A stretch of DNA of 55,233 nt from a bacterium (GTDB lineage Bacteria; Armatimonadota; JACIXR01). Below the pieces are notes generated by a model, which had not been told where the DNA came from, did not search any database, and saw only the letters and a program-made list of their open reading frames with translations. Position 1 is the stretch's first letter. The number at the start of each line of letters is the position of its first letter. Both the position numbers and the translations under genes were made by a program. Shown one piece after another: positions 1 through 55,233 of the stretch. The stretch is from positions 1-55,233 of the forward strand of contig JACIXQ010000005.1 in assembly GCA_014360465.1 (NCBI GenBank), in the 5' to 3' direction.

Positions 1-1089
1 CCTCCCTCCACTATAATTGAGATGTTGGAACACCATTTGAAAACTAACTCCCAATGCACCCTCCTCAGCGCTGACCTTCCCGGGACAATATATGGAAAAA
101 TAATAAGGGATGAAGAGGGGAGAGTTAGGGAAATTATTGAGCCCAGGGGGTTGCGGCTTCCTCCAGAAATAGAGAAAATAAACGAGATAAATGTTGGCGT
201 TTATTTATTCAATGCCCCGCTCGTTTTTAATTATCTTTCCAAGGTTGGAGCTGATAATCCCCAAAAGGAGCATTATTTAACCGATGTCGTGGGACTTCTT
301 TATAAGGATGGTTATAATACCCAAGCGATAAAACTGTCAGAGAGCTGGCGTGCGAGAGGGGTGAACGACAGGAAAGATTTGGTGGAGGTGACTAAATATA
401 TGAGACAAGAGATAATGGATAAATTATTAAAAGAAGGGGTTACTATAGAAGACCCACAAAACACCTATATTGAGGCGACGGTGGAAATAGCGCAAGATGT
501 TACCATTCACCCCTTTACTTTTTTAAAGGGCAAGACCAAAGTCGCAACTGGTGCTGAAATAGGTCCATTCACCTATATTGAGGATTGTGAGATAGGGGAG
601 GGTAGTAAAATCGTTGCCTCCTTCTTGCGGGAGTCAAAAGTAGGGAAAAATTGCAGGATAGGACCATTTGCCCAACTAAGACCGGGAACCATTCTTGCGG
701 ATGAGGTTGGAATTGGTAATTTTGTGGAGGTGAAAAACAGCATATTGGAGAATGGAGTGAAGGCTATGCATCTTGCCTATATAGGGGATGCTTTTGTGGG
801 GGAGAGAACGAATATCGGGGCAGGTACAATAACCTGTAATTATGATGGTATTAAGAAGAACAAAACCACTATAGGGAAGAATGTCTTCGTGGGCTCTGAT
901 AGTATCCTAATTGCCCCTGTGGAAATTGGGGAAGGTGCCTACATAGCGGCTGGGTCGGTAATAAATCAGAATGTGCCTCCCTATGCTCTTGCGATAGCAA
1001 GGGAGAAGCAGGTTAACAAGGAAGATTGGGTTAAGAAACGAAGAGCAAAGAAGAACGAAAACGAGGTAGAAAAACAGCAGGATAAATGA
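1..1089 (+). CDS. glmU: GlmU, bifunctional UDP-N-acetylglucosamine pyrophosphorylase / glucosamine-1-phosphate N-acetyltransferase, 5' truncated by the window edge
   Basis: The enzyme acetylates glucosamine-1-phosphate and then uridylylates it to UDP-GlcNAc, the precursor of peptidoglycan and lipid A, in the cytoplasm. The frame is open from base 1 and the ATG at 22 is internal, because roughly the first 100 residues of the Rossmann-type uridyltransferase domain are missing. What remains is the end of that domain (GYGKI-like segment, the NVGVYLF strand, the KEHYLTDVV segment) and a complete left-handed beta-helix acetyltransferase domain with hexapeptide repeats. Visible helix landmarks are RPGT, NFVEVKN, HLAYIGDA and GAGTITCNYDG, the last carrying active-site and acetyl-CoA-binding residues. 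A charged Lys/Glu tail closes the protein. prs follows after 16 bases. The pairing with glmM at 12.2 kb gives two of the UDP-GlcNAc pathway steps in this window. Family identification is secure. Confidence 0.97.
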   Translation, partial: PPSTIIEMLEHHLKTNSQCTLLSADLPGTIYGKIIRDEEGRVREIIEPRGLRLPPEIEKINEINVGVYLFNAPLVFNYLSKVGADNPQKEHYLTDVVGLLYKDGYNTQAIKLSESWRARGVNDRKDLVEVTKYMRQEIMDKLLKEGVTIEDPQNTYIEATVEIAQDVTIHPFTFLKGKTKVATGAEIGPFTYIEDCEIGEGSKIVASFLRESKVGKNCRIGPFAQLRPGTILADEVGIGNFVEVKNSILENGVKAMHLAYIGDAFVGERTNIGAGTITCNYDGIKKNKTTIGKNVFVGSDSILIAPVEIGEGAYIAAGSVINQNVPPYALAIAREKQVNKEDWVKKRRAKKNENEVEKQQDK

Positions 1090-1105
1090 AAGGAGGAGTT
1101 AATTG

Positions 1106-2077
1106 ATGCAGGATTTGCGCATATTTACAGGTAATGCTAATCCAAAGCTCGCTGAGGATGTGGCGAAAGAGTTAGGAATAGAGCTGGGGAAAGGGGAGGT
1201 TGGCAGATTCTCTGATGGCGAGATAAGGATAAAGATAGAGGAGTCTGTGCGTGGGCTGGATGTTTTCATCATCCAGCCAACTTGTTATCCAGTAAATGAT
1301 AACCTTATGGAGCTTTTGCTATTGATAGATGCCTTTAAACGTGCCTCGGCAAGGAGAATAACGGCTGTCATTCCCTATTATGGATATGGTAGGCAGGAGA
1401 AGAAAGTCAGACCGCGTGAACCAATAAGCGCAAAGCTGGTTGCTGACCTGATAAGTGTCGCGGGAGCAGACCGCGTTCTCACGATTGACCTACATGCTGA
1501 CCAGATTCAGGGATTTTTCAATTGTCCTGTTGACCAGTTGACCGCGGTGCCTATATTGGCGGAGTATTTCCGTTCTCTTGGACTTTCCGATAATGAGGTA
1601 GTAGTCGTATCCCCTGATGTCGGAGGAGTGGCGAGAGCACGCCACTTCGCAGAGCTTCTTGGTGCTCCCCTTGCCATAATAGCTAAAAGACGTCCGGAGC
1701 CGAATAGAGCGGAGGCAATGGAGATAATAGGCGATGTGAAAGGGAAGATAGCCATTATGGTTGACGATATAGTAGATACCGCTGGCTCACTTATGAAGGG
1801 CATTGAGGCGATGTTTGAACGAGGAGTGAGAAAGGTTTATGGATGTTGCACTCATCCTGTTCTCTCGGGAGAAGCGGTAAAGAGGATTGAAGAAGGGAAT
1901 TTAGAGGAACTTGTGGTTACGGACACCATCCCCTTGCGGGATAAAAGGAGCGAAAAAATAAAGGTATTATCAATAGCTCCTCTTTTGGCTGAGGCTATTC
2001 TCAGGATTCACAACGAGAAATCTGTAAGCGTTCTTTTCCAAAGGGTTCCCCAAAAAAAGATAGAATACCGATCGTGA
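1106..2077 (+). CDS. prs: Ribose-phosphate pyrophosphokinase
   Basis: Transfers pyrophosphate from ATP to ribose-5-phosphate, giving PRPP for nucleotide, His, Trp and NAD synthesis in the cytoplasm. The 323-residue length is typical of bacterial class I enzymes. Landmarks are the N-terminal FTGNANPKLA segment, the SDGEIRIKIEESVRG region, the flexible-loop PYYGYGRQEKK segment, the DLHADQIQGFF motif and the PRPP-binding loop VDDIVDTAGS. The ATG at 1106 is preferred over the adjoining TTG at 1103, since an AGGAGG ribosome binding site at 1091-1096 lies nine bases before it. The gene sits between glmU and pth, an order seen in many bacteria, and its stop overlaps the pth start. Confidence 0.97.
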   Translation: MQDLRIFTGNANPKLAEDVAKELGIELGKGEVGRFSDGEIRIKIEESVRGLDVFIIQPTCYPVNDNLMELLLLIDAFKRASARRITAVIPYYGYGRQEKKVRPREPISAKLVADLISVAGADRVLTIDLHADQIQGFFNCPVDQLTAVPILAEYFRSLGLSDNEVVVVSPDVGGVARARHFAELLGAPLAIIAKRRPEPNRAEAMEIIGDVKGKIAIMVDDIVDTAGSLMKGIEAMFERGVRKVYGCCTHPVLSGEAVKRIEEGNLEELVVTDTIPLRDKRSEKIKVLSIAPLLAEAILRIHNEKSVSVLFQRVPQKKIEYRS

Positions 2078-2637
2078 TAAAGCTTGTAGTTGGTTTAGGC
2101 AATCCTGGACGCCTCTATCAGAGGACGAGACATAATGCCGGTTTTATGCTTCTTTCCCGCCTGGCAAGGAGGAAAGGATTGCGATTCAACAGGAAAAGAT
2201 GTAGAAGTAGGATTGCAGAAGGGGAAGGGATTATCCTTGCTAAGCCCTACACTTATGTCAACTTGAGCGGAAAAGCTGTGAAATGTTTGCTCGAACAGTA
2301 CGATATCAGCCCCCAGGAGATGTTGGTGATATGCGATGATGTTGCTCTTCCTTTGGGTAGAATAAGAATAAGACGGAAAGGTTCTGATGGAGGTCATAAT
2401 GGATTGCGTTCCATTATTAATGAAATAGGCACGCAAGATTTTCCTCGCTTGAGAATAGGGATAGGAAATGAAGGAATAAGGGATTTGGTTGAGTTCGTCT
2501 TAAGTGAATTCAACGAGGATGAAATGAAAATATTGGATAAGGTTTTGGATGTTTCAGTTGAGGCGGTGAATTGCATTTTGGAGGAAGGTATCGACCAGGC
2601 AATGAATAAATATAATTCGTTAAAGATACAGGTATGA
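2074..2637 (+). CDS. pth: Peptidyl-tRNA hydrolase
   Basis: Recycles peptidyl-tRNAs that drop off the ribosome by cleaving the ester between peptide and tRNA. The 187-residue protein has the family landmarks: VGLGNPG at the N-terminus (Asn10), the catalytic His20 in RHNAG, the KPYTYVNLSGKAV substrate-binding segment, ICDDVALPLG, and the GSDGGHNGLRSI segment. The start is GTG at 2074 inside a GTGA overlap with the prs stop, which implies translational coupling. glmU-prs-pth is a compact housekeeping operon. No recognisable terminator follows; the next 430 bases hold only decayed sequence. Confidence 0.96.
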   Translation: MIKLVVGLGNPGRLYQRTRHNAGFMLLSRLARRKGLRFNRKRCRSRIAEGEGIILAKPYTYVNLSGKAVKCLLEQYDISPQEMLVICDDVALPLGRIRIRRKGSDGGHNGLRSIINEIGTQDFPRLRIGIGNEGIRDLVEFVLSEFNEDEMKILDKVLDVSVEAVNCILEEGIDQAMNKYNSLKIQV

Positions 2638-3036
2638 ACGGTATTAGACGCTTCTTTTGTCAGAGAAAAACATAGACCCTCTCCCAATCTCCGATTCTAA
2701 ATGTAATGGCTTTGGGGCGAAGTCCAATATGTTATGGGATTCTATACACTTCATATCTTTCCTCACAAATAAATTGCTTTGAAAGCATATTAGATATAGT
2801 AACGCCTAAACTCTATACCCATTTTCAAAGGAGATGTATCCCGCTACTCTCCATATCTTCAAATCCAAAAGTAGCAGCGTCTTCCCTTTCTTTGTTGCTT
2901 GTCTATACCTCTTAGCATTCGCTTTTATAATTGCCCGTTTGCTCTCAAGAGAGTAGACTTTTTAAAAGGCTTGATATAGAAATAAATTGTAGAAGATGGT
3001 TGCCTCTTCTCATCATTATTGAGGCAGAGTGCGTCA
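2638..3036. other. Gene-poor intergenic region
   Basis: About 400 bases between pth and the next promoter. Short open frames here lack ribosome binding sites and have compositions unlike real proteins. The only recognisable content is the transposase-like fragment on the minus strand at 2806-2961. I see no clear hairpin terminator and no riboswitch. The region is best read as decayed mobile-element sequence followed by the promoter at 3037-3065. Confidence 0.5.
2806..2961 (-). pseudogene. Decayed N-terminal fragment of a transposase/integrase
   Basis: A 51-codon stretch on the minus strand runs between two in-frame stops. It reads KVYSLESKRAIIKANAKRY at its start, then RQATKKGKTLLL, and soon loses similarity. 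The pattern EKRAIIKxxAKRYxxAxKKxK is what I recall from the N-terminal region of integrase-type (rve, DDE) transposases, where it precedes a helix-turn-helix. There is no start codon with a ribosome binding site and no downstream catalytic domain, so only a relic remains. The identification rests on recognising a short motif and is therefore tentative. It lies in the otherwise gene-free gap between pth and the lipoprotein gene. Confidence 0.4.
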
Positions 3037-3065
3037 TTGACGCTTTGCAAATTTTCTTTTACTAT
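3037..3065 (+). promoter_or_regulatory. Sigma70-type promoter giving a probable leaderless mRNA
   Basis: TTGACG (3037-3042), a 17-base spacer and TACTAT (3060-3065). The ATG of the lipoprotein gene at 3075 begins only nine bases after the -10 box, about where transcription should start. No Shine-Dalgarno sequence fits between them. Confidence 0.6.
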
Positions 3066-3074
3066 CATAAAGAT

Positions 3075-4172
3075 ATGAAAAGGAAAAATTACTTCCTCCC
3101 TTTTATCGCCATACTGATAATTTTGACAGGTTGCTCCACCACTCCTGAAAGCCAAGCCCTAAAGAAAGTGAGAGATGGTATACAACTCCTTATCCAAAAC
3201 GGTTTTCCCACGGAGAAAGCTACCTACCTCCTTGAAGAAGCTTCAAAACAAATTAAAGACCCTTTTCTTGAAGAAACCGTCGCCCTTTTCTATATCGCCC
3301 AACAGTCCCCTCCTCAGTGGGATAAAGCTATACCACACCTTGAGAAAAGCAGAACAGGTTTCGCCTCAATAGTCAGAGCAGAAGCAGAAATGGAGAAGAA
3401 GAATTGGAACGAGGCTATGAAATATCTTGAAAAAAGAAAGGACCCTCTTTCCCTTCTTCTTTCGGCTTATTGCCTGCTGAAAATAGGGAAAACAGCGGAA
3501 GCCAAACAAAAGCTTGCCGAAGTAAGTATTAGCAAGGAAAAAATCCCTCAACCTCTCATTTTCAATGCTATGGTCAAATCCCAACCCCTTCCCTGTGTCA
3601 ATCTTCGTTACTACTCTTTGAAATGGGTCTGGGATAACCTTGAAGAAATCGGCAGGGAAATCGGAGAGAGATTAGGAGAAAAGGATGCTCTGCGGCTCGT
3701 TTATCGGCAACTTGCTGATTATGCCAATGTTGAGCCGGAATTCACCGCTTCTCTGTCTCTCTTGAGCTACGCCGTTAATGAAAAAGAACGAAGGGTATTA
3801 GAGAAGGCTAAGGAGGATTTCTCCCGGGAAGCGGGAAGACTTGAGGGAGAAACCATCGGTGGGCTGTACCGCCTAATTCGTTTGCTCGGCGTTATAGCTA
3901 TCGGTGGTGTCATTTTGGTGTTTGCTGGAATCATTATGAGCATGGCAGGACTGGTCAAGGGTAGAGAACACCCCCTTTGGAAAAGGGGATTCGCAGTTGC
4001 CGGCTCGGGCTTCGCCCTATGGATTATCCTCCTATTACTTTTCCACCCATTACCTGCAGGTGGAATGGTGCAAGGGTACATTGGTCGCAAATTCTATAGA
4101 AAGCAAGTGGAGTTGATAAAAACCCATAAGACTAAACTCGATAACGAATTAAGAAGCATTCAAGGGAGGTAA
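3075..4172 (+). CDS. Lipoprotein with two C-terminal membrane helices, function unknown
   Basis: 365 residues. The N-terminus is a lipoprotein signal with lipobox LTGC and modified Cys20. Residues of about 25-230 are helical and charged, reminiscent of TPR-like helical repeats (for example KNWNEAMKYLEKRKDP and LLSAYCLLKIGKTAEAKQKL). Two hydrophobic helices follow at about 270-293 and 304-325, then a basic tail. An upstream in-frame extension of 48 codons exists, but ATG 3075 is chosen because the lipoprotein signal starts there and a promoter sits just before it. The gene ends four bases before the giant GH13-like gene, so the two are probably cotranscribed. A role in assembling or anchoring the secreted enzyme is only a guess from position. 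Confidence 0.8.
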   Translation: MKRKNYFLPFIAILIILTGCSTTPESQALKKVRDGIQLLIQNGFPTEKATYLLEEASKQIKDPFLEETVALFYIAQQSPPQWDKAIPHLEKSRTGFASIVRAEAEMEKKNWNEAMKYLEKRKDPLSLLLSAYCLLKIGKTAEAKQKLAEVSISKEKIPQPLIFNAMVKSQPLPCVNLRYYSLKWVWDNLEEIGREIGERLGEKDALRLVYRQLADYANVEPEFTASLSLLSYAVNEKERRVLEKAKEDFSREAGRLEGETIGGLYRLIRLLGVIAIGGVILVFAGIIMSMAGLVKGREHPLWKRGFAVAGSGFALWIILLLLFHPLPAGGMVQGYIGRKFYRKQVELIKTHKTKLDNELRSIQGR

Positions 4173-4176
4173 AAAG

Positions 4177-7100
4177 ATGGAAAAAATACTTGTTTCCCTT
4201 TTCACCATCCTGATATTAACATTGAGTTCCGCCAAAGCAGAGGAGATCTTCCTTAAGGAAAATTCTAACGATATAATCTTTGGAAATTCCCTGATAAGTT
4301 TACATTTCTCCAAAGCTGATGGCTTCCTTCGTTCTTTAATCTATCAACCACTGAACCTCCAGATAATAGGTAGAGGAGATTCATCATCTACCCTTGATAT
4401 CCGTGTGGATGGTCAATGGCTGGTTGAAAAACTGGCAATTAGGGAAGCGCTGAAAAACAAATCGGTTTACATAGAGGGGAAGTGGAGATTTGCCCTTGAT
4501 CCAGAAAATGTCGGACTGCAACAGGGCTGGCATAAGGTAGAATTTGACGATTCCAAATGGGATGAGATATCCCTCCCCGGTACTTGGGAAAAAGCAGGCT
4601 ATACACAGGTTTTCCCTTCTTCACCTTCACCCACCTGGTCTCCTTACAACGGTTTTGCCTTCTTCAGAAGGAAGGTCTTTATCCCCAAGGAGTGGAAAGA
4701 CAAGGAACTGCTCATATATCTTGGCTCCATAGATGATTTCGACTGGGTTTACTTCAATGGAGAGCTAATAGGGCACACAGGGGATCAGGTACCTAACTGG
4801 TGGGAAACTCCTCGCCATTATGTAATCCCTCCCAATCTCGTAAAATTCGGGGAAGAGAACACAATTTCTCTACGCGTCTACGACAGGGGTGGCGAAGGTG
4901 GCGTTATGGGACCTATTTTCCTTATCAAAAAGGACGATTGGGATGGATTGGGAAACCCAATAAAATTGGTTGGTTACGAAGTCAAGAACGAGGGAAAAGG
5001 CAAAAAGCTTATTGTCAGAAGCGGGATAGGCGACTGGATACTTGAGAATCACTATACGATATTTCCCGGCACCGATGTGGTTCTACGAGAAGGTAGGATA
5101 GTTTACAATGGAAGCGAATCTCCTCATATCAGCGACCTTCGCTTCTCCCTTGATGGAGTTTTAATAGGCGATAAGGAAGATTGTTGGTGGACAATCCCCT
5201 CCAATTTCCCCCCGAAAAGATACAGATTCGAGCAGGAAGGAAGAACTATCAGCGATGATTATAGCTGGTCAAGTAACCGTTGCGTTCTTGTGCGAAACGA
5301 TGGGCTCGGTGTTGGTTTACTAACAATCTTCTATTCGGAGACGGAAGGAGCAAGTGCCTATATTAGAGAGGGCAAGGATGCTTTGGATATAGTTCATACA
5401 TTATCAGCAGCAGATGTTATGAAAGTCAGAAAGGAACTGGAAGGTGGCACGCAGATAATCAGGGTTATTAAGGGTGACCTTGAGGATATGCTTAAGAAGG
5501 AAAGGGAAATTTATGACATCATCGGTCTGACTCCTCCTCCCGATAGACCAGATTGGGCGAGAAAGGCGATAATTTACTCCGCCTATCCTGGAGGGACTAT
5601 GGACGGAGGGTTACAGGATGTTGGAGGTTTTGATAACTTTTCCAATTATCTCCCTCATCTTGCCGATATCGGCTTCAATGTGCTTTGGCTTCTACCCGTT
5701 TGGCCAGGGCTTTATGGTCCCACGGACTATTATAAGATTGAAGAAACCCTTGGTGGAATAGAGGGTGCAAGAAGATTTATAGAAAAAGCCCATAAATTAG
5801 GGCTAAAGGTGCTGTTCGATTTGATCCCTCATGGTCCTCGTGAGGAATCTGGATTGTTAGAAAAGCTTCCCGAAGCTGTCTCCAGGGACGAAAATGGCAA
5901 AGTCATTTACTGGTGGGGTTGCCTCTCCTGCGATTATGCTAGCGTAGCCTGGCAAAAATATATGGCTGAGCACGCCGCTTATTGGGTAAGGGAACTGGAT
6001 GTGGATGGTTACAGGGTTGACTGCGGAGCTGGGGGACCAGCTAACTGGGACCCCAATTCACCTCATCGTCCTACTCTATCAGGTCTCTGGGGAGGATTGC
6101 AGATACTATCTAAATCAAGGGAGGAAATGAAAAAATACAAGAGCGAAATTATGCTCCTTCCAGAAGCAACTGGTCCCTGGTTCTTTAGGTATAGCGATGT
6201 CGTTTACGATTTTCCTTTTATGTTTATCTGCCAGGATTACTCTCGCCATCCCAGAGATGAGTGGATAAGATGGTTTCAGGAATGGCTGGAATACGAGAAA
6301 TATGCCTACCCAAAGGGTGCGACCTTGATGAGATTCGTAGAAAGCCACGACACAGTTCGTTTTGCTGGCTTAAATGGACAAGGTTCGTTCAATGCGTTTC
6401 TTGCCCTTTGTGCCCTTATAGAAGGAGCTCCTATGGTTTATCATGATGGTGAAATTGGCAGAAGCCCCTTCCTTAAACATATTTACAAAATTAGGAAAGA
6501 AAACGAAGAGCTATCAATCGGTGAAGCCCATTACCTTGCCGTAGAAGCAAACGATAAGAATGTATTCACCTGCCTACGGGTCCTCGGAGATAGAATAGCT
6601 GTTGTTGCTATCAATATGTCAGGACAGGAAAAAGAAGTTGAACTAAGAATAGGAAAACGATACATACCAACTCGGAGGGATTTGGGGTTCTACGAAGTTT
6701 TTGAGGGCAGGGCAGTGAAAGCAGAATGGAAGAAGGACAATCTCTCCCTGAAATTGAGCATAGGACCTTATTCTCCAGCCATAATCCTGATAAGGAAGGA
6801 AAAACCCTCCATAGATAGGGATGCGATTTATCCGCCCATTGAAAGTGCCAAAAAGGTGCAAGGTTCTACTGAGCCATCCTTCCGAGAACTTGAAGGAAAT
6901 ATAATCGTGGAGAACGAGACTTACAAAGCCATAATAGACACTAATAGCGGGATGTTGAAATATCTCTCCACGAGAAAGGGTGAAAACTGGATAGATGATA
7001 TGGTATGGGAAGAAGGAAAAAGAAGATTAGGCATAGGTGAAAGGCTCAGCACAAGTGGAATTAATCTATCCCACCAAATAGAGAGAGGAAATGGCGAAGT

Positions 7101-8367
7101 ATTTGTCCGCTTTACAGGTTATTGCGATTGGGCAAGACTTGGAATCCTCTACCGTTTTGACCAAAGCAGAATAGATGTCCTACTAAGTTTACACCCAACG
7201 AAAGAAGTAGGTTTGATGAAAGGCGAGCTTTGGCATTGGTTCAAACTAAAGGGGGTTCAGCATTGGTTTGTAAATACCCTTGAGGCAAACCTTTACGATG
7301 AATTCTATATTCGCCATTTTAAGGAAACAAAAGGCGGAAGATATTGGCATACCCCCTATCTGTTTGATTCAAGTCGCTGTCCCTTGAATCCCTATTACCC
7401 TTTGATATCCGCAATCAGGGGCAACGAATACCTTGCCATCCTTTTGCCCCCATTTTATACTCTCCCCGAGAACATCTATATCCGAGAGAAGTTAAGGGAT
7501 GAAGGATTTCATATCTTGCTTTCTATGGCGGATGGAAGGAATGGTTGGAAGATTGCTCCCGGCGAGGTGTATGAGATGAGGTATTCAATCCTCATCGGAA
7601 AAGGAGGAATACCCATAGGGGAACCAGGAAAAGATTTACCACTTCTAACCTGCGACGGGGCCAATTACTTGATAGAAACAAGCCATTACAAAGCCGTTCT
7701 ATCAAGGAGAAATGGGCAAGTGAATAACATAATCTCAAGGGGCAAGAGTCTACTCCAGGGCGCTGAGATATATTCCGATAGAGGAATCTACGGGGAGTAT
7801 TACGACTCCCTGGGAAATGCCTTTTCTTTAATTGGCACATCAAATAACGACCCCGAGGTTGAACTCGCTTTTCAAAAAGAAGACGGGAAAATTAGAATCA
7901 TCACCCATAGCTTTCTCAGAGAGGGCAATAGTGGTTGGAACAATGTAGCGAGACCGCTGGTGGAATACCAAGCTGAATATGAATTTAAAGATAAATCGCC
8001 CTCTATCGGAGCCAAAATAAAGGTGCGACCATTCGTTGAAAAACAGACTACCGCCTTTCTCGCCCAAAGGCTCGACTTTAAAGAAATAAAAGCCTGTTAC
8101 GCCGAAGGGCAGGAAATCTCGCTCCAGCAGACGGGGAGGGTTTGGGAGAGCAGAAATTACCAATTAGAAAAAGCCAATATAATTTTAAGGGGAGATAAGG
8201 CAAAGATAGAACTCAAAGTAACCAAGATACCGGAGGGTGGAAATCTGTTCATTTATAATTCTGGCAATGGCGATATAATAGTGTTTTTCGCATATATGGA
8301 CGGAGATTTCAATATCAGTCCAAAATGGTATGAATTTTCCTACGAGATGGGGTGCATTCAGCAATGA
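4177..8367 (+). CDS. Secreted multidomain GH13-like (alpha-amylase superfamily) protein
   Basis: 1396 residues, starting at an ATG with a good GGGAGG site. Order seen: signal peptide (1 to about 21); a beta-sandwich segment; a jelly-roll at about 100-260 resembling the sugar-binding domain of GH2 enzymes (WHKVEFDDSKWDEISLPGTW, then WVYFNGELIGH); another beta region; a TIM barrel at about 455-790; and two more beta-sandwich modules to the end. The barrel carries GH13-type regions: D548 in DLIPHG (region I, lacking the usual Asn-His), R613 and nucleophile D615 in GYRVDCG, acid/base E663 in LLPEATG, and H724-D725 in ESHDT. All three catalytic acids are therefore present, so it should be active on an alpha-glucan or related glycan, location periplasmic or extracellular. 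The substrate is unknown. The last module is homologous to the next gene product. Family call is good; subfamily not assignable. Confidence 0.85.
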   Translation: MEKILVSLFTILILTLSSAKAEEIFLKENSNDIIFGNSLISLHFSKADGFLRSLIYQPLNLQIIGRGDSSSTLDIRVDGQWLVEKLAIREALKNKSVYIEGKWRFALDPENVGLQQGWHKVEFDDSKWDEISLPGTWEKAGYTQVFPSSPSPTWSPYNGFAFFRRKVFIPKEWKDKELLIYLGSIDDFDWVYFNGELIGHTGDQVPNWWETPRHYVIPPNLVKFGEENTISLRVYDRGGEGGVMGPIFLIKKDDWDGLGNPIKLVGYEVKNEGKGKKLIVRSGIGDWILENHYTIFPGTDVVLREGRIVYNGSESPHISDLRFSLDGVLIGDKEDCWWTIPSNFPPKRYRFEQEGRTISDDYSWSSNRCVLVRNDGLGVGLLTIFYSETEGASAYIREGKDALDIVHTLSAADVMKVRKELEGGTQIIRVIKGDLEDMLKKEREIYDIIGLTPPPDRPDWARKAIIYSAYPGGTMDGGLQDVGGFDNFSNYLPHLADIGFNVLWLLPVWPGLYGPTDYYKIEETLGGIEGARRFIEKAHKLGLKVLFDLIPHGPREESGLLEKLPEAVSRDENGKVIYWWGCLSCDYASVAWQKYMAEHAAYWVRELDVDGYRVDCGAGGPANWDPNSPHRPTLSGLWGGLQILSKSREEMKKYKSEIMLLPEATGPWFFRYSDVVYDFPFMFICQDYSRHPRDEWIRWFQEWLEYEKYAYPKGATLMRFVESHDTVRFAGLNGQGSFNAFLALCALIEGAPMVYHDGEIGRSPFLKHIYKIRKENEELSIGEAHYLAVEANDKNVFTCLRVLGDRIAVVAINMSGQEKEVELRIGKRYIPTRRDLGFYEVFEGRAVKAEWKKDNLSLKLSIGPYSPAIILIRKEKPSIDRDAIYPPIESAKKVQGSTEPSFRELEGNIIVENETYKAIIDTNSGMLKYLSTRKGENWIDDMVWEEGKRRLGIGERLSTSGINLSHQIERGNGEVFVRFTGYCDWARLGILYRFDQSRIDVLLSLHPTKEVGLMKGELWHWFKLKGVQHWFVNTLEANLYDEFYIRHFKETKGGRYWHTPYLFDSSRCPLNPYYPLISAIRGNEYLAILLPPFYTLPENIYIREKLRDEGFHILLSMADGRNGWKIAPGEVYEMRYSILIGKGGIPIGEPGKDLPLLTCDGANYLIETSHYKAVLSRRNGQVNNIISRGKSLLQGAEIYSDRGIYGEYYDSLGNAFSLIGTSNNDPEVELAFQKEDGKIRIITHSFLREGNSGWNNVARPLVEYQAEYEFKDKSPSIGAKIKVRPFVEKQTTAFLAQRLDFKEIKACYAEGQEISLQQTGRVWESRNYQLEKANIILRGDKAKIELKVTKIPEGGNLFIYNSGNGDIIVFFAYMDGDFNISPKWYEFSYEMGCIQQ

Positions 8368-9146
8368 AACGGCTTTTCCTGCTCCTTTCCTTGACTTTAT
8401 CAATCATCATCTGTTATGGAAAAATCGCCTTGCAAAAGAACGCAGATGAGGTCGTAATCAGAAATGATTATATCTCCCTTCACTTATCCAAGGATAGAGG
8501 GTGGCTACCTGATAAATTGGAATATTCGGGAATAGGAACCATCCTGAGTGATTTCCATATTTATACAGATTGGGGTATATACGAGAGGGGCTATGTTGGG
8601 AGCAAAGAAGAAAAAGAAGGTAGGATAAGTATCGACGAGAAACAAGGCGAAGTAACGGTGACCGCAGAGGGAGAACTGAAGTCAAAAGACAAAAGAATGG
8701 AAGAGAAAATCGGGTATATTGTGAAGTTCGTAGTTAGTAACGAACCCCGATTGAAGGTTGAGGTAGAACTTAAGCCGCAGATGAAACCAAGAAAGGTTTC
8801 TGCATTCCTTGCCCATCTATTCCAGGTACACTCTGCAAAGCAATGGATGGTAAACGGTTTGGATGGCATTATCTCGGAGGATATGAACGGCGAGGTTGGG
8901 AGAATGTGGGAATCGCGGAATGAACCCTTAAGTATCGATGACCCTTTCATCATCGTTATAACCAACTGGGGACAAATTCACATAGATGGTATCAGCTCTG
9001 AACCACAAGCTCAGAATATATTTTTATTCAACGGAAGTGGTGGTAACCTCGTTTTATTCTTCGGCTTCTTAGATGGAGGTCTCCAAGAAATCTCCACTCC
9101 ATTCAGAGTAAGCTATAACATAGAGTTCAACCCAATTACGAGATAA
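8364..9146 (+). CDS. Secreted stand-alone copy of the C-terminal domain of the preceding GH13-like protein
   Basis: 260 residues with a signal peptide (MKRLFLLLSLTLSIIICYG). The ATG at 8364 overlaps the stop of the preceding gene as ATGA; a GTG at 8352 in the same frame lies before the signal peptide and is not favoured. The whole mature part is beta-rich and aligns with about the last 240 residues of the upstream protein: NADEVVIRNDYISLHLSK versus its N-terminal-type module, AFLAHLFQ versus AFLAQRLD, GRMWESRN versus GRVWESRN, and FFGFLDGGL versus FFAYMDGDF. I do not recognise a named family; a galactose-mutarotase-like beta-sandwich is a possibility. It most likely binds the same glycan as the large enzyme or assembles with it. 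No catalytic motif is evident. Confidence 0.8.
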   Translation: MKRLFLLLSLTLSIIICYGKIALQKNADEVVIRNDYISLHLSKDRGWLPDKLEYSGIGTILSDFHIYTDWGIYERGYVGSKEEKEGRISIDEKQGEVTVTAEGELKSKDKRMEEKIGYIVKFVVSNEPRLKVEVELKPQMKPRKVSAFLAHLFQVHSAKQWMVNGLDGIISEDMNGEVGRMWESRNEPLSIDDPFIIVITNWGQIHIDGISSEPQAQNIFLFNGSGGNLVLFFGFLDGGLQEISTPFRVSYNIEFNPITR

Positions 9147-9284
9147 TTCCCTTCATAATACCGCTTATTTATTGGCATTCCAACATCCCAACTCCTTATG
9201 TCCTATTGTATAAAATAAGAAGTTCTCTTATTCTTACGACGAGGAAATTTTTAGAATAAATCATTTTTGAGGAAGAGCGCCGTC

Positions 9285-9313
9285 TTGACGCCTCAAATAT
9301 AGGGAGATATTAT
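9285..9313 (+). promoter_or_regulatory. Sigma70-type promoter for the HIT-UDG-CdaA operon, probable leaderless start
   Basis: TTGACG (9285-9290), a 17-base spacer and TATTAT (9308-9313). The ATG of the HIT gene lies at 9323, nine bases after the -10 box, with no Shine-Dalgarno sequence. It sits in a 176-base gap that otherwise holds nothing recognisable. Confidence 0.65.
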
Positions 9314-9322
9314 ATTTTTGAT

Positions 9323-9808
9323 ATGAAGATATTATGGGCACCCTGGAGGTCAGCTTATGTGAGTCAAGCGGAAAAAATTGAAGAATGCATCTTTTGCCAG
9401 AAAATCACCGGAAACGATGAAGAAAATTATGTCCTTCTTAGGGGTAATACATGCTTCGTAGTTCTTAACATTTACCCCTACAACAATGGTCATCTAATGA
9501 TTGCTCCTTACCGGCATATCGGTTCTCTTCAGGAACTTACCAAAGAGGAAAGAGCGGAGATGATGGATTTGAGCGCCGTTTGTATGGATGCCCTCAAAGA
9601 AGGGCTCAATTGCCATGGATTCAATCTGGGAATCAATATCGGAAAGGTCGCGGGAGCCGGTGTTCCCGACCACATTCATATCCACATAGTTCCACGCTGG
9701 GAAGGAGATACCAACTTTATGCCCGTCGTAGGGGATACAAAAGTCATTCCCCAAAGCCTCTCAACCACCTACAAAATCCTCCGCTCAATGCTCGCTGAGA
9801 AAAAATGA
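9323..9808 (+). CDS. HIT family nucleotide hydrolase/phosphorylase (Ap4A type)
   Basis: 161 residues. The histidine-triad motif is HIHIHIVPRW, with His117, His119 and His121, the last being the catalytic one that forms the nucleotidylated intermediate. CIFC at 22-25 supplies two of the likely zinc ligands. The N-terminus KILWAPWRSAYV is characteristic of the Ap4A phosphorylase-like HIT subgroup (compare Mycobacterium Rv2613c as known for that family). The expected substrates are dinucleoside polyphosphates or adenylylated compounds. It heads a six-gene operon and overlaps the UDG gene by ATGA. The link with c-di-AMP synthesis in the same operon is suggestive but unproven. Exact substrate is not determinable from sequence. 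Confidence 0.9.
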   Translation: MKILWAPWRSAYVSQAEKIEECIFCQKITGNDEENYVLLRGNTCFVVLNIYPYNNGHLMIAPYRHIGSLQELTKEERAEMMDLSAVCMDALKEGLNCHGFNLGINIGKVAGAGVPDHIHIHIVPRWEGDTNFMPVVGDTKVIPQSLSTTYKILRSMLAEKK

Positions 9809-10476
9809 ATAAGAAAGAAAGATTTGCAGATTATAAGAAGCGGGTTTCAGCTTGTAAGGATTGTCCTTTATGGGAGACACGGACTAATGTCGTGACAGGG
9901 GAAGGAAATATAGATAGCAAGCTTGTTCTTGTGGGAGAAGGTCCGGGGGAGAATGAGGATTTACAGGGGCGTCCTTTCGTTGGTAGAGCTGGCAAATTAC
10001 TGGAGGAAATCCTCCTTGAGAATGGCTTGCGGAGGGAGGATATCTGGATAACCAACATCATAAGATGCCGGGCAACGATAAGGGAGGAAGGAAGCGTCCG
10101 AAATCGTCCTCCTCGCCCTCAGGAAGTTCAGATGTGCAAAAAATGGCTTGAGGAAGAGCTATCAATTATTAAGCCCAAAGTCATAGTATGCCTCGGTGGT
10201 CCAGCAGCTGAGGTCGTCATTCATAGAGGTTTCAGGATGACCGAAGAAAGAGGTATTTGGTTCAAAAGCCCTTATGCCCCTTTCGCTATCGCTACTTACC
10301 ATCCAGCCTATGTTCTACGGCAACCTGGCAGAGCCTTTGACGAGTTAAGATGGATGCTCTCCGAAGATATAGCTGAAGCCAGACGAAAGGCGGAAAACCC
10401 CGAAGAGGAAACAGCTCCCGACCAGATAATTGTGCCTCCTCAAGAGGAGGGAGGCGAACAGCTCAGCCTATTTTAG
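9805..10476 (+). CDS. Uracil-DNA glycosylase, family 4 (Fe-S)
   Basis: Removes uracil from DNA to start base-excision repair. 223 residues. Motif A is GEGPGENED (about 44-52) and motif B is HPAYVLR with His166. Four cysteines, Cys17 and Cys20 in CKDC, Cys88 in RCRAT and Cys111 in QMCKKW, match the 4Fe-4S ligand pattern of family 4 enzymes, which are common in thermophiles. The C-terminal tail is acidic and ends QLSLF, which resembles the hydrophobic sliding-clamp-binding peptides of some repair enzymes; that reading is inference. ATG overlaps the HIT stop by four bases, and cdaA follows after three bases. Confidence 0.93.
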   Translation: MNKKERFADYKKRVSACKDCPLWETRTNVVTGEGNIDSKLVLVGEGPGENEDLQGRPFVGRAGKLLEEILLENGLRREDIWITNIIRCRATIREEGSVRNRPPRPQEVQMCKKWLEEELSIIKPKVIVCLGGPAAEVVIHRGFRMTEERGIWFKSPYAPFAIATYHPAYVLRQPGRAFDELRWMLSEDIAEARRKAENPEEETAPDQIIVPPQEEGGEQLSLF

Positions 10477-10479
10477 GAA

Positions 10480-11298
10480 ATGCTTGAATGGCTTTTCCCA
10501 AATGGTATTGGCTGGCGCGAAGTCCTCATCGCTCTTTTAGATATCGGCATAATTTCCTTCTTCATCTATCAGCTGATGCTTTTGGCGAAGGGAACAAGAG
10601 GTTGGTATATAATACAGGGACTCATCATCTTCTTCATCGCTCTCTATCTCTGCAATCTTTTGGGCTTGGAAACGGTCAGCTGGGTTCTTGACCGCTTCGT
10701 AATGCTTCTTCCTGTGGCGCTTGTGATACTTTTCTATCCTGAACTCCGTGCTCTACTGGAAGAACTGGGAAGATTGGGCTTTTGGGCTGGGCGTCCCCAC
10801 ATTTTCTTCGGAGCGAAGAAATCGCAACTCGCCGTCATAGATGAGATAGTGAGAGCCGTAAAAAATCTCGCCGCCAAAAGAATAGGAGCTCTGATCGTCC
10901 TCGAAAGACAGATGAGGGTGGACGATTATATCTATCAAAGTACACCAATAGACGCCGAACTATCGGCACGCCTAATAGAATCAATCTTCTACCCAGGCAA
11001 TCCCCTTCACGATGGGGCTATCGTCGTAAGAGGGAATAGAATTGTGGCGGCGAGTTGTGTTTTGCCTTTATCTAACAAAGATGAAGTGGGAGAAAACCTC
11101 CATACAAGACACAGAGCAGGTTTGGGAATATCCGAATTGACCGACGCCGTTGTGATCATCATCTCGGAAGAAACCGGAAGCATCAGCCTCGCTTATGAGG
11201 GAAAACTGGAGCATAACCTTAGCGAAAATAGGCTAAGGGAACTCTTGAGCTTCTTCTTCTTAAGGGAAAGCAAGGATGTTGGAAAGACTGAAGCATAA
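10480..11298 (+). CDS. dacA: Diadenylate cyclase CdaA (c-di-AMP synthase)
   Basis: Makes cyclic di-AMP from two ATP. 272 residues: three N-terminal membrane helices (about 12-32, 40-60 and 72-88), a short linker and the DAC domain with DGA at 178-180 and RHR at 210-212, both required for ATP binding and catalysis in this family. The neighbouring cdaR and glmM form the conserved cdaA-cdaR-glmM cluster, in which CdaR and GlmM regulate the cyclase in studied Firmicutes. Its start lies three bases after the UDG stop and its 3' end overlaps cdaR by 23 bases. c-di-AMP commonly controls potassium and osmolyte uptake and cell-wall homeostasis; no target is visible in this window. Confidence 0.95.
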   Translation: MLEWLFPNGIGWREVLIALLDIGIISFFIYQLMLLAKGTRGWYIIQGLIIFFIALYLCNLLGLETVSWVLDRFVMLLPVALVILFYPELRALLEELGRLGFWAGRPHIFFGAKKSQLAVIDEIVRAVKNLAAKRIGALIVLERQMRVDDYIYQSTPIDAELSARLIESIFYPGNPLHDGAIVVRGNRIVAASCVLPLSNKDEVGENLHTRHRAGLGISELTDAVVIIISEETGSISLAYEGKLEHNLSENRLRELLSFFFLRESKDVGKTEA

Positions 11299-12193
11299 CT
11301 GGGGCTACAAACTCTTCTCATTCTTCATTGCTGCCATTCTTTGGCTCTATGTTCGTACCCAGCAAAACCCAATCGTTACACAAGAACTTAAAAAGGAAAT
11401 CGAAGTTAGAGGATTAGCACCAGGTCTCATAATCACCCAACCACTTCCCACTGTAACACTCCTTATAAAAGCTCCTAAAAAGAAATTAGAACAGATAAAT
11501 TTAAATTCGCTGAAAGTGGAAATCTCCCTGGAAGGTAAAGGGGTGGGAACCTATAAAGTTCCTCTTAAGATATCCACTCCTAAGGGGATAATCGTCTATT
11601 GTAAGGTTCATCGCATCAAAGTAAACCTTGATAGAGTTGTTGCAGAGCAGTTGCCCGTTCAAGCCGTCATATCATCTTCTCCCCCTGAGGGGTTTGCCCT
11701 TCGAGGAATCTACATCAATCCTCCCAATGTCACCGTTTACCTTCCGTCATCGCAGAGGAACGAATTGTCTTCTGCCCAGATCTTCGTTGATTTGAGCAGA
11801 GGAGAAGGAGATTTTATGCTTCCCGTATTGGTTATGAATAAGGCAAATAAACCAATAGAGAATGCCAAGGTTGTTCCACCTTTGGTGAAGGTATCCACGA
11901 GCTTCAATGTAACCAGATTAATCAAGATACTGCCCGTCCTTCCAGATTTAAGCGGCTCGTTGCCAAACAACTTGGTTCTTGAAAGGGTGGAAGTTCAACC
12001 CCAAGTTGTGAGCGTTTCTGGTCCAAGCGCTGTGCTATCAGGATTGAATAGCGTTAAAACGGAAAAGATAGACCTTTCCCAAATTCAATCTTCCTGCTCC
12101 ATTGAGGTGCCATTGGCGCATATTGATAAAGTTACCTTTCTGAATACTAATAAAGTAACAGTTAACATCTTCGTTGGTTCGGGAGGTCAATGA
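11276..12193 (+). CDS. cdaR: CdaR, YbbR-domain regulator of CdaA
   Basis: 305 residues: a short cytoplasmic N-terminus, one membrane helix (about 12-28, LFSFFIAAILWLYV) and about three YbbR repeats exposed outside the membrane. Repeat signatures include IEVRGLAPGLIITQPLPTV, AVISSSPPEGFALRGIYINP and VSVSGPSAVLSGLNSVKTEKIDLS. It belongs to the conserved cluster with dacA and glmM and presumably contacts CdaA in the membrane. The ATG at 11276 lies inside the 3' end of dacA, indicating translational coupling. The glmM start follows after three bases. The assignment rests on both domain pattern and context. Confidence 0.93.
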   Translation: MLERLKHNWGYKLFSFFIAAILWLYVRTQQNPIVTQELKKEIEVRGLAPGLIITQPLPTVTLLIKAPKKKLEQINLNSLKVEISLEGKGVGTYKVPLKISTPKGIIVYCKVHRIKVNLDRVVAEQLPVQAVISSSPPEGFALRGIYINPPNVTVYLPSSQRNELSSAQIFVDLSRGEGDFMLPVLVMNKANKPIENAKVVPPLVKVSTSFNVTRLIKILPVLPDLSGSLPNNLVLERVEVQPQVVSVSGPSAVLSGLNSVKTEKIDLSQIQSSCSIEVPLAHIDKVTFLNTNKVTVNIFVGSGGQ

Positions 12194-12196
12194 AAT

Positions 12197-13528
12197 ATGG
12201 AAGTTCTCTTTGGAACAGATGGCGTTAGAGGACGAGCTAACGAAAACCTTACACCCGAGTTTGCTTTAAAATTAGGATTAGCTGTAGGTAGTTTTTTAAA
12301 AAGAGATTGCTCCAAAATAATCTTGGGAAAGGATACAAGACTTTCAAGCGATATGTTGGAATCCGCTTTCGCCGCTGGACTCTGCGCAGCTGGTATGGAA
12401 GTGCTTGAGACAGGGGTCATAACAACTCCTGGCGTAGCGTTTCTTGCTTCTTTCAATAATGTATATGGAGCTGTAATTTCCGCTTCCCACAATCCATTTG
12501 ATGAAAATGGCATCAAATTAATCCATAAAAATGGCTTCAAGCTCCCCGACGAATGGGAAGAGGAAATAGAGAAAATATTTTTGGATAATGGCTTTGAATA
12601 TGCCCCCTCGGCGGAGATTGGAAAGAGAACAGCTTTCCACCAAGGAGCCAGCTTATACAAGGACTTCCTGAAAAGCAAAGCCGATTTCAGTCTCAAAGGG
12701 ATGAAATTGGTCGTAGACACCGCAAATGGTGCGGGGCATAATATCGCCCCCGCACTACTCAGAGAATTGGGAGCCGATGTCATCGTGATAAATGATACCC
12801 CTGATGGGAAAAATATTAATAGAGACTGTGGAGCCGTTCATCCAGAAAGGATGGCCGAGGAGGTTAAGAAACATCGGGCGATGCTCGGTATTTCTCTTGA
12901 TGGCGATGGAGATAGGGCGATTTTCGCCGATGAACAAGGGGAAATAATTTATGGAGATGGTATCCTCTACATCTTTGCTACATATATGATGGAAAAAGGC
13001 ATTTTGCGAGGTCCTGTCGTCACAACTTATATGACGAACAGCGGAGTGGAAATGGCTCTGGCGAAACGAGGAATAAAAATGGTTCGCGTCCCGATAGGAG
13101 ATAAATATGTGGCGAGGAAAATGAAAGAGATAGGTGCTACACTGGGAGGAGAACAATCTGGTCATATAATCCTTTTCCAGCATCTCCCCACAGGAGATGG
13201 TATTTTAACCACCCTCCAGCTACTTAAAGTGATATTAGAAAAGGGGAAGCCCCTTTCCCAGCTGAAGGATTATGTCCTCTTCCCCCAAAAATTGGTTAAC
13301 ATCAAGGTGAAAAACCCCCAAAAATGGGAGAAAGATGAAAAAGTAATGGCTGTCGTTCGCACGGCTGAAAGCGCACTGGCTGGAAAAGGGAGAATCCTTA
13401 TCCGGGCTTCAGGCACGGAGGACAAATTGAGAATTATGGTTGAGGGAGAGGACGAGAAAGAAGTGGAAAACTTGACAAATGAGTTATATGAGAGAATAAA
13501 GAAAATAGTGGAGAGCGAAAATGATTGA
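12197..13528 (+). CDS. glmM: Phosphoglucosamine mutase
   Basis: Converts glucosamine-6-phosphate to glucosamine-1-phosphate, the step before GlmU. 443 residues with the alpha-D-phosphohexomutase layout: N-terminal FGTDGVRGRAN, phosphorylated Ser97 in ISASHNP, the magnesium loop DGDGDR, a sugar-binding GGEQSGH segment and the C-terminal phosphate-binding RASGTED loop. FGTDGVRG together with the cdaA-cdaR context separates it from other mutases. Its 3' end overlaps the M20 peptidase gene by eight bases. Confidence 0.96.
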   Translation: MEVLFGTDGVRGRANENLTPEFALKLGLAVGSFLKRDCSKIILGKDTRLSSDMLESAFAAGLCAAGMEVLETGVITTPGVAFLASFNNVYGAVISASHNPFDENGIKLIHKNGFKLPDEWEEEIEKIFLDNGFEYAPSAEIGKRTAFHQGASLYKDFLKSKADFSLKGMKLVVDTANGAGHNIAPALLRELGADVIVINDTPDGKNINRDCGAVHPERMAEEVKKHRAMLGISLDGDGDRAIFADEQGEIIYGDGILYIFATYMMEKGILRGPVVTTYMTNSGVEMALAKRGIKMVRVPIGDKYVARKMKEIGATLGGEQSGHIILFQHLPTGDGILTTLQLLKVILEKGKPLSQLKDYVLFPQKLVNIKVKNPQKWEKDEKVMAVVRTAESALAGKGRILIRASGTEDKLRIMVEGEDEKEVENLTNELYERIKKIVESEND

Positions 13529-14573
13529 AATGTTGAATCTCTTAAGTGAATTAGTGAACCGCTGGGATGAAAAAGCGGAGCTATTGGATATTCTTTATGA
13601 GAAATTAAAGGAGAAAGGCATAGAAACCCACATAGAAGGAGAGTCCGCCCCTCTCCTTATTTCCCACCAGGGAAACGGTGAACCTTCCCTTTGCCTCTAT
13701 TGCCATATAGATACTTCCCCTCCTTATGCCCTCTCCCAGCCTATATACAGGGAAGAAAATGGTAAGGCATATGGATTAGGAATATGCGACAAGGCTTCCG
13801 TTGTTGCAATTTTGGATGTATTCCTTGAAATGAAGGATAAAATAGAGAAAGGAAGCCTGGACTTGATAATCACCAGTGACAGTGAGGAGCAAGGGGAAGA
13901 ATTAAAACGAATCTTTGAAAAAGGCTATAGCCCAAGATGGGTAATCATCGGTGAACCGACAAATCTTTCCATAGTTACCCAGCATCCTGGTATCCTCCTC
14001 CTTGATATCTATTGTTATGGATTATCCGCCCCCACAGCCTTCCCATTCTCTGGTATAAATTCAATCTGGGAAATGGTGGATTTTCTCAACGAGTTGAAGG
14101 AACGCTTGCCATTCGTCCTTCTGGGAATAAAGGGAGGTGAGAGCATCCTCCGCGTACCGGAAAGATGCTATTCAACCCTTGCAATTCCCCTACCCTCCGA
14201 TAAGGATGCCACCTGGGCTCTTCGTATTTTGGATGGCGTCCTGAAGCAACCTCGCTGGATGGATGTTTCCTATCATATAAGAAGGATAGAAAATCCCTTA
14301 AAACAGGAAATTTTCTCCCCACTCGCCCAGGTTGCCAGGGAAATGGTTAGAAAAGTTCTGGGAAGGGAAAGGGAAACTGCCCAGCCAGGCTGGTCGGAAG
14401 CTTCGCGCTTTCAAGAAAGAGGCGCAGAAGTGATTGTTTTCGGGGCAGGTGAGCCCAGTATTGCCCACTCAGGAGAGGAATTCGTCATCGTTGAAGATAT
14501 AATGCTCCAGTCAAGGATATTAAAAGGTATAATCTCCTCCTTGCTTACCTCTTCTTCCTCTCCGAGCATCTAA
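13521..14573 (+). CDS. M20 family metallopeptidase/deacylase (ArgE/DapE/LysK-like)
   Basis: 350 residues. The metal-site pattern of M20 hydrolases is present: His62 in YCHID, Asp90 in GLGICDKAS, the catalytic Glu122-Glu123 pair in SDSEEQG, Glu145 in IGEPT, and a late His in IAHSGEEF. Members remove acyl or succinyl groups from amino acids, or act as peptidases. The PGWSEASRF segment and overall length are closest to LysK/ArgE-type enzymes as I know them, but no LysW or other LysW-pathway gene is present here, so the substrate stays open. dapA lies 117 bases downstream behind its own promoter; a role in lysine or arginine synthesis is plausible. It is the last gene of the operon from 9323. Confidence 0.8.
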   Translation: MIEMLNLLSELVNRWDEKAELLDILYEKLKEKGIETHIEGESAPLLISHQGNGEPSLCLYCHIDTSPPYALSQPIYREENGKAYGLGICDKASVVAILDVFLEMKDKIEKGSLDLIITSDSEEQGEELKRIFEKGYSPRWVIIGEPTNLSIVTQHPGILLLDIYCYGLSAPTAFPFSGINSIWEMVDFLNELKERLPFVLLGIKGGESILRVPERCYSTLAIPLPSDKDATWALRILDGVLKQPRWMDVSYHIRRIENPLKQEIFSPLAQVAREMVRKVLGRERETAQPGWSEASRFQERGAEVIVFGAGEPSIAHSGEEFVIVEDIMLQSRILKGIISSLLTSSSSPSI

Positions 14574-14621
14574 CGCCCTGCCAATGAAACCCATCAAATA
14601 GAAACAAACTTTTTACCATTA

Positions 14622-14650
14622 TTGATTGCCGAGAGAAAATCTGATAAAAT
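14622..14650 (+). promoter_or_regulatory. Sigma70-type promoter for dapA
   Basis: TTGATT (14622-14627), a 17-base spacer and TAAAAT (14645-14650). The expected start of transcription near 14657 leaves a leader of about 30 bases carrying the AGGAGG site at 14675-14680. Confidence 0.6.
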
Positions 14651-14690
14651 AGATAAAATCTCTTAAAGAAATACAGGAGGTTGTATGCTT

Positions 14691-15581
14691 ATGGAAGCCG
14701 TTTTCGGCAAAGTAGTTACAGCTATGGTCACCCCCTTCAAGGCTGATGACCTTGAAGTAAATTGGGAAATTGTTCCCGAACTAACAGATTATCTCATAGA
14801 GAATGGTTCGGACGGACTCGTCGTCGCCGGCACGACAGGAGAATCACCCACCCTGACCTTTGAGGAGAAAGTTCGACTATTTAAAGAAGTAAAGGAAAGA
14901 GCCAAAAATAAGGCAAGAGTCATTGCTGGCACCGGTTCCTATTGCACGGCGGAAAGCATTCACCTCACCAAAGCAGCAGAAGAGGTTGGGGTTGATGCGA
15001 TAATGCTCGTTGTCCCCTACTACAATAAGCCACCCCAAGATGGACTTTACAATCACTTCAGGGCAATCGCTTCCCAGACATCCCTCCCTGTAATCCTTTA
15101 CAACATCCCCGGAAGAACAGCTTGTAATCTTGAGGCTAAAACCCTTGCGCGTCTGGCAAAAGATGTGCCAAACATAAAGGGTGTTAAAGAAGCAAGCGGA
15201 AACCTCGTCCAGGTTGCGGAGATAGCCTCACTTACCACCGACGATTTCGAAATTCTCAGCGGTGAAGACGCCCTCACCCTGCCGATGCTATCTGTGGGAG
15301 GCAGGGGAGTGATCAGCGTGGCATCACATATTGCTGGTAAGAAGCTGAGAGAAATGATAGATTCCTTCTTCAATGGAGATATCCAAAAAGCGAAGAAGAT
15401 TCACCTTGAGCTTCTTCCCCTATTCAGAGTCCTATTCATAACGACGAACCCGATACCGGTAAAAACCGCTATGGAAATGGTCGGCATAAAGGTAGGTCCA
15501 CCCAGACCTCCTCTCTGCCCTGCTAACGAACAACAGAAAGAGGAAATCGCAAAGGTAATGAAAAGTTTAGGAATAATTTAG
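14691..15581 (+). CDS. dapA: 4-hydroxy-tetrahydrodipicolinate synthase
   Basis: Condenses pyruvate with aspartate semialdehyde in the lysine/diaminopimelate pathway. About 296 residues, the usual family length, with a TIM-barrel. Landmarks counted from ATG 14691: VTAMVTPF near the N-terminus, the GTTGES triad motif at 47-52, Tyr137 in LYNIPGRT and the Schiff-base Lys166 in GVKEAS. An ATG at 14685 is only four bases from the AGGAGG site, whereas ATG 14691 is ten bases away; either is possible and they differ by two residues. The related N-acetylneuraminate lyase group is unlikely given the full DapA pattern. The DJ-1 family gene follows 17 bases later. Confidence 0.93.
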   Translation: MEAVFGKVVTAMVTPFKADDLEVNWEIVPELTDYLIENGSDGLVVAGTTGESPTLTFEEKVRLFKEVKERAKNKARVIAGTGSYCTAESIHLTKAAEEVGVDAIMLVVPYYNKPPQDGLYNHFRAIASQTSLPVILYNIPGRTACNLEAKTLARLAKDVPNIKGVKEASGNLVQVAEIASLTTDDFEILSGEDALTLPMLSVGGRGVISVASHIAGKKLREMIDSFFNGDIQKAKKIHLELLPLFRVLFITTNPIPVKTAMEMVGIKVGPPRPPLCPANEQQKEEIAKVMKSLGII

Positions 15582-15598
15582 AAAAGAGGTGAAAGATA

Positions 15599-16186
15599 AT
15601 GGCAGTGAAGAAAATACTGATGCTCGTGGGAGATTATGTTGAGGACTACGAGGCGATGGTTCCCTATCAAATGCTCACGATGGTAGGTCATAAGGTGGAC
15701 ACGGTATGCCCGGGCAAGAAAGCAGGTGAAACCGTTAAAACCGCTATCCACGATTTTGAAGGAGACCAAACATACAGCGAGAAAAGAGGGCATAATTTCA
15801 CCATCACCGCGAACTTCGACGAGGTAAATCCTGAGGATTACGATGGCTTGGTCATCCCGGGTGGAAGGGCGCCGGAATACATCCGTCTGAACGAGAAAGT
15901 CCTGGAAATAGTTCGTCATTTTATGGAAGCTGGCAAGCCCGTTGCGTCTATCTGCCACGGGCAACAAGTGCTGATAGCAGCTGGCACGGTGAAAGGTAGG
16001 CGCCTTACAGCATATATCGCTGTTAAGCCTGACCTAATTCAGGCAGGAGCTGAATGGGTTGACCCAAACGAGACATTTTCTAATGCGGTAGTGGATGGCA
16101 ATTTAGTCACCGCTCCCGCTTGGCCTGCACATCCCGAATGGATGAGGAAATTCCTTGAATTGCTCGGCTCAAAGATAGAACCTTAA
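15599..16186 (+). CDS. DJ-1/PfpI family protein
   Basis: 195 residues with a class I glutamine-amidotransferase-like fold. The nucleophile elbow is SICHGQQ with Cys119, and Glu15 in DYVEDYE sits where the conserved acidic partner is in PfpI/YhbO proteins. [14 protein letters not shown] is another signature of the group. Studied relatives act as glyoxalase III-like or deglycase-type stress proteins, and their older peptidase annotation is disputed. A GAGGTGA site lies just upstream of the ATG. It probably shares the dapA transcript. What follows is a 590-base gap. Confidence 0.9.
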
Positions 16187-16324
16187 AAATAAACTCCAAC
16201 CTATATCGTTACAGCGATTCCTCCCTCTTGAAAAGCGGGGTATATTTTTGTTTTTAAATTGTTTGACCCTCTTGGTCAAATGTGTCAATTTGCTTAAAAA
16301 AATCCGATAAAAGGAAATAATGGC

Positions 16325-16612
16325 TTGAGTAAATTTACCCTGAAAAAGGCGAGATATCAGAAGCTTTACACTGTAATTTTCAAAATAATAGCAATGTTGC
16401 TCCATCGTTCGCCCCTAACAATTTATGATTTAGCCAGAAGGGTCTATAGGTCATAAATAAAGAGAGGACGAGGAATCTATGATGATGACAAGATACCCGT
16501 GATAGCTTTGTATGAAAGAAGAGGTAAGAGATTTTTGATGGATGCATTTCCGAGATATAAGGATATCTTTTGCTTTTCACATTCCATATGCAGTTTCACA
16601 TCTCAAAGTTGA
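16325..16612 (+). pseudogene. Degraded transposase fragment with an internal stop
   Basis: From TTG at 16325 the frame reads LSKFTLKKARYQKLY, then LLHRSPLTIYDLARRVYRS, a TAA stop at 16454-16456, then KRGRGIYDDDKIPVIALYE and RRGKRFLMDAFPRYKDIF, ending at TGA 16610-16612. The arrangement (helix-turn-helix-like PLTIYDLA, a basic RGRG linker, then a YDDDKIxxxALYE stretch) resembles the N-terminal half of IS4/IS5-type DDE transposases. The internal stop and the lack of the catalytic half mark it as dead. I could not recognise terminal inverted repeats or target duplications. Family assignment is tentative. Confidence 0.5.
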
Positions 16613-16759
16613 TAAGATTCTTCTTTTTGGCTTAATTTATAGGTGGTTTATTATGATAAATTCAGCTTGTTCTAAGGAAAAGTAGAAGTAAGGTGCTTAT
16701 ATCCTGCTAACCAAGAGCGAAATTTTCCCTTTATCGGTTTTTCTTTCCGATAGTTTCTT

Positions 16760-16765
16760 TATAAA
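16760..16765 (+). promoter_or_regulatory. Putative -10 box of murJ, leaderless spacing
   Basis: TATAAA at 16760-16765 lies ten bases before the murJ ATG at 16776. No convincing -35 box is seen at the right distance, and no Shine-Dalgarno sequence is present. It fits the spacing of the better supported promoters in this window. Confidence 0.35.
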
Positions 16766-16775
16766 ATGTTAAGAT

Positions 16776-18365
16776 ATGGAAGAAATAGTCGCTAAAGAGG
16801 AAGAAGCAAAACAGCCCACGAAGCAGGTCGCCCGTGCCGCCCTAATAACAACTTCCCTCATTCTCCTCGCGCGCATCGTCGGATTTATCCGGGAGATAGT
16901 AATCGCAAAGCTGTTCGGCGCCTCAAGGCTTGTTGATATCTATGTCGCTGCCTTCACCATTCCCGATATCCTTTTCTTCCTTCTATCAGGCGGCGCCCTT
17001 TCTTCCGCCTTCGTTCCAGTTTACACACAATATCTCACAGAGAACAAAAAAGAAGAAGCTAACAGGATTTTCTCAAGCCTCCTTAACATACTCTTCCTCG
17101 CCCTCCTATTTATGATTGGGCTCGCCGAGATATTCGCCCATTCCCTTGTCCACATGGTCGTTCCCCACTTCCCACCCCAGGACCTCGCCTATTGCGTCTT
17201 TTTAACCCGGCTTATGCTTCCCTCGGTGATGTTTTTCATCCTGGGCGGCATATTTATGGGAGTCGCCTATTGCCACCAGGAATTTTTCATACCCACCCTA
17301 AGCGGAGTCATCTATAATCTTTTCATCATTCTCGGCGGTCTCTTCCTTGGTCCCTCATTGAAAGTAACAGGACTATCCATTGGAGTCGTTGCCGGCTCAT
17401 TCATCGGCAACTTCCTCATCCAGCTTTGGTATATTCTCAGAATAGGGGAAAAGCCCACCCTCGCTTTTGATTATCGCCATCCGGGTGTGCGAAAGGTCTT
17501 CCTCATAATGCTTCCAATCATCTTCACTCTTTCCGTCTCCCAGCTAACAGTCGTGATTAACCGCGTTCTCGCCTCAGGTCTCGGAGCGGGAGCAATCGCT
17601 GGCTTGAATTATGCCAACAGGCTCAACCAATTTCCTCTGGGAATTTTCGGGCAGGCTTTGGGAATAGCTGTATTCCCTACCCTCTCTGTTCTGGCAACGG
17701 AGAGAAGATTGCAGGAACTAAAGCGAATGAATTCCCTCGCAATAAGGACACTCTTTTTCCTCAATATCCCTTCAGCCCTTCTCTTCATTCTATTCGGAGT
17801 TCCCATAGTTCAGTTCGTCTACCAACGCGGTGCATTCACCTATCAGGATACCCTGATGACCGCCCAGATTCTCGCCTTCTACTCCATCGGGCTTCCCGCC
17901 CTTTCCGCCACCCAGATAGCCAACCGCACCTTCTATTCCTTTCAGGATTCAACCACTCCCCTCCTTTGTGGCGTCGTCTCCGTCGTCATCTGTGCCATCC
18001 TCAATATCCTCTTCGTCGGACCTTTCGGCGTCAGAGGATTGGCTTTCGCCACCTCCATATCTGCCTATATCAACCTATTTCTTCTATTGTGGTTCCTCAG
18101 ACCGCTTCTCGGCGGAATAGAAGGCAAAAAGCTCGCCCTTTCCTTCATCAAGATAACCGTTATCTGTCTTATAGCCACTCTTCCCTTCTATTTCCTCTTC
18201 CCTCCCAATCACTTCGCCCATAAGGGTATGCGAGGAGCGGTTTTTGAAATCGCTGTAATCCTGTTCGCCATTACTCCTCTCTATCTCTTTCTTTCTTCCC
18301 TCTTCCATCTTGAAGAATGGGAATTCATAAAAGGCTCGCTTATTAAGAGGGTTTCAAAAAGGTGA
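16776..18365 (+). CDS. murJ: MurJ/MviN, lipid II flippase
   Basis: Moves the peptidoglycan precursor lipid II across the inner membrane. 529 residues with about 14 hydrophobic segments, the usual size. Family landmarks are ARIVGFIREIVIAKLFGAS near the N-terminus, SGGALSSAFVPVYTQY, the LASGLGAGAIAGLNYANRLNQ helix with PLGIFGQALGIAVFPTLS, and YSFQDSTTPL later. A short charged cytoplasmic N-terminus precedes the first helix. The 3' end overlaps the convergent sfsA gene by 12 bases, so no separate terminator can lie between them. Confidence 0.96.
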   Translation: MEEIVAKEEEAKQPTKQVARAALITTSLILLARIVGFIREIVIAKLFGASRLVDIYVAAFTIPDILFFLLSGGALSSAFVPVYTQYLTENKKEEANRIFSSLLNILFLALLFMIGLAEIFAHSLVHMVVPHFPPQDLAYCVFLTRLMLPSVMFFILGGIFMGVAYCHQEFFIPTLSGVIYNLFIILGGLFLGPSLKVTGLSIGVVAGSFIGNFLIQLWYILRIGEKPTLAFDYRHPGVRKVFLIMLPIIFTLSVSQLTVVINRVLASGLGAGAIAGLNYANRLNQFPLGIFGQALGIAVFPTLSVLATERRLQELKRMNSLAIRTLFFLNIPSALLFILFGVPIVQFVYQRGAFTYQDTLMTAQILAFYSIGLPALSATQIANRTFYSFQDSTTPLLCGVVSVVICAILNILFVGPFGVRGLAFATSISAYINLFLLLWFLRPLLGGIEGKKLALSFIKITVICLIATLPFYFLFPPNHFAHKGMRGAVFEIAVILFAITPLYLFLSSLFHLEEWEFIKGSLIKRVSKR

Positions 18366-19016
18366 AAGCCAAAGCTTCCCTTCTTCCAACCTCAATTTGA
18401 GCTTGAGAAATGGATACTTTTTGACGAAATCATCGGCAAGCTTAGAAAACCTCTCATCTATATGATGGGCAAAGGAGAAGAACCTCGCTCGTGGGTGCTT
18501 TATCACCATTATCAACATCGGAATAAATCCCGAGGATTCAGCCTCAAACAAAGCGAGGAGCTGACGAAAACCCCTATCAGTGGGAGCGTCGGGGAAATAG
18601 GCAACCTCTCCCTCAAGAAGCGTACTGCTTTTCTGCTCCACCAGGAAAACACCGTTCTCCCCTTCAACAAAGTAGTCCAACCGAATTCCCCTAAAGCTCG
18701 GCGCCTTCTTCCACCTCCTTATTCTTCCGATGTAGGGGAATTCCCTCCCGCTTTCCCACATTTCCTCAAGCAATTTCTCTCCGATAAACGAATCCACTAC
18801 GACGAAATCGCCCGCATCCTCAATAGCAAAAAGTCTATATTTCAATTTTCCTTGGATTGGCAGAAGGTAAGATGGATTTCCTGGAAGCAATAATCTCTCC
18901 AATCTTCCCGTATTGGCGATATGAACCAGTTCCCCTTTCCCCTCAACCTCAACTTGACCAACGAACCTATTCAATCTCCTGAGGAAAACTCCTTTGATGA
19001 GATGGGGAAGCCTCAT
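18354..19016 (-). CDS. sfsA: SfsA family protein (sugar fermentation stimulation)
   Basis: 220 residues. Signature segments are LNRFVGQVEVEG near the start, VHIANTGRLERLLLPG, the RLDYFVEGENGVFLVEQKSSTL core in which the Asp, Glu and Lys spacing resembles a nuclease-like active site, and FPDAPTDRGFRQLLAL. The name derives from E. coli, where overexpression affects maltose metabolism. A nucleic-acid-related role has been suggested for the fold, and the true function is unsettled. Translation starts directly at the stop of the upstream dehydrogenase gene (TGAATG), so the two are coupled. Confidence 0.9.
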   Translation of the reverse strand: MRLPHLIKGVFLRRLNRFVGQVEVEGKGELVHIANTGRLERLLLPGNPSYLLPIQGKLKYRLFAIEDAGDFVVVDSFIGEKLLEEMWESGREFPYIGRIRRWKKAPSFRGIRLDYFVEGENGVFLVEQKSSTLLEGEVAYFPDAPTDRGFRQLLALFEAESSGFIPMLIMVIKHPRARFFSFAHHIDERFSKLADDFVKKYPFLKLKLRLEEGKLWLSPF

Positions 19017-20051
19017 TCACTCCCCTTCTAATCTCGCATAAGCCATCTCCAAAGCCGCTTCAAGCGTGCTGACCTTTTTCTCTTTATGGATTGTCAACAA
19101 TTCCCTGACCCGTTCCCTTATTCCTTTAACTTTCTCCTTTGCTTTCTCTGGGGTGAAATCGCCCTCCATCTCAACAGAGAGGCTGATTATTCCACCCGCA
19201 TTCGCTATAAAATCGGGAATGTAGAGAATACCCATCCTCTCCAACAATTTAATATCCTCATCCTTTTCCAGCTGATTATTAGCCCCACCGCAAATTATTT
19301 TGCATTTCAGTTGAGGGATAGTTTTTTCATTTATTATTCCTCCCCTTGCGCAAGGAGAGAGGACATCGCAAGGGAAGAAGAGAATTTCCTCCGGAGAGAC
19401 TATTTCCACTCCCATTTCCCTTGCGAGCTTGCATCTTTCCTCAACGATGTCGCAACCGATTACCCTCGCCTTTTCTTCAAGGAGCAATTGAGCCAAGCTA
19501 AAGCCGACCTTCCCCAATCCCTGCACTGCTACAGTTTTGCCCTCAAGCGATGAAGAACCATAGAGGTATTCAATGGCTGTTTTGATGGAATGGAAGACGC
19601 CCAGGGCGGTATAGGGAGAACAATCCCCCATTCCTCCAAAGCTTGGAGGAAGACCAACGACATAGTTCGTCCTGCGTGAGATTATTGCCAAATCCTCAGA
19701 GGTAATGCCTATATCCTCAGCGGTGATATATGTTCCGCCCAGTGATTGGACGAAATCGCCGAGGGCAAGTAAGAGTTGCTCAGATTTATCCTTTGCGGGG
19801 TCTCCAATGACAACGCATTTCCCACCGCCCAGGTTTAAGCCTGCGGCGGCGTTTTTAAGCGTCATAGCAAGGGAAAGGCGGAGGACATCCTCCAACGCTT
19901 CCTCCTCCGAGGGATAATTCCACATCCTAATACCTCCGCAAGCAGGACCAAGCTTCGTGCTATGGATGGCAATGATGGCTTTAACCTTATCCTTCCAACC
20001 GAAAGCCACGAACTCGTGCTTATTCTCTCTAATTTTTTCAAAAACCGCCAT
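19017..20051 (-). CDS. Leucine/phenylalanine/valine dehydrogenase (Glu/Leu/Phe/Val dehydrogenase family)
   Basis: Oxidative deamination of branched-chain or aromatic amino acids with NAD, or the reverse. 344 residues, the typical length of the short (leucine-type) group and clearly shorter than glutamate dehydrogenase. Landmarks counted from ATG 20051: GPACGGIRMW, Lys66 in MTLKNAAAGLNLGGGK and Lys78 at its end, AEDIGITSEDL, and the Rossmann motif GLGKVGFSLAQLL. AAGGAGG lies just upstream of ATG 20051; an earlier in-frame ATG at 20075 is ignored for that reason. TATTAT at 20074-20079 may be the -10 box. Exact substrate preference cannot be read from sequence. Confidence 0.9.
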   Translation of the reverse strand: MAVFEKIRENKHEFVAFGWKDKVKAIIAIHSTKLGPACGGIRMWNYPSEEEALEDVLRLSLAMTLKNAAAGLNLGGGKCVVIGDPAKDKSEQLLLALGDFVQSLGGTYITAEDIGITSEDLAIISRRTNYVVGLPPSFGGMGDCSPYTALGVFHSIKTAIEYLYGSSSLEGKTVAVQGLGKVGFSLAQLLLEEKARVIGCDIVEERCKLAREMGVEIVSPEEILFFPCDVLSPCARGGIINEKTIPQLKCKIICGGANNQLEKDEDIKLLERMGILYIPDFIANAGGIISLSVEMEGDFTPEKAKEKVKGIRERVRELLTIHKEKKVSTLEAALEMAYARLEGE

Positions 20052-20079
20052 ATTAATCCTCCTTTTTTCAATCATAATA

Positions 20080-20255
20080 CCTCAAATGTCACGGTTCAAG
20101 CTACTTTTTTAAAATATTAAAACAAGTTAAAGTCTGACCATTGCGAGAGATAGTTTAGATATCTTGCGTTAATGGTTATCGACTCATTATGTTGAGACTA
20201 TCGCAACCTTTTAAAGCTATTTGCCTACTTAAAAGTAAAGAGTTTAATATGATAC
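20080..20255. other. Intergenic region between divergent genes, part of a 310-base gap
   Basis: Between the dehydrogenase gene and the lipoprotein gene. No gene is seen. A loose inverted repeat pairs TTGCGAGAGATAGT near 20139 with ACTATCGCAA near 20206, interrupted by a four-base insertion and a long loop. It lies outside the lipoprotein transcript, so its significance is doubtful. Confidence 0.3.
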
Positions 20256-20284
20256 TTGACAGGTTTTTGAATTGATGCTAAATA
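20256..20284 (+). promoter_or_regulatory. Strong sigma70-type promoter for the glycine-rich lipoprotein
   Basis: TTGACA (20256-20261) matches the consensus exactly, followed by a 17-base spacer and TAAATA (20279-20284). It predicts a leader of about 70 bases ending in an AGGAGG site before ATG 20362. Confidence 0.65.
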
Positions 20285-20361
20285 GTAATTGAATAAAAAA
20301 TCTCTCTGGGAATGGGTGCCTGGAAGGTGTTCGTTGCCAGAGGAGAAGAAAGGAGGAAAGG

Positions 20362-21762
20362 ATGAGAAAGGGTGAGAAGTTTGCCCTTTGGGGCAGTGTG
20401 TTGGCTGTGGTTCTCTTCCTCACCGTTTTCCTCCCCGGCTGTGGTGGAGGTGGAGGTGGAGGAGGAGCGGTAACTCGGGTTGTCAGCGGCGTGCTAACCG
20501 ATGCAGTCACGGGCCAACCGATTGATGGGGCTGTGGTTGAATTGTACCAAGCACCTAAAAACGCTGGACGCGTTATTGCTGGGGCAATTTTGCTGGGGCA
20601 GGATACGACACACGATGGCGGTAAATACAGCATCCCGATTCACATATCAGGTATGCTCGGGGCTATTTTCGCCGTTCAGCCACCCCCTGGAACCGACTAC
20701 CAGCCTCTTGAATTTGAAACCAATTTGGATGCCAGCCATGATGTCGATCTTAACCTTGTCTTAATTTTAGCCTCAAACAAACCCTCAAAATTGGAAATCA
20801 TCCCGCCACTACCACCAGGAGAATCTTATATCGGAGGCGAGGTATACAAATGCGGCTATAAAGCATACGACCAGAGTGGGCAGGAAATGTCGCTCAAAGG
20901 CGGCAATTGGTACGCTAAAGGAGATTTTGTAACGATTAACTCACAGGGCGAGTTCATCGGTCATCCCAACGAACTAACAACTATTGTAATCGGTTTAATA
21001 CTCTCCAGCGATTGCAAAGCGGAAATTTCCTTGCCGATAATTCCCCCCGATGCCATCCTCTGCGCCACGGGAAGCGCCGCTAACGAGCTTAAAAGCCTGC
21101 TCTCTTCCGCTGATTTCACCGTTCAGGTTCAATCAGCCGTTCCTTCAAACATCGGGAATGCCAAGGTTCTCGTCATCGATGATAGCGCTAATCTCTCAAC
21201 TAACGATAACTCCATAATTCAAAATATCCTGAACAGGGGCGGGAACATCGTCCTCATAGGCGATGCCCCTGCCATAATCGCTACCGGGAATCCCCTCCCT
21301 CCCAAAAATCCCGATAACCAGAACTGGACACCAACCGATATATCCCCAATCTCCTCCTGGTTCGGCGGCGCAACAAAGATGCTCCACGTCCACGATCTCA
21401 ATGTCCACGCCCTCAGCGGAGGCTTTGTCTCCCTTCCTCCAGGCGTTAGACCTGAAGACCTCCTTGAATGCGAGGAAATAGCCTGTGTGTTGACGCCCAT
21501 AAACGAATATCCAAAAGTTTCAGTAATAGCCTCGGCTATGTATGAGGTAAGCAGCCCCGATTTTCCCAACAGCGAGGAAGGAGGTCCGGTATTCGCCTTC
21601 GCTCAGCCAGGTGGTAACGGAAAAGGGCAACTATATTGGCAGTGGGATTATAAGGTCTCCCCTGAATGGGGACAAGAAAATCCCGATGCTGATGGTAAGA
21701 TAAAGGCGCTTTTCCTGAACGGAGTGAAGTGGGCAGCGGGAACGCTGATTACTCCCCAGTAA
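20362..21762 (+). CDS. Lipoprotein with carboxypeptidase-regulatory-like and ThuA/GATase-like regions
   Basis: 466 residues. Lipoprotein signal with lipobox FLPGC (Cys27) followed by a run of eight glycines, a flexible tether typical of surface lipoproteins. Residues of about 38-135 (SGVLTDAVTGQPIDGAVVELYQ) resemble a carboxypeptidase-regulatory-like beta-sandwich. A bacterial Ig-like segment follows (about 140-215). From about 225 the chain turns alpha/beta (KVLVIDDSANLSTNDNSIIQNILNRGGNIVLIGDAPAI), resembling ThuA or class I amidotransferase-like domains, without an obvious nucleophile. The AAAGGAGG site supports ATG 20362. The gene ends four bases from the convergent DUF4838 gene. The function is unknown; the tether suggests cell-surface display. 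Confidence 0.8.
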   Translation: MRKGEKFALWGSVLAVVLFLTVFLPGCGGGGGGGGAVTRVVSGVLTDAVTGQPIDGAVVELYQAPKNAGRVIAGAILLGQDTTHDGGKYSIPIHISGMLGAIFAVQPPPGTDYQPLEFETNLDASHDVDLNLVLILASNKPSKLEIIPPLPPGESYIGGEVYKCGYKAYDQSGQEMSLKGGNWYAKGDFVTINSQGEFIGHPNELTTIVIGLILSSDCKAEISLPIIPPDAILCATGSAANELKSLLSSADFTVQVQSAVPSNIGNAKVLVIDDSANLSTNDNSIIQNILNRGGNIVLIGDAPAIIATGNPLPPKNPDNQNWTPTDISPISSWFGGATKMLHVHDLNVHALSGGFVSLPPGVRPEDLLECEEIACVLTPINEYPKVSVIASAMYEVSSPDFPNSEEGGPVFAFAQPGGNGKGQLYWQWDYKVSPEWGQENPDADGKIKALFLNGVKWAAGTLITPQ

Positions 21763-21766
21763 ATCT

Positions 21767-24700
21767 CTATTCCAAATAGAGCTCGCCTAACCTGGTAAGC
21801 TCGTGAAAGTTGGAGACGAAATTCGGGCTCCAAGCGAGGAGCTCCCTTTGCCTCGTTTCGTCTAAACTGAATGAGGCACGATAGAAATTGATGTAAATCC
21901 TGTTAGTCCTCCCAATGCTTTCCTCAAGGCTCTTCAAGGGGAGAGAAAAAAGCACTATCCATCTATCGGGAAGCACTCTTGAAATCGCCCTCACCCCGCT
22001 TTCCCACTCCTTCATCCCTCCCCTCACTTCCTCATAGAAATACGACTTCACCTTACCATCGGGAGCTATTCCAATCTGATAATAGGGAGCATCCCTCTGA
22101 CCGGCGAGGAAAATCTCCCAATCATCCCCGCTCCATATGTCGTCCTTGTTCACCAACCTCTCCCCGGGAAGAAGCTCCTCCAACCTCAGATAAAGATACT
22201 CCCCATCGTGGGCAAGCCTCGCCTCTAACTTCCGCTCCGTGGGATAGCCCTCAACTGTAAACCATTTATTGATAACAACCGCTTTATCCCAATCCACCTT
22301 TTCCGGGTCTCCATCGGCTTTAGAGATTGAGGGAACATAGACCCCCGGCGGCGCCTCCGCCTTGAGCTTCACCCTTTCGGGCTCAAGCGTCTGCCTCTTT
22401 TCCTCCGCCCCTTTCTTCTTCAAATACATCTCTCTCCCCTCAACCATATACTGCCATACTCCCTTCTCAAACAGGGAAACCCTCTTCTTTTCCAGCTCGG
22501 TCTTCGCCAATTTCTTCGCCTCCTCCATCAACGCTTCCAGCTCCCTCATCCTCTCTTCTGTTCCAAGATAGCCCCAGGCAATCTCCTCCGTTTGATGGAA
22601 ATGCCTCCTCTCCCTTTGCACCTCCAGGGGATAATTTGTCGGGTCGCTATATATTTTTTCAATGAGAAGATACATCTTCTTCATCGGCTCGCTTGCCGAG
22701 CCATAATAAAGAGAGAAGAACTCGTCAAGGAGCTTATCAACATTCAAGCTTGGGTCATCAAGAAGTTTGAGGGTAATATAAGTATCTATCTGCTCTCCCA
22801 AACCATTGAGGAAAACTCCTCTAATTCCATCCTTTGCGAACATCTTATAAGCCTTATCAATGGTGTGGGCGAAGAAGCCAGGGAAACAATGCCAGCCACC
22901 GTTCATCGCCACTTCCTCAGGGAAGCAGTAATAGAGCCAGAGATAGAATCTCCTACCCTTGTCTTTCGTTATCCAATCACGATAGAAATAGAGGTCGTTA
23001 TCCTTCATCGCTGGCGCCCACCAGTTGCGGATATGAATGCACATCTGAAGGGAGACATTGGGAAGGAGCTTGACCTTCTGGGGATAATAGGCATATTCCC
23101 AATAGGCGAGGGTGGCGATGAACTTATCGGGATGGGATTTGGCTATCTCACTCGCCACCTTGTTGACGAAATTGAAGAAATAATCGCTGGCATAGCCATT
23201 GGAGAAGAAGGCATTTCGCCTTTCCGGGTTCAGCTGGCGCTGGCATTCCTCGCATTTACACCAAAGATTGTTATCCATCGGAACGAGGGCGAAGTAATCT
23301 CCCGCCCCAACAGCTCCCGGCTTCAATCCCTTCCCATCAAAGTAATCCCTCGCATCCTGAACTATCTGGGCGATGAAGCCGGGATTGGAGTAGCACATCT
23401 GGGGAGGCTGACCCTCGTATCCCTTGGCAAAGAATTCCGGGTGGGTGTTGAGGAAGCGATCGTAGTAGCCATAGAAGGAATGGTTGCAGTTATATCTTTC
23501 CCCTCCGACCTTATGCCTTGCCCAGAAGAGGTTCATCTCCTGTCTTGTGGGATGGTCCCAGAGGGTCTCAACTATTCCGAAGGCAAAAGGAGGCCAGAGC
23601 CCCCGATAGAGGAAGGCTGGTCGCCTTTGGATGTTCTGCGGTTTAACGGCGAGGGTTGATTTCTGAGGATACCAAATCATATCCTCCTTCGGTCCGAACC
23701 AGCGGACATCACAGAAACGCTCAAGGAAATCGTGAACGGCATAGGATGTTCCCTGTCCGGAGAACATATCGGGCGGGCTTATGGGACGTTCTAACCGAAC
23801 TCCCCTTGCATCCCTGGGAACTCCCTTCCCTTCATCGAGATGGAGGAGAAGAAGGGTATGGGAATCCGGCTCAAATGGCTTATTGGGAAGGGAAGGAAAG
23901 CGGACGATATCGGAGATTCGCACCTCGTCAATCCTGCCGGAGAAGGCGTTGCCGACCCTCTGCTGGCTGACATCGGGCAAACCACCGATTAGGAGGGTTG
24001 TCCCATTACAGGTCGTCTTCTTGTAATCCGTTGTTCCCTGGCTCTTGCCATCCACAAAAAGTTCCATCTTTCCCTCACGGGCGCTGTAGGTAGCGAGGAT
24101 GTGGTGCCAGCCTGGGGATAGCTCATCGGAGAGGATGCTGTGGACAATCTCCCCATCATAGGTAGCGTATCTTATGCGGTTCTTCTCCCATCTGCCGATT
24201 ATGTGGTAGGTCCAGGGATTGGCGCCGTCAAGGCGGATGATTGTTCCCTCGCCGCCTTCTTGTGGTTTTTCTTCAAGGTAGACCCAGACCTCAAAGGAAC
24301 CCTCATCGTCAGAGAGGTTGAAATCATCTACACAGAGAGTTCCTTTGCCGGCGAAGGAGAGGGATTTTCCGAATTTACCTTCAGCCCAGCCTATTTCACC
24401 GAAGATGCGGATGTTGTCGGAGAAGGGGATTGGTTCGTCCTTGCCCAAGAGGACGAGGGTATTGGGATAGAAACGGATTATATATTCCTGGTCCTTCAAG
24501 TTTTGGGCTTTTATTCCCAGTTTTTGCGTAGCTTTGCTTTCACCGACGAGGATACGGTTGCCCTTGACTTTCTGGTCATCGTAGGCGATGGGGAGGAGGG
24601 CTCCTGTGATTTTCTGGATATGGTAGCGTAGTTCCCAGACGGCGAAGGCGGTGGAATGGTTCATATTCTTGGAGATAACGATTGTGGCGGACGGTTTACC

Positions 24701-24787
24701 ATCCTTGACGATGAGGAAATCAGCGGAATAGAGGGTTAAGGAGAAGGAGAACAACAAAAGACAATAAAATTTAGAAGCGAGTTGCAT
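21767..24787 (-). CDS. Secreted DUF4838 protein (GH67-like) with inserted LamG and C-terminal CBM9 modules
   Basis: 1006 residues from ATG 24787, chosen because GGAAAGGAGAG lies upstream and a signal peptide (to about residue 21) begins there; an in-frame ATG at 24844 has neither. Residues of about 22-118 look like the N-terminal domain of alpha-glucuronidases (RILVGESKATQKLGI, IIRFYPNTLVLLGKDE). A LamG/concanavalin-A-like module (about 122-335, with SFEVWVYLEEKP and WHHILATYS) interrupts it, and the fold resumes at about 345 with GTSYAVHDFLERFCDVRWFGP. The DUF4838 TIM-barrel follows (about 385-700), with Cys510, Cys512 and Cys515 in WCKCEECQ. A helical region and a CBM9-like module (about 840-1005, YLYLRLEE then DDWEIFLAG) end the protein. 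It likely acts on or binds an acidic or plant-type glycan; activity is unproven. Confidence 0.82.
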   Translation of the reverse strand: MQLASKFYCLLLFSFSLTLYSADFLIVKDGKPSATIVISKNMNHSTAFAVWELRYHIQKITGALLPIAYDDQKVKGNRILVGESKATQKLGIKAQNLKDQEYIIRFYPNTLVLLGKDEPIPFSDNIRIFGEIGWAEGKFGKSLSFAGKGTLCVDDFNLSDDEGSFEVWVYLEEKPQEGGEGTIIRLDGANPWTYHIIGRWEKNRIRYATYDGEIVHSILSDELSPGWHHILATYSAREGKMELFVDGKSQGTTDYKKTTCNGTTLLIGGLPDVSQQRVGNAFSGRIDEVRISDIVRFPSLPNKPFEPDSHTLLLLHLDEGKGVPRDARGVRLERPISPPDMFSGQGTSYAVHDFLERFCDVRWFGPKEDMIWYPQKSTLAVKPQNIQRRPAFLYRGLWPPFAFGIVETLWDHPTRQEMNLFWARHKVGGERYNCNHSFYGYYDRFLNTHPEFFAKGYEGQPPQMCYSNPGFIAQIVQDARDYFDGKGLKPGAVGAGDYFALVPMDNNLWCKCEECQRQLNPERRNAFFSNGYASDYFFNFVNKVASEIAKSHPDKFIATLAYWEYAYYPQKVKLLPNVSLQMCIHIRNWWAPAMKDNDLYFYRDWITKDKGRRFYLWLYYCFPEEVAMNGGWHCFPGFFAHTIDKAYKMFAKDGIRGVFLNGLGEQIDTYITLKLLDDPSLNVDKLLDEFFSLYYGSASEPMKKMYLLIEKIYSDPTNYPLEVQRERRHFHQTEEIAWGYLGTEERMRELEALMEEAKKLAKTELEKKRVSLFEKGVWQYMVEGREMYLKKKGAEEKRQTLEPERVKLKAEAPPGVYVPSISKADGDPEKVDWDKAVVINKWFTVEGYPTERKLEARLAHDGEYLYLRLEELLPGERLVNKDDIWSGDDWEIFLAGQRDAPYYQIGIAPDGKVKSYFYEEVRGGMKEWESGVRAISRVLPDRWIVLFSLPLKSLEESIGRTNRIYINFYRASFSLDETRQRELLAWSPNFVSNFHELTRLGELYLE

Positions 24788-24901
24788 AATCAAACTCTCC
24801 TTTCCTATGTATTGAAAGTTTTGGCGAGAAAAACTTTTTCCCAAAACTTTCCATATGGATACCCGGAAAGGTAATCAGTACCTTCTAAAAAGGAAATGGT
24901 C

Positions 24902-24937
24902 ATTGCGGGGGCGTCCCTTAAGGGACGCCCCCGCAAT
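24902..24937. repeat. Perfect 36-bp GC-rich palindrome, possible terminator or REP-like element
   Basis: The half-site ATTGCGGGGGCGTCCCTT is followed immediately by its exact reverse complement, giving 18 base pairs with no mismatch. It begins 10 bases after the stop of the small basic protein gene on the minus strand. In that direction a TTTTT run occurs 11-16 bases further on, so a terminator is possible. GC-rich palindromes of this style also occur as dispersed repeats in many bacterial genomes. Confidence 0.8.
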
Positions 24938-24947
24938 CTCGTCTTTC

Positions 24948-25127
24948 TCAAAACATTCTTTTTCTTCTTCTTCCACCGGTTCCCTTAAGATAGATATTTC
25001 TCCCTATAGTTCTCCCGATGAGCTTATTCAATCCCCTGCGGGCGATTCTTGAGGGATTTCCCGAGGAGAGCGTTTCAAAATCATTCATAATCCTCGCCAT
25101 CTTATAGAAAAGTCGGGCAAATTTCAT
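24948..25127 (-). CDS. Small basic protein of 59 residues, unknown function
   Basis: The gene is shorter than common cut-offs but has every gene signal. A promoter (TTTAAC, 17 bases, TATAAT) precedes it, a GGAGGTG site stands seven bases before ATG 25127, and a long palindrome follows the stop. The protein opens MKFARLFYKMARIMNDFETL, likely an amphipathic helix, continues SSGNPSRIARRGLNKLIGRT with repeated Arg/Lys-Gly steps, and ends in the basic cluster GGRRRKRMF. No cysteine, signal peptide or membrane helix is visible. The composition suggests nucleic-acid or ribosome binding, but nothing is proven. It is separated from the HEAT-repeat gene by 107 bases and has its own promoter, so it is probably expressed alone. 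Confidence 0.65.
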   Translation of the reverse strand: MKFARLFYKMARIMNDFETLSSGNPSRIARRGLNKLIGRTIGRNIYLKGTGGRRRKRMF

Positions 25128-25147
25128 CTCAAAGCACCTCCAACTGA

Positions 25148-25176
25148 ATTATACGGGATGGAAATGATATGTTAAA
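25148..25176 (-). promoter_or_regulatory. Promoter of the 59-residue protein gene
   Basis: Read on the minus strand: TTTAAC (25176-25171), a 17-base spacer and consensus TATAAT (25153-25148). It predicts a leader of about 14-20 bases that carries the GGAGGTG ribosome binding site. Confidence 0.6.
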
Positions 25177-25234
25177 CCCTATCATTCTCATATTTACTAC
25201 AATCCGTCTTCACAAGATTCTTTTTTGGGAGGCA

Positions 25235-26902
25235 CTAACCTTTCTCTTGGGGTTTCCACCCCAACTTCTCCAATGCCTCACAAGCTGCACGCCGAACATC
25301 CTCATTCCAATCCCTAAGCCTTTTTATCAATGGCTCCACTGCGCGCTTATCCCCTATCCTGCCCAATGCCTCACAAGCTGCATGACGAACTATCCAATAT
25401 TCATCCCTGAGCCTCTCTATCAATGGCTCCACTGCACGCTTATCTCCTATCTTGCCCAATGCCTCACAAGCTGCACAACGAATCCCCCAATACTTGTCCC
25501 CAAGGCTCTCTATCAAGGGCTCCACTGCACGGGTATCTCCTATCTTGCCCAATGCCTCACAGGCTCCACGACGAATTTCTTTATCCCTATCCCAAAGTCT
25601 CTCTATCAATGGCTCCAATGTTAGGTTAGCTACAGCTACCAGTGGATCAGAAACTGCACAACAAACATCTTCATCCTCATCCCCAAGTCTCTCTATCAAT
25701 GGCTCTACTGCTGGGAAACCTATCGCAATTAACGCCTCACAAGCTGCACGACGAACAGCCTCATCCCTATCCCCAAGTCTCTCTATCAATGGCTCCACTG
25801 CACGAATATCTCCCTCTGCTGATAATTCAGCAAGCTCATTAAGGGCTTCTTCCTCACCATCTAAGGCACCCATAACCGCTCTCGCCAACCTCCCTTCTCC
25901 TAACTTCTCCAATGCTTTACAAGCTGCACGACGAACAGCCTCATCCTCATCCCCGAGCCTCTCTATCAATGGCTCCACTGCACGCTTATCTCCTATCTTG
26001 CCCAGTGCATAACAAGCTGCACTACGAACAGACCTATCCTCATCCCCAAGCCTCTCTATCAATGGCTCTACTGCTGGGAAACCTATCGTTACCAGTGCAT
26101 CAGAGGCTGCACGACGCACAGTCCTATCCCTATCCCCAAGTCTTTCTATCAACGGCACCACTGCACGGGTATCTCCTTCTGCTGATAATTTAGCAAGCTC
26201 CCTAAGGGCTTCTTCCTTGCCCTCTAAAGCTCCTCTAACCGCCCTCGCCAACCTCCCTTCTCCTAACTTCTCCAATGCTTTACAAGCTGCATGACGAACT
26301 ATCCAATATTCATCCCCAAGTCTCTCTATCAATGGCTCCACCGCACGCTTATCCCCTATCTTGCCCAATGCCTCACAAGCTGCACAACGAACATCTTCAT
26401 CCTCATCCCCAAGTCTCCCTATCAACGGCTCCACCGCACGGGCATCTCCTATCTTGCCCAATGCTTCACAAGCCGCACGACGAACATATTCATCCCTATC
26501 CCCAAGTCTCTCTATCAAGGGCTCCACTGCACGCTTATCCCCTATCTTGCCCAACGCCTCACAAGCCGCACGACGAACAATCCTACGTTTATCACCAAGT
26601 CTCTCTATCAATGGCTCTACTGCTGGGAAACCTATCGTTACCAGTGCATCAGAGGCTGCACGACAAACAGTCCCGTGCCAATCCCCAAGCCTCTCTATCA
26701 ATGGCTCCACTGCACGCTTATCCCCTATCTTGCCCAATGCATAACAAGCTGCACGACGAACATATTCATCCCTATCACCAAGTCTCTCTATCAATGGCTC
26801 TACTGCACGAGGGTCCCCCAACTTCCCCAATTCCTCACAAGCTTCCAAACGCTCCCTCGCGGATGGACTCACAAGATTTTTGAGTGCTTCCTCAAAAGAC
26901 AT
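25235..26902 (-). CDS. HEAT-repeat protein (PBS-lyase-type repeats)
   Basis: 555 residues built almost entirely from 31-residue units of the form [31 protein letters not shown]. I count 15 canonical units and two degenerate ones ([16 protein letters not shown]) that break the array into blocks. There is no signal peptide, membrane helix or other domain, so it should be a cytoplasmic superhelical solenoid that binds a protein or tRNA-like partner. GGGAGGATGATAGAGG lies before the ATG. PBS-lyase repeats were named from phycobilisome lyases, but this architecture alone does not imply lyase activity and no phycobiliprotein gene is present. DNA repeats are so similar that unit number may vary between strains. 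Confidence 0.9.
25240..26860 (-). repeat. 93-bp tandem DNA repeat within the HEAT-repeat gene
   Basis: Units of 93 bases recur through the gene with long identical runs, for example CTATCAATGGCTCCACTGC on the plus strand. Two larger blocks of about 135 codons (degenerate unit, AEGD, then [15 protein letters not shown] units) look like a second-level duplication. Confidence 0.8.
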
Positions 26903-26976
26903 CCTCTATCATCCTCCCAAGAAGATATGTTAAATTAATCTTACAAAAATTAGAGAATTAGAGTAATAGAACTTTC

Positions 26977-28758
26977 TCAACCCCCTATCACTACTATCGC
27001 CCATAAACCTAAATTAGTTAGATTGAAACTTATTCGCTCATCGCTGATTTTCAGGTTGACCTTCTGCATAGGCTTGCCTGGTATATAAACGCTCGCTTTA
27101 CCCGGAAAAGACTTGAGAACCTTCCCAAGCAGGGCTTTGCTGAGGGAAACCTCAATATCCACGGGTCTCACATCATCCCTCTCAAAATCATAATCCTGAT
27201 TTAAAAGATGACAGACTATGGGTGCATTCGCTGAGCCTGGTTTATAACGCAATGATACCCTCAACTTATCGCTCCCCCTTACAATGACCTGATTCCTAAA
27301 TTCCCATGGCAAAGAATCATATCCTTCCCACTGCAAAATTTTCTTCTTCTCCTGCCTTGCTAATTTCTCAATTTCTTTCGGAATTGAACCCTTCCCCTTT
27401 ATTAAAAGCCTGAATTTTTCCAAATTTTCCTTTTTTATTCCTCCTCTATCCTTCTCTGCCCCTATCACGCTGAAGGGAACATTCTTTTCAAGAAGCTCAA
27501 GAGAAGCCCCTCTTATATCATCAAATCCCTCGTCTGTATAAATGAAAGCCACATCGGAAAGGGAAACATATCCATCAAATAGACTCGCATTCTCCCTAAC
27601 GAAACGATAGAGCGGGGCGAAATCCTCGGGATTTCCTTCCCACCAATGCGTCCCTTTCTCTTGGGTATAACACCATTGATGATGGGGAACCATAAAAACA
27701 CTCCCGAAAGCATAAGCCTGGGCTATCCAGGTTCGCACCATACCGGGCTTCTCCTTCTCCGCAATGAAAGCCCAGTCATAACCACCTGCGGTCGCCGCCT
27801 GCCTCTTACCCAATCCCTCAACCAGACGATAGACGAATGCTGGCTCAAGATAAACCTGTTTTGTGTTCGCTTGGTGCTCCATCTCTCCACAGAAGAAATC
27901 CACCAAAGGAGCCACCCTCAGGGCTTCGGGGGTTGATGCACTTGAATTGACGCTGCGAAGAAGCGGTTTGCCTCGTATCTGCTCGGCATATTCAAATACC
28001 ATCCCAACCACCTTTAAGGAGCTCTCCCTTTGAAAGCTCTGATATAGGTCGGCTAAGGGCAAATTGCCTGCCTGTGCTCGCCAGCTATCCTTCGTCACAC
28101 CCTTTGATTTGAGAAAAACCGCATAATCAAAACTTTGAATATCCTCTATCCCCATCCTCTTCAATTCCTCTTCACCGAAATGAGCCTTCAACCAGTCTTT
28201 GAAGCCCTCTCGGCAATGCTCGCAGAAGCAACCACCGAACCAGGCGGAGCAAGCAGATGTTCCACGCCAGTCATCTATATGCAAGCCATCTATATCAGCA
28301 ACACAGGCTCTCTCTACCTGCTCCTTGAGATAAGCCCGATAATCGGGATTATTTGTGCAGAACCAATAGGCAGGATGACCATTGTGCCTATGGTCCCAGA
28401 GCCAGGGAACAGTCAGGGGATTCCCATCAAGGTCACGACAGATTGCTTTCTCAAATCCATCGGGACAAAAATCTATAAATCCTCCAAAATCAACGACGAA
28501 ATCAACACTTCCACAATATTTAAGACCAAATTTATGCGCTTCTTCAACCTGTTTCCTGAACCAGTAAACATCTTTATCATCTTTTGACCTTGACCGTCCT
28601 GCCCAACCGACCACCGTCCCGGAATATATCTCGTAAAGCTTCTTATCCCGAGGGGCATACATAAAGACCACATCGCTTGCTTGAAGCACAGGTCTTTCTC
28701 CTCGTATTGTAGCAACCAGTGAAAACAACATAGCGAAAAGCACCATCCTTCCTCCCAT
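26977..28758 (-). CDS. Secreted TIM-barrel glycoside-hydrolase-like protein (GHL family)
   Basis: 593 residues from ATG 28758, which has an AAGGGTGA-like site upstream and opens a signal peptide (MVLFAMLFSLVATIRG); a GTG at 28767 in frame is the alternative. The barrel contains DIDGLHIDDWRG (Asp162-Asp163) followed by Cys177, Cys179 and Cys182 in GCFCEHCREGF, the pattern seen in GHL6-like hydrolases. The C-terminal 150 residues are beta-rich. Asp or Glu at the barrel strand ends could be catalytic, but which one is not clear. It ends a four-gene minus-strand operon begun at 35230. No family with proven activity can be named from sequence alone. A secreted hydrolase or glycan-binding protein is the best guess. 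Confidence 0.7.
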   Translation of the reverse strand: MGGRMVLFAMLFSLVATIRGERPVLQASDVVFMYAPRDKKLYEIYSGTVVGWAGRSRSKDDKDVYWFRKQVEEAHKFGLKYCGSVDFVVDFGGFIDFCPDGFEKAICRDLDGNPLTVPWLWDHRHNGHPAYWFCTNNPDYRAYLKEQVERACVADIDGLHIDDWRGTSACSAWFGGCFCEHCREGFKDWLKAHFGEEELKRMGIEDIQSFDYAVFLKSKGVTKDSWRAQAGNLPLADLYQSFQRESSLKVVGMVFEYAEQIRGKPLLRSVNSSASTPEALRVAPLVDFFCGEMEHQANTKQVYLEPAFVYRLVEGLGKRQAATAGGYDWAFIAEKEKPGMVRTWIAQAYAFGSVFMVPHHQWCYTQEKGTHWWEGNPEDFAPLYRFVRENASLFDGYVSLSDVAFIYTDEGFDDIRGASLELLEKNVPFSVIGAEKDRGGIKKENLEKFRLLIKGKGSIPKEIEKLARQEKKKILQWEGYDSLPWEFRNQVIVRGSDKLRVSLRYKPGSANAPIVCHLLNQDYDFERDDVRPVDIEVSLSKALLGKVLKSFPGKASVYIPGKPMQKVNLKISDERISFNLTNLGLWAIVVIGG

Positions 28759-28769
28759 AATAATCACCC

Positions 28770-30716
28770 TTACATCTTCAACTTCTTAAGATAATAAACA
28801 CAGGCTCCAGCTGAGAGGTCAATCTCAAGTCCCTTCGTCATAAGAGCATAACCCGACGAAGTAAGCAATTTCTTCCTTTCTCTACCCCAACTCCGAATAT
28901 CTTCCACCATATATATACCTTCAGGGTCAAGACCTTTTAGAGGAAGGGTTCTCCCTGGACATTCGCCGGGCATCCTAAAACCCAGGACAATCGCCTCGTC
29001 TTTTTCCCGGGATACAAATTGGAGAACCTCTCCTTGTTTAGGAGCTTTAGAATGTCCTGTGAGGGGATAGAAATCCTGGACAAGGAGATGGCGAAATTCC
29101 TTATAAGTCATTATCAAGCTCTTCACCTTCTCCCTCAGCTCGGGGGACCAAGAAGCAACATCCCCATCAAGGGAAAAAGCCCCTATCATCCTGGAGAGGA
29201 AATCAAGGATGTCCCTACCCATATCCTTTCCACCTATGGGGGTTGGAACAGCACTATTGAGGAGATTACCAGGGAGAAATCTGTTCGCTCCGCTCTGCAT
29301 AAATCTGCATATATGTGGGTCATCGGTGTGGTCGGAAATCCAGATGGTGTGAGCACGCTTCAATGTCCCGAGGTCAATTCTTCTTCCTCCGGAGGCACAA
29401 CATTCTATCAAAAGAGCAGGATGTCTCCTCATTATCTCGTCAAGAACACGGTACAACCCTTCAATATATTTGAACTGAATCTCACCGGTTCTATCAGCTG
29501 ATTCCCAGAAGGGTTTTGGACCTATGTTGTAATCGTAGCGAATCCATCGCAAATCAAGCCTTTTCACCCATCCGCTTATGATTTCAATTATTCCATCCTG
29601 TGCTTCCTTATTGCTCAAGTCGAGGTGAAGGAACTCACCACCCAGGTCGAAAAACCAGTTTGGATGCTCTTTGACGATGTCGCTTTCCCGGTGCGCTCTT
29701 TCAACTTCAAACCACATCCCGAACTTCATTCCTTTGGAACGAACATATTCCGCGAGGTTCTCAATGCCTTTGGGAAATTTCCCCATATCCACCCGATTCC
29801 AATTGCCAACACCCTTGCTGAAATCTCCTTTATCGCCACAACCAGCATACCATCCCGCATCAAGGACGAAGTATTCTACGCCCAACTCGGCACAACGGTC
29901 AACCTGTTTACGCAAGAACTCCTCGTTGAAATCACAAGCTATGTGGAACCAATGGTCATAGCTGACGGGAGGAAGGAAAAGCTTGCCATCCAGCTTGGGA
30001 CAGTGGCTCTCGTAAAGGTAGCGTCGGAAAGCATTGCTTCCATCATCCAAATCCCCCTCAAAGAAAACGATATGAACTGGCGGAAGCGTGAGGGTTTCCC
30101 CTGGCTCAAGAACAAGTTGAAAAACAGGGATTCCTGCTGTTAGGGAGAGAAAAGGATGATGAACACTTATGAACCAGAGACCCGACCACTCCATCCCGAA
30201 CACCAGTCCAGCCTTATCAATCATTATCTCCATAATCGGCAGGTATCTGTTGGAAGAGCGACCATCGGGACCTGCCTCAATGGTCAACGGTTCGCTGGCA
30301 TAACTGAGCAATTCAGAGGTGAACTCCTGATAGGCAATCGGCGGATAGAAACCATCGGTCAAGCCACCACCTGAATATCGGAGGAAAATTGGTCTTTTGG
30401 GCTGAGACCAGAAAAGCGATAATGGATGAATGCCATAAAGAGGAGGGCAGGGTTTCTTCCCCTTGTTTTTCAAATTAACACTCAAAACAACCGCCCTTTG
30501 ATTCTCTACGAATTCAACTACCATAGCTCCTTGCAAATCGGAATATCCTCCCTCTCCTTCAACGAGGATTTCCCATCCCTCTCCCGTTCTTTTTTCTGCG
30601 AGAATCTTCCATTCAACCGCCTCTCCTGCTTCGCCCAGCAACCTCCAGCCTAAGCCATCTTCCAGCCCTTCCATCAACTCTTCGGGCATAAATTCCTGGA
30701 ACCATTTTTTAACCAT
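28770..30716 (-). CDS. GH36 family alpha-galactosidase-like enzyme
   Basis: 648 residues with the GH36 plan: N-terminal beta-supersandwich (about 1-235), TIM barrel (about 245-560) and a C-terminal beta-sandwich. Barrel landmarks are FVLDAGWY, GMKFGMWFEVER, the nucleophile Asp395 in RWIRYDYN, ECCASGGRRIDLG and the acid/base Asp462 in WISDHTDD. No signal peptide is visible, so it should act in the cytoplasm on galactosides imported from outside. GH36 also contains N-acetylgalactosaminidases and raffinose-type enzymes, so the exact substrate is open. It lies six bases after the GH42-like gene and two bases before the start region of the next gene. Confidence 0.92.
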   Translation of the reverse strand: MVKKWFQEFMPEELMEGLEDGLGWRLLGEAGEAVEWKILAEKRTGEGWEILVEGEGGYSDLQGAMVVEFVENQRAVVLSVNLKNKGKKPCPPLYGIHPLSLFWSQPKRPIFLRYSGGGLTDGFYPPIAYQEFTSELLSYASEPLTIEAGPDGRSSNRYLPIMEIMIDKAGLVFGMEWSGLWFISVHHPFLSLTAGIPVFQLVLEPGETLTLPPVHIVFFEGDLDDGSNAFRRYLYESHCPKLDGKLFLPPVSYDHWFHIACDFNEEFLRKQVDRCAELGVEYFVLDAGWYAGCGDKGDFSKGVGNWNRVDMGKFPKGIENLAEYVRSKGMKFGMWFEVERAHRESDIVKEHPNWFFDLGGEFLHLDLSNKEAQDGIIEIISGWVKRLDLRWIRYDYNIGPKPFWESADRTGEIQFKYIEGLYRVLDEIMRRHPALLIECCASGGRRIDLGTLKRAHTIWISDHTDDPHICRFMQSGANRFLPGNLLNSAVPTPIGGKDMGRDILDFLSRMIGAFSLDGDVASWSPELREKVKSLIMTYKEFRHLLVQDFYPLTGHSKAPKQGEVLQFVSREKDEAIVLGFRMPGECPGRTLPLKGLDPEGIYMVEDIRSWGRERKKLLTSSGYALMTKGLEIDLSAGACVYYLKKLKM

Positions 30717-30722
30717 CTCTAT

Positions 30723-33119
30723 TCACTCCTTCTCCATTTTCACGATGCTTCCCAAGGACTCTATATTGAAAATCTTCCCATTTAGGGAAATTTGACCGTT
30801 CCAATCTGACTGGGGCAGGAAGAAAAGCAGTTTCTCCCCATATCTCTCAAATGGGACGATTGTAAGATCTGCGTATGTTTTAGCAGGATGGTTAAGAACA
30901 CTTACTCCCGATTTCTGGAGAACAGAAAGAGCCCTGTCCACTTGAGGGAGCTCCCAAAGTGGAAAACCGGAACGGCAGATGAGCCGGGGAGGTGTATTTC
31001 CTTTATCCTTAAGCCTATAGGTATCGCCAAGTATCTTTTTGCCGATTGGCTCCCTAAAGCGATATGTTAAAAATGGTAGTGATTGAGAAGGTATTTTCCT
31101 TCCGCTCATATCGTAGAGGGCAAACCTACCCGAGCTGATGAGTTTCACTCCCGAACCAGAAGCATCCCTCAATGTCCTGAGAGCTTCACAGGTTATATAG
31201 GCGCAATCGGGTATAATCACCGCTTTGTATCTTGACAGGTCAGCTGATTCCAAACTATGTAGGGTATATATATCAGGACATATGCCTGCGCGCACGAGCA
31301 ATTTATACCAACCCATAAAGTCAGCCCAGTCATTGGGCTCTTCTTGAAGGCAGGGATAAAGGGGCATTCGGGGTTGAATTAATGCCACCTCGCAAACTGG
31401 TCTGGCTCCCACGAGCTCAAGAGCGGTCTGTTTCACCCTCTCGATCATCCTTTTTAGCGGTTCTATGCCCAGCTCGGAATAGTTGTAATCAGGGGTACCG
31501 AACCAGCAGTAATATTGGATTCCGCTATCCGCTCCTGCGTGCTGTAGCAGGGAAAGGGATGTGCGCGTTAATCCCATCTCACCGAGATAAATTCCCTTGG
31601 TGAAATCAAGCAAGTCAATCGCCCAGATGGGTTTACCATATCTCCTCACCATATCCACAGAGGCTGTGAGGGAATCAAAATCGCCCTCTGCGGAATTGAT
31701 TTGCAATCCCATTATATGTTGGTGTTTTGCGTTTTCCGCCCAGTAGTCAAGCGCGATTGCCACATCTTGAGCATAGTCCCACTCAAAGGGATTGGCAAAG
31801 GCGAATGTAATGTAGCTGACTATCGGACGGGTAGAATCCACTGCGACTATCTGCTCAGCCATCCAGTCTATGAACTTGGCAAAAGTTTCAAATCTATAGT
31901 TAAACCAATCATCCACAACCGCCAGGGGATAGCCTGGCTTACCATCAAGTTTTAGCTCGGGTTGATAGCATATAACGAGCTTTCCAACACCTTCCCAGGA
32001 ATGGGAAACTCGCTCGGGTTGTTCCGAGGACCAGGCAATGAACTGCCACTTTCCGAGCGAGGGGTCAAATGTGGGGTTAGGAGCAAGTTGCTGACCTTTC
32101 TCATCGTATATTTGAAGTGAATGGAAAATAACCTTTCCCTTGCCTCTTAGTTTCATCAACAGCCAGGCTCGGGAAGCTCCCTCCGGAACGGTTATAACAT
32201 ACTTGATTAATTCCGCACCATTCTGCTTCGTGCAAGGGGGACTCCAATCAATCCTAAACGGTCGGGGGTCGTCAGCCTTTAACCAGGCGATTTCCAACAG
32301 GGAATCGCCGCAGACGAGGTTTTCCGTTGTAAGCTTGAGCTCTACCGTTAGTTTATCACCCGGGTTAACCGGTATGTGGCTTTCCTCGGTAGTGCACCAA
32401 CAGAGGTCGCAGGAAACACTTGAGGGAACAAATTCCCCTTGCGACTGGATGCCGATTCCCGAAGGATAAAGGACAGGAGGTTGAATCTCATCCCAGCTTT
32501 TATATACCGTTCCCCACCTTTCGTTCAACCTTTTCAATGAACCGTATTTTCCCATTAGCCATTTCCTGAAGTCCTCCTTATCTGCTTTTGAATATGAATA
32601 GCTCAGGGGATGCCACCATTCACAACCGTTGCTATAGCCATATATCAATTGGTTATGTTTATGATTTTTAAGATAGGAGACGGTCTCCCTAATAAAGCGA
32701 GAAAGATAGAAACGGTAGAGGGCGGATTGATAAGATGGGTCGTCAATGACACCACCTTTTGGAGAAGCCATCGTCTCACCCTGCTTCTTCAACTTCTCAA
32801 CCAGCCAGCGCACCCCAGCGGAGTGGGCGGGACCCGCTTCCATAAGGAAAATAAGCTTCGTTCCCGTGCTGTTTGCCCAGTCTAACTGTTTATCAAGAAG
32901 GGAGAAATCGAATTTCCCCTCTTCTGGTTCAATAAGCGTCCAGGGAGCCCTCACTATGCAGACATTCGCTCCTGTCTTCGGGACATTCTCGTCCTCGTGT
33001 GTTATTAGGGGATAGTGGGATACAAAACCGATGGGATACTCCCTTTGTTCCAACTCCCCCGCCTCCATTCCGCAAGAGAAAAGTGCAACAATTAGGAACA
33101 GATGCATCAAATGCCTCAT
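30723..33119 (-). CDS. Secreted GH42-like protein with inserted carbohydrate-binding-like module
   Basis: 798 residues, signal peptide to about residue 19. The barrel starts with the GH42/GH-A-like strand GANVCIVRAPWTLIEPEEGKFDFSLLD. LKRLNERWGTVYKSWDEIQPP is a typical GH42 segment. GYSNGCEWWHP (Glu167) may hold the acid/base, but the usual Asn-Glu pair is not intact. A beta-sandwich (about 230-365, with PVNPGDKLTVELKLTTEN and AWLLMKLRGKG) like a CBM4/9 or CBM6 module is inserted before the second half of the barrel. An alpha/beta amidotransferase-like domain follows (CPDIYTLHSLESADLSRYKAVIIP). Its ATG overlaps the upstream gene stop as ATGA. Possible beta-galactosidase-type activity; loss of activity cannot be excluded. 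Confidence 0.75.
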   Translation of the reverse strand: MRHLMHLFLIVALFSCGMEAGELEQREYPIGFVSHYPLITHEDENVPKTGANVCIVRAPWTLIEPEEGKFDFSLLDKQLDWANSTGTKLIFLMEAGPAHSAGVRWLVEKLKKQGETMASPKGGVIDDPSYQSALYRFYLSRFIRETVSYLKNHKHNQLIYGYSNGCEWWHPLSYSYSKADKEDFRKWLMGKYGSLKRLNERWGTVYKSWDEIQPPVLYPSGIGIQSQGEFVPSSVSCDLCWCTTEESHIPVNPGDKLTVELKLTTENLVCGDSLLEIAWLKADDPRPFRIDWSPPCTKQNGAELIKYVITVPEGASRAWLLMKLRGKGKVIFHSLQIYDEKGQQLAPNPTFDPSLGKWQFIAWSSEQPERVSHSWEGVGKLVICYQPELKLDGKPGYPLAVVDDWFNYRFETFAKFIDWMAEQIVAVDSTRPIVSYITFAFANPFEWDYAQDVAIALDYWAENAKHQHIMGLQINSAEGDFDSLTASVDMVRRYGKPIWAIDLLDFTKGIYLGEMGLTRTSLSLLQHAGADSGIQYYCWFGTPDYNYSELGIEPLKRMIERVKQTALELVGARPVCEVALIQPRMPLYPCLQEEPNDWADFMGWYKLLVRAGICPDIYTLHSLESADLSRYKAVIIPDCAYITCEALRTLRDASGSGVKLISSGRFALYDMSGRKIPSQSLPFLTYRFREPIGKKILGDTYRLKDKGNTPPRLICRSGFPLWELPQVDRALSVLQKSGVSVLNHPAKTYADLTIVPFERYGEKLLFFLPQSDWNGQISLNGKIFNIESLGSIVKMEKE

Positions 33120-35230
33120 TTCTTCTCCCCGATTTCTATCTCTATCAAATCGTAATCCTCAAGGCGTGGAAGGGAAAAGCTCACTTTTCCCCTCTCTTCC
33201 CGAAATTCAAGCTCATATTTCTGCCAGAGCGAACGAACGCTCTTTATCGCATCCTGAAAATGAAGCGTTATCTCTACTGCATATAAAGGGACGATTCTCT
33301 CTATTGGTCTTTTCATCTCTGATGTGAAGTTTATAAGATGGATGTATATACGATCTCCCTTTCTTCTCAGGGAAACCTCCAAGGAAGAGGGAACTCCCTC
33401 CAACTCTATTAGCGGTCTGCTCATTCGGGAGACGAGATTTCTCAAGATGCGATAGAATTCGGGAAAGCGAAAGGAGAAAAGAGAGGTTCCGAAAGTTCCC
33501 GCCAGATAGATTACCCTACCTTTTCCGAATTTATTCTCTATGAGAAAAGGATGGGGAGATGGTTGGGGTCTTCCAGCATAGCAACCGGGCAAAGGATGAC
33601 AGAACATAAGAACTTTCCGGGCATCGCTTTCCACTTCAATTCCATAAGTAGGTGCGTAGATTAGCTTCTGATTTATCCCCTTTAGAGAGAAATGCCCCTT
33701 ATCGGAACTCGTCACATAATCCCACCGAAGGGGTCCAAAGATTTCCCCCACCCTTTTCATCCCGAAGACATCCTTCAATCCGAAATTATCCCTTCTTTCT
33801 CCATAGTCATATAAAGAAGTTTCAAAGCTGGCAATAAGGTTCCCTCCCCTTCTAAGGAAATTCCTTATGCTCTCCATTTCCTCTTCTCTCAAATGGGCAA
33901 CATTTGGAAGAATCAACAAATCATATTTATCTACATTAAGAAGCGCCTCCTCATCTATGACATCAAAGGGAAAATGGTTTCTCACCAATCCATCATAGAA
34001 TCCGTAGAATTCCTCAAGCAGATTCCCCGCCCTTTGGGCTCTCATCTCCTTAGTGAAATCAGTATGGGGAACAGGCGAGCCAAGATAGTAATCGCTTGTC
34101 CTCTGGGGCCAGACAAGGGCAATGCGTGCAAGGGAATGGGTAGAGAAAAAGGGGTCGGGATTTTTCTCTATGAACTCGTTATACTTTCTCACAACCTCCA
34201 TTTCCTGGGGATGAAGAGAAGGCTCACTGCATATGGCGAACCAAACCTGTGCTCCATGAGAAATGGTCTGGCTATATAGCAGGCTAATCTCGCCAGGCGG
34301 CAACATAGAAAATGCCCACGGTCCCTGCTTCCCCGCATCAAAGACAACCGTCGGTTTCCCCTGTGCCTGCGTTTCCAACAATTTAGCGGTAGCTCCCGGT
34401 TTATAGATTGGTTCTTCCAACCCCCCATAGAGAAATCCTCCCTCAGCTCCCAATATATCGGTTTCCCTGATTATCTTGCGATTATCCCTGCCCGTTGTCC
34501 AGCTGGGAGCGATGGGATTTCCGTTCATATAAAGCATAATCTGAGGATTTATCGCCTTGAGAACCGCATTGCAGTCTCTGAGGAAGCGAGCGATGCTGTC
34601 GGTCTGGAATTCTATCAATAGCTTCCAGTCCGGGTCATCACGAGAGGCTGAAAGCCTTGTCTTGGATGGCAACTCCCTTCCATAATTTTCCCGAAAGAGC
34701 CTTTTGCAGGATTCACAATAACAGGTGTTAGCGAAGAAGATGGGACCATCAAAAAATATCCCATCTATCTCGTAGAAGGCAAGGGTTCTCAATGCCTTGA
34801 ACACTTCCTCCCTCCATCCACTATTGATGCAAAAGGAGGAATCAACCTCATAAACGGTCTCAATGGGCTTGCCATCTTCTTGAATCTGCTGCCATTCTGG
34901 ATGCTTTCTCGCGTAGGAGCGTTCAACAGCATGGACATTGTAATAAATTACAACCTTAATCCCCTGGCTATGGGCTTCAGCCAAATACTCGTTCAATGTA
35001 GCAAGGGTAACCTTCTCTCCAGGGAAAAGCTGGCGGTCATCTATGTAGGCAACACCGGGGAAAATAGAAGGGTCGGCGAAACGGGTGAGGTGTTCCATAT
35101 TCGCCTTCAGCTTTTTCAAAATCCTCATCTTTTCCCTGAAAAGATAACCCTCCTCTATCTCTATGAGTCGCAAAGGTCCAGATAGCCACCATTCCTTGTC
35201 CTGCATCTTCTCGGCTTTCCTTTGGGGCAT
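33116..35230 (-). CDS. GHL6-type hydrolase with GATase-like (beta-galactosidase trimerisation) domain
   Basis: 704 residues. The start with GAGG seven bases upstream shows no signal peptide, so the protein should be cytoplasmic. The barrel has VVIYYNVHAVERSYARKHPEW, GIFFDGPIF (Asp161) and Cys170, Cys172, Cys175 in CYCESCKRLF. From about 420 an alpha/beta domain resembles the GH42 trimerisation domain (FDVIDEEALLNVDKYDLLILPNVAHL, NFLRRGGNLIASFE). A C-terminal beta-sandwich ends it. It is the first gene of the minus-strand operon behind a TATAAT box. It is a paralogue of the protein at 42963-45143, which is secreted. Activity and substrate are unknown. Confidence 0.75.
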   Translation of the reverse strand: MPQRKAEKMQDKEWWLSGPLRLIEIEEGYLFREKMRILKKLKANMEHLTRFADPSIFPGVAYIDDRQLFPGEKVTLATLNEYLAEAHSQGIKVVIYYNVHAVERSYARKHPEWQQIQEDGKPIETVYEVDSSFCINSGWREEVFKALRTLAFYEIDGIFFDGPIFFANTCYCESCKRLFRENYGRELPSKTRLSASRDDPDWKLLIEFQTDSIARFLRDCNAVLKAINPQIMLYMNGNPIAPSWTTGRDNRKIIRETDILGAEGGFLYGGLEEPIYKPGATAKLLETQAQGKPTVVFDAGKQGPWAFSMLPPGEISLLYSQTISHGAQVWFAICSEPSLHPQEMEVVRKYNEFIEKNPDPFFSTHSLARIALVWPQRTSDYYLGSPVPHTDFTKEMRAQRAGNLLEEFYGFYDGLVRNHFPFDVIDEEALLNVDKYDLLILPNVAHLREEEMESIRNFLRRGGNLIASFETSLYDYGERRDNFGLKDVFGMKRVGEIFGPLRWDYVTSSDKGHFSLKGINQKLIYAPTYGIEVESDARKVLMFCHPLPGCYAGRPQPSPHPFLIENKFGKGRVIYLAGTFGTSLFSFRFPEFYRILRNLVSRMSRPLIELEGVPSSLEVSLRRKGDRIYIHLINFTSEMKRPIERIVPLYAVEITLHFQDAIKSVRSLWQKYELEFREERGKVSFSLPRLEDYDLIEIEIGEKK

Positions 35231-35270
35231 AAGCTCGCCTCTTTCTTTTAAATTTTCTAAAAGTATTTAG

Positions 35271-35299
35271 ATTATAAGAGGGAAATATATCGTTGTTGA
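35271..35299 (-). promoter_or_regulatory. Putative promoter of the minus-strand glycoside-hydrolase operon
   Basis: On the minus strand a consensus TATAAT (35276-35271) is preceded by TCAACA (35299-35294) with a 17-base spacer. The -35 box is weak. The predicted leader of about 35 bases carries the GAGG site of the first gene. The 238-base gap to the divergent beta-helix gene holds nothing else that I recognise. Confidence 0.45.
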
Positions 35300-35468
35300 G
35301 ATAAAATTCATTGCACAACTAACAAGGGGGAAGGGTATTAGAAACTTTCCCACAAAAATCGTGGCAATTCATTTAAGAGCACCAATTTATGGTTAGTCAA
35401 CCACATTCCTAATGATTTTTCCTTGACCAAATTTTTTAAAAAAGCAAAATTTTACAAAGGAGGAAAAG

Positions 35469-37472
35469 ATGATGAGAAAAACCTTACTCTGCTTAATCGC
35501 TCTATTGTCTTTCGGTTTTCTCACTTTCCCAAAGGAGGTTTATGCTCTGGTGAAAAAGGATAGGCTTATCTTATATGTTTCACCAAAGGGAAACGACGCT
35601 TGGTCGGGAAGGCTCGCCACACCAAATCGGACAAAGACGGATGGTCCATTCGCAACCCTTGAAAGAGCAAAGGACGAAATCCGCAAGCTCAAAAAGGAAA
35701 ATCGCCTCCCAAGAGAGGGCGTAATCGTGATTGTTCAAGAGGGAATCTATTTCCTCACCCATCCTTTTGAACTCAACGAGGAAGACTCGGGCAACTCCCA
35801 AGCACCGATAATATATCAGGCAAGTAAGATGGGGAAAGTTCGCATTGTTGGTGGAAAGGAAGTCAAGAACTGGGAAGAGGTTAAGGACCCGGATATACTT
35901 TCCCGTGTACCGGAAAGCGTTAAAGGAAAGCTGTGGCAGGCTGATTTGAAAGCGTTGGGGATAACGGATTTCGGCTCTCCTGCAGGCGGCGGTCTTGAAC
36001 TTTTCTTCAATGGAAAAGTTATGACCCTCGCTCGCTATCCCAACGAGGGCTTCATCCAAATAGAAGATGTTGTGGGCGATGGTAAATTCAAATATGAGGG
36101 AAACCGTCCGGATAGATGGGTAAACGAGAAGGATGGTTGGCTGGAAGGCTACTGGTATTGGGATTGGTCCGACCAGCGACATAAAATCAAAGCCATTGAC
36201 CCTCAGAACAAAACGATAGAGGTTGAACCTCCCTATCATCACTACGGCTACCGCAAAGGGCAGTGGTTCTATGGCTACAACCTCCTCTGCGAGATAGATG
36301 TGCCGGGTGAATGGTATCTTGATAGGGAGAATGGCATCCTCTACTTCTATCCACCTTCTCCGGTTAAGAAGGGAGAGGCGCTCGTTTCCACGATTCCAAC
36401 TCTCATCAAAATAACGAATGGGAAAAATATCCAAATAAGTGGCTTCACATTTGAAGTGGCAAGAGGAGATGCTATCAGGATAAACGGTGGCGAAAATGTT
36501 GAAATTACCAATTGCCTAATTCGCAATGTATTCGGCTGGGCTGTGGTAGTTGAGGGAGGAAAAAATCACAGGATAACGAGCTGTGAGATTTATGGGACGG
36601 GATGCGGAGGCATTTCCTTAAATGGTGGGGACCGCATAACCCTCACCCCTGCTGGTCATATTGCCGAGAACAACCATATCCATCATTATTCCCGCTGGCA
36701 CAGGATGTATAATCCCGCCATTTCCCTCAATGGAGTTGGCAATATCGCCCGCCATAACCTCATCCACGATGCGCCCCATCAGGCATTCGGCTTCAGTGGA
36801 AACGAGCATATTATGGAGTTCAACGAGATATTCAGGGTCTGCTTGGAGTCCAATGATGCGGGAGCGATTTATTCCGGGCGTGATTGGACCTGGCGAGGGA
36901 ATATCATCCGCTACAACTCCTTCCGGGATATAAACGGCTTTCAGGGACGAGGATGTGTTGGAGTATATCTGGACGATATGCTATGCGGAACAATAGTTTA
37001 TGGTAATATCTTTCAAAGGGTCACTAATGCCGCATTCATAGGTGGAGGAAGAGATAACATTTTTGAAAACAATATCTTCGTGGATTGCAATCCAGCAGTT
37101 CACATAGATGCAAGGGCAATGGGATGGGCAAGTTATCATGTTGACACTACGATGAAGGAAAGGCTTCTCCAGGTTCCTTATAAACAACCTCCCTGGAGCG
37201 AGAAGTATCCCGAGCTTGTGAACATCCTTGAGGATGAACCAGCCGCTCCGAAAGGTAATATAGTGACGAGGAACATTTGTGTCGGTGGAAGATGGCTGGA
37301 TATAGAGGAAAAAGCGAAGCCATATGTGAGGATAGAGAACAACCTTGTGGATGTTGACCCGAAGTTCGTGGACATCAAGAAGGGTGATTTCCGCCTTAAG
37401 CCCGATTCTCCTGCGTGGAAAATCGGTTTTAAACCGATACCATTTGAGAAAATAGGGCTTTTAAAATTTTAA
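35469..37472 (+). CDS. Secreted right-handed parallel beta-helix protein, possibly GH141-like
   Basis: 667 residues with a signal peptide (MRKTLLCLIALLSFGFLTFP) and a strong AAGGAGG site. It opens with YVSPKGNDAWSGRLATPN and GPFATLERAKDEIRKLK, then LELFFNGKVMTLARYPNEG, a pattern I associate with the GH141 group. The central part is a beta-helix of short rungs (ENVEITNCLIRN, NIARHNLIHDAPH, GNIIRYNSFRDI, DNIFENNIFVDC). Candidate catalytic acids lie on the helix face, for example in ESNDAGAIYSG. Known GH141 enzymes act on fucosides or xylan. Other beta-helix enzymes such as pectate lyases are an alternative. Divergent from the minus-strand operon. Confidence 0.75.
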   Translation: MMRKTLLCLIALLSFGFLTFPKEVYALVKKDRLILYVSPKGNDAWSGRLATPNRTKTDGPFATLERAKDEIRKLKKENRLPREGVIVIVQEGIYFLTHPFELNEEDSGNSQAPIIYQASKMGKVRIVGGKEVKNWEEVKDPDILSRVPESVKGKLWQADLKALGITDFGSPAGGGLELFFNGKVMTLARYPNEGFIQIEDVVGDGKFKYEGNRPDRWVNEKDGWLEGYWYWDWSDQRHKIKAIDPQNKTIEVEPPYHHYGYRKGQWFYGYNLLCEIDVPGEWYLDRENGILYFYPPSPVKKGEALVSTIPTLIKITNGKNIQISGFTFEVARGDAIRINGGENVEITNCLIRNVFGWAVVVEGGKNHRITSCEIYGTGCGGISLNGGDRITLTPAGHIAENNHIHHYSRWHRMYNPAISLNGVGNIARHNLIHDAPHQAFGFSGNEHIMEFNEIFRVCLESNDAGAIYSGRDWTWRGNIIRYNSFRDINGFQGRGCVGVYLDDMLCGTIVYGNIFQRVTNAAFIGGGRDNIFENNIFVDCNPAVHIDARAMGWASYHVDTTMKERLLQVPYKQPPWSEKYPELVNILEDEPAAPKGNIVTRNICVGGRWLDIEEKAKPYVRIENNLVDVDPKFVDIKKGDFRLKPDSPAWKIGFKPIPFEKIGLLKF

Positions 37473-37644
37473 ATACGAGATAATGTTTCCGGCGTTATTA
37501 TAGATAATCCCACACAGTTCCTACTATAGTGGGTTTATCAATCCCAAATTTTAAAGACAAGAAAATAGACTTTTCGCCTAATAAGCTTGCTATAAAGTGT
37601 TCCCTTTAAAAGTTATAGAACTCTATTGAAGATTTCGGGGAGAA
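37473..37644. other. Intergenic region with a weak hairpin and a diverged repeat copy
   Basis: CCCAC (37509-37513) can pair with GTGGG (37529-37533) across a 15-base loop, followed by TTTAT; a weak terminator for the beta-helix gene at best. A 37-base segment at 37568-37604 resembles one at 38725-38761 (described separately). Confidence 0.3.
37568..37604 (-). repeat. Copy A of a 37-base diverged direct repeat flanking the propeller-like lipoprotein gene
   Basis: On the plus strand GACTTTTCGCCTAATAAGCT continues to TTCCC and aligns without gaps to 38725-38761, with about 27 of 37 bases identical by eye. It lies 40 bases beyond the 3' end of the lipoprotein gene. Confidence 0.5.
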
Positions 37645-38697
37645 TCATCTCCTTCTGGGGTGGTGCAGGGGTTCAGAGGAAGGAGTAAGGTCAGGGAGCG
37701 AGGAAATTGAGCGGTTTCTATTAAATCCTTTCCCGATATTAGGATTGGGCGCTTCCCTTAAACTCTTCTCGCTTTTAAGGATATTCCCCTCCGCATCGGT
37801 CTTTATTAGATAGACATCAGCTTCTCCTTGCCCGAAGGAGTCGGTCACACCCACTATTATGTAGCCTCCATCTCTTGTTTGCTGAACGGAGAAGCCATCA
37901 TCCCAGTCAGTGCCTCCGAAAGTCCTTTCCCATAGCTTTTTTCCCTTTGCATCGGTCTTTATGAGATAGACATCTCTTCCTCCTTGCCCGAAGGAAAGGG
38001 TTTCACCCACTATTATGTAGCCTCCATCTCTTGTCTGCTGAACGGAGTTGCCCCAATCGTTCTTAGTGCCTCCGAAAGTCCTTTCCCATAGCTTTTTTCC
38101 CTTTGCATTGGTCTTTATTAGATAGACATCAGTTCCTCCTTGCCCGAAGGAATAGGTGTAACCCGCTATTATGTAGCCTCCATCTCTTGTCTGCTGAACG
38201 GAGAAGCCAGCATCCCAGTCAGTGTCTCCGAAAGTCCTTTCCCATAGCTTTTTCCCCTTTGCATTGGTCTTTATGAGATAGACATCCGCTTCTCCTTGCC
38301 CGAAGGATTCGGTGTAACCCACTATTATGTAGCCTCCATCTCTTGTCTGCTGAACGGATTTGCCCCAATCGTTCTTAGTGCCTCCGAAAGTCCTTTCCCA
38401 TAGCTTTTTCCCCTTTGCATCGGTCTTTATGAGATAGACATCCGCTTCTCCTTGCCCGAAGGATTCGGTGTCACCCACTATTATGTAGCCTCCATCTCTT
38501 GTCTGCTGAACGGACCTGCCAGCATCCCAGTGAGTGCCTCCGAATGTCTTTTCAAAGGTGGATTCCGTGGGTGTAGAAGACACACTGGGACCTCTTCCCC
38601 CTCCGCGCCCCCCACAACCTTGGAGACTCAGAAGTAGGACAATAAAAAATAGTGAAGCAAGAAACCTCTTTAAGAACGCACTTTGCATCACCTTCAA
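37645..38697 (-). CDS. Lipoprotein with five 52-residue repeats, probable beta-propeller-like surface protein
   Basis: 350 residues. Lipoprotein signal ending LSLQGC (Cys28) and a Gly/Arg-rich tether. Five nearly identical units follow, of the form FGGTxxDxGxSVQQTRDGGY, then IIVGxTxSFGQGxxDVYLIK, then TDAKGKKLWERT. This is the pattern of the GGT-DGGYI repeat proteins found in many environmental genomes, where each unit is probably a propeller blade. The last unit changes to TDAEGNILKSE and a basic, Pro/Ser-rich tail ends in HHPRRR. The start is TTG 38697 (AAAGGA upstream) or ATG 38688; both keep the signal. No catalytic motif is apparent. The orientation is opposite to both neighbours. A surface adhesion or binding role is inference. 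Confidence 0.8.
   Translation of the reverse strand: MKVMQSAFLKRFLASLFFIVLLLSLQGCGGRGGGRGPSVSSTPTESTFEKTFGGTHWDAGRSVQQTRDGGYIIVGDTESFGQGEADVYLIKTDAKGKKLWERTFGGTKNDWGKSVQQTRDGGYIIVGYTESFGQGEADVYLIKTNAKGKKLWERTFGDTDWDAGFSVQQTRDGGYIIAGYTYSFGQGGTDVYLIKTNAKGKKLWERTFGGTKNDWGNSVQQTRDGGYIIVGETLSFGQGGRDVYLIKTDAKGKKLWERTFGGTDWDDGFSVQQTRDGGYIIVGVTDSFGQGEADVYLIKTDAEGNILKSEKSLREAPNPNIGKGFNRNRSISSLPDLTPSSEPLHHPRRR
37790..38545 (-). repeat. 156-bp tandem repeat coding the lipoprotein blades
   Basis: Five units at 156-base spacing; for example CTGAACGGA recurs on the plus strand 156 bases apart near 37882 and 38038. Differences between units are few and concentrated in two variable positions per blade. Confidence 0.85.
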
Positions 38698-38724
38698 TTT
38701 TATCGCCGTCCTTTAAAATTAATG

Positions 38725-38761
38725 GACTTTCCGCTTAGTAAGTTTACTATATTGCTTTCCA
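38725..38761 (-). repeat. Copy B of the 37-base diverged direct repeat, upstream of the lipoprotein gene
   Basis: On the plus strand GACTTTCCGCTTAGTAAGTT continues to TTCCA. It aligns with copy A at 37568-37604 in the same orientation and lies about 30 bases before the lipoprotein start, so it is probably in its promoter or leader. AGTAAACTTACT within it is a near-perfect dyad. Confidence 0.5.
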
Positions 38762-39012
38762 CCTGTAAAAAATATTTTTATAAATTAGAAGAAACGGTCT
38801 TTTGGGGTATGCTTGGGGATAAAAGTTTAGGAGAAAGTCAAGAATGGGGAGAGGAAACCACAACTGGGTGGAGGAAGGAAAGGAAAGGAAAAATTAATAA
38901 TAATTACTAAAGATTGTTCTTTATCCTACTTGCTTTTATGTGAGGGGGTTCTATTCAGGGAAAATCGCGACTACAAAGCATTCAAAAGTCGGAAAATAGG
39001 AGGATAAGCGTT
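38762..39012. other. Intergenic region without a recognised gene
   Basis: About 250 bases of purine-rich sequence between the lipoprotein gene and the small frame upstream of cstA (the whole gap is 485 bases). A 75-codon frame in the region has no ribosome binding site and an unlikely composition. I see no hairpin or structured RNA. Confidence 0.4.
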
Positions 39013-39171
39013 ATGAAGAGTAACTGCTGGGAAAAAGAGAAAGAGACATCTTCAATACGAATTCCTCCTATGCGCAATTTGGAATATCTTTATGAATTAT
39101 CCAATATGAATTATCCAAAATGTCTCACACAAATAATAAAAATCATTGATTTAAATAACCTTAATCCTTAA
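39013..39171 (+). CDS. Possible 52-residue small protein upstream of cstA
   Basis: ATG 39013 is preceded at nine bases by a perfect AGGAGG (38998-39003). The product opens MKSNCWEKEKETSSIRIPPM, is hydrophilic with an isoleucine-rich end (TQIIKIIDLNNLNP), and resembles no family I know. It is not like YbdD/DUF466, the small partner commonly found near cstA. Its stop lies inside the -10 box of the cstA promoter, 11 bases before the cstA ATG. It could be a leader gene or simply a chance frame behind a purine-rich tract. Confidence 0.35.
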   Translation: MKSNCWEKEKETSSIRIPPMRNLEYLYELSNMNYPKCLTQIIKIIDLNNLNP

Positions 39172-39174
39172 AAT
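39146..39174 (+). promoter_or_regulatory. Promoter of the cstA operon, probable leaderless start
   Basis: TTGATT (39146-39151), a 17-base spacer and TAAAAT (39169-39174). The cstA ATG at 39183 comes eight bases after the -10 box and has no Shine-Dalgarno sequence. The same box pair and spacing stand before dapA. Confidence 0.65.
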
Positions 39175-39182
39175 AACACAAA

Positions 39183-40874
39183 ATGTCTGCTCTACTGCTG
39201 GTAGCAATCGGAATCTTTCTGTTCATCATAAGCTATCGCTTTTATGGCAACTACATTGAAAAGGTCTTTGATGTAGACCCCAAGAGACCAACCCCCGCTC
39301 ATTACAAATACGATGGTGTAGATTACATACCTGCCAAGCACTGGCTCGTTCTCTTTGGACATCATTTTTCAGCCATAGCGGGTGCTGGTCCAATCCTTGG
39401 ACCGGCAATCGCCTGCGCCATCTGGGGCTGGGGACCTGCCTTCCTTTGGATTATTTTCGGTTCAATCTTTATCGGTGGAGTTCACGATTTCTCTAATCTT
39501 ATGCTATCAATCCGCAACGATGGACGCTCAATCGGTGATACAGCAGAAAGGGTTCTGGGAAGGACAACGAAACTCATATTCTCCCTCTTTCTCTGGCTAT
39601 CCCTCATACTTGTGATCGCTGTCTTTTCTGCTTCGGCAGCCAAAACTATGGAAACCACTCCCCAGATCGTTATTCCTACCTTCGGAATTATCCCCACAGC
39701 CATATTAGCGGGTCTTATGCTCTATAGATGGAGGATAAACACATTTATTTCAACGCTCGTTGGCGTCGCTATTCTCTACGCTCTTATCCTCCTCGGTTTT
39801 TATTTCCCCATCAAATGGACCTACCAGGGATGGTTACTAACCCTTCTCCTAATCTACGCATATACAGCCTCCATTCTCCCCGTCAACATAATGCTTCAAC
39901 CTCGTGATTATCTTTCCGCCTTTGTCCTCTTTGTAGGACTTTTTATCGGCTACATAGGTCTTTTACTTACCCATCCTCATCTTCGCACCCCTATGTTTGT
40001 AAGCTTTAACAGCGAGCAGGGCTACCTCTTCCCGATGATGTTCGTGACCATCGCCTGTGGAGCGATTTCCGGTTTCCACGCCCTTGTGGCAAGCGGGACG
40101 ACTGCGAAACAATTAAGCAACGAAAAGGATGCGAGGAAAATAGGCTACGGTGCCATGCTTACAGAGGGAGCACTTGCCCTGTTGGCTATTATAGCTGTAT
40201 GTGGAGGGCTCTATTGGTGGGGAGGTCCTCAGGGAATGATATATCCCGAGCTCATAAAGGAGGGGAAATGGATAGTCGCATTTGGAAAGGGATATTCGCA
40301 AATAACCAGACCTATTTTAGGAACATTGGGAATCTTCATTGGCATTACGATGTTGAAGACATTCATCGTTACAACGCTTGATACAGCCACAAGGATAGCC
40401 CGCTATATTGGAGAGGAAATCTTCCCACAATACACAGGTCTTGGCTTTATGAAGAATATGTACCTGAATACCCTGGTGGTGATTGGCTTAGCCACCTATC
40501 TTGCACTCGGTCCCTGGCAGAAGCTCTGGCAAATCTTCGGCACTTCCAACCAGCTTGTGGCTGCTATCTCCTTGCTTATCATCTCGGTCTGGCTCCTGAT
40601 AAGGAAGAAGAGTTTCGTCTTCACTATTCTGCCCGCAATATTTATGCTTACCGTTACCCTTTCAGCCTTGTTGATTCAATTGCTCAAGTTCATTTCCATC
40701 CACGATATCACCCTCATTATAATTTCAGCTCTTCTCATTCTGCTCGCCTGTTTCCTTTTGATAGAGACCTTCAAGGTTACTCTTAGTTTACAGTCTGCGA
40801 AAAACTTAAAAATAACAGAATTTACTCAAGGAAGAATACCTCAAAATCCCCATAAAACTTATAAAGAGGAGTGA
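39183..40874 (+). CDS. cstA: CstA family transporter (carbon starvation protein)
   Basis: 563 residues with about 15-16 hydrophobic segments. Signature parts are YIPAKHWLVLFGHHFSAIAGAGPILGPAIA, GGVHDFSNLMLSIRNDGRSIGD, and FVTIACGAISGFHALVASGTTAKQL, all of which match the CstA N-domain, and TTLDTATRIARYIGEE later. CstA proteins are inner-membrane importers for peptides or pyruvate, raised in carbon starvation in E. coli. The gene starts an operon of secreted glycoside-hydrolase-like genes: the next start lies five bases after its stop (or overlaps it if GTG 40871 is used). No YbdD partner gene is seen next to it. The substrate here may not be a peptide. Confidence 0.94.
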   Translation: MSALLLVAIGIFLFIISYRFYGNYIEKVFDVDPKRPTPAHYKYDGVDYIPAKHWLVLFGHHFSAIAGAGPILGPAIACAIWGWGPAFLWIIFGSIFIGGVHDFSNLMLSIRNDGRSIGDTAERVLGRTTKLIFSLFLWLSLILVIAVFSASAAKTMETTPQIVIPTFGIIPTAILAGLMLYRWRINTFISTLVGVAILYALILLGFYFPIKWTYQGWLLTLLLIYAYTASILPVNIMLQPRDYLSAFVLFVGLFIGYIGLLLTHPHLRTPMFVSFNSEQGYLFPMMFVTIACGAISGFHALVASGTTAKQLSNEKDARKIGYGAMLTEGALALLAIIAVCGGLYWWGGPQGMIYPELIKEGKWIVAFGKGYSQITRPILGTLGIFIGITMLKTFIVTTLDTATRIARYIGEEIFPQYTGLGFMKNMYLNTLVVIGLATYLALGPWQKLWQIFGTSNQLVAAISLLIISVWLLIRKKSFVFTILPAIFMLTVTLSALLIQLLKFISIHDITLIIISALLILLACFLLIETFKVTLSLQSAKNLKITEFTQGRIPQNPHKTYKEE

Positions 40875-40879
40875 GCACT

Positions 40880-42958
40880 ATGCTTTCCTTATTAGGAATG
40901 TTTGCAGCGATGAGTTTACAACCATTCTTGATAAGTTCATTTGAATCGGCGGATGATTTGAACAAAATAGTCTGCAACAATACAAAGATAGAGCTAACAA
41001 GAACAGGAGCTACGCAAGGAAGCTACGCTCTGAAAGTTGAATTCCTTCCTTCAGCCTGGCCAAATATCTACTTCCGCATTGATAAAGCCTTCGTGCAGGG
41101 AAACTGGAGCAATTTCAGCGGATTGGCAGTAGATGTCACCAATCCTCAGAACGAATCAATTTCCCTCCACATCAGGGTGGACGACGATTTCTCTGCCGAT
41201 GGTATCAAGCACTGTAGAACGGGATATACCTCCATCCAGCCCAAAGAGAAAGCTACGATTCTTATGCCGCTCAAATCAGCCATTCCTCCCGGGATGCGAG
41301 GTGGTCCCCCCATTCTTCCGGACGCGAAAATGATGGGAGTTAGCGGTCCTGAACTTGACTGGACACATATCGTCGCCTTCCAGCTTTTCCTCGCCCAACC
41401 GGAAAAACCCGTAACCCTGATTTTTGACAACATTCGCCTCATACCTACTACCCCCAAAAGCTGGGAGAAGATAGTTGACCGCTATGGTCAATACACAGGA
41501 ACCAATTGGAAAGGCAAGGTCCACAGCGATGCAGACCTCAAAAAGCAATGGGAAGAGGAAGAAAAGTGGCTTAAGGAACATCCTGCTCCACCTGATAGGG
41601 ATGAATATGGTGGTTGGAAAGATGGTCCCCAACTGAAAGCCACTGGTTTCTTCCGCACAGCTTATGTAGTTAACGGCAAGGAAGCTGACCCCCCTTCTGA
41701 CTTGAGGGAGGGTAAAGGGCGTTGGTGGCTTGTAACTCCAAGCGGACATCTTTTCTTCTCCTTGGGAATAGATTGCGTCGGTCATTGGGAAGTCTCTCCC
41801 ATAAAAGGAAGAGAGTATATGTTCAGCTGGCTTCCCTCACCATCCGACCCTTTATCGGAATTCTATCGCGATGACAAGATTAATTTCTATGCGATGAATC
41901 TGAAAAGAAAATATGGGGATAAATGGCAGGAGATATGGACCGACATCACGCTCAGGCGTCTTCCTTCTTGGGGCTTCAATACCATAGGTAACTGGTCATC
42001 ATCGGAGGTCTTCTATCCAAGGCGGGTGCCTTACACGGTTGCCATTCATTATGGGGGAAATATAAAATGGTTCCTCACACCGGATGTGTTTGATGAGAAC
42101 TTCCCAAAGGTTGTTGATGAAGCCATCGCCAATGCCACAAGAGAATGGAAGGATGACCCCTGGTGCCTTGGCTATTTCGTCGACAACGAGCTACCCTGGG
42201 GTGGCTGGGGAGGAGATCCCTTTTCCCGCTACGAGCTTCCCATAAAAGCATTATCAAACGATGGAACATTACCAGCTAAAAGGGAATTTGTCAGAGTGCT
42301 GAAAGAGAAATACGGAGAGATAGAGAATCTAAACAAAGCGTGGAACACCTCTTTTGATTCCTGGGAATCATTTCTTGAAAAGCCCGCCAATATGCCAGCT
42401 CAATTGACAGATGCTTGTATAAATGACCTGAGTGAGCTTCTCACACACTTCGCTCGCAGGTATTTTCAGGTTATAAGGGACACTCTGAAAAAACACGCCC
42501 CTAATCAACTTTATCTGGGTTGTCGCTTCGCCTCCCGTCCTATGGAGGTTGTCAGAGTAGCCGCAGAATATTGCGATGTGGTAAGCTTCAATATCTATAG
42601 CAGGGATGTAAACGAACAAGCTTGGGCATTCACCAACACGCTTGGGAAGCCCTGCATAATAGGCGAGTTCCATTTCGGCGCACTTGATAGAGGAATGTTC
42701 CACACCGGGCTTGTTGCAGTGAGAAATCAAGAGGAAAGGGGCACGGCTTATCAGAACTATGTGAAAAGCGTCTGGAAGCTCCCCGCCTTCGTCGGTTGCC
42801 ACTGGTTCCAATATGTTGATGAGCCACTAACTGGTCGCTTTGATGGGGAGAATTACAACATCGGCTTCCTCTCAGTTGTTGACTATCCCTACTGGGAACT
42901 TGTCAACGCCGCGAGGGAAATCAACTCCCAGGTCTATAAAGTTTTGGGAGGACAATGA
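40880..42958 (+). CDS. GH50-like (agarase-related) glycoside hydrolase with N-terminal binding module
   Basis: 692 residues from ATG 40880, eight bases after GAGGAG; a GTG at 40871 overlapping the cstA stop is the alternative. The N-terminus is hydrophobic and may be a short signal. Residues of about 20-190 form a CBM-like beta-sandwich (GSYALKVEFLPSAWPNIYF, TLIFDNIRLIP). The catalytic part has GRWWLVTPSGHLFFSLGID, GYFVDNELPW (acid/base Glu437) and IGEFHFGALDRGMFHTGLV (nucleophile Glu596), which are hallmark segments of GH50 beta-agarases. A GH42-like LNKAWNTSFDSWESF segment lies between. Because many GH50-like relatives exist outside agar degraders, the substrate should be called an unknown beta-galactan-like or related glycan. 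Confidence 0.8.
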   Translation: MLSLLGMFAAMSLQPFLISSFESADDLNKIVCNNTKIELTRTGATQGSYALKVEFLPSAWPNIYFRIDKAFVQGNWSNFSGLAVDVTNPQNESISLHIRVDDDFSADGIKHCRTGYTSIQPKEKATILMPLKSAIPPGMRGGPPILPDAKMMGVSGPELDWTHIVAFQLFLAQPEKPVTLIFDNIRLIPTTPKSWEKIVDRYGQYTGTNWKGKVHSDADLKKQWEEEEKWLKEHPAPPDRDEYGGWKDGPQLKATGFFRTAYVVNGKEADPPSDLREGKGRWWLVTPSGHLFFSLGIDCVGHWEVSPIKGREYMFSWLPSPSDPLSEFYRDDKINFYAMNLKRKYGDKWQEIWTDITLRRLPSWGFNTIGNWSSSEVFYPRRVPYTVAIHYGGNIKWFLTPDVFDENFPKVVDEAIANATREWKDDPWCLGYFVDNELPWGGWGGDPFSRYELPIKALSNDGTLPAKREFVRVLKEKYGEIENLNKAWNTSFDSWESFLEKPANMPAQLTDACINDLSELLTHFARRYFQVIRDTLKKHAPNQLYLGCRFASRPMEVVRVAAEYCDVVSFNIYSRDVNEQAWAFTNTLGKPCIIGEFHFGALDRGMFHTGLVAVRNQEERGTAYQNYVKSVWKLPAFVGCHWFQYVDEPLTGRFDGENYNIGFLSVVDYPYWELVNAAREINSQVYKVLGGQ

Positions 42959-42962
42959 AGGA

Positions 42963-45143
42963 GTGGATAAACTCTTCACTATGCAATTTCTGCTTTTCAT
43001 CATACTATTGGGAGTGAGCGTTATGCCGGTAGAAAAATCTTTTGCAGAAGAAAAACCCTGGTATGAAAGATTCCTTGTTGGTATAGAGGTTGGTCCAACA
43101 GGAGCAAACGATAAAGACGACATCTATATGAGCAGAGCAAATGGTAAAGACATCGTCCAGAATGCACTTAAAGCTAATGCTCAATACCTTGTAATCTTTA
43201 TGAAGGACCAGAACTTCGCCTACTACAATTCCCATGTTGCCCGCAAATGTCCCCAGCTCAAGGAGAGGGACCTCCTAAAAGAAGTAATAGATGAAGCGAA
43301 GAAATATGGCTTACCCGTGCTCGCCTATGTCCAAGTGCAATATGATACTTCTTCCTGGCTCGCCCATCCCGAGTGGAGGATGAAGGACTGGGATGGGAAA
43401 GACCTTCCCGGACGCCTTTGCTACAACTCAGGCTATATTGAGTTCATCAAATCCATTCTTGAGGAACTTATGCAATACGATATAGCAGGCTTCCATATTG
43501 ATATGCTCGACTGGGGCTTCTTCCCTCCTTATGGATGTTGGTGCGAGAAATGTAGAGAAAAATTTAAGAAAGAGTACGGAAAAGATATGCCGAGAAGAAT
43601 CAACTGGGATGAAGATTGGGAAAAAGTGCTGGAATTCCGCTATAATTCCGACCAGCGATTCTGCCAGGAGCTCCAAAATTTTGTTAAATCCAAACGCCCC
43701 GAACTATCAGTGGATTTCAACTATCATGGTTATCCTCCTTTCTCTTGGTGGGAAGGACAACGCCCTGTGGGAAAGGCTAAAGATGGTGATTTTGTGACCG
43801 CTGAGGGATTGCCCTTCACATTTGGTCAGACAAATCCCAGCTTCCTCTCCCTTTTTATGAAAGGAGCTCGCCCTGATGGAAGAACACAGGGCGTGACATC
43901 GGTCGGCGTCTACGATTACCACGATTTCACCGTTCGTCCTACAGCTGAGCTTAAATGGGAAGTCTTCACATACCTCGCGCACGGAGCACTTTGCACCATA
44001 GTTGACAAAGCCTATTACGACGGTTCTCTCAATCCCCTAACCTACGCGAGATTGGGAGAAGTCTTCGGAGAAGCAATTGCTAAAAAGGAATATTTCGGAC
44101 ACAAACCCATTCCAGAGGTTGCCATCTATTTCTCGCTGAGGACAAGGGATTGGTTCGGGCGGGAGAACCCCCTCCCATATTTCTCAGCGGTCTGGGGAGC
44201 CCACAAAGCACTTAAGGAAGCCCATATTCCTATGTCAATTATTATGGATGAAGATATATCCCTTGAAAAACTCTCACAATTCCCCATCGTCTATCTTCCC
44301 AATACAGCCATCCTCACGGATAAGGAAATAGATATCTTCAAGGAATATGTGAAAAATGGAGGCAATCTTATAGCTACGGGATTCACTGCCTGCTACGATG
44401 AGTATGGCAACCCTTTGGATAAATGCAGATTGGAGGAAATTTTGGGAGCTAAACTGGTATCGTTTTTTACATCACATAACGATAATTACCTTCGTCTACC
44501 CAATGCTTTGGAGAATACAGAGGGTAAATTTCTTCTCCAAAATGTTGGTGCCGACTGGTTTATCCTTACTTATGGTCCAGTCGCCATCTTTCAGCCTAAA
44601 GAAGCGAGAGCTTATGGCGAGCTTCTCACGGCTTACCGTTCCCAGGATAATCCTTGGATGAACCATATGTCGGCGGAAAAGGTCGTCGGTCCTGCCGTTC
44701 TCGTTAGGGATTTTGGTCAAGGGAAAATAGTTTACCTCCCGTTCTCGCCAGACTCTGCCTTTGTTGGCAACTATAGAATGCCCGAGCATCGTAACCTCCT
44801 CATCAACATAATCCGTTATCTCAACCCCCACCCACCGATAATAATAGATGCTCCACCAAATATTGAAAGCGTTGTAACTAAGGATGAGAAGAATAATCGC
44901 CTTATCGTTCACTTCATTTGCTTCTGTGGAGCCCCAACTGTAGCTGCGGTTCCCTTTGTGGAAGGCAAAAGAACCCTCCCAAGCTTGATGGAAACTTGTA
45001 ATCCATATAAAGCGGAAATCACCATAAATCTCCCTTTCTCTTCCACATTCGCCCTCAGCCCTTCAACAATTTTGGAAAAAGAAGGAAACAAGATAAAAGC
45101 TCAGATAAATGATGTCCACGAAGTTGTGGTGATTCAGCTTTAA
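42963..45143 (+). CDS. Secreted GHL6-type hydrolase with GATase-like domain
   Basis: 726 residues from GTG 42963, ten bases after GGGAGGA; ATG 42981 in the same frame is the alternative, but its spacing to a ribosome binding site is poor. A signal peptide follows (LLFIILLGVSV, cleavage probably after FAEE region). The barrel has LPVLAYVQVQYDTSSWLAHPEW, GFHIDMLDWG and Cys192, Cys194, Cys197 in CWCEKCREKF. From about 430 a GATase-like trimerisation domain appears (IPMSIIMDEDISLEKLSQFPIVYLP, VKNGGNLIATGFTACYDEYG). It is a paralogue of the cytoplasmic protein at 33116-35230. Third gene of the cstA operon, four bases after the GH50-like gene. Substrate unknown. Confidence 0.78.
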   Translation: MDKLFTMQFLLFIILLGVSVMPVEKSFAEEKPWYERFLVGIEVGPTGANDKDDIYMSRANGKDIVQNALKANAQYLVIFMKDQNFAYYNSHVARKCPQLKERDLLKEVIDEAKKYGLPVLAYVQVQYDTSSWLAHPEWRMKDWDGKDLPGRLCYNSGYIEFIKSILEELMQYDIAGFHIDMLDWGFFPPYGCWCEKCREKFKKEYGKDMPRRINWDEDWEKVLEFRYNSDQRFCQELQNFVKSKRPELSVDFNYHGYPPFSWWEGQRPVGKAKDGDFVTAEGLPFTFGQTNPSFLSLFMKGARPDGRTQGVTSVGVYDYHDFTVRPTAELKWEVFTYLAHGALCTIVDKAYYDGSLNPLTYARLGEVFGEAIAKKEYFGHKPIPEVAIYFSLRTRDWFGRENPLPYFSAVWGAHKALKEAHIPMSIIMDEDISLEKLSQFPIVYLPNTAILTDKEIDIFKEYVKNGGNLIATGFTACYDEYGNPLDKCRLEEILGAKLVSFFTSHNDNYLRLPNALENTEGKFLLQNVGADWFILTYGPVAIFQPKEARAYGELLTAYRSQDNPWMNHMSAEKVVGPAVLVRDFGQGKIVYLPFSPDSAFVGNYRMPEHRNLLINIIRYLNPHPPIIIDAPPNIESVVTKDEKNNRLIVHFICFCGAPTVAAVPFVEGKRTLPSLMETCNPYKAEITINLPFSSTFALSPSTILEKEGNKIKAQINDVHEVVVIQL

Positions 45144-45150
45144 ACATCAT

Positions 45151-46863
45151 ATGCGTCTACCTTTCCTTTACTGCCTCTTAACACTGGTCCTTTTCTCCTT
45201 CGGAGAAACATATTCACCTCTAAGAGTAGGAGTTGTCTTCTTCCCACCTGATACGCCTGAGCAAGCTATAGCGGAACTTGAGAAGATAAAATCGGAAGGC
45301 TTCAACCAGATAGAGTATGCATCTTGGGTTTGGACTTTGCCCAAGCCAGGTTCAAAAATTGAGGAAATCGCAGAAACGGTCCTTAACTGGTGCGATAAAA
45401 ACAGTTTCCATTTTACCCTTATCCACAACATCCAGTATGGCTCGGCAGGAGAAGGAGGAACACTTGATGAGATATGGGAGAATCCCTCAAGAGTTTTTCC
45501 CTACCTTGAGGATTGGGTTAGAGTTCTTAAGGGACACCCCTCTGTGGACGGAATCATCTTAGGTAACGAAGTTTCTCCCACTATGGGCACACCCCTAACC
45601 GCACCAAAGCTCTGGCAAGGCTTCAGGCAGTATCTAAGAGAAATCTATAAAGATGATATCAGTAAATTGAACCTGAATTGGGGGACAAATTACAAGGAAT
45701 TTGCCGATATAGGAATACCACCAGAAGGCAGTGGCGGAAATGTAGATTTGCGGAGATTTTCCTACTTTGCTTTCGCCAGATTTTATAACTACATCGTGCG
45801 GGAATATCTGCGACCACAGTTGGGCGATAAGGAGTTCTCCTCAAAGACTCTTCTTGACCCATTCCTTCAGAGGGAACTTAGGGAATACAATATAGCTAAC
45901 TGGGACGATTTGCTCGCCGATTTTCCCCTCTGGCGGATAAAAGCTGTGGCTGATACAGTTAAGAAACCTCTTTATAATTCTGAGCTCCACCTCTATCATG
46001 ACGATTACAATTATGGCTCAAACGAATATATCGGACGCTACCGTTACTTTATGTCCGCTCTCCTCGGCGAATATGCAACTTCCAGTTTTTCCTGGGGAGG
46101 CTGGAACAAACCAGAGACAAAAAGAATTCATAAGGAGACTTTAAAGGCGATAAAAGACCTCTTCCGGTTGGAAAAGTATCAAAGAGCACTACATTCACTT
46201 AAACCTCAAATCGGCGTTTTGCTAACGGAAACCAATTTTTATATCCCTCATTTCCCCGATTCGGAAGCAAAACATCCCTTGGCACTCCTTTACGCTTATC
46301 TTGGAACCACAGGCGTCGCCTGGTCCTACATCCTTGAGGATGACCTCACCGAATTCCGCCTACCTTACTTAATAGTATGGTCCAAAGGTTTAAAAAGAGA
46401 GACAGCAGAAAAATTGATAGCTTTACCACGCTCCATCCGGATATTCTACATAGAAAAGGCACCCGAATTTGATGAATACGGTAGCCCCCTGCCAACCGAT
46501 ATCAAAGAGAAACTCAAGAAAAGGGGAATAGTCATAAGTTCACCCGAAAAAATCTGTGATTTTCTTCCATTTAACAAGGGGAAGGGACCCTATGGTGAGG
46601 TCGTGGAAGTCCCCTATTTATGGTGGTCTCCCGAACGAGGACACTTCACTTACAAAGTTCCCTATGCCAAGCTGGAGGTCAAAAGAATGAAACTGCAGAA
46701 GGGCGAACTGCTGTGCATAATAAACAATACAAAGGAAGAAATTTCCGCTCCTTTACCAGTTAACAAGCACAATATTTGGAACCTCGTCAAGGAAGAAAAA
46801 GTGGAAAATACATCAAGCTATAAATTCCACCCTTTAGAGGTTACCCTCTTCCTTGTCGATTAA
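45151..46863 (+). CDS. Secreted GH42-like (clan GH-A) hydrolase
   Basis: 570 residues with a signal peptide (MRLPFLYCLLTLVLFSFG). The barrel opens with GVVFFPPDTPEQAIAELEKIKSEGFNQIEY. Glu140 in GIILGNEVS is a proper Asn-Glu acid/base and Glu278 in PLYNSELHLY is a fitting nucleophile, the layout of GH42 and its clan. KLNLNWGTNYKEFADIGIPPEG is the GH42 segment also seen in two other proteins of the island. The C-terminal third is a shortened GATase-like domain and a beta-sandwich. It starts seven bases after the preceding gene and ends the operon. The 3' end overlaps the convergent thyX by 30 bases. Probable beta-galactosidase or related exo-enzyme. Confidence 0.82.
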   Translation: MRLPFLYCLLTLVLFSFGETYSPLRVGVVFFPPDTPEQAIAELEKIKSEGFNQIEYASWVWTLPKPGSKIEEIAETVLNWCDKNSFHFTLIHNIQYGSAGEGGTLDEIWENPSRVFPYLEDWVRVLKGHPSVDGIILGNEVSPTMGTPLTAPKLWQGFRQYLREIYKDDISKLNLNWGTNYKEFADIGIPPEGSGGNVDLRRFSYFAFARFYNYIVREYLRPQLGDKEFSSKTLLDPFLQRELREYNIANWDDLLADFPLWRIKAVADTVKKPLYNSELHLYHDDYNYGSNEYIGRYRYFMSALLGEYATSSFSWGGWNKPETKRIHKETLKAIKDLFRLEKYQRALHSLKPQIGVLLTETNFYIPHFPDSEAKHPLALLYAYLGTTGVAWSYILEDDLTEFRLPYLIVWSKGLKRETAEKLIALPRSIRIFYIEKAPEFDEYGSPLPTDIKEKLKKRGIVISSPEKICDFLPFNKGKGPYGEVVEVPYLWWSPERGHFTYKVPYAKLEVKRMKLQKGELLCIINNTKEEISAPLPVNKHNIWNLVKEEKVENTSSYKFHPLEVTLFLVD

Positions 46864-47586
46864 TCTCCGGGATAATACATCCTCCTTGAGTGGATACTTC
46901 CCACAACTGAATTTTTTCCCCTCAGGACAATAGCCAAGATGAACACACTTCGCCCCTGCATTATCAAATACAGCTGGAAGATATTCTTTGCAAATAGCGA
47001 GCATTCTATTGGCAAGCTCCCTTATTTCCCATTGTGCCCGCGCACAACATCTTTCCCTAAAGAAATGGAGGAGTTCCCGAACATTCATAGTTACGACTAT
47101 CTTCGTCTCCACAGCTTGAGGAAGGACGAAACGGGCATCCTCGCTCGCTTCCTTTCCCTTTATTCTCTCCAGGCGTTCCCTTATCTTTCTGTACCCTACC
47201 TTTATCTCCTCCATTAATCTCAGGAATTCCTCCCTTGCCACCTCATCAGCTTCTATGGAAGGTGGGATAATGAAATCAAAATCGTCCATCTTCACAAACC
47301 TCTGGCTTTGCTGAGAATAGGAGGCAATTCTGTGCCTGACCAGCTGATGGGTCAAAACTCGAGAGACACCTTCAATTGCAAATGTAAACTTAACATGCTC
47401 AAGAGGACTCTCGTGTCCCGCTTGAATCAATCTTCTCACGAACTCCTCCATTTTCTTTTCATCGGTTTCATTTTTGAACTCAATAGCAAACTTATCCGAA
47501 TAGCACTGCTTTCCCGCCGCATAAATCACAGCGAGAGCATCGGGCATCACATCAAGGAGTTGAACATTCATCTTCGCCTTGCCCAT
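46834..47586 (-). CDS. thyX: FAD-dependent thymidylate synthase ThyX
   Basis: Makes dTMP from dUMP with methylene-tetrahydrofolate and FAD. 250 residues. The ThyX motif lies at 84-96 as RHRIASYSQQSQR, with the supporting segments SPLEHVKFTFAIEGVSRVLTHQLVRH and the C-terminal NVRELLHFFRERCCARAQWEIRELA. TATAAT at 47594-47599 on the minus strand lies seven bases before the ATG, suggesting a leaderless mRNA. The gene faces the cstA operon and overlaps its last gene at the 3' end. ThyX rather than ThyA is frequent in thermophiles and in candidate phyla. Confidence 0.96.
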   Translation of the reverse strand: MGKAKMNVQLLDVMPDALAVIYAAGKQCYSDKFAIEFKNETDEKKMEEFVRRLIQAGHESPLEHVKFTFAIEGVSRVLTHQLVRHRIASYSQQSQRFVKMDDFDFIIPPSIEADEVAREEFLRLMEEIKVGYRKIRERLERIKGKEASEDARFVLPQAVETKIVVTMNVRELLHFFRERCCARAQWEIRELANRMLAICKEYLPAVFDNAGAKCVHLGYCPEGKKFSCGKYPLKEDVLSRRLIDKEEGNL

Positions 47587-47593
47587 ACATCAT

Positions 47594-47599
47594 ATTATA
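47594..47599 (-). promoter_or_regulatory. -10 box of thyX, leaderless spacing
   Basis: Consensus TATAAT on the minus strand, seven bases upstream of the thyX ATG, exactly where transcription would begin. The -35 region (TTTCTT at 17-base spacing) is weak. Confidence 0.5.
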
Positions 47600-47827
47600 C
47601 ATATCGGATTCCTCAGAAGAAAGCATTATACGCGATGTTGAATTCATTTCTCCATATTTGCCTATATTCAGGCAATCGGATTCAAAATTTAAGCACCATC
47701 AAAGTTTCTTTTGTAGTCTAATAGTTCCCGATATCTTTCTAAAACTTTTAAACAACTTTACCATTCTCAAGATGAATTGGAACAATCTGCTTCAACAAAA
47801 GTCTAAAGAATAGGGAGGCGAGTTTCT

Positions 47828-48640
47828 ACGAATTACCCAGCGCTTAAAGGTCATTTCAAATCAATTTGCTATGGTGCGCTCGCTCTACTTCTTTTCTCGC
47901 TCGCAATCGCTCTCAGGCAAATGGCAACGAGTACACCCATCCCCGCAAAAGCGATTGAGATAATAGACAAAATGGAAACAAAGCTATCGGGTAAAAACCT
48001 TTTAGTAGTGCTCAAAAACGAGGAGGGAAAGAAACGATTTACAAGATTGAAAGGTCCTTTGCCCAATGAGGAGAAGCTAATCATTGATGTTTCTGGCAAG
48101 ATAAAACAGGAAAGCAGGCTTTATATAGAGGGGAAAATCAGTCCGCTTATACAAGGGGGAAAGGTTTTCAGGGACGAAAAAGGCAGGTTGATATCTTATT
48201 CTGCCCTTCAACCCACTATTAACCTCTACGATGGGAAGTATCACTGGATTTACACTCCCTATGATAATAAATTCATTAAACGAGAAAAAGGCAGAGATTT
48301 CGCGAAGGTAATGAGGAGGTTTTTCCTTTCGGGCTTTGTCCCTTTAAAAGAGAATCTTATAGAAGCTCTACCTATAATTGAGAAGATAGAAGTAAAAAAG
48401 ACGAAATATGAGGGCAAAGAATCCTTTTTAATGACATTTTATATACAAAAGAAAAACAAAGCGAGATACTGGATTGATGCCAAGAAATATCTTCCCCTTC
48501 AAAGCGAGTTTGAAACGAAAGAAAAAAGCGGAACATATATTATCCGTCGTAAAGTGCTGAAGATTAAGATAAATCCAAATCTACCTCCCGATGTCTTCGT
48601 ATTCACTCCGCCGAGAGGAGCTAAGCCCGAAATTCTCTGA
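47828..48640 (+). CDS. LolA-like secreted outer-membrane lipoprotein carrier-type protein
   Basis: The ATG at 47921 gives 239 residues but no ribosome binding site or signal. Reading the same frame upstream gives a signal peptide (LKGHFKSICYGALALLLF, then SLAIALRQ) back to an ACG codon at 47828, which has AGGGAGG nine bases before it. No ATG, GTG or TTG occurs in frame before a stop near 47804. I therefore propose 47828 as the start, either a rare ACG start or a former ATG. The mature protein (about 240 residues) has the LolA/LolB-like pattern: an amphipathic helix, beta strands with YDGKYHWIYTPYDNKF, and RYWIDAKKYLPLQSEFETKEKSGTYIIRRKVLKIKINPNLPPDVF. It probably carries lipoproteins or lipids across the periplasm. 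Confidence 0.7.
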   Translation, partial: TNYPALKGHFKSICYGALALLLFSLAIALRQMATSTPIPAKAIEIIDKMETKLSGKNLLVVLKNEEGKKRFTRLKGPLPNEEKLIIDVSGKIKQESRLYIEGKISPLIQGGKVFRDEKGRLISYSALQPTINLYDGKYHWIYTPYDNKFIKREKGRDFAKVMRRFFLSGFVPLKENLIEALPIIEKIEVKKTKYEGKESFLMTFYIQKKNKARYWIDAKKYLPLQSEFETKEKSGTYIIRRKVLKIKINPNLPPDVFVFTPPRGAKPEIL

Positions 48641-48751
48641 ATAACAACAGAGAAATTTCTAAAGATTATAAAGTATAAATTTGTATATATTTTGGCTAAA
48701 ATCTTTTACAAAAATGTTTGCCTAAAGACCAACATTCAATTTCTTAAAGAA

Positions 48752-48781
48752 TTGGACAATTTTTCCCTTTAGATGTAAAAT
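48752..48781 (+). promoter_or_regulatory. Promoter of def, probable leaderless start
   Basis: TTGGAC (48752-48757), an 18-base spacer and TAAAAT (48776-48781). The def ATG at 48792 lies ten bases after it with no Shine-Dalgarno sequence. Confidence 0.5.
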
Positions 48782-48791
48782 TTATAAAACA

Positions 48792-49283
48792 ATGCGAAGG
48801 GAAATCCTCACGCTCGGCGCCCCCATATTGAGGGAGAAAGCTAAGCCAGTCCGCAAATATGACGCAAACCTGAAAAAGCTCATTGAAGATATGATTGAGA
48901 CTATGAAATCGGCAAATGGGCTCGGGCTGGCAGCTCCCCAAATAGGCATATCCCAGCGAGTGATAGTGGTCCTTCAGGATGACGATTCACCACTTCCTCT
49001 CGTCAATCCTCAAATCGTCTACGCCGAAGGTCTGGACGAAGGAGAAGAAGGTTGCTTAAGCATACCAAATCTCTTTGGCATAGTTCCCCGCCCTTGGTTC
49101 GTAAAAGTAACGGGATATAACCCCAAGGGAAAACAAGTGAAAGTAGAAGCGGAGGGATTACTCGCAAGAGCTCTTTGCCATGAGATAGACCATCTGGATG
49201 GAATTCTTTTCATAGATAAAGCCTACCCAAATACCCTCTACTGGGCTGAACAAGGAGAAGCAAAGGAGACATCGGCAAAATAA
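48792..49283 (+). CDS. def: Peptide deformylase
   Basis: Removes the formyl group from nascent N-terminal methionine. 163 residues with all three motifs: GLGLAAPQIG (43-52), EEGCLS with metal ligand Cys88, and HEIDHLDG with His130, Glu131 and His134. It starts a def-fmt-ydjC operon: fmt begins one base after its stop. A short basic C-terminus ends it. The promoter and absent ribosome binding site suggest a leaderless transcript. Confidence 0.96.
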   Translation: MRREILTLGAPILREKAKPVRKYDANLKKLIEDMIETMKSANGLGLAAPQIGISQRVIVVLQDDDSPLPLVNPQIVYAEGLDEGEEGCLSIPNLFGIVPRPWFVKVTGYNPKGKQVKVEAEGLLARALCHEIDHLDGILFIDKAYPNTLYWAEQGEAKETSAK

Positions 49284-49284
49284 A

Positions 49285-50208
49285 ATGCGTGTAATTTTTT
49301 GGGGAACCCCTCACTGGGCTTTGTACCCATTGGAGGCGATTAATGAAAAGGAAGAGTTGATCGCCGTTGTTTGCCAACCTGACAAACCCGCGGGAAGAGG
49401 CTTAAAACTTCAAACTCCACCCACCAAGGAATTTGCCCTATCAAAAGGAATTCCAGTATTTCAACCTGACAAGCTAAAGGACGAAACCTTCATTGAAAAG
49501 CTCAGAGAACTTTCCCCAGATCTCTGCGTTATTTGTGCCTATGGCAAATACATACCACCGGAAATCCTTGACATTCCTCAATTTGGCTTTTTGAATCTTC
49601 ATCCGAGTCTACTTCCTCGCTGGCGAGGAGCGGACCCAATAAGATGGACGATATTGGCAGGAGACGAGAAAACGGGGGTGACAATCCATTATGCAAGCGA
49701 GAAGATGGACGCAGGCGATATAATCCTCCAAAAGGAAATCCCCGTCTTGCCAAGGGATACTTATGGCTCCTTAGCAGAGCGTCTATTCAGAGAGGGAACT
49801 AACCTCCTTCTTGAAGCTATTGAGCTGATAAAGGAAGGAAAGGCTCCACGCTTTCCCCAAAATGAAAGCGAAGCAACTTACGCCCCTTTATTGAAGAGCG
49901 ACGATTTCCTGATAGATTGGCAGGCACCAGCAGAAAAAATAGACAGGCTTGTGAGGGCAGGCAACCCTACGCCTGGTGCATTTACATTTCTTCGTGGTAA
50001 AAGATTGAAGATATGGGATTGCAGAATCGTTGAAGGAAAACAGGCAAACGCAGGCGAGATTATCGGCGTGGAGAGAGAAGGAATTCGCGTCGGCTGTGGA
50101 AAAGATGCCCTCCTTATTAGGTCATTACAGATGGAAGGCAAAAATAGCTTAAGCGGGGAAGAATTTGCCCGGGGATACAGGATAAAAGAGGGAGAGGTAC
50201 TCGGCTAA
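49285..50208 (+). CDS. fmt: Methionyl-tRNA formyltransferase
   Basis: Formylates initiator Met-tRNA with 10-formyl-tetrahydrofolate. 307 residues: N-terminal formyltransferase domain with Asn104 and His106 in LNLHPSLLPRWRGADPI, and Asp142 in MDAGDII; C-terminal OB-like domain (about 205-305). It lies in the conserved def-fmt pair. The next gene starts one base after its stop. Confidence 0.96.
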   Translation: MRVIFWGTPHWALYPLEAINEKEELIAVVCQPDKPAGRGLKLQTPPTKEFALSKGIPVFQPDKLKDETFIEKLRELSPDLCVICAYGKYIPPEILDIPQFGFLNLHPSLLPRWRGADPIRWTILAGDEKTGVTIHYASEKMDAGDIILQKEIPVLPRDTYGSLAERLFREGTNLLLEAIELIKEGKAPRFPQNESEATYAPLLKSDDFLIDWQAPAEKIDRLVRAGNPTPGAFTFLRGKRLKIWDCRIVEGKQANAGEIIGVEREGIRVGCGKDALLIRSLQMEGKNSLSGEEFARGYRIKEGEVLG

Positions 50209-50209
50209 A

Positions 50210-51097
50210 ATGGCATCGCATCTTTCCCTTAACGAAATCCTTGGATTTTCCCCCGAGGACAAATTGCTCATCGTCCACGCTGACGATGTTGGGATGTGCT
50301 GTTCTGCTAACCTCGCTACAGTAGATGCGATGAAGAACGGACTCGTCACGAGTGGTTCAATTATGGTGCCCTGCCCCTGGTTTCCTCATATCGCAAAAAT
50401 CTACAGGGATGACCCATCCCTTGATTTTGGTATCCATCTTACTCATACTTGTGAATGGGATAATTATCGCTGGGGTCCCGTAGCGGAAAGAACGCTGGTG
50501 CGTGGTTTGATAGATGAGGAGGGATTTCTGTGGCGAGATATAATGAATGTCTACAAACATTCCAATTTAAAAGAAGCGGAAATTGAAGCACGCGCCCAAA
50601 TAGAGAAGGCAATATCATTTGGTATTGACATAACCCATATTGATTCCCATATGGGAACTCTTCAATACAATCTGGAATATTGGGAAGTTTATATCAAGCT
50701 CGCAGAAGAATACGATTTGCCCTTGAGAATGGGCACCCCTGAACTGGAAGCGAAATTGGGAGGTGCCCACCTTCGTCCTCTTCTCAAGGAAAAAGGCATT
50801 CTCTTTCCCGATAGATTAATCATAGAGGAAAGAGGAAGAAACGAATCTTTAAAGGATTATTATACGAGGATTCTGAAAAACCTCCAGCCTGGTGTTACCG
50901 AGCTATTTATTCACCCAGCTCTACCAACCGAAGAATTGAAAAACATCACAGGCAGTTGGGAAGCAAGAGCGATGGAATATAACCTTTTCAGATGGGATGA
51001 AGATATCAAAAAGATTATCGAGCAAGAAGGGATTAGGTTAATAGGCTATCGGACTATTCGCGATGCCCAACGCTCTCTTAGAAAGCTCCAGTCTTAA
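50210..51097 (+). CDS. YdjC/ChbG family carbohydrate deacetylase
   Basis: 295 residues. The metal-binding pattern of the family is clear: HADDVG with Asp25-Asp26 near the N-terminus, His76 in FGIHLT and the HIDSHMG motif (His143, Asp145, His147). Studied ChbG proteins deacetylate chitooligosaccharides; other members act on further N-acetylated sugars or are part of glycan and membrane-lipid pathways. No signal peptide. Location after fmt suggests cotranscription but not a shared function. A gap of 133 bases with the ssb promoter follows. Confidence 0.88.
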   Translation: MASHLSLNEILGFSPEDKLLIVHADDVGMCCSANLATVDAMKNGLVTSGSIMVPCPWFPHIAKIYRDDPSLDFGIHLTHTCEWDNYRWGPVAERTLVRGLIDEEGFLWRDIMNVYKHSNLKEAEIEARAQIEKAISFGIDITHIDSHMGTLQYNLEYWEVYIKLAEEYDLPLRMGTPELEAKLGGAHLRPLLKEKGILFPDRLIIEERGRNESLKDYYTRILKNLQPGVTELFIHPALPTEELKNITGSWEARAMEYNLFRWDEDIKKIIEQEGIRLIGYRTIRDAQRSLRKLQS

Positions 51098-51164
51098 GAG
51101 AAGCATTGGTAGTGGGAAAGAATATATCTGAGACGGGTCAAATATGTTAGAGAATTAGGAAGAT

Positions 51165-51193
51165 TTGACTAACTCGGGATTTCCTTTTATTAT
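51165..51193 (+). promoter_or_regulatory. Promoter of the ssb-rpsR operon
   Basis: TTGACT (51165-51170), a 17-base spacer and TATTAT (51188-51193). It gives a leader of about 30 bases with a GAGGAAG ribosome binding site before the ssb ATG at 51231, so it is not leaderless. Confidence 0.65.
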
Positions 51194-51230
51194 TTTAACA
51201 AAATGAAGACAAAGAGAGGAAGAAAGACCA

Positions 51231-51650
51231 ATGTTTTATAACAGGGTAATACTTATAGGGAGAATTGCCACTGACCCCGTGAGGAGATATACTCCTGCGG
51301 GGACAGCGGTGACCAATTTCCGCTTGGCAGTGGGGCGACCTTCTCCAGCACCAGATGGGAAAGACACGGATTTCTTTACCATCGTCGCCTGGCGGGAATT
51401 AGCCGAACGGATTGCCAATGCGGAAAAAGGTAGGTTGGTGTGCGTTGAGGGACGCCTGCGGGAACGCAGCTGGATAGGGAGAGATGGCACAAGAAAACGG
51501 ACTGTTGAGGTGTTCGCCGATGCTTTTCGCTTCTTAGATAAAGCTCCCCAGCCAGCAACGCCCTCCGAGGAATATGTTCCTGAGGAGGAGATAGAAATAG
51601 ACGATAACCTTCATATAATTGAGGAAGAAGGATTAGAAGATATACCCTAA
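51231..51650 (+). CDS. ssb: Single-stranded DNA-binding protein
   Basis: 139 residues. OB-fold signatures are NRVILIGRIATDPVRRYTPAGTAVTNFRLAVGRP, FFTIVAWRELAERI, and VCVEGRLRERSWIGRDGTRKRTVEV. The acidic tail (EEYVPEEEIEIDDNLHIIEE) ends LEDIP. Most bacterial SSBs end in Asp-Asp-Ile-Pro-Phe; here the final phenylalanine, which normally docks partner proteins, is missing. rpsR follows after 16 bases. The usual upstream partner rpsF is not present. Confidence 0.94.
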   Translation: MFYNRVILIGRIATDPVRRYTPAGTAVTNFRLAVGRPSPAPDGKDTDFFTIVAWRELAERIANAEKGRLVCVEGRLRERSWIGRDGTRKRTVEVFADAFRFLDKAPQPATPSEEYVPEEEIEIDDNLHIIEEEGLEDIP

Positions 51651-51666
51651 GAAAGGAGGATTATAA

Positions 51667-51897
51667 ATGCCAAACCGAGTCGCAAGACCCCGTAGAAGGA
51701 AAACTTGCATCTTCTGTGCCAACAAGGTAACGGAGATAGATTACAAGGATGTGGATACCCTCAAAAAATTCATCACCGAGAGGGCGAAGATAATACCTAA
51801 AAGGGTCACTGGTACTTGTGCCAAGCATCAGCGTGCATTGGCAAGGGCTATCAAGCGAGCCCGTATAATGGCTCTCCTTCCCTTTGTCGGTGAATAA
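51667..51897 (+). CDS. rpsR: 30S ribosomal protein bS18
   Basis: 76 residues. CIFC near the N-terminus with Cys and His in GTCAKHQR is the zinc-type (C+) form of S18. The central [24 protein letters not shown] is the family signature. A perfect AAAGGAGG site precedes the ATG. The gene lies after ssb as in the standard rpsF-ssb-rpsR cluster, but rplI does not follow; instead a sugar-phosphate isomerase gene starts two bases later. Confidence 0.96.
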
Positions 51898-51899
51898 AG

Positions 51900-52979
51900 A
51901 TGTCCTGTGAATTCTGCTCTCACCAAACTCCTTCCCTTGATGACCTTGGGGTTATAACGAAGGTTGATAAGGGAGATATGTTCTCCCTTACCCAAAAGAT
52001 GCCTGAGGATATTGAACAGGCACTTTCCGATTTCGGAACGCGGACCTTCTCCCGTTTCTCGCCGGTCAATATAGTCATAGCAGGAATGGGCGGTTCGGCA
52101 ATAAGTGGAGATATAGCTAACTCCCTTTTGAGAGACGAGCTTTCCATTCCCCTTATAGTTATGAGGGACTATAACCTGCCTTCCTTCATAAAACGCACTA
52201 CCCTTTTCTTCGCTGTTAGTTATTCGGGAAATACTGAGGAAACCCTGAGCGCTTATAACGAGGCTAAGGCGAAGAATGCTCGGTGCGTAGTGATATCCAG
52301 CGGCGGTAAATTAAAAGAAATAGCCGGCGACGATGTCTACATATCACTCCCCTCAGGTATGCCGCCAAGAGCTGCTTTTCCTTTTATATTCGTCCCCCTG
52401 GTCAGGTCACTTGAAGCTATGGAGATAGTTAAGAAAAGAAATGATTGGCAGGAAGCTATAGAGCTCCTTAGGGAATTGAGAGAGGAATACTCGCCGCTTA
52501 CACCTACCCCGGAAAATAATGCTAAGAAGCTTGCCTACTCACTTAAAGGAAAACTTCCCCTTATCTACGCCTCCTCTCCCCTTCTCTATGGCGTAGCACT
52601 CCGTTGGAAGACCCAAATAAATGAGAACGCAAAAGCACACGCCTATGTGGATTACTTCCCCGAACTCCATCACAACGAGATAATGGCTTGGGAAAGGAAT
52701 GATAAAGTAGCAAATTTCGCTGTCGTTCTGCTCCGAGATAAAGGGGAGAACGATAGGATTAAAAAGAGAATAGAAATTACAAAAGAACTAATTGGTGATA
52801 AAACAGAGATTTACGAAGTCTGGACAAGGGGTGAAGGAAAATTAGCGAGGATTTTCTCCCTTATTTATTTTGGCGATATGCTCAGCCTTTACCTCGCTGT
52901 CCTCTACGGAGTTGACCCTCAAGAAATAGATTTTATCAACCATATAAAGAATAAACTGGGCAAATTCCCAACATCATAA
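51900..52979 (+). CDS. Bifunctional phosphoglucose/phosphomannose isomerase (SIS domains)
   Basis: 359 residues. The N-terminal SIS domain has the VIAGMGGSAISGDIA and SYSGNTEETLSAYNEA motifs. The C-terminal PGI/PMI-type domain contains ASSPLLYGVALRWKTQINENAK and FPELHHNEIMAWE, in which the Glu and His residues are the expected catalytic ones. The family interconverts glucose-6-phosphate, fructose-6-phosphate and mannose-6-phosphate. An unusual N-terminus (MSCEFCSHQ) carries two cysteines. It starts two bases after rpsR and is followed after three bases by a PfkB gene, suggesting sugar-nucleotide precursor supply. Confidence 0.92.
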   Translation: MSCEFCSHQTPSLDDLGVITKVDKGDMFSLTQKMPEDIEQALSDFGTRTFSRFSPVNIVIAGMGGSAISGDIANSLLRDELSIPLIVMRDYNLPSFIKRTTLFFAVSYSGNTEETLSAYNEAKAKNARCVVISSGGKLKEIAGDDVYISLPSGMPPRAAFPFIFVPLVRSLEAMEIVKKRNDWQEAIELLRELREEYSPLTPTPENNAKKLAYSLKGKLPLIYASSPLLYGVALRWKTQINENAKAHAYVDYFPELHHNEIMAWERNDKVANFAVVLLRDKGENDRIKKRIEITKELIGDKTEIYEVWTRGEGKLARIFSLIYFGDMLSLYLAVLYGVDPQEIDFINHIKNKLGKFPTS

Positions 52980-52982
52980 CCT

Positions 52983-53975
52983 ATGCCTATACCCATATCC
53001 CCAGAACTGCTCACCTTTATTCCTCTCTTTAAAGGGAGAAAGGTGGTTGTCATTGGGGATATGTGTCTTGATGAATATATTCTTGGTGAAGCCTATTCCC
53101 TTTCACCTGAAGCACCTGTACCAAGGATGAAACTCCTTCGGCGTGATTACACCCCAGGCGGTGGAGCAAATGTCTGTAATTGCATAGCAAGCCTGGGAGG
53201 CGATGTTATTGCTGTTGGAGTAGTTGGAAGAGATTATCACGGGGAAATCCTTCTCAAATTAATGAGCAGAAATATAAATATAGATAACATCGTCATATCT
53301 CCCAATTATATAACTACCACTTTCACAAAGCTCTTAGCAACTAAGGAACACTCCCCTACCCAACAACTCGCACTCATTGATGAGTATTTTGAAGGGATAG
53401 TAGAAGAAGAGCTTCAAGAGGAACTACTAAAGAAGGCAAGGAAAGCCATAAGCGAAGCAGAAGCGGTAGTCCTTGCCGACTACTCTTATGGTGTTGTCAG
53501 TGATGCGATGATAGAACTTGTCGCTAATAGTGCCCCTCTTTCTGTGGGAGATTCCCGTGATAGAATAGGCTACTTCAAAGGGATACACTTCGTTGTCCCC
53601 AACGATAACGAGGCAGCACAAGCTCTGGGAGAAAAAGGGAAAAACGATGAGGATATTAAAAGATATGGGCGACTTCTTTTGGAAAAGCTCTCTGCAAAGG
53701 GGGTAATTATAACACGGGGAGCAAAGGGGATGATGGTTTTCCCTAAGGATGGAGAGATTATGGATATCCCAACCGTTGCCCGCCAGGTATTTGATGTTAC
53801 AGGTGCAGGCGATGTTGTAACCGCCACCGTGACCTTAGCCCTTTTGGCAGGTGCCGACCTCTATCAATCAGCTCAATTGGCAAATGTAGCCGCCGGAATA
53901 GCTGTTGGAAAAATAGGGACAGCGACAATTTCTCCAGAAGAATTGGAAGAAGAAATAAAATCGCAAATTAGTTAG
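52983..53975 (+). CDS. PfkB-family kinase, HldE/RfaE kinase-domain-like (heptose-7-phosphate kinase)
   Basis: 330 residues. It has VVVIGDMCLDEYILGEAYSLSPEAPVP followed by GGGANVCNCIASLGG near the N-terminus, and the anion-hole motif DVTGAGDVV with catalytic Asp near the end. LSPEAPVP with GxANV is typical of the HldE kinase domain, which phosphorylates D-sedoheptulose-derived heptose-7-phosphate for ADP-heptose. There is no adenylyltransferase domain, so it would be the HldA type. This fits an LPS-like or S-layer glycan. Other PfkB sugar kinases are possible. The gene meets the convergent DUF5916 gene with only eight bases between stops. Confidence 0.85.
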   Translation: MPIPISPELLTFIPLFKGRKVVVIGDMCLDEYILGEAYSLSPEAPVPRMKLLRRDYTPGGGANVCNCIASLGGDVIAVGVVGRDYHGEILLKLMSRNINIDNIVISPNYITTTFTKLLATKEHSPTQQLALIDEYFEGIVEEELQEELLKKARKAISEAEAVVLADYSYGVVSDAMIELVANSAPLSVGDSRDRIGYFKGIHFVVPNDNEAAQALGEKGKNDEDIKRYGRLLLEKLSAKGVIITRGAKGMMVFPKDGEIMDIPTVARQVFDVTGAGDVVTATVTLALLAGADLYQSAQLANVAAGIAVGKIGTATISPEELEEEIKSQIS

Positions 53976-53983
53976 CCAATCCC

Positions 53984-55233
53984 CTACCAAGGATAAACAT
54001 ATTTAATGACTACTCTTGCCTTCGTGTCTATCCCCAATGGGTCGCCCAATACCAGATAGAAGTTCCTTTTGTCTTCCCCTCTTTTCCTCACTACAGCGCT
54101 AATATTGGTATGACTCTCCGTGTCCTTGAACCCATATATCCTAAAAATAATCCAGAAATCCCTGCCGAGGTCATAGGAAATAGAGCCCCACATCTGCTGG
54201 GTAGCGCTCCATCCTCCCTCTTCCTCCACCCACCTCTTCTCCATATTAAGACTTATGTTTAATCTATCGTTCAATAATTGACGACCAATCCAACCAGAGG
54301 CGAATTTATAAGGTAGATTCGTTCTTATTCCTTCACCATAGCCTAAACCAATACTATATCTCTTCTCCGGGGCGCCAAGTCCGATGGAAAAGCTTGTGAA
54401 ATTATCCCTGTATGGGTCATAAAATGTAATATTTCTATTAAAATTAATTGATATATCGCCACGCAAACCGATGGATAAGCTAAACCCCTTTGACTCCGTC
54501 CTCAATCCGCCCGTCCAATAACTTCCCCTGTTATAAAACAATCTTATCCTATAGCTCTCCCACCATTTCGCTCCTCTCGGTGCTATATCGCGATAAAATA
54601 TCCCCAAATTACCCCTTTTTATCCCCGTTTCACCCACAAGTTGGAGGTCAGGATAAAAATCCGGGCTGACCCCGGAATAACTGCAGAAAAACCCGCCTCT
54701 TTCCCCCAACCTTTTCCAAAACCTACCTTCATAGGAAAAACCTTTTGAGCCGGGTTCCATATATGTTGTGCCATAGTTGAAATTAAAGTTATATTCGCTT
54801 GAGCCAAATCCACTACCAACTCCTATCAGCAGGTTCTTATAACCTTTCTCAACTCTACTCTGTATGGTTGCACCGATGTAGGATTGATAAGTAGGATTAT
54901 GGGAGAAATTGAAAACAGTATCGTTACGGAACGGGTCAAGGCGGGTGCAGTTAAGGAATCCTATTTGATTCTTTCCTGCCTGTCCAAACGCCTTTAAACC
55001 CCAATCAAATTTATCTATCCTGCGAGAGTAAAAGGAACCAAAATATTCGCTACCCTCGGTGAAAAAGGGTCTTGTATCCTGAAGCCAGGTCTCGGTATAG
55101 GAAATGTCTATCGTCTGATAAACTGCCTCAATGTCGCTGTAATCGGGATAAAGGGTCAATGCATACTTGAAATCAGGAGTTATGAACTTGTGAGCATCCA
55201 ACCCCATATGCCAGTTGGTATCAGCCCCAAATC
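53984..55233 (-). CDS. DUF5916-type outer-membrane beta-barrel protein, truncated at the window edge
   Basis: At least 415 residues are visible; the frame is open to the right edge, where FGADTNWHMGLDAHKFITPD continues upstream of the ATG at 55207, so the true start lies outside. TRPFFTEGSEYF matches the conserved KRPFFLEG segment that follows the N-terminal CBM9-like module in DUF5916 proteins. The rest is about 20 amphipathic strands with many aromatic residues (for example LGIFYRDIAPRG, YRIRLFYNRGSYWT), and the last residues VVIKYVYPW end in an aromatic residue as outer-membrane barrels do. It indicates a diderm cell. Its function is unknown. Confidence 0.8.
   Translation of the reverse strand, partial: FGADTNWHMGLDAHKFITPDFKYALTLYPDYSDIEAVYQTIDISYTETWLQDTRPFFTEGSEYFGSFYSRRIDKFDWGLKAFGQAGKNQIGFLNCTRLDPFRNDTVFNFSHNPTYQSYIGATIQSRVEKGYKNLLIGVGSGFGSSEYNFNFNYGTTYMEPGSKGFSYEGRFWKRLGERGGFFCSYSGVSPDFYPDLQLVGETGIKRGNLGIFYRDIAPRGAKWWESYRIRLFYNRGSYWTGGLRTESKGFSLSIGLRGDISINFNRNITFYDPYRDNFTSFSIGLGAPEKRYSIGLGYGEGIRTNLPYKFASGWIGRQLLNDRLNISLNMEKRWVEEEGGWSATQQMWGSISYDLGRDFWIIFRIYGFKDTESHTNISAVVRKRGEDKRNFYLVLGDPLGIDTKARVVIKYVYPW

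Follow-up and report, generated by a model that had tools for sequence, protein, structure and literature searches.

A multi-module GH13-type protein with a complete catalytic triad and glycine in place of the region-I histidine

No alpha-glycosidase family has been studied better than GH13, and its region-I histidine, which normally touches the subsite -1 sugar close to O6, is described as one of its most conserved positions. The window analysed here (the whole 55,233-nucleotide stretch of DNA) encodes a 1396-residue protein with a GH13-type barrel in which this histidine is replaced. We conclude, with a probability of roughly 0.7, that the protein is an exported retaining alpha-glycoside hydrolase or transglycosylase representing a distinct lineage within the alpha-amylase superfamily that is apparently uncharacterised.

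Gene, module layout and family

The features discussed below, all on the forward strand, are as follows (window coordinates, strand, description and basis).

3075..4172, +, upstream gene, putative lipoprotein with lipobox LTGC (homology; orthologues)
4177..8367, +, main protein, 1396-residue GH13-type multi-module enzyme (ORF and full-length orthologues)
4177..4239, +, probable signal peptide, residues 1-21, MEKILVSLFTILILTLSSAKA (read from the sequence)
4240..4464, +, N-terminal sandwich part 1, residues 22-96 (family alignment, split N profile)
4465..4929, +, GH2-N jelly-roll inserted in the N-sandwich, approximately residues 97-251 (PF02837)
4930..5526, +, N-terminal sandwich part 2, residues 252-450 (family alignment, N profile)
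5530..6486, +, GH13-type barrel, residues 452-770 (PF00128, PDB profile matches, invariant columns)
6487..6801, +, small post-barrel domain, residues 771-875 (weak PF16657, family alignment)
6853..7620, +, C1 sandwich, residues 893-1148 (hhalign with C2)
7636..8358, +, C2 sandwich, residues 1154-1394 (hhalign with the downstream protein; family conservation)
8364..9146, +, gene D, exported stand-alone C2-type sandwich (homology, model, conserved adjacency)

The main ORF starts at the ATG at 4177, preceded 7 bases upstream by a ribosome-binding-site-like GGGAGG, and its stop ends at 8367. By reading, the putative signal peptide has a basic start, a hydrophobic core and AKA ahead of residue 22. 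A long ORF in a draft genome such as this one, with its 161 contigs, could be an assembly or fusion artefact. This was ruled out, with next to no probability left to it, by full-length orthologues in two congeners (65% and 63% identity) that lie in other gene neighbourhoods, and by the recurrence of the module order across the phylum.

Proteins combining the N-sandwich and the barrel number 51 at a limit of at least 450 bits, and come from 44 of the 291 genomes of the source phylum; after a wide gap the next full match scores 206 bits, with one 295-bit fragment at a contig edge in between. Of 289 genomes from a Victivallales phylum, about 18 also have relatives. A single-sequence scan of genome contigs yielded one kind of match only, a relative of GH2-N type from a Victivallales genome. 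The lineage is thus widespread in at least two bacterial phyla and apparently unstudied, and not a single oddity. Its core is the N-sandwich, the barrel and C2. The post-barrel domain is conserved in the family alignment, and resembles Malt_amylase_C (PF16657) weakly, below the cut-off (E 0.01).

Active site of the barrel

The barrel matches Pfam PF00128 with an E value of 1.3e-19, and its best solved relative is 4gkl (E 1.5e-25 with the single sequence, 1.5e-56 with the family profile). In the alignment D615 takes the place of the GH13 nucleophile, E663 that of the acid/base and D725 that of the stabiliser, with regions II, III and IV in the usual order, and the triad is invariant in 35 of 35 family barrels. 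An earlier sequence-only reading had named these three residues and had seen that region I lacks its usual Asn-His pair, and both observations hold: region I reads D548-LIPHG, with H552 and G553 at the Asn and His positions. Glycine occupies the His position in all 35 family barrels and in all eight sampled members of the second phylum. R613 (two residues before the nucleophile), H724 (before the stabiliser) and Y513 are likewise present in 35/35, and the eight second-phylum members retain them together with the triad and G553. The family thereby keeps six of the seven classical GH13 invariants, with the seventh fixed as Gly.

The absence of a residue that almost every GH13 protein has kept, the many non-catalytic modules and a relative (L100) that has lost both nucleophile and stabiliser would fit a mainly glycan-binding or structural protein with a degenerate barrel. 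We consider this very improbable and reject it, because the invariance of the triad and four further active-site residues, in 35/35 barrels and in the eight second-phylum members, would be surprising if the barrel were dead. As a catalytically competent alpha-glycosidase, the protein would work by double displacement, in which D615 would be the nucleophile and E663 the acid/base. Since H724, D725 and R613 are retained, the preferred sugar may be one with gluco-type O2 and O3 contacts. It could be different or substituted at C6, where glycine in place of the region-I His would leave room near O6 in subsite -1. A glycine fixed at this position with all catalytic residues kept, across at least two phyla, constitutes a natural test of that histidine and makes the lineage a candidate for a new specificity.

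Placement relative to GH13 subfamilies and GH70

The barrel tree set the family beside some ten GH13 references, drawn from 49 published subfamilies, and beside 20 further GH13 proteins from the phylum. In it the family formed one group apart from both sets (SH-aLRT 92), did not join the E. coli references of subfamilies 5, 9, 11, 19, 21 and 29, and was separated from 4gkl and 3dhu; several references were long-branched and the exact branching is unsure. By this placement, the barrel is outside the GH13 subfamilies tested. With about ten references placed, it did not fall inside a known subfamily of the same module order.

The main alternative within GH13 is an ordinary alpha-glucan hydrolase, acting on starch, glycogen or maltodextrin, that belongs to a known subfamily near GH13_48, GH13_49 or GH13_38 and has gained accessory domains, the region-I change having little effect on specificity. 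The nearest solved structures, both with the triad barrel, are GH13_48 enzymes (the Thermotoga neapolitana maltogenic amylase 4gkl and the Lactobacillus plantarum protein 3dhu), and they share with most family members a Glu before the region-IV Asn/Ser-His-Asp. The closest NCBIfam model is that of haloarchaeal MalA (E 2.9e-19), yet the score of 69 bits is below its cut-off of 875. In GH13_49 (Haloarcula japonica alpha-amylase, MalA-like), as here, a domain N1 precedes the barrel. The region-IV Glu is common to GH13_38 and GH13_49 (PMC11239784), and E722 provides it in the window protein as in 26 of 35 family barrels.

The other subfamily features tested, taken from the list in PMC11239784, are lacking. 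In GH13_48, CSR-I ends in NH and CSR-V in L-[DN], and most members consist of the three canonical domains; the family has HG in CSR-I, precedes the conserved Asp of CSR-V with Cys, Ala, Ser, Phe and others (for example CLSCD, CYDCD, VLAAD), and the window protein adds the N-sandwich, C1 and C2. A Cys directly before the nucleophile, found in 81% of GH13_48 and GH13_49 members, occurs in 0 of 35 family barrels, which have Val (23), Leu (10) or Ile (2) instead. The GQ that ends CSR-VII in both subfamilies is replaced by HDG before Glu in the window protein and mostly by EQE or EAE in the family. The GH13_49 signatures, a CSR-II that ends in [WY]-[GA] and an Asp preceding the acid/base, are also absent from the family, in which Pro, Ala or Gly precedes the E663 position. 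The N profile further gave no match to the Halarchaeum MalA-like protein, and CSR-I here lacks NH. These differences, together with the separation from 4gkl and 3dhu in the tree, make an ordinary alpha-glucan hydrolase unlikely.

GH70 offers a parallel for region I, and in many family members Val-Pro comes before the replaced position in this region, as it does in GH70. Glucansucrases of GH70 also keep six of the seven classical residues and have lost the same His; there it is changed to Gln, a replacement that separates GH70 from GH13, and the barrels are circularly permuted (PMC4919382). The family, by contrast, has Gly, and its regions I-IV stand in GH13 order without permutation. A bolder proposal, which we hold to be less likely than not, is that the lineage split from GH13 in a GH70-like manner through loss of the region-I His and stands as a GH family or subfamily of its own. 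It would cleave or transfer a -1 sugar that ordinary GH13 enzymes refuse (for example 6-substituted or 6-deoxy glucosides, alpha-xylosides, uronides), with the sandwiches and D forming an extracellular glycan-processing complex. The suggestion from sequence alone that the architecture is unfamiliar and may mark a new subfamily survives in that the barrel lies outside the tested subfamilies and the module order is not found in PMC11239784. It has to be qualified in that the family spans at least two phyla and the GH2-N module, present in few lineages, is not part of its core.

Accessory modules, gene cluster and substrate

The GH2-like jelly-roll noted before the barrel is confirmed by PF02837 (E 5.5e-12, residues 99-202), the N-terminal sugar-binding domain of GH2 proteins. 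It does not simply precede the barrel, however, and interrupts the N-sandwich, as seen in the family alignment and in the N profile, whose match is broken in two by the insertion in L035, L069, L072 and L077. Most family members have no GH2-N at this site. No GH2 catalytic domain accompanies the module in the main protein, which provides an example of a GH2-N domain nested within another domain of an unrelated glycosidase. The module recurs, with 35-50% identity, in further proteins encoded by this genome and by others of the phylum. Its insertion history requires three changes on the tree, and a single origin was not rejected (p-AU 0.117).

The proposal of mutarotase-like sandwiches around the barrel holds for the C-terminal side. 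C1, C2 and D are mutually homologous (hhalign probabilities 96-99.9; 99.0 for C1 against C2 and 99.9 for C2 against D), and a medium-confidence model of D (pLDDT 68, pTM 0.72) matched galactose mutarotases in Foldseek at E 1.1e-7. D is thus predicted to have the galactose mutarotase fold, as do the super-sandwich domains of GH2, GH38 and PL26, and C1 and C2 the same fold by homology. On the N-terminal side, the N-sandwich gave only a weak PDB profile match (E 1.1) and thus no solved relative by sequence, and its hhalign comparison with C1, C2 and D was not significant; a single-sequence structure prediction of residues 22-878 was discarded (pLDDT 35). Profiles of C2, C1 and N, run against Pfam and PDB, returned no credible relative by sequence. 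Although modelled D resembles GalM and other aldose 1-epimerases in fold, it has no sign of an epimerase active site. Mutarotase catalysis by C2 or D is unlikely and was rejected, because neither alignment contains an invariant His such as the catalytic His of aldose 1-epimerases. C1, C2 and D may instead be non-catalytic glycan-binding or assembly modules. C2 is conserved in most family members, and D exemplifies a conserved stand-alone partner built from one of the enzyme's own modules.

The ATG of D and the main gene's stop overlap in the sequence ATGA, with the mechanical ORF of D beginning at GTG 8352, and D adjoins the enzyme gene in six genomes, with a seventh cut by a contig end. On the other side, the stop of the putative lipoprotein gene (4170-4172) lies 4 bases before ATG 4177, and in G001 and G002 the lipoprotein orthologues immediately precede the gene for the enzyme. 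The lipoprotein has weak TPR similarity and might serve as an anchor or scaffold; its mechanical ORF starts at TTG 2931, with homology from near 3075. The trio of lipoprotein, GH13-type protein and D forms a tight cluster kept in three congeneric species with different flanks, and the congeners carry the enzyme as their own conserved cluster. The genes that flank it in the window are housekeeping ones (glmU, prs, pth and, by reading, those for a HIT protein and a uracil-DNA glycosylase) and give no hint of the substrate.

Downstream of the trio, G001 carries GH42-like and GH129-like genes; among other relatives, L045 lies beside a GH42 gene and L035 beside GHL6/GH42M genes. These neighbours, and a GH2-N module of a type typical of beta-galactosidases, would suit a specificity for non-glucan alpha-linked sugars (e.g. 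alpha-galactosyl, alpha-N-acetylgalactosaminyl or alpha-xylosyl) exercised with GH42/GH129-type partners. We regard this as rather doubtful. The neighbours vary by genome, follow the trio in one congener only and are absent beside the window gene, and chance adjacency is likely because the phyla are rich in GH42/GH129-type genes. The genome also carries GH57 and GT5 genes, so its alpha-glucan metabolism does not depend on the main gene. The main protein is the sole PF00128 protein of its genome, and its substrate can therefore be sought without close paralogues.

Architecture and gene cluster

The enzyme is encoded between a putative lipoprotein gene and a gene designated D:

3075-4172, putative lipoprotein gene, upstream of the enzyme gene
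4177-8367, + strand, enzyme gene, an ORF of 1396 residues
8364-9146, gene D, downstream of the enzyme gene

Only two Pfam domains are significant in the enzyme: PF00128, the GH13 alpha-amylase barrel (E 1.3e-19), and PF02837, the GH2 N-terminal sugar-binding domain (GH2-N; residues 99-202, E 5.5e-12). The N-terminus is probably a signal peptide. The sequence-only reading had placed a GH2-like jelly-roll before the barrel. The PF02837 match supports the domain, but alignment with relatives locates it inside the N-terminal domain: residues 22-96 and 252-440 align as one unit, an N-sandwich that is uninterrupted in most members of the family (proteins sharing this sandwich and the barrel), and GH2-N is nested within the enzyme's copy. 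A search for solved relatives of the N-sandwich detected none. The GH2-N insertion site is identical in the window's genus and at loci L072 and L035/L069/L077; the insertion requires three changes on the barrel tree, and a single origin is not rejected (p-AU 0.117).

The barrel is followed by a small domain and then by the sandwiches C1 and C2. Homology was detected by hhalign between these two sandwiches (99.0) and between each of them and D (96.0 and 99.9). A model of D, built from three window sequences (pLDDT 68, pTM 0.72), matches the galactose mutarotase GalM (Foldseek E 1.1e-7). Because no invariant His was found in the family alignments of C2 and D, both are predicted to be non-catalytic.

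The lipoprotein gene ends with a 4-base gap before the enzyme gene, which overlaps D by ATGA. The trio is conserved in two congeners, G001 and G002, where the flanking genes differ. A D-type gene also lies directly 3' of the enzyme gene in genomes G011, G003 and G016, and partially, at a contig end, in G052; none was found directly downstream in G017. In G001, GH42-like and GH129-like genes (L027:2919-7348) directly follow the trio. The enzyme's own genome encodes no further PF00128 protein and has GH57 and GT5 genes.

Active site and proposed activity

Region I reads D548-L-I-P-H-G553, with His-Gly where Asn-His is usual, bearing out the earlier remark that the usual pair is missing. Eight residues (Y513, G553, G611, R613, D615, E663, H724 and D725) do not vary across 35 family barrels, and the N623-W624 pair that follows the nucleophile is nearly invariant; position 552 carries His in 25 barrels and Tyr in the other 10. 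The family has thus kept six of the seven classical GH13 residues, with Gly in place of the region-I His in all 35. The other GH13 proteins compared have this His (mostly as Asn-His) wherever region I is readable, except for three relatives adjoining the family (L099, VIHG; L100, TVHG; L045, IPQG). The position is counted among the most conserved in GH13 (PMC11239784), and GH70 differs from GH13 by a change of that His to Gln, with the remaining six residues kept (PMC4919382).

The enzyme is most likely exported and retaining, acting on alpha-glycosides by what may be hydrolysis or transfer. D615 would form the glycosyl-enzyme, with E663 as the acid/base. Gluco-type contacts at O2/O3 would be retained, and a contact near O6 would be lost, the Gly giving extra space. 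The sandwich modules and D may have a role in binding or assembly.

In L100 (490-3483, G088), STN-like (secretin short domain) repeats interrupt the N-sandwich, and the nucleophile and stabiliser positions are altered (RIER, SHAT); this relative is possibly a non-catalytic member.

Distribution and placement of the family

Full-length orthologues occur in two genomes of the same genus (65% and 63% identity). A profile of the N-sandwich and barrel, made from 22 of the 51 family sequences, matches at least 51 proteins at ≥450 bits in 44 of 291 Armatimonadota genomes, a lower bound with four candidates scored per genome. The next-best match is a contig-edge fragment at 295 bits, and the remaining GH13 proteins score 206 bits or less. 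About 18 of 289 genomes of a second phylum, the one to which a Victivallales genome belongs (NCBI: Lentisphaerota), encode relatives that the same profile matches at ≥400 bits. Eight of these relatives that were examined have the D..VPHG motif, triad, N-sandwich and C2 as in the family; the GH2-N insertion was not found in them. Plasmid records yielded no protein spanning most of the enzyme. One genome (G028, L041:6750-13117) carries a tandem pair of family members without the enzyme's C1/C2 pattern.

The nearest solved structures, 4gkl and 3dhu, are those of the enzymes on which GH13_48 was founded (PMC11239784). Of the sequence features that this paper gives for GH13_48 and GH13_49, the family shows only the Glu in CSR-IV. 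We placed it in a tree of 71 barrels that included E. coli GH13_5, 9, 11, 19, 21 and 29 enzymes, plasmid-borne GH13 proteins and 20 same-phylum loci, and that covered a minority of the CAZy subfamilies. The suggestion of a new subfamily holds to the extent that the family forms a single group (SH-aLRT 92) apart from 4gkl and 3dhu, but the deep branching is unsure, with long branches in several references. The family is real and conserved, an additional lineage within the alpha-amylase superfamily and hence of a known kind. No description of it was found in the open-access papers searched; it is apparently undescribed, although CAZy may already have classified it.

Other genes in the window

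Glycan-related genes form a dense run at 21767-47000:

21767-24844, DUF4838 protein with LamG
26977-28767, 30723-33119, 40871-42958 and 45151-46863, GH42-like proteins
28770-30716, GH36-like protein (by reading)
33116-35230 and 42840-45143, GHL6/GH42M proteins

The HEAT-like repeat protein at 25235-26902 is accompanied by several long overlapping ORFs on the opposite strand, which probably arise from the repeats themselves. The product of 37645-38697 consists of near-identical repeats (FGGTxxDxGxSVQQTRDGGYIIVG) and begins like a lipoprotein.
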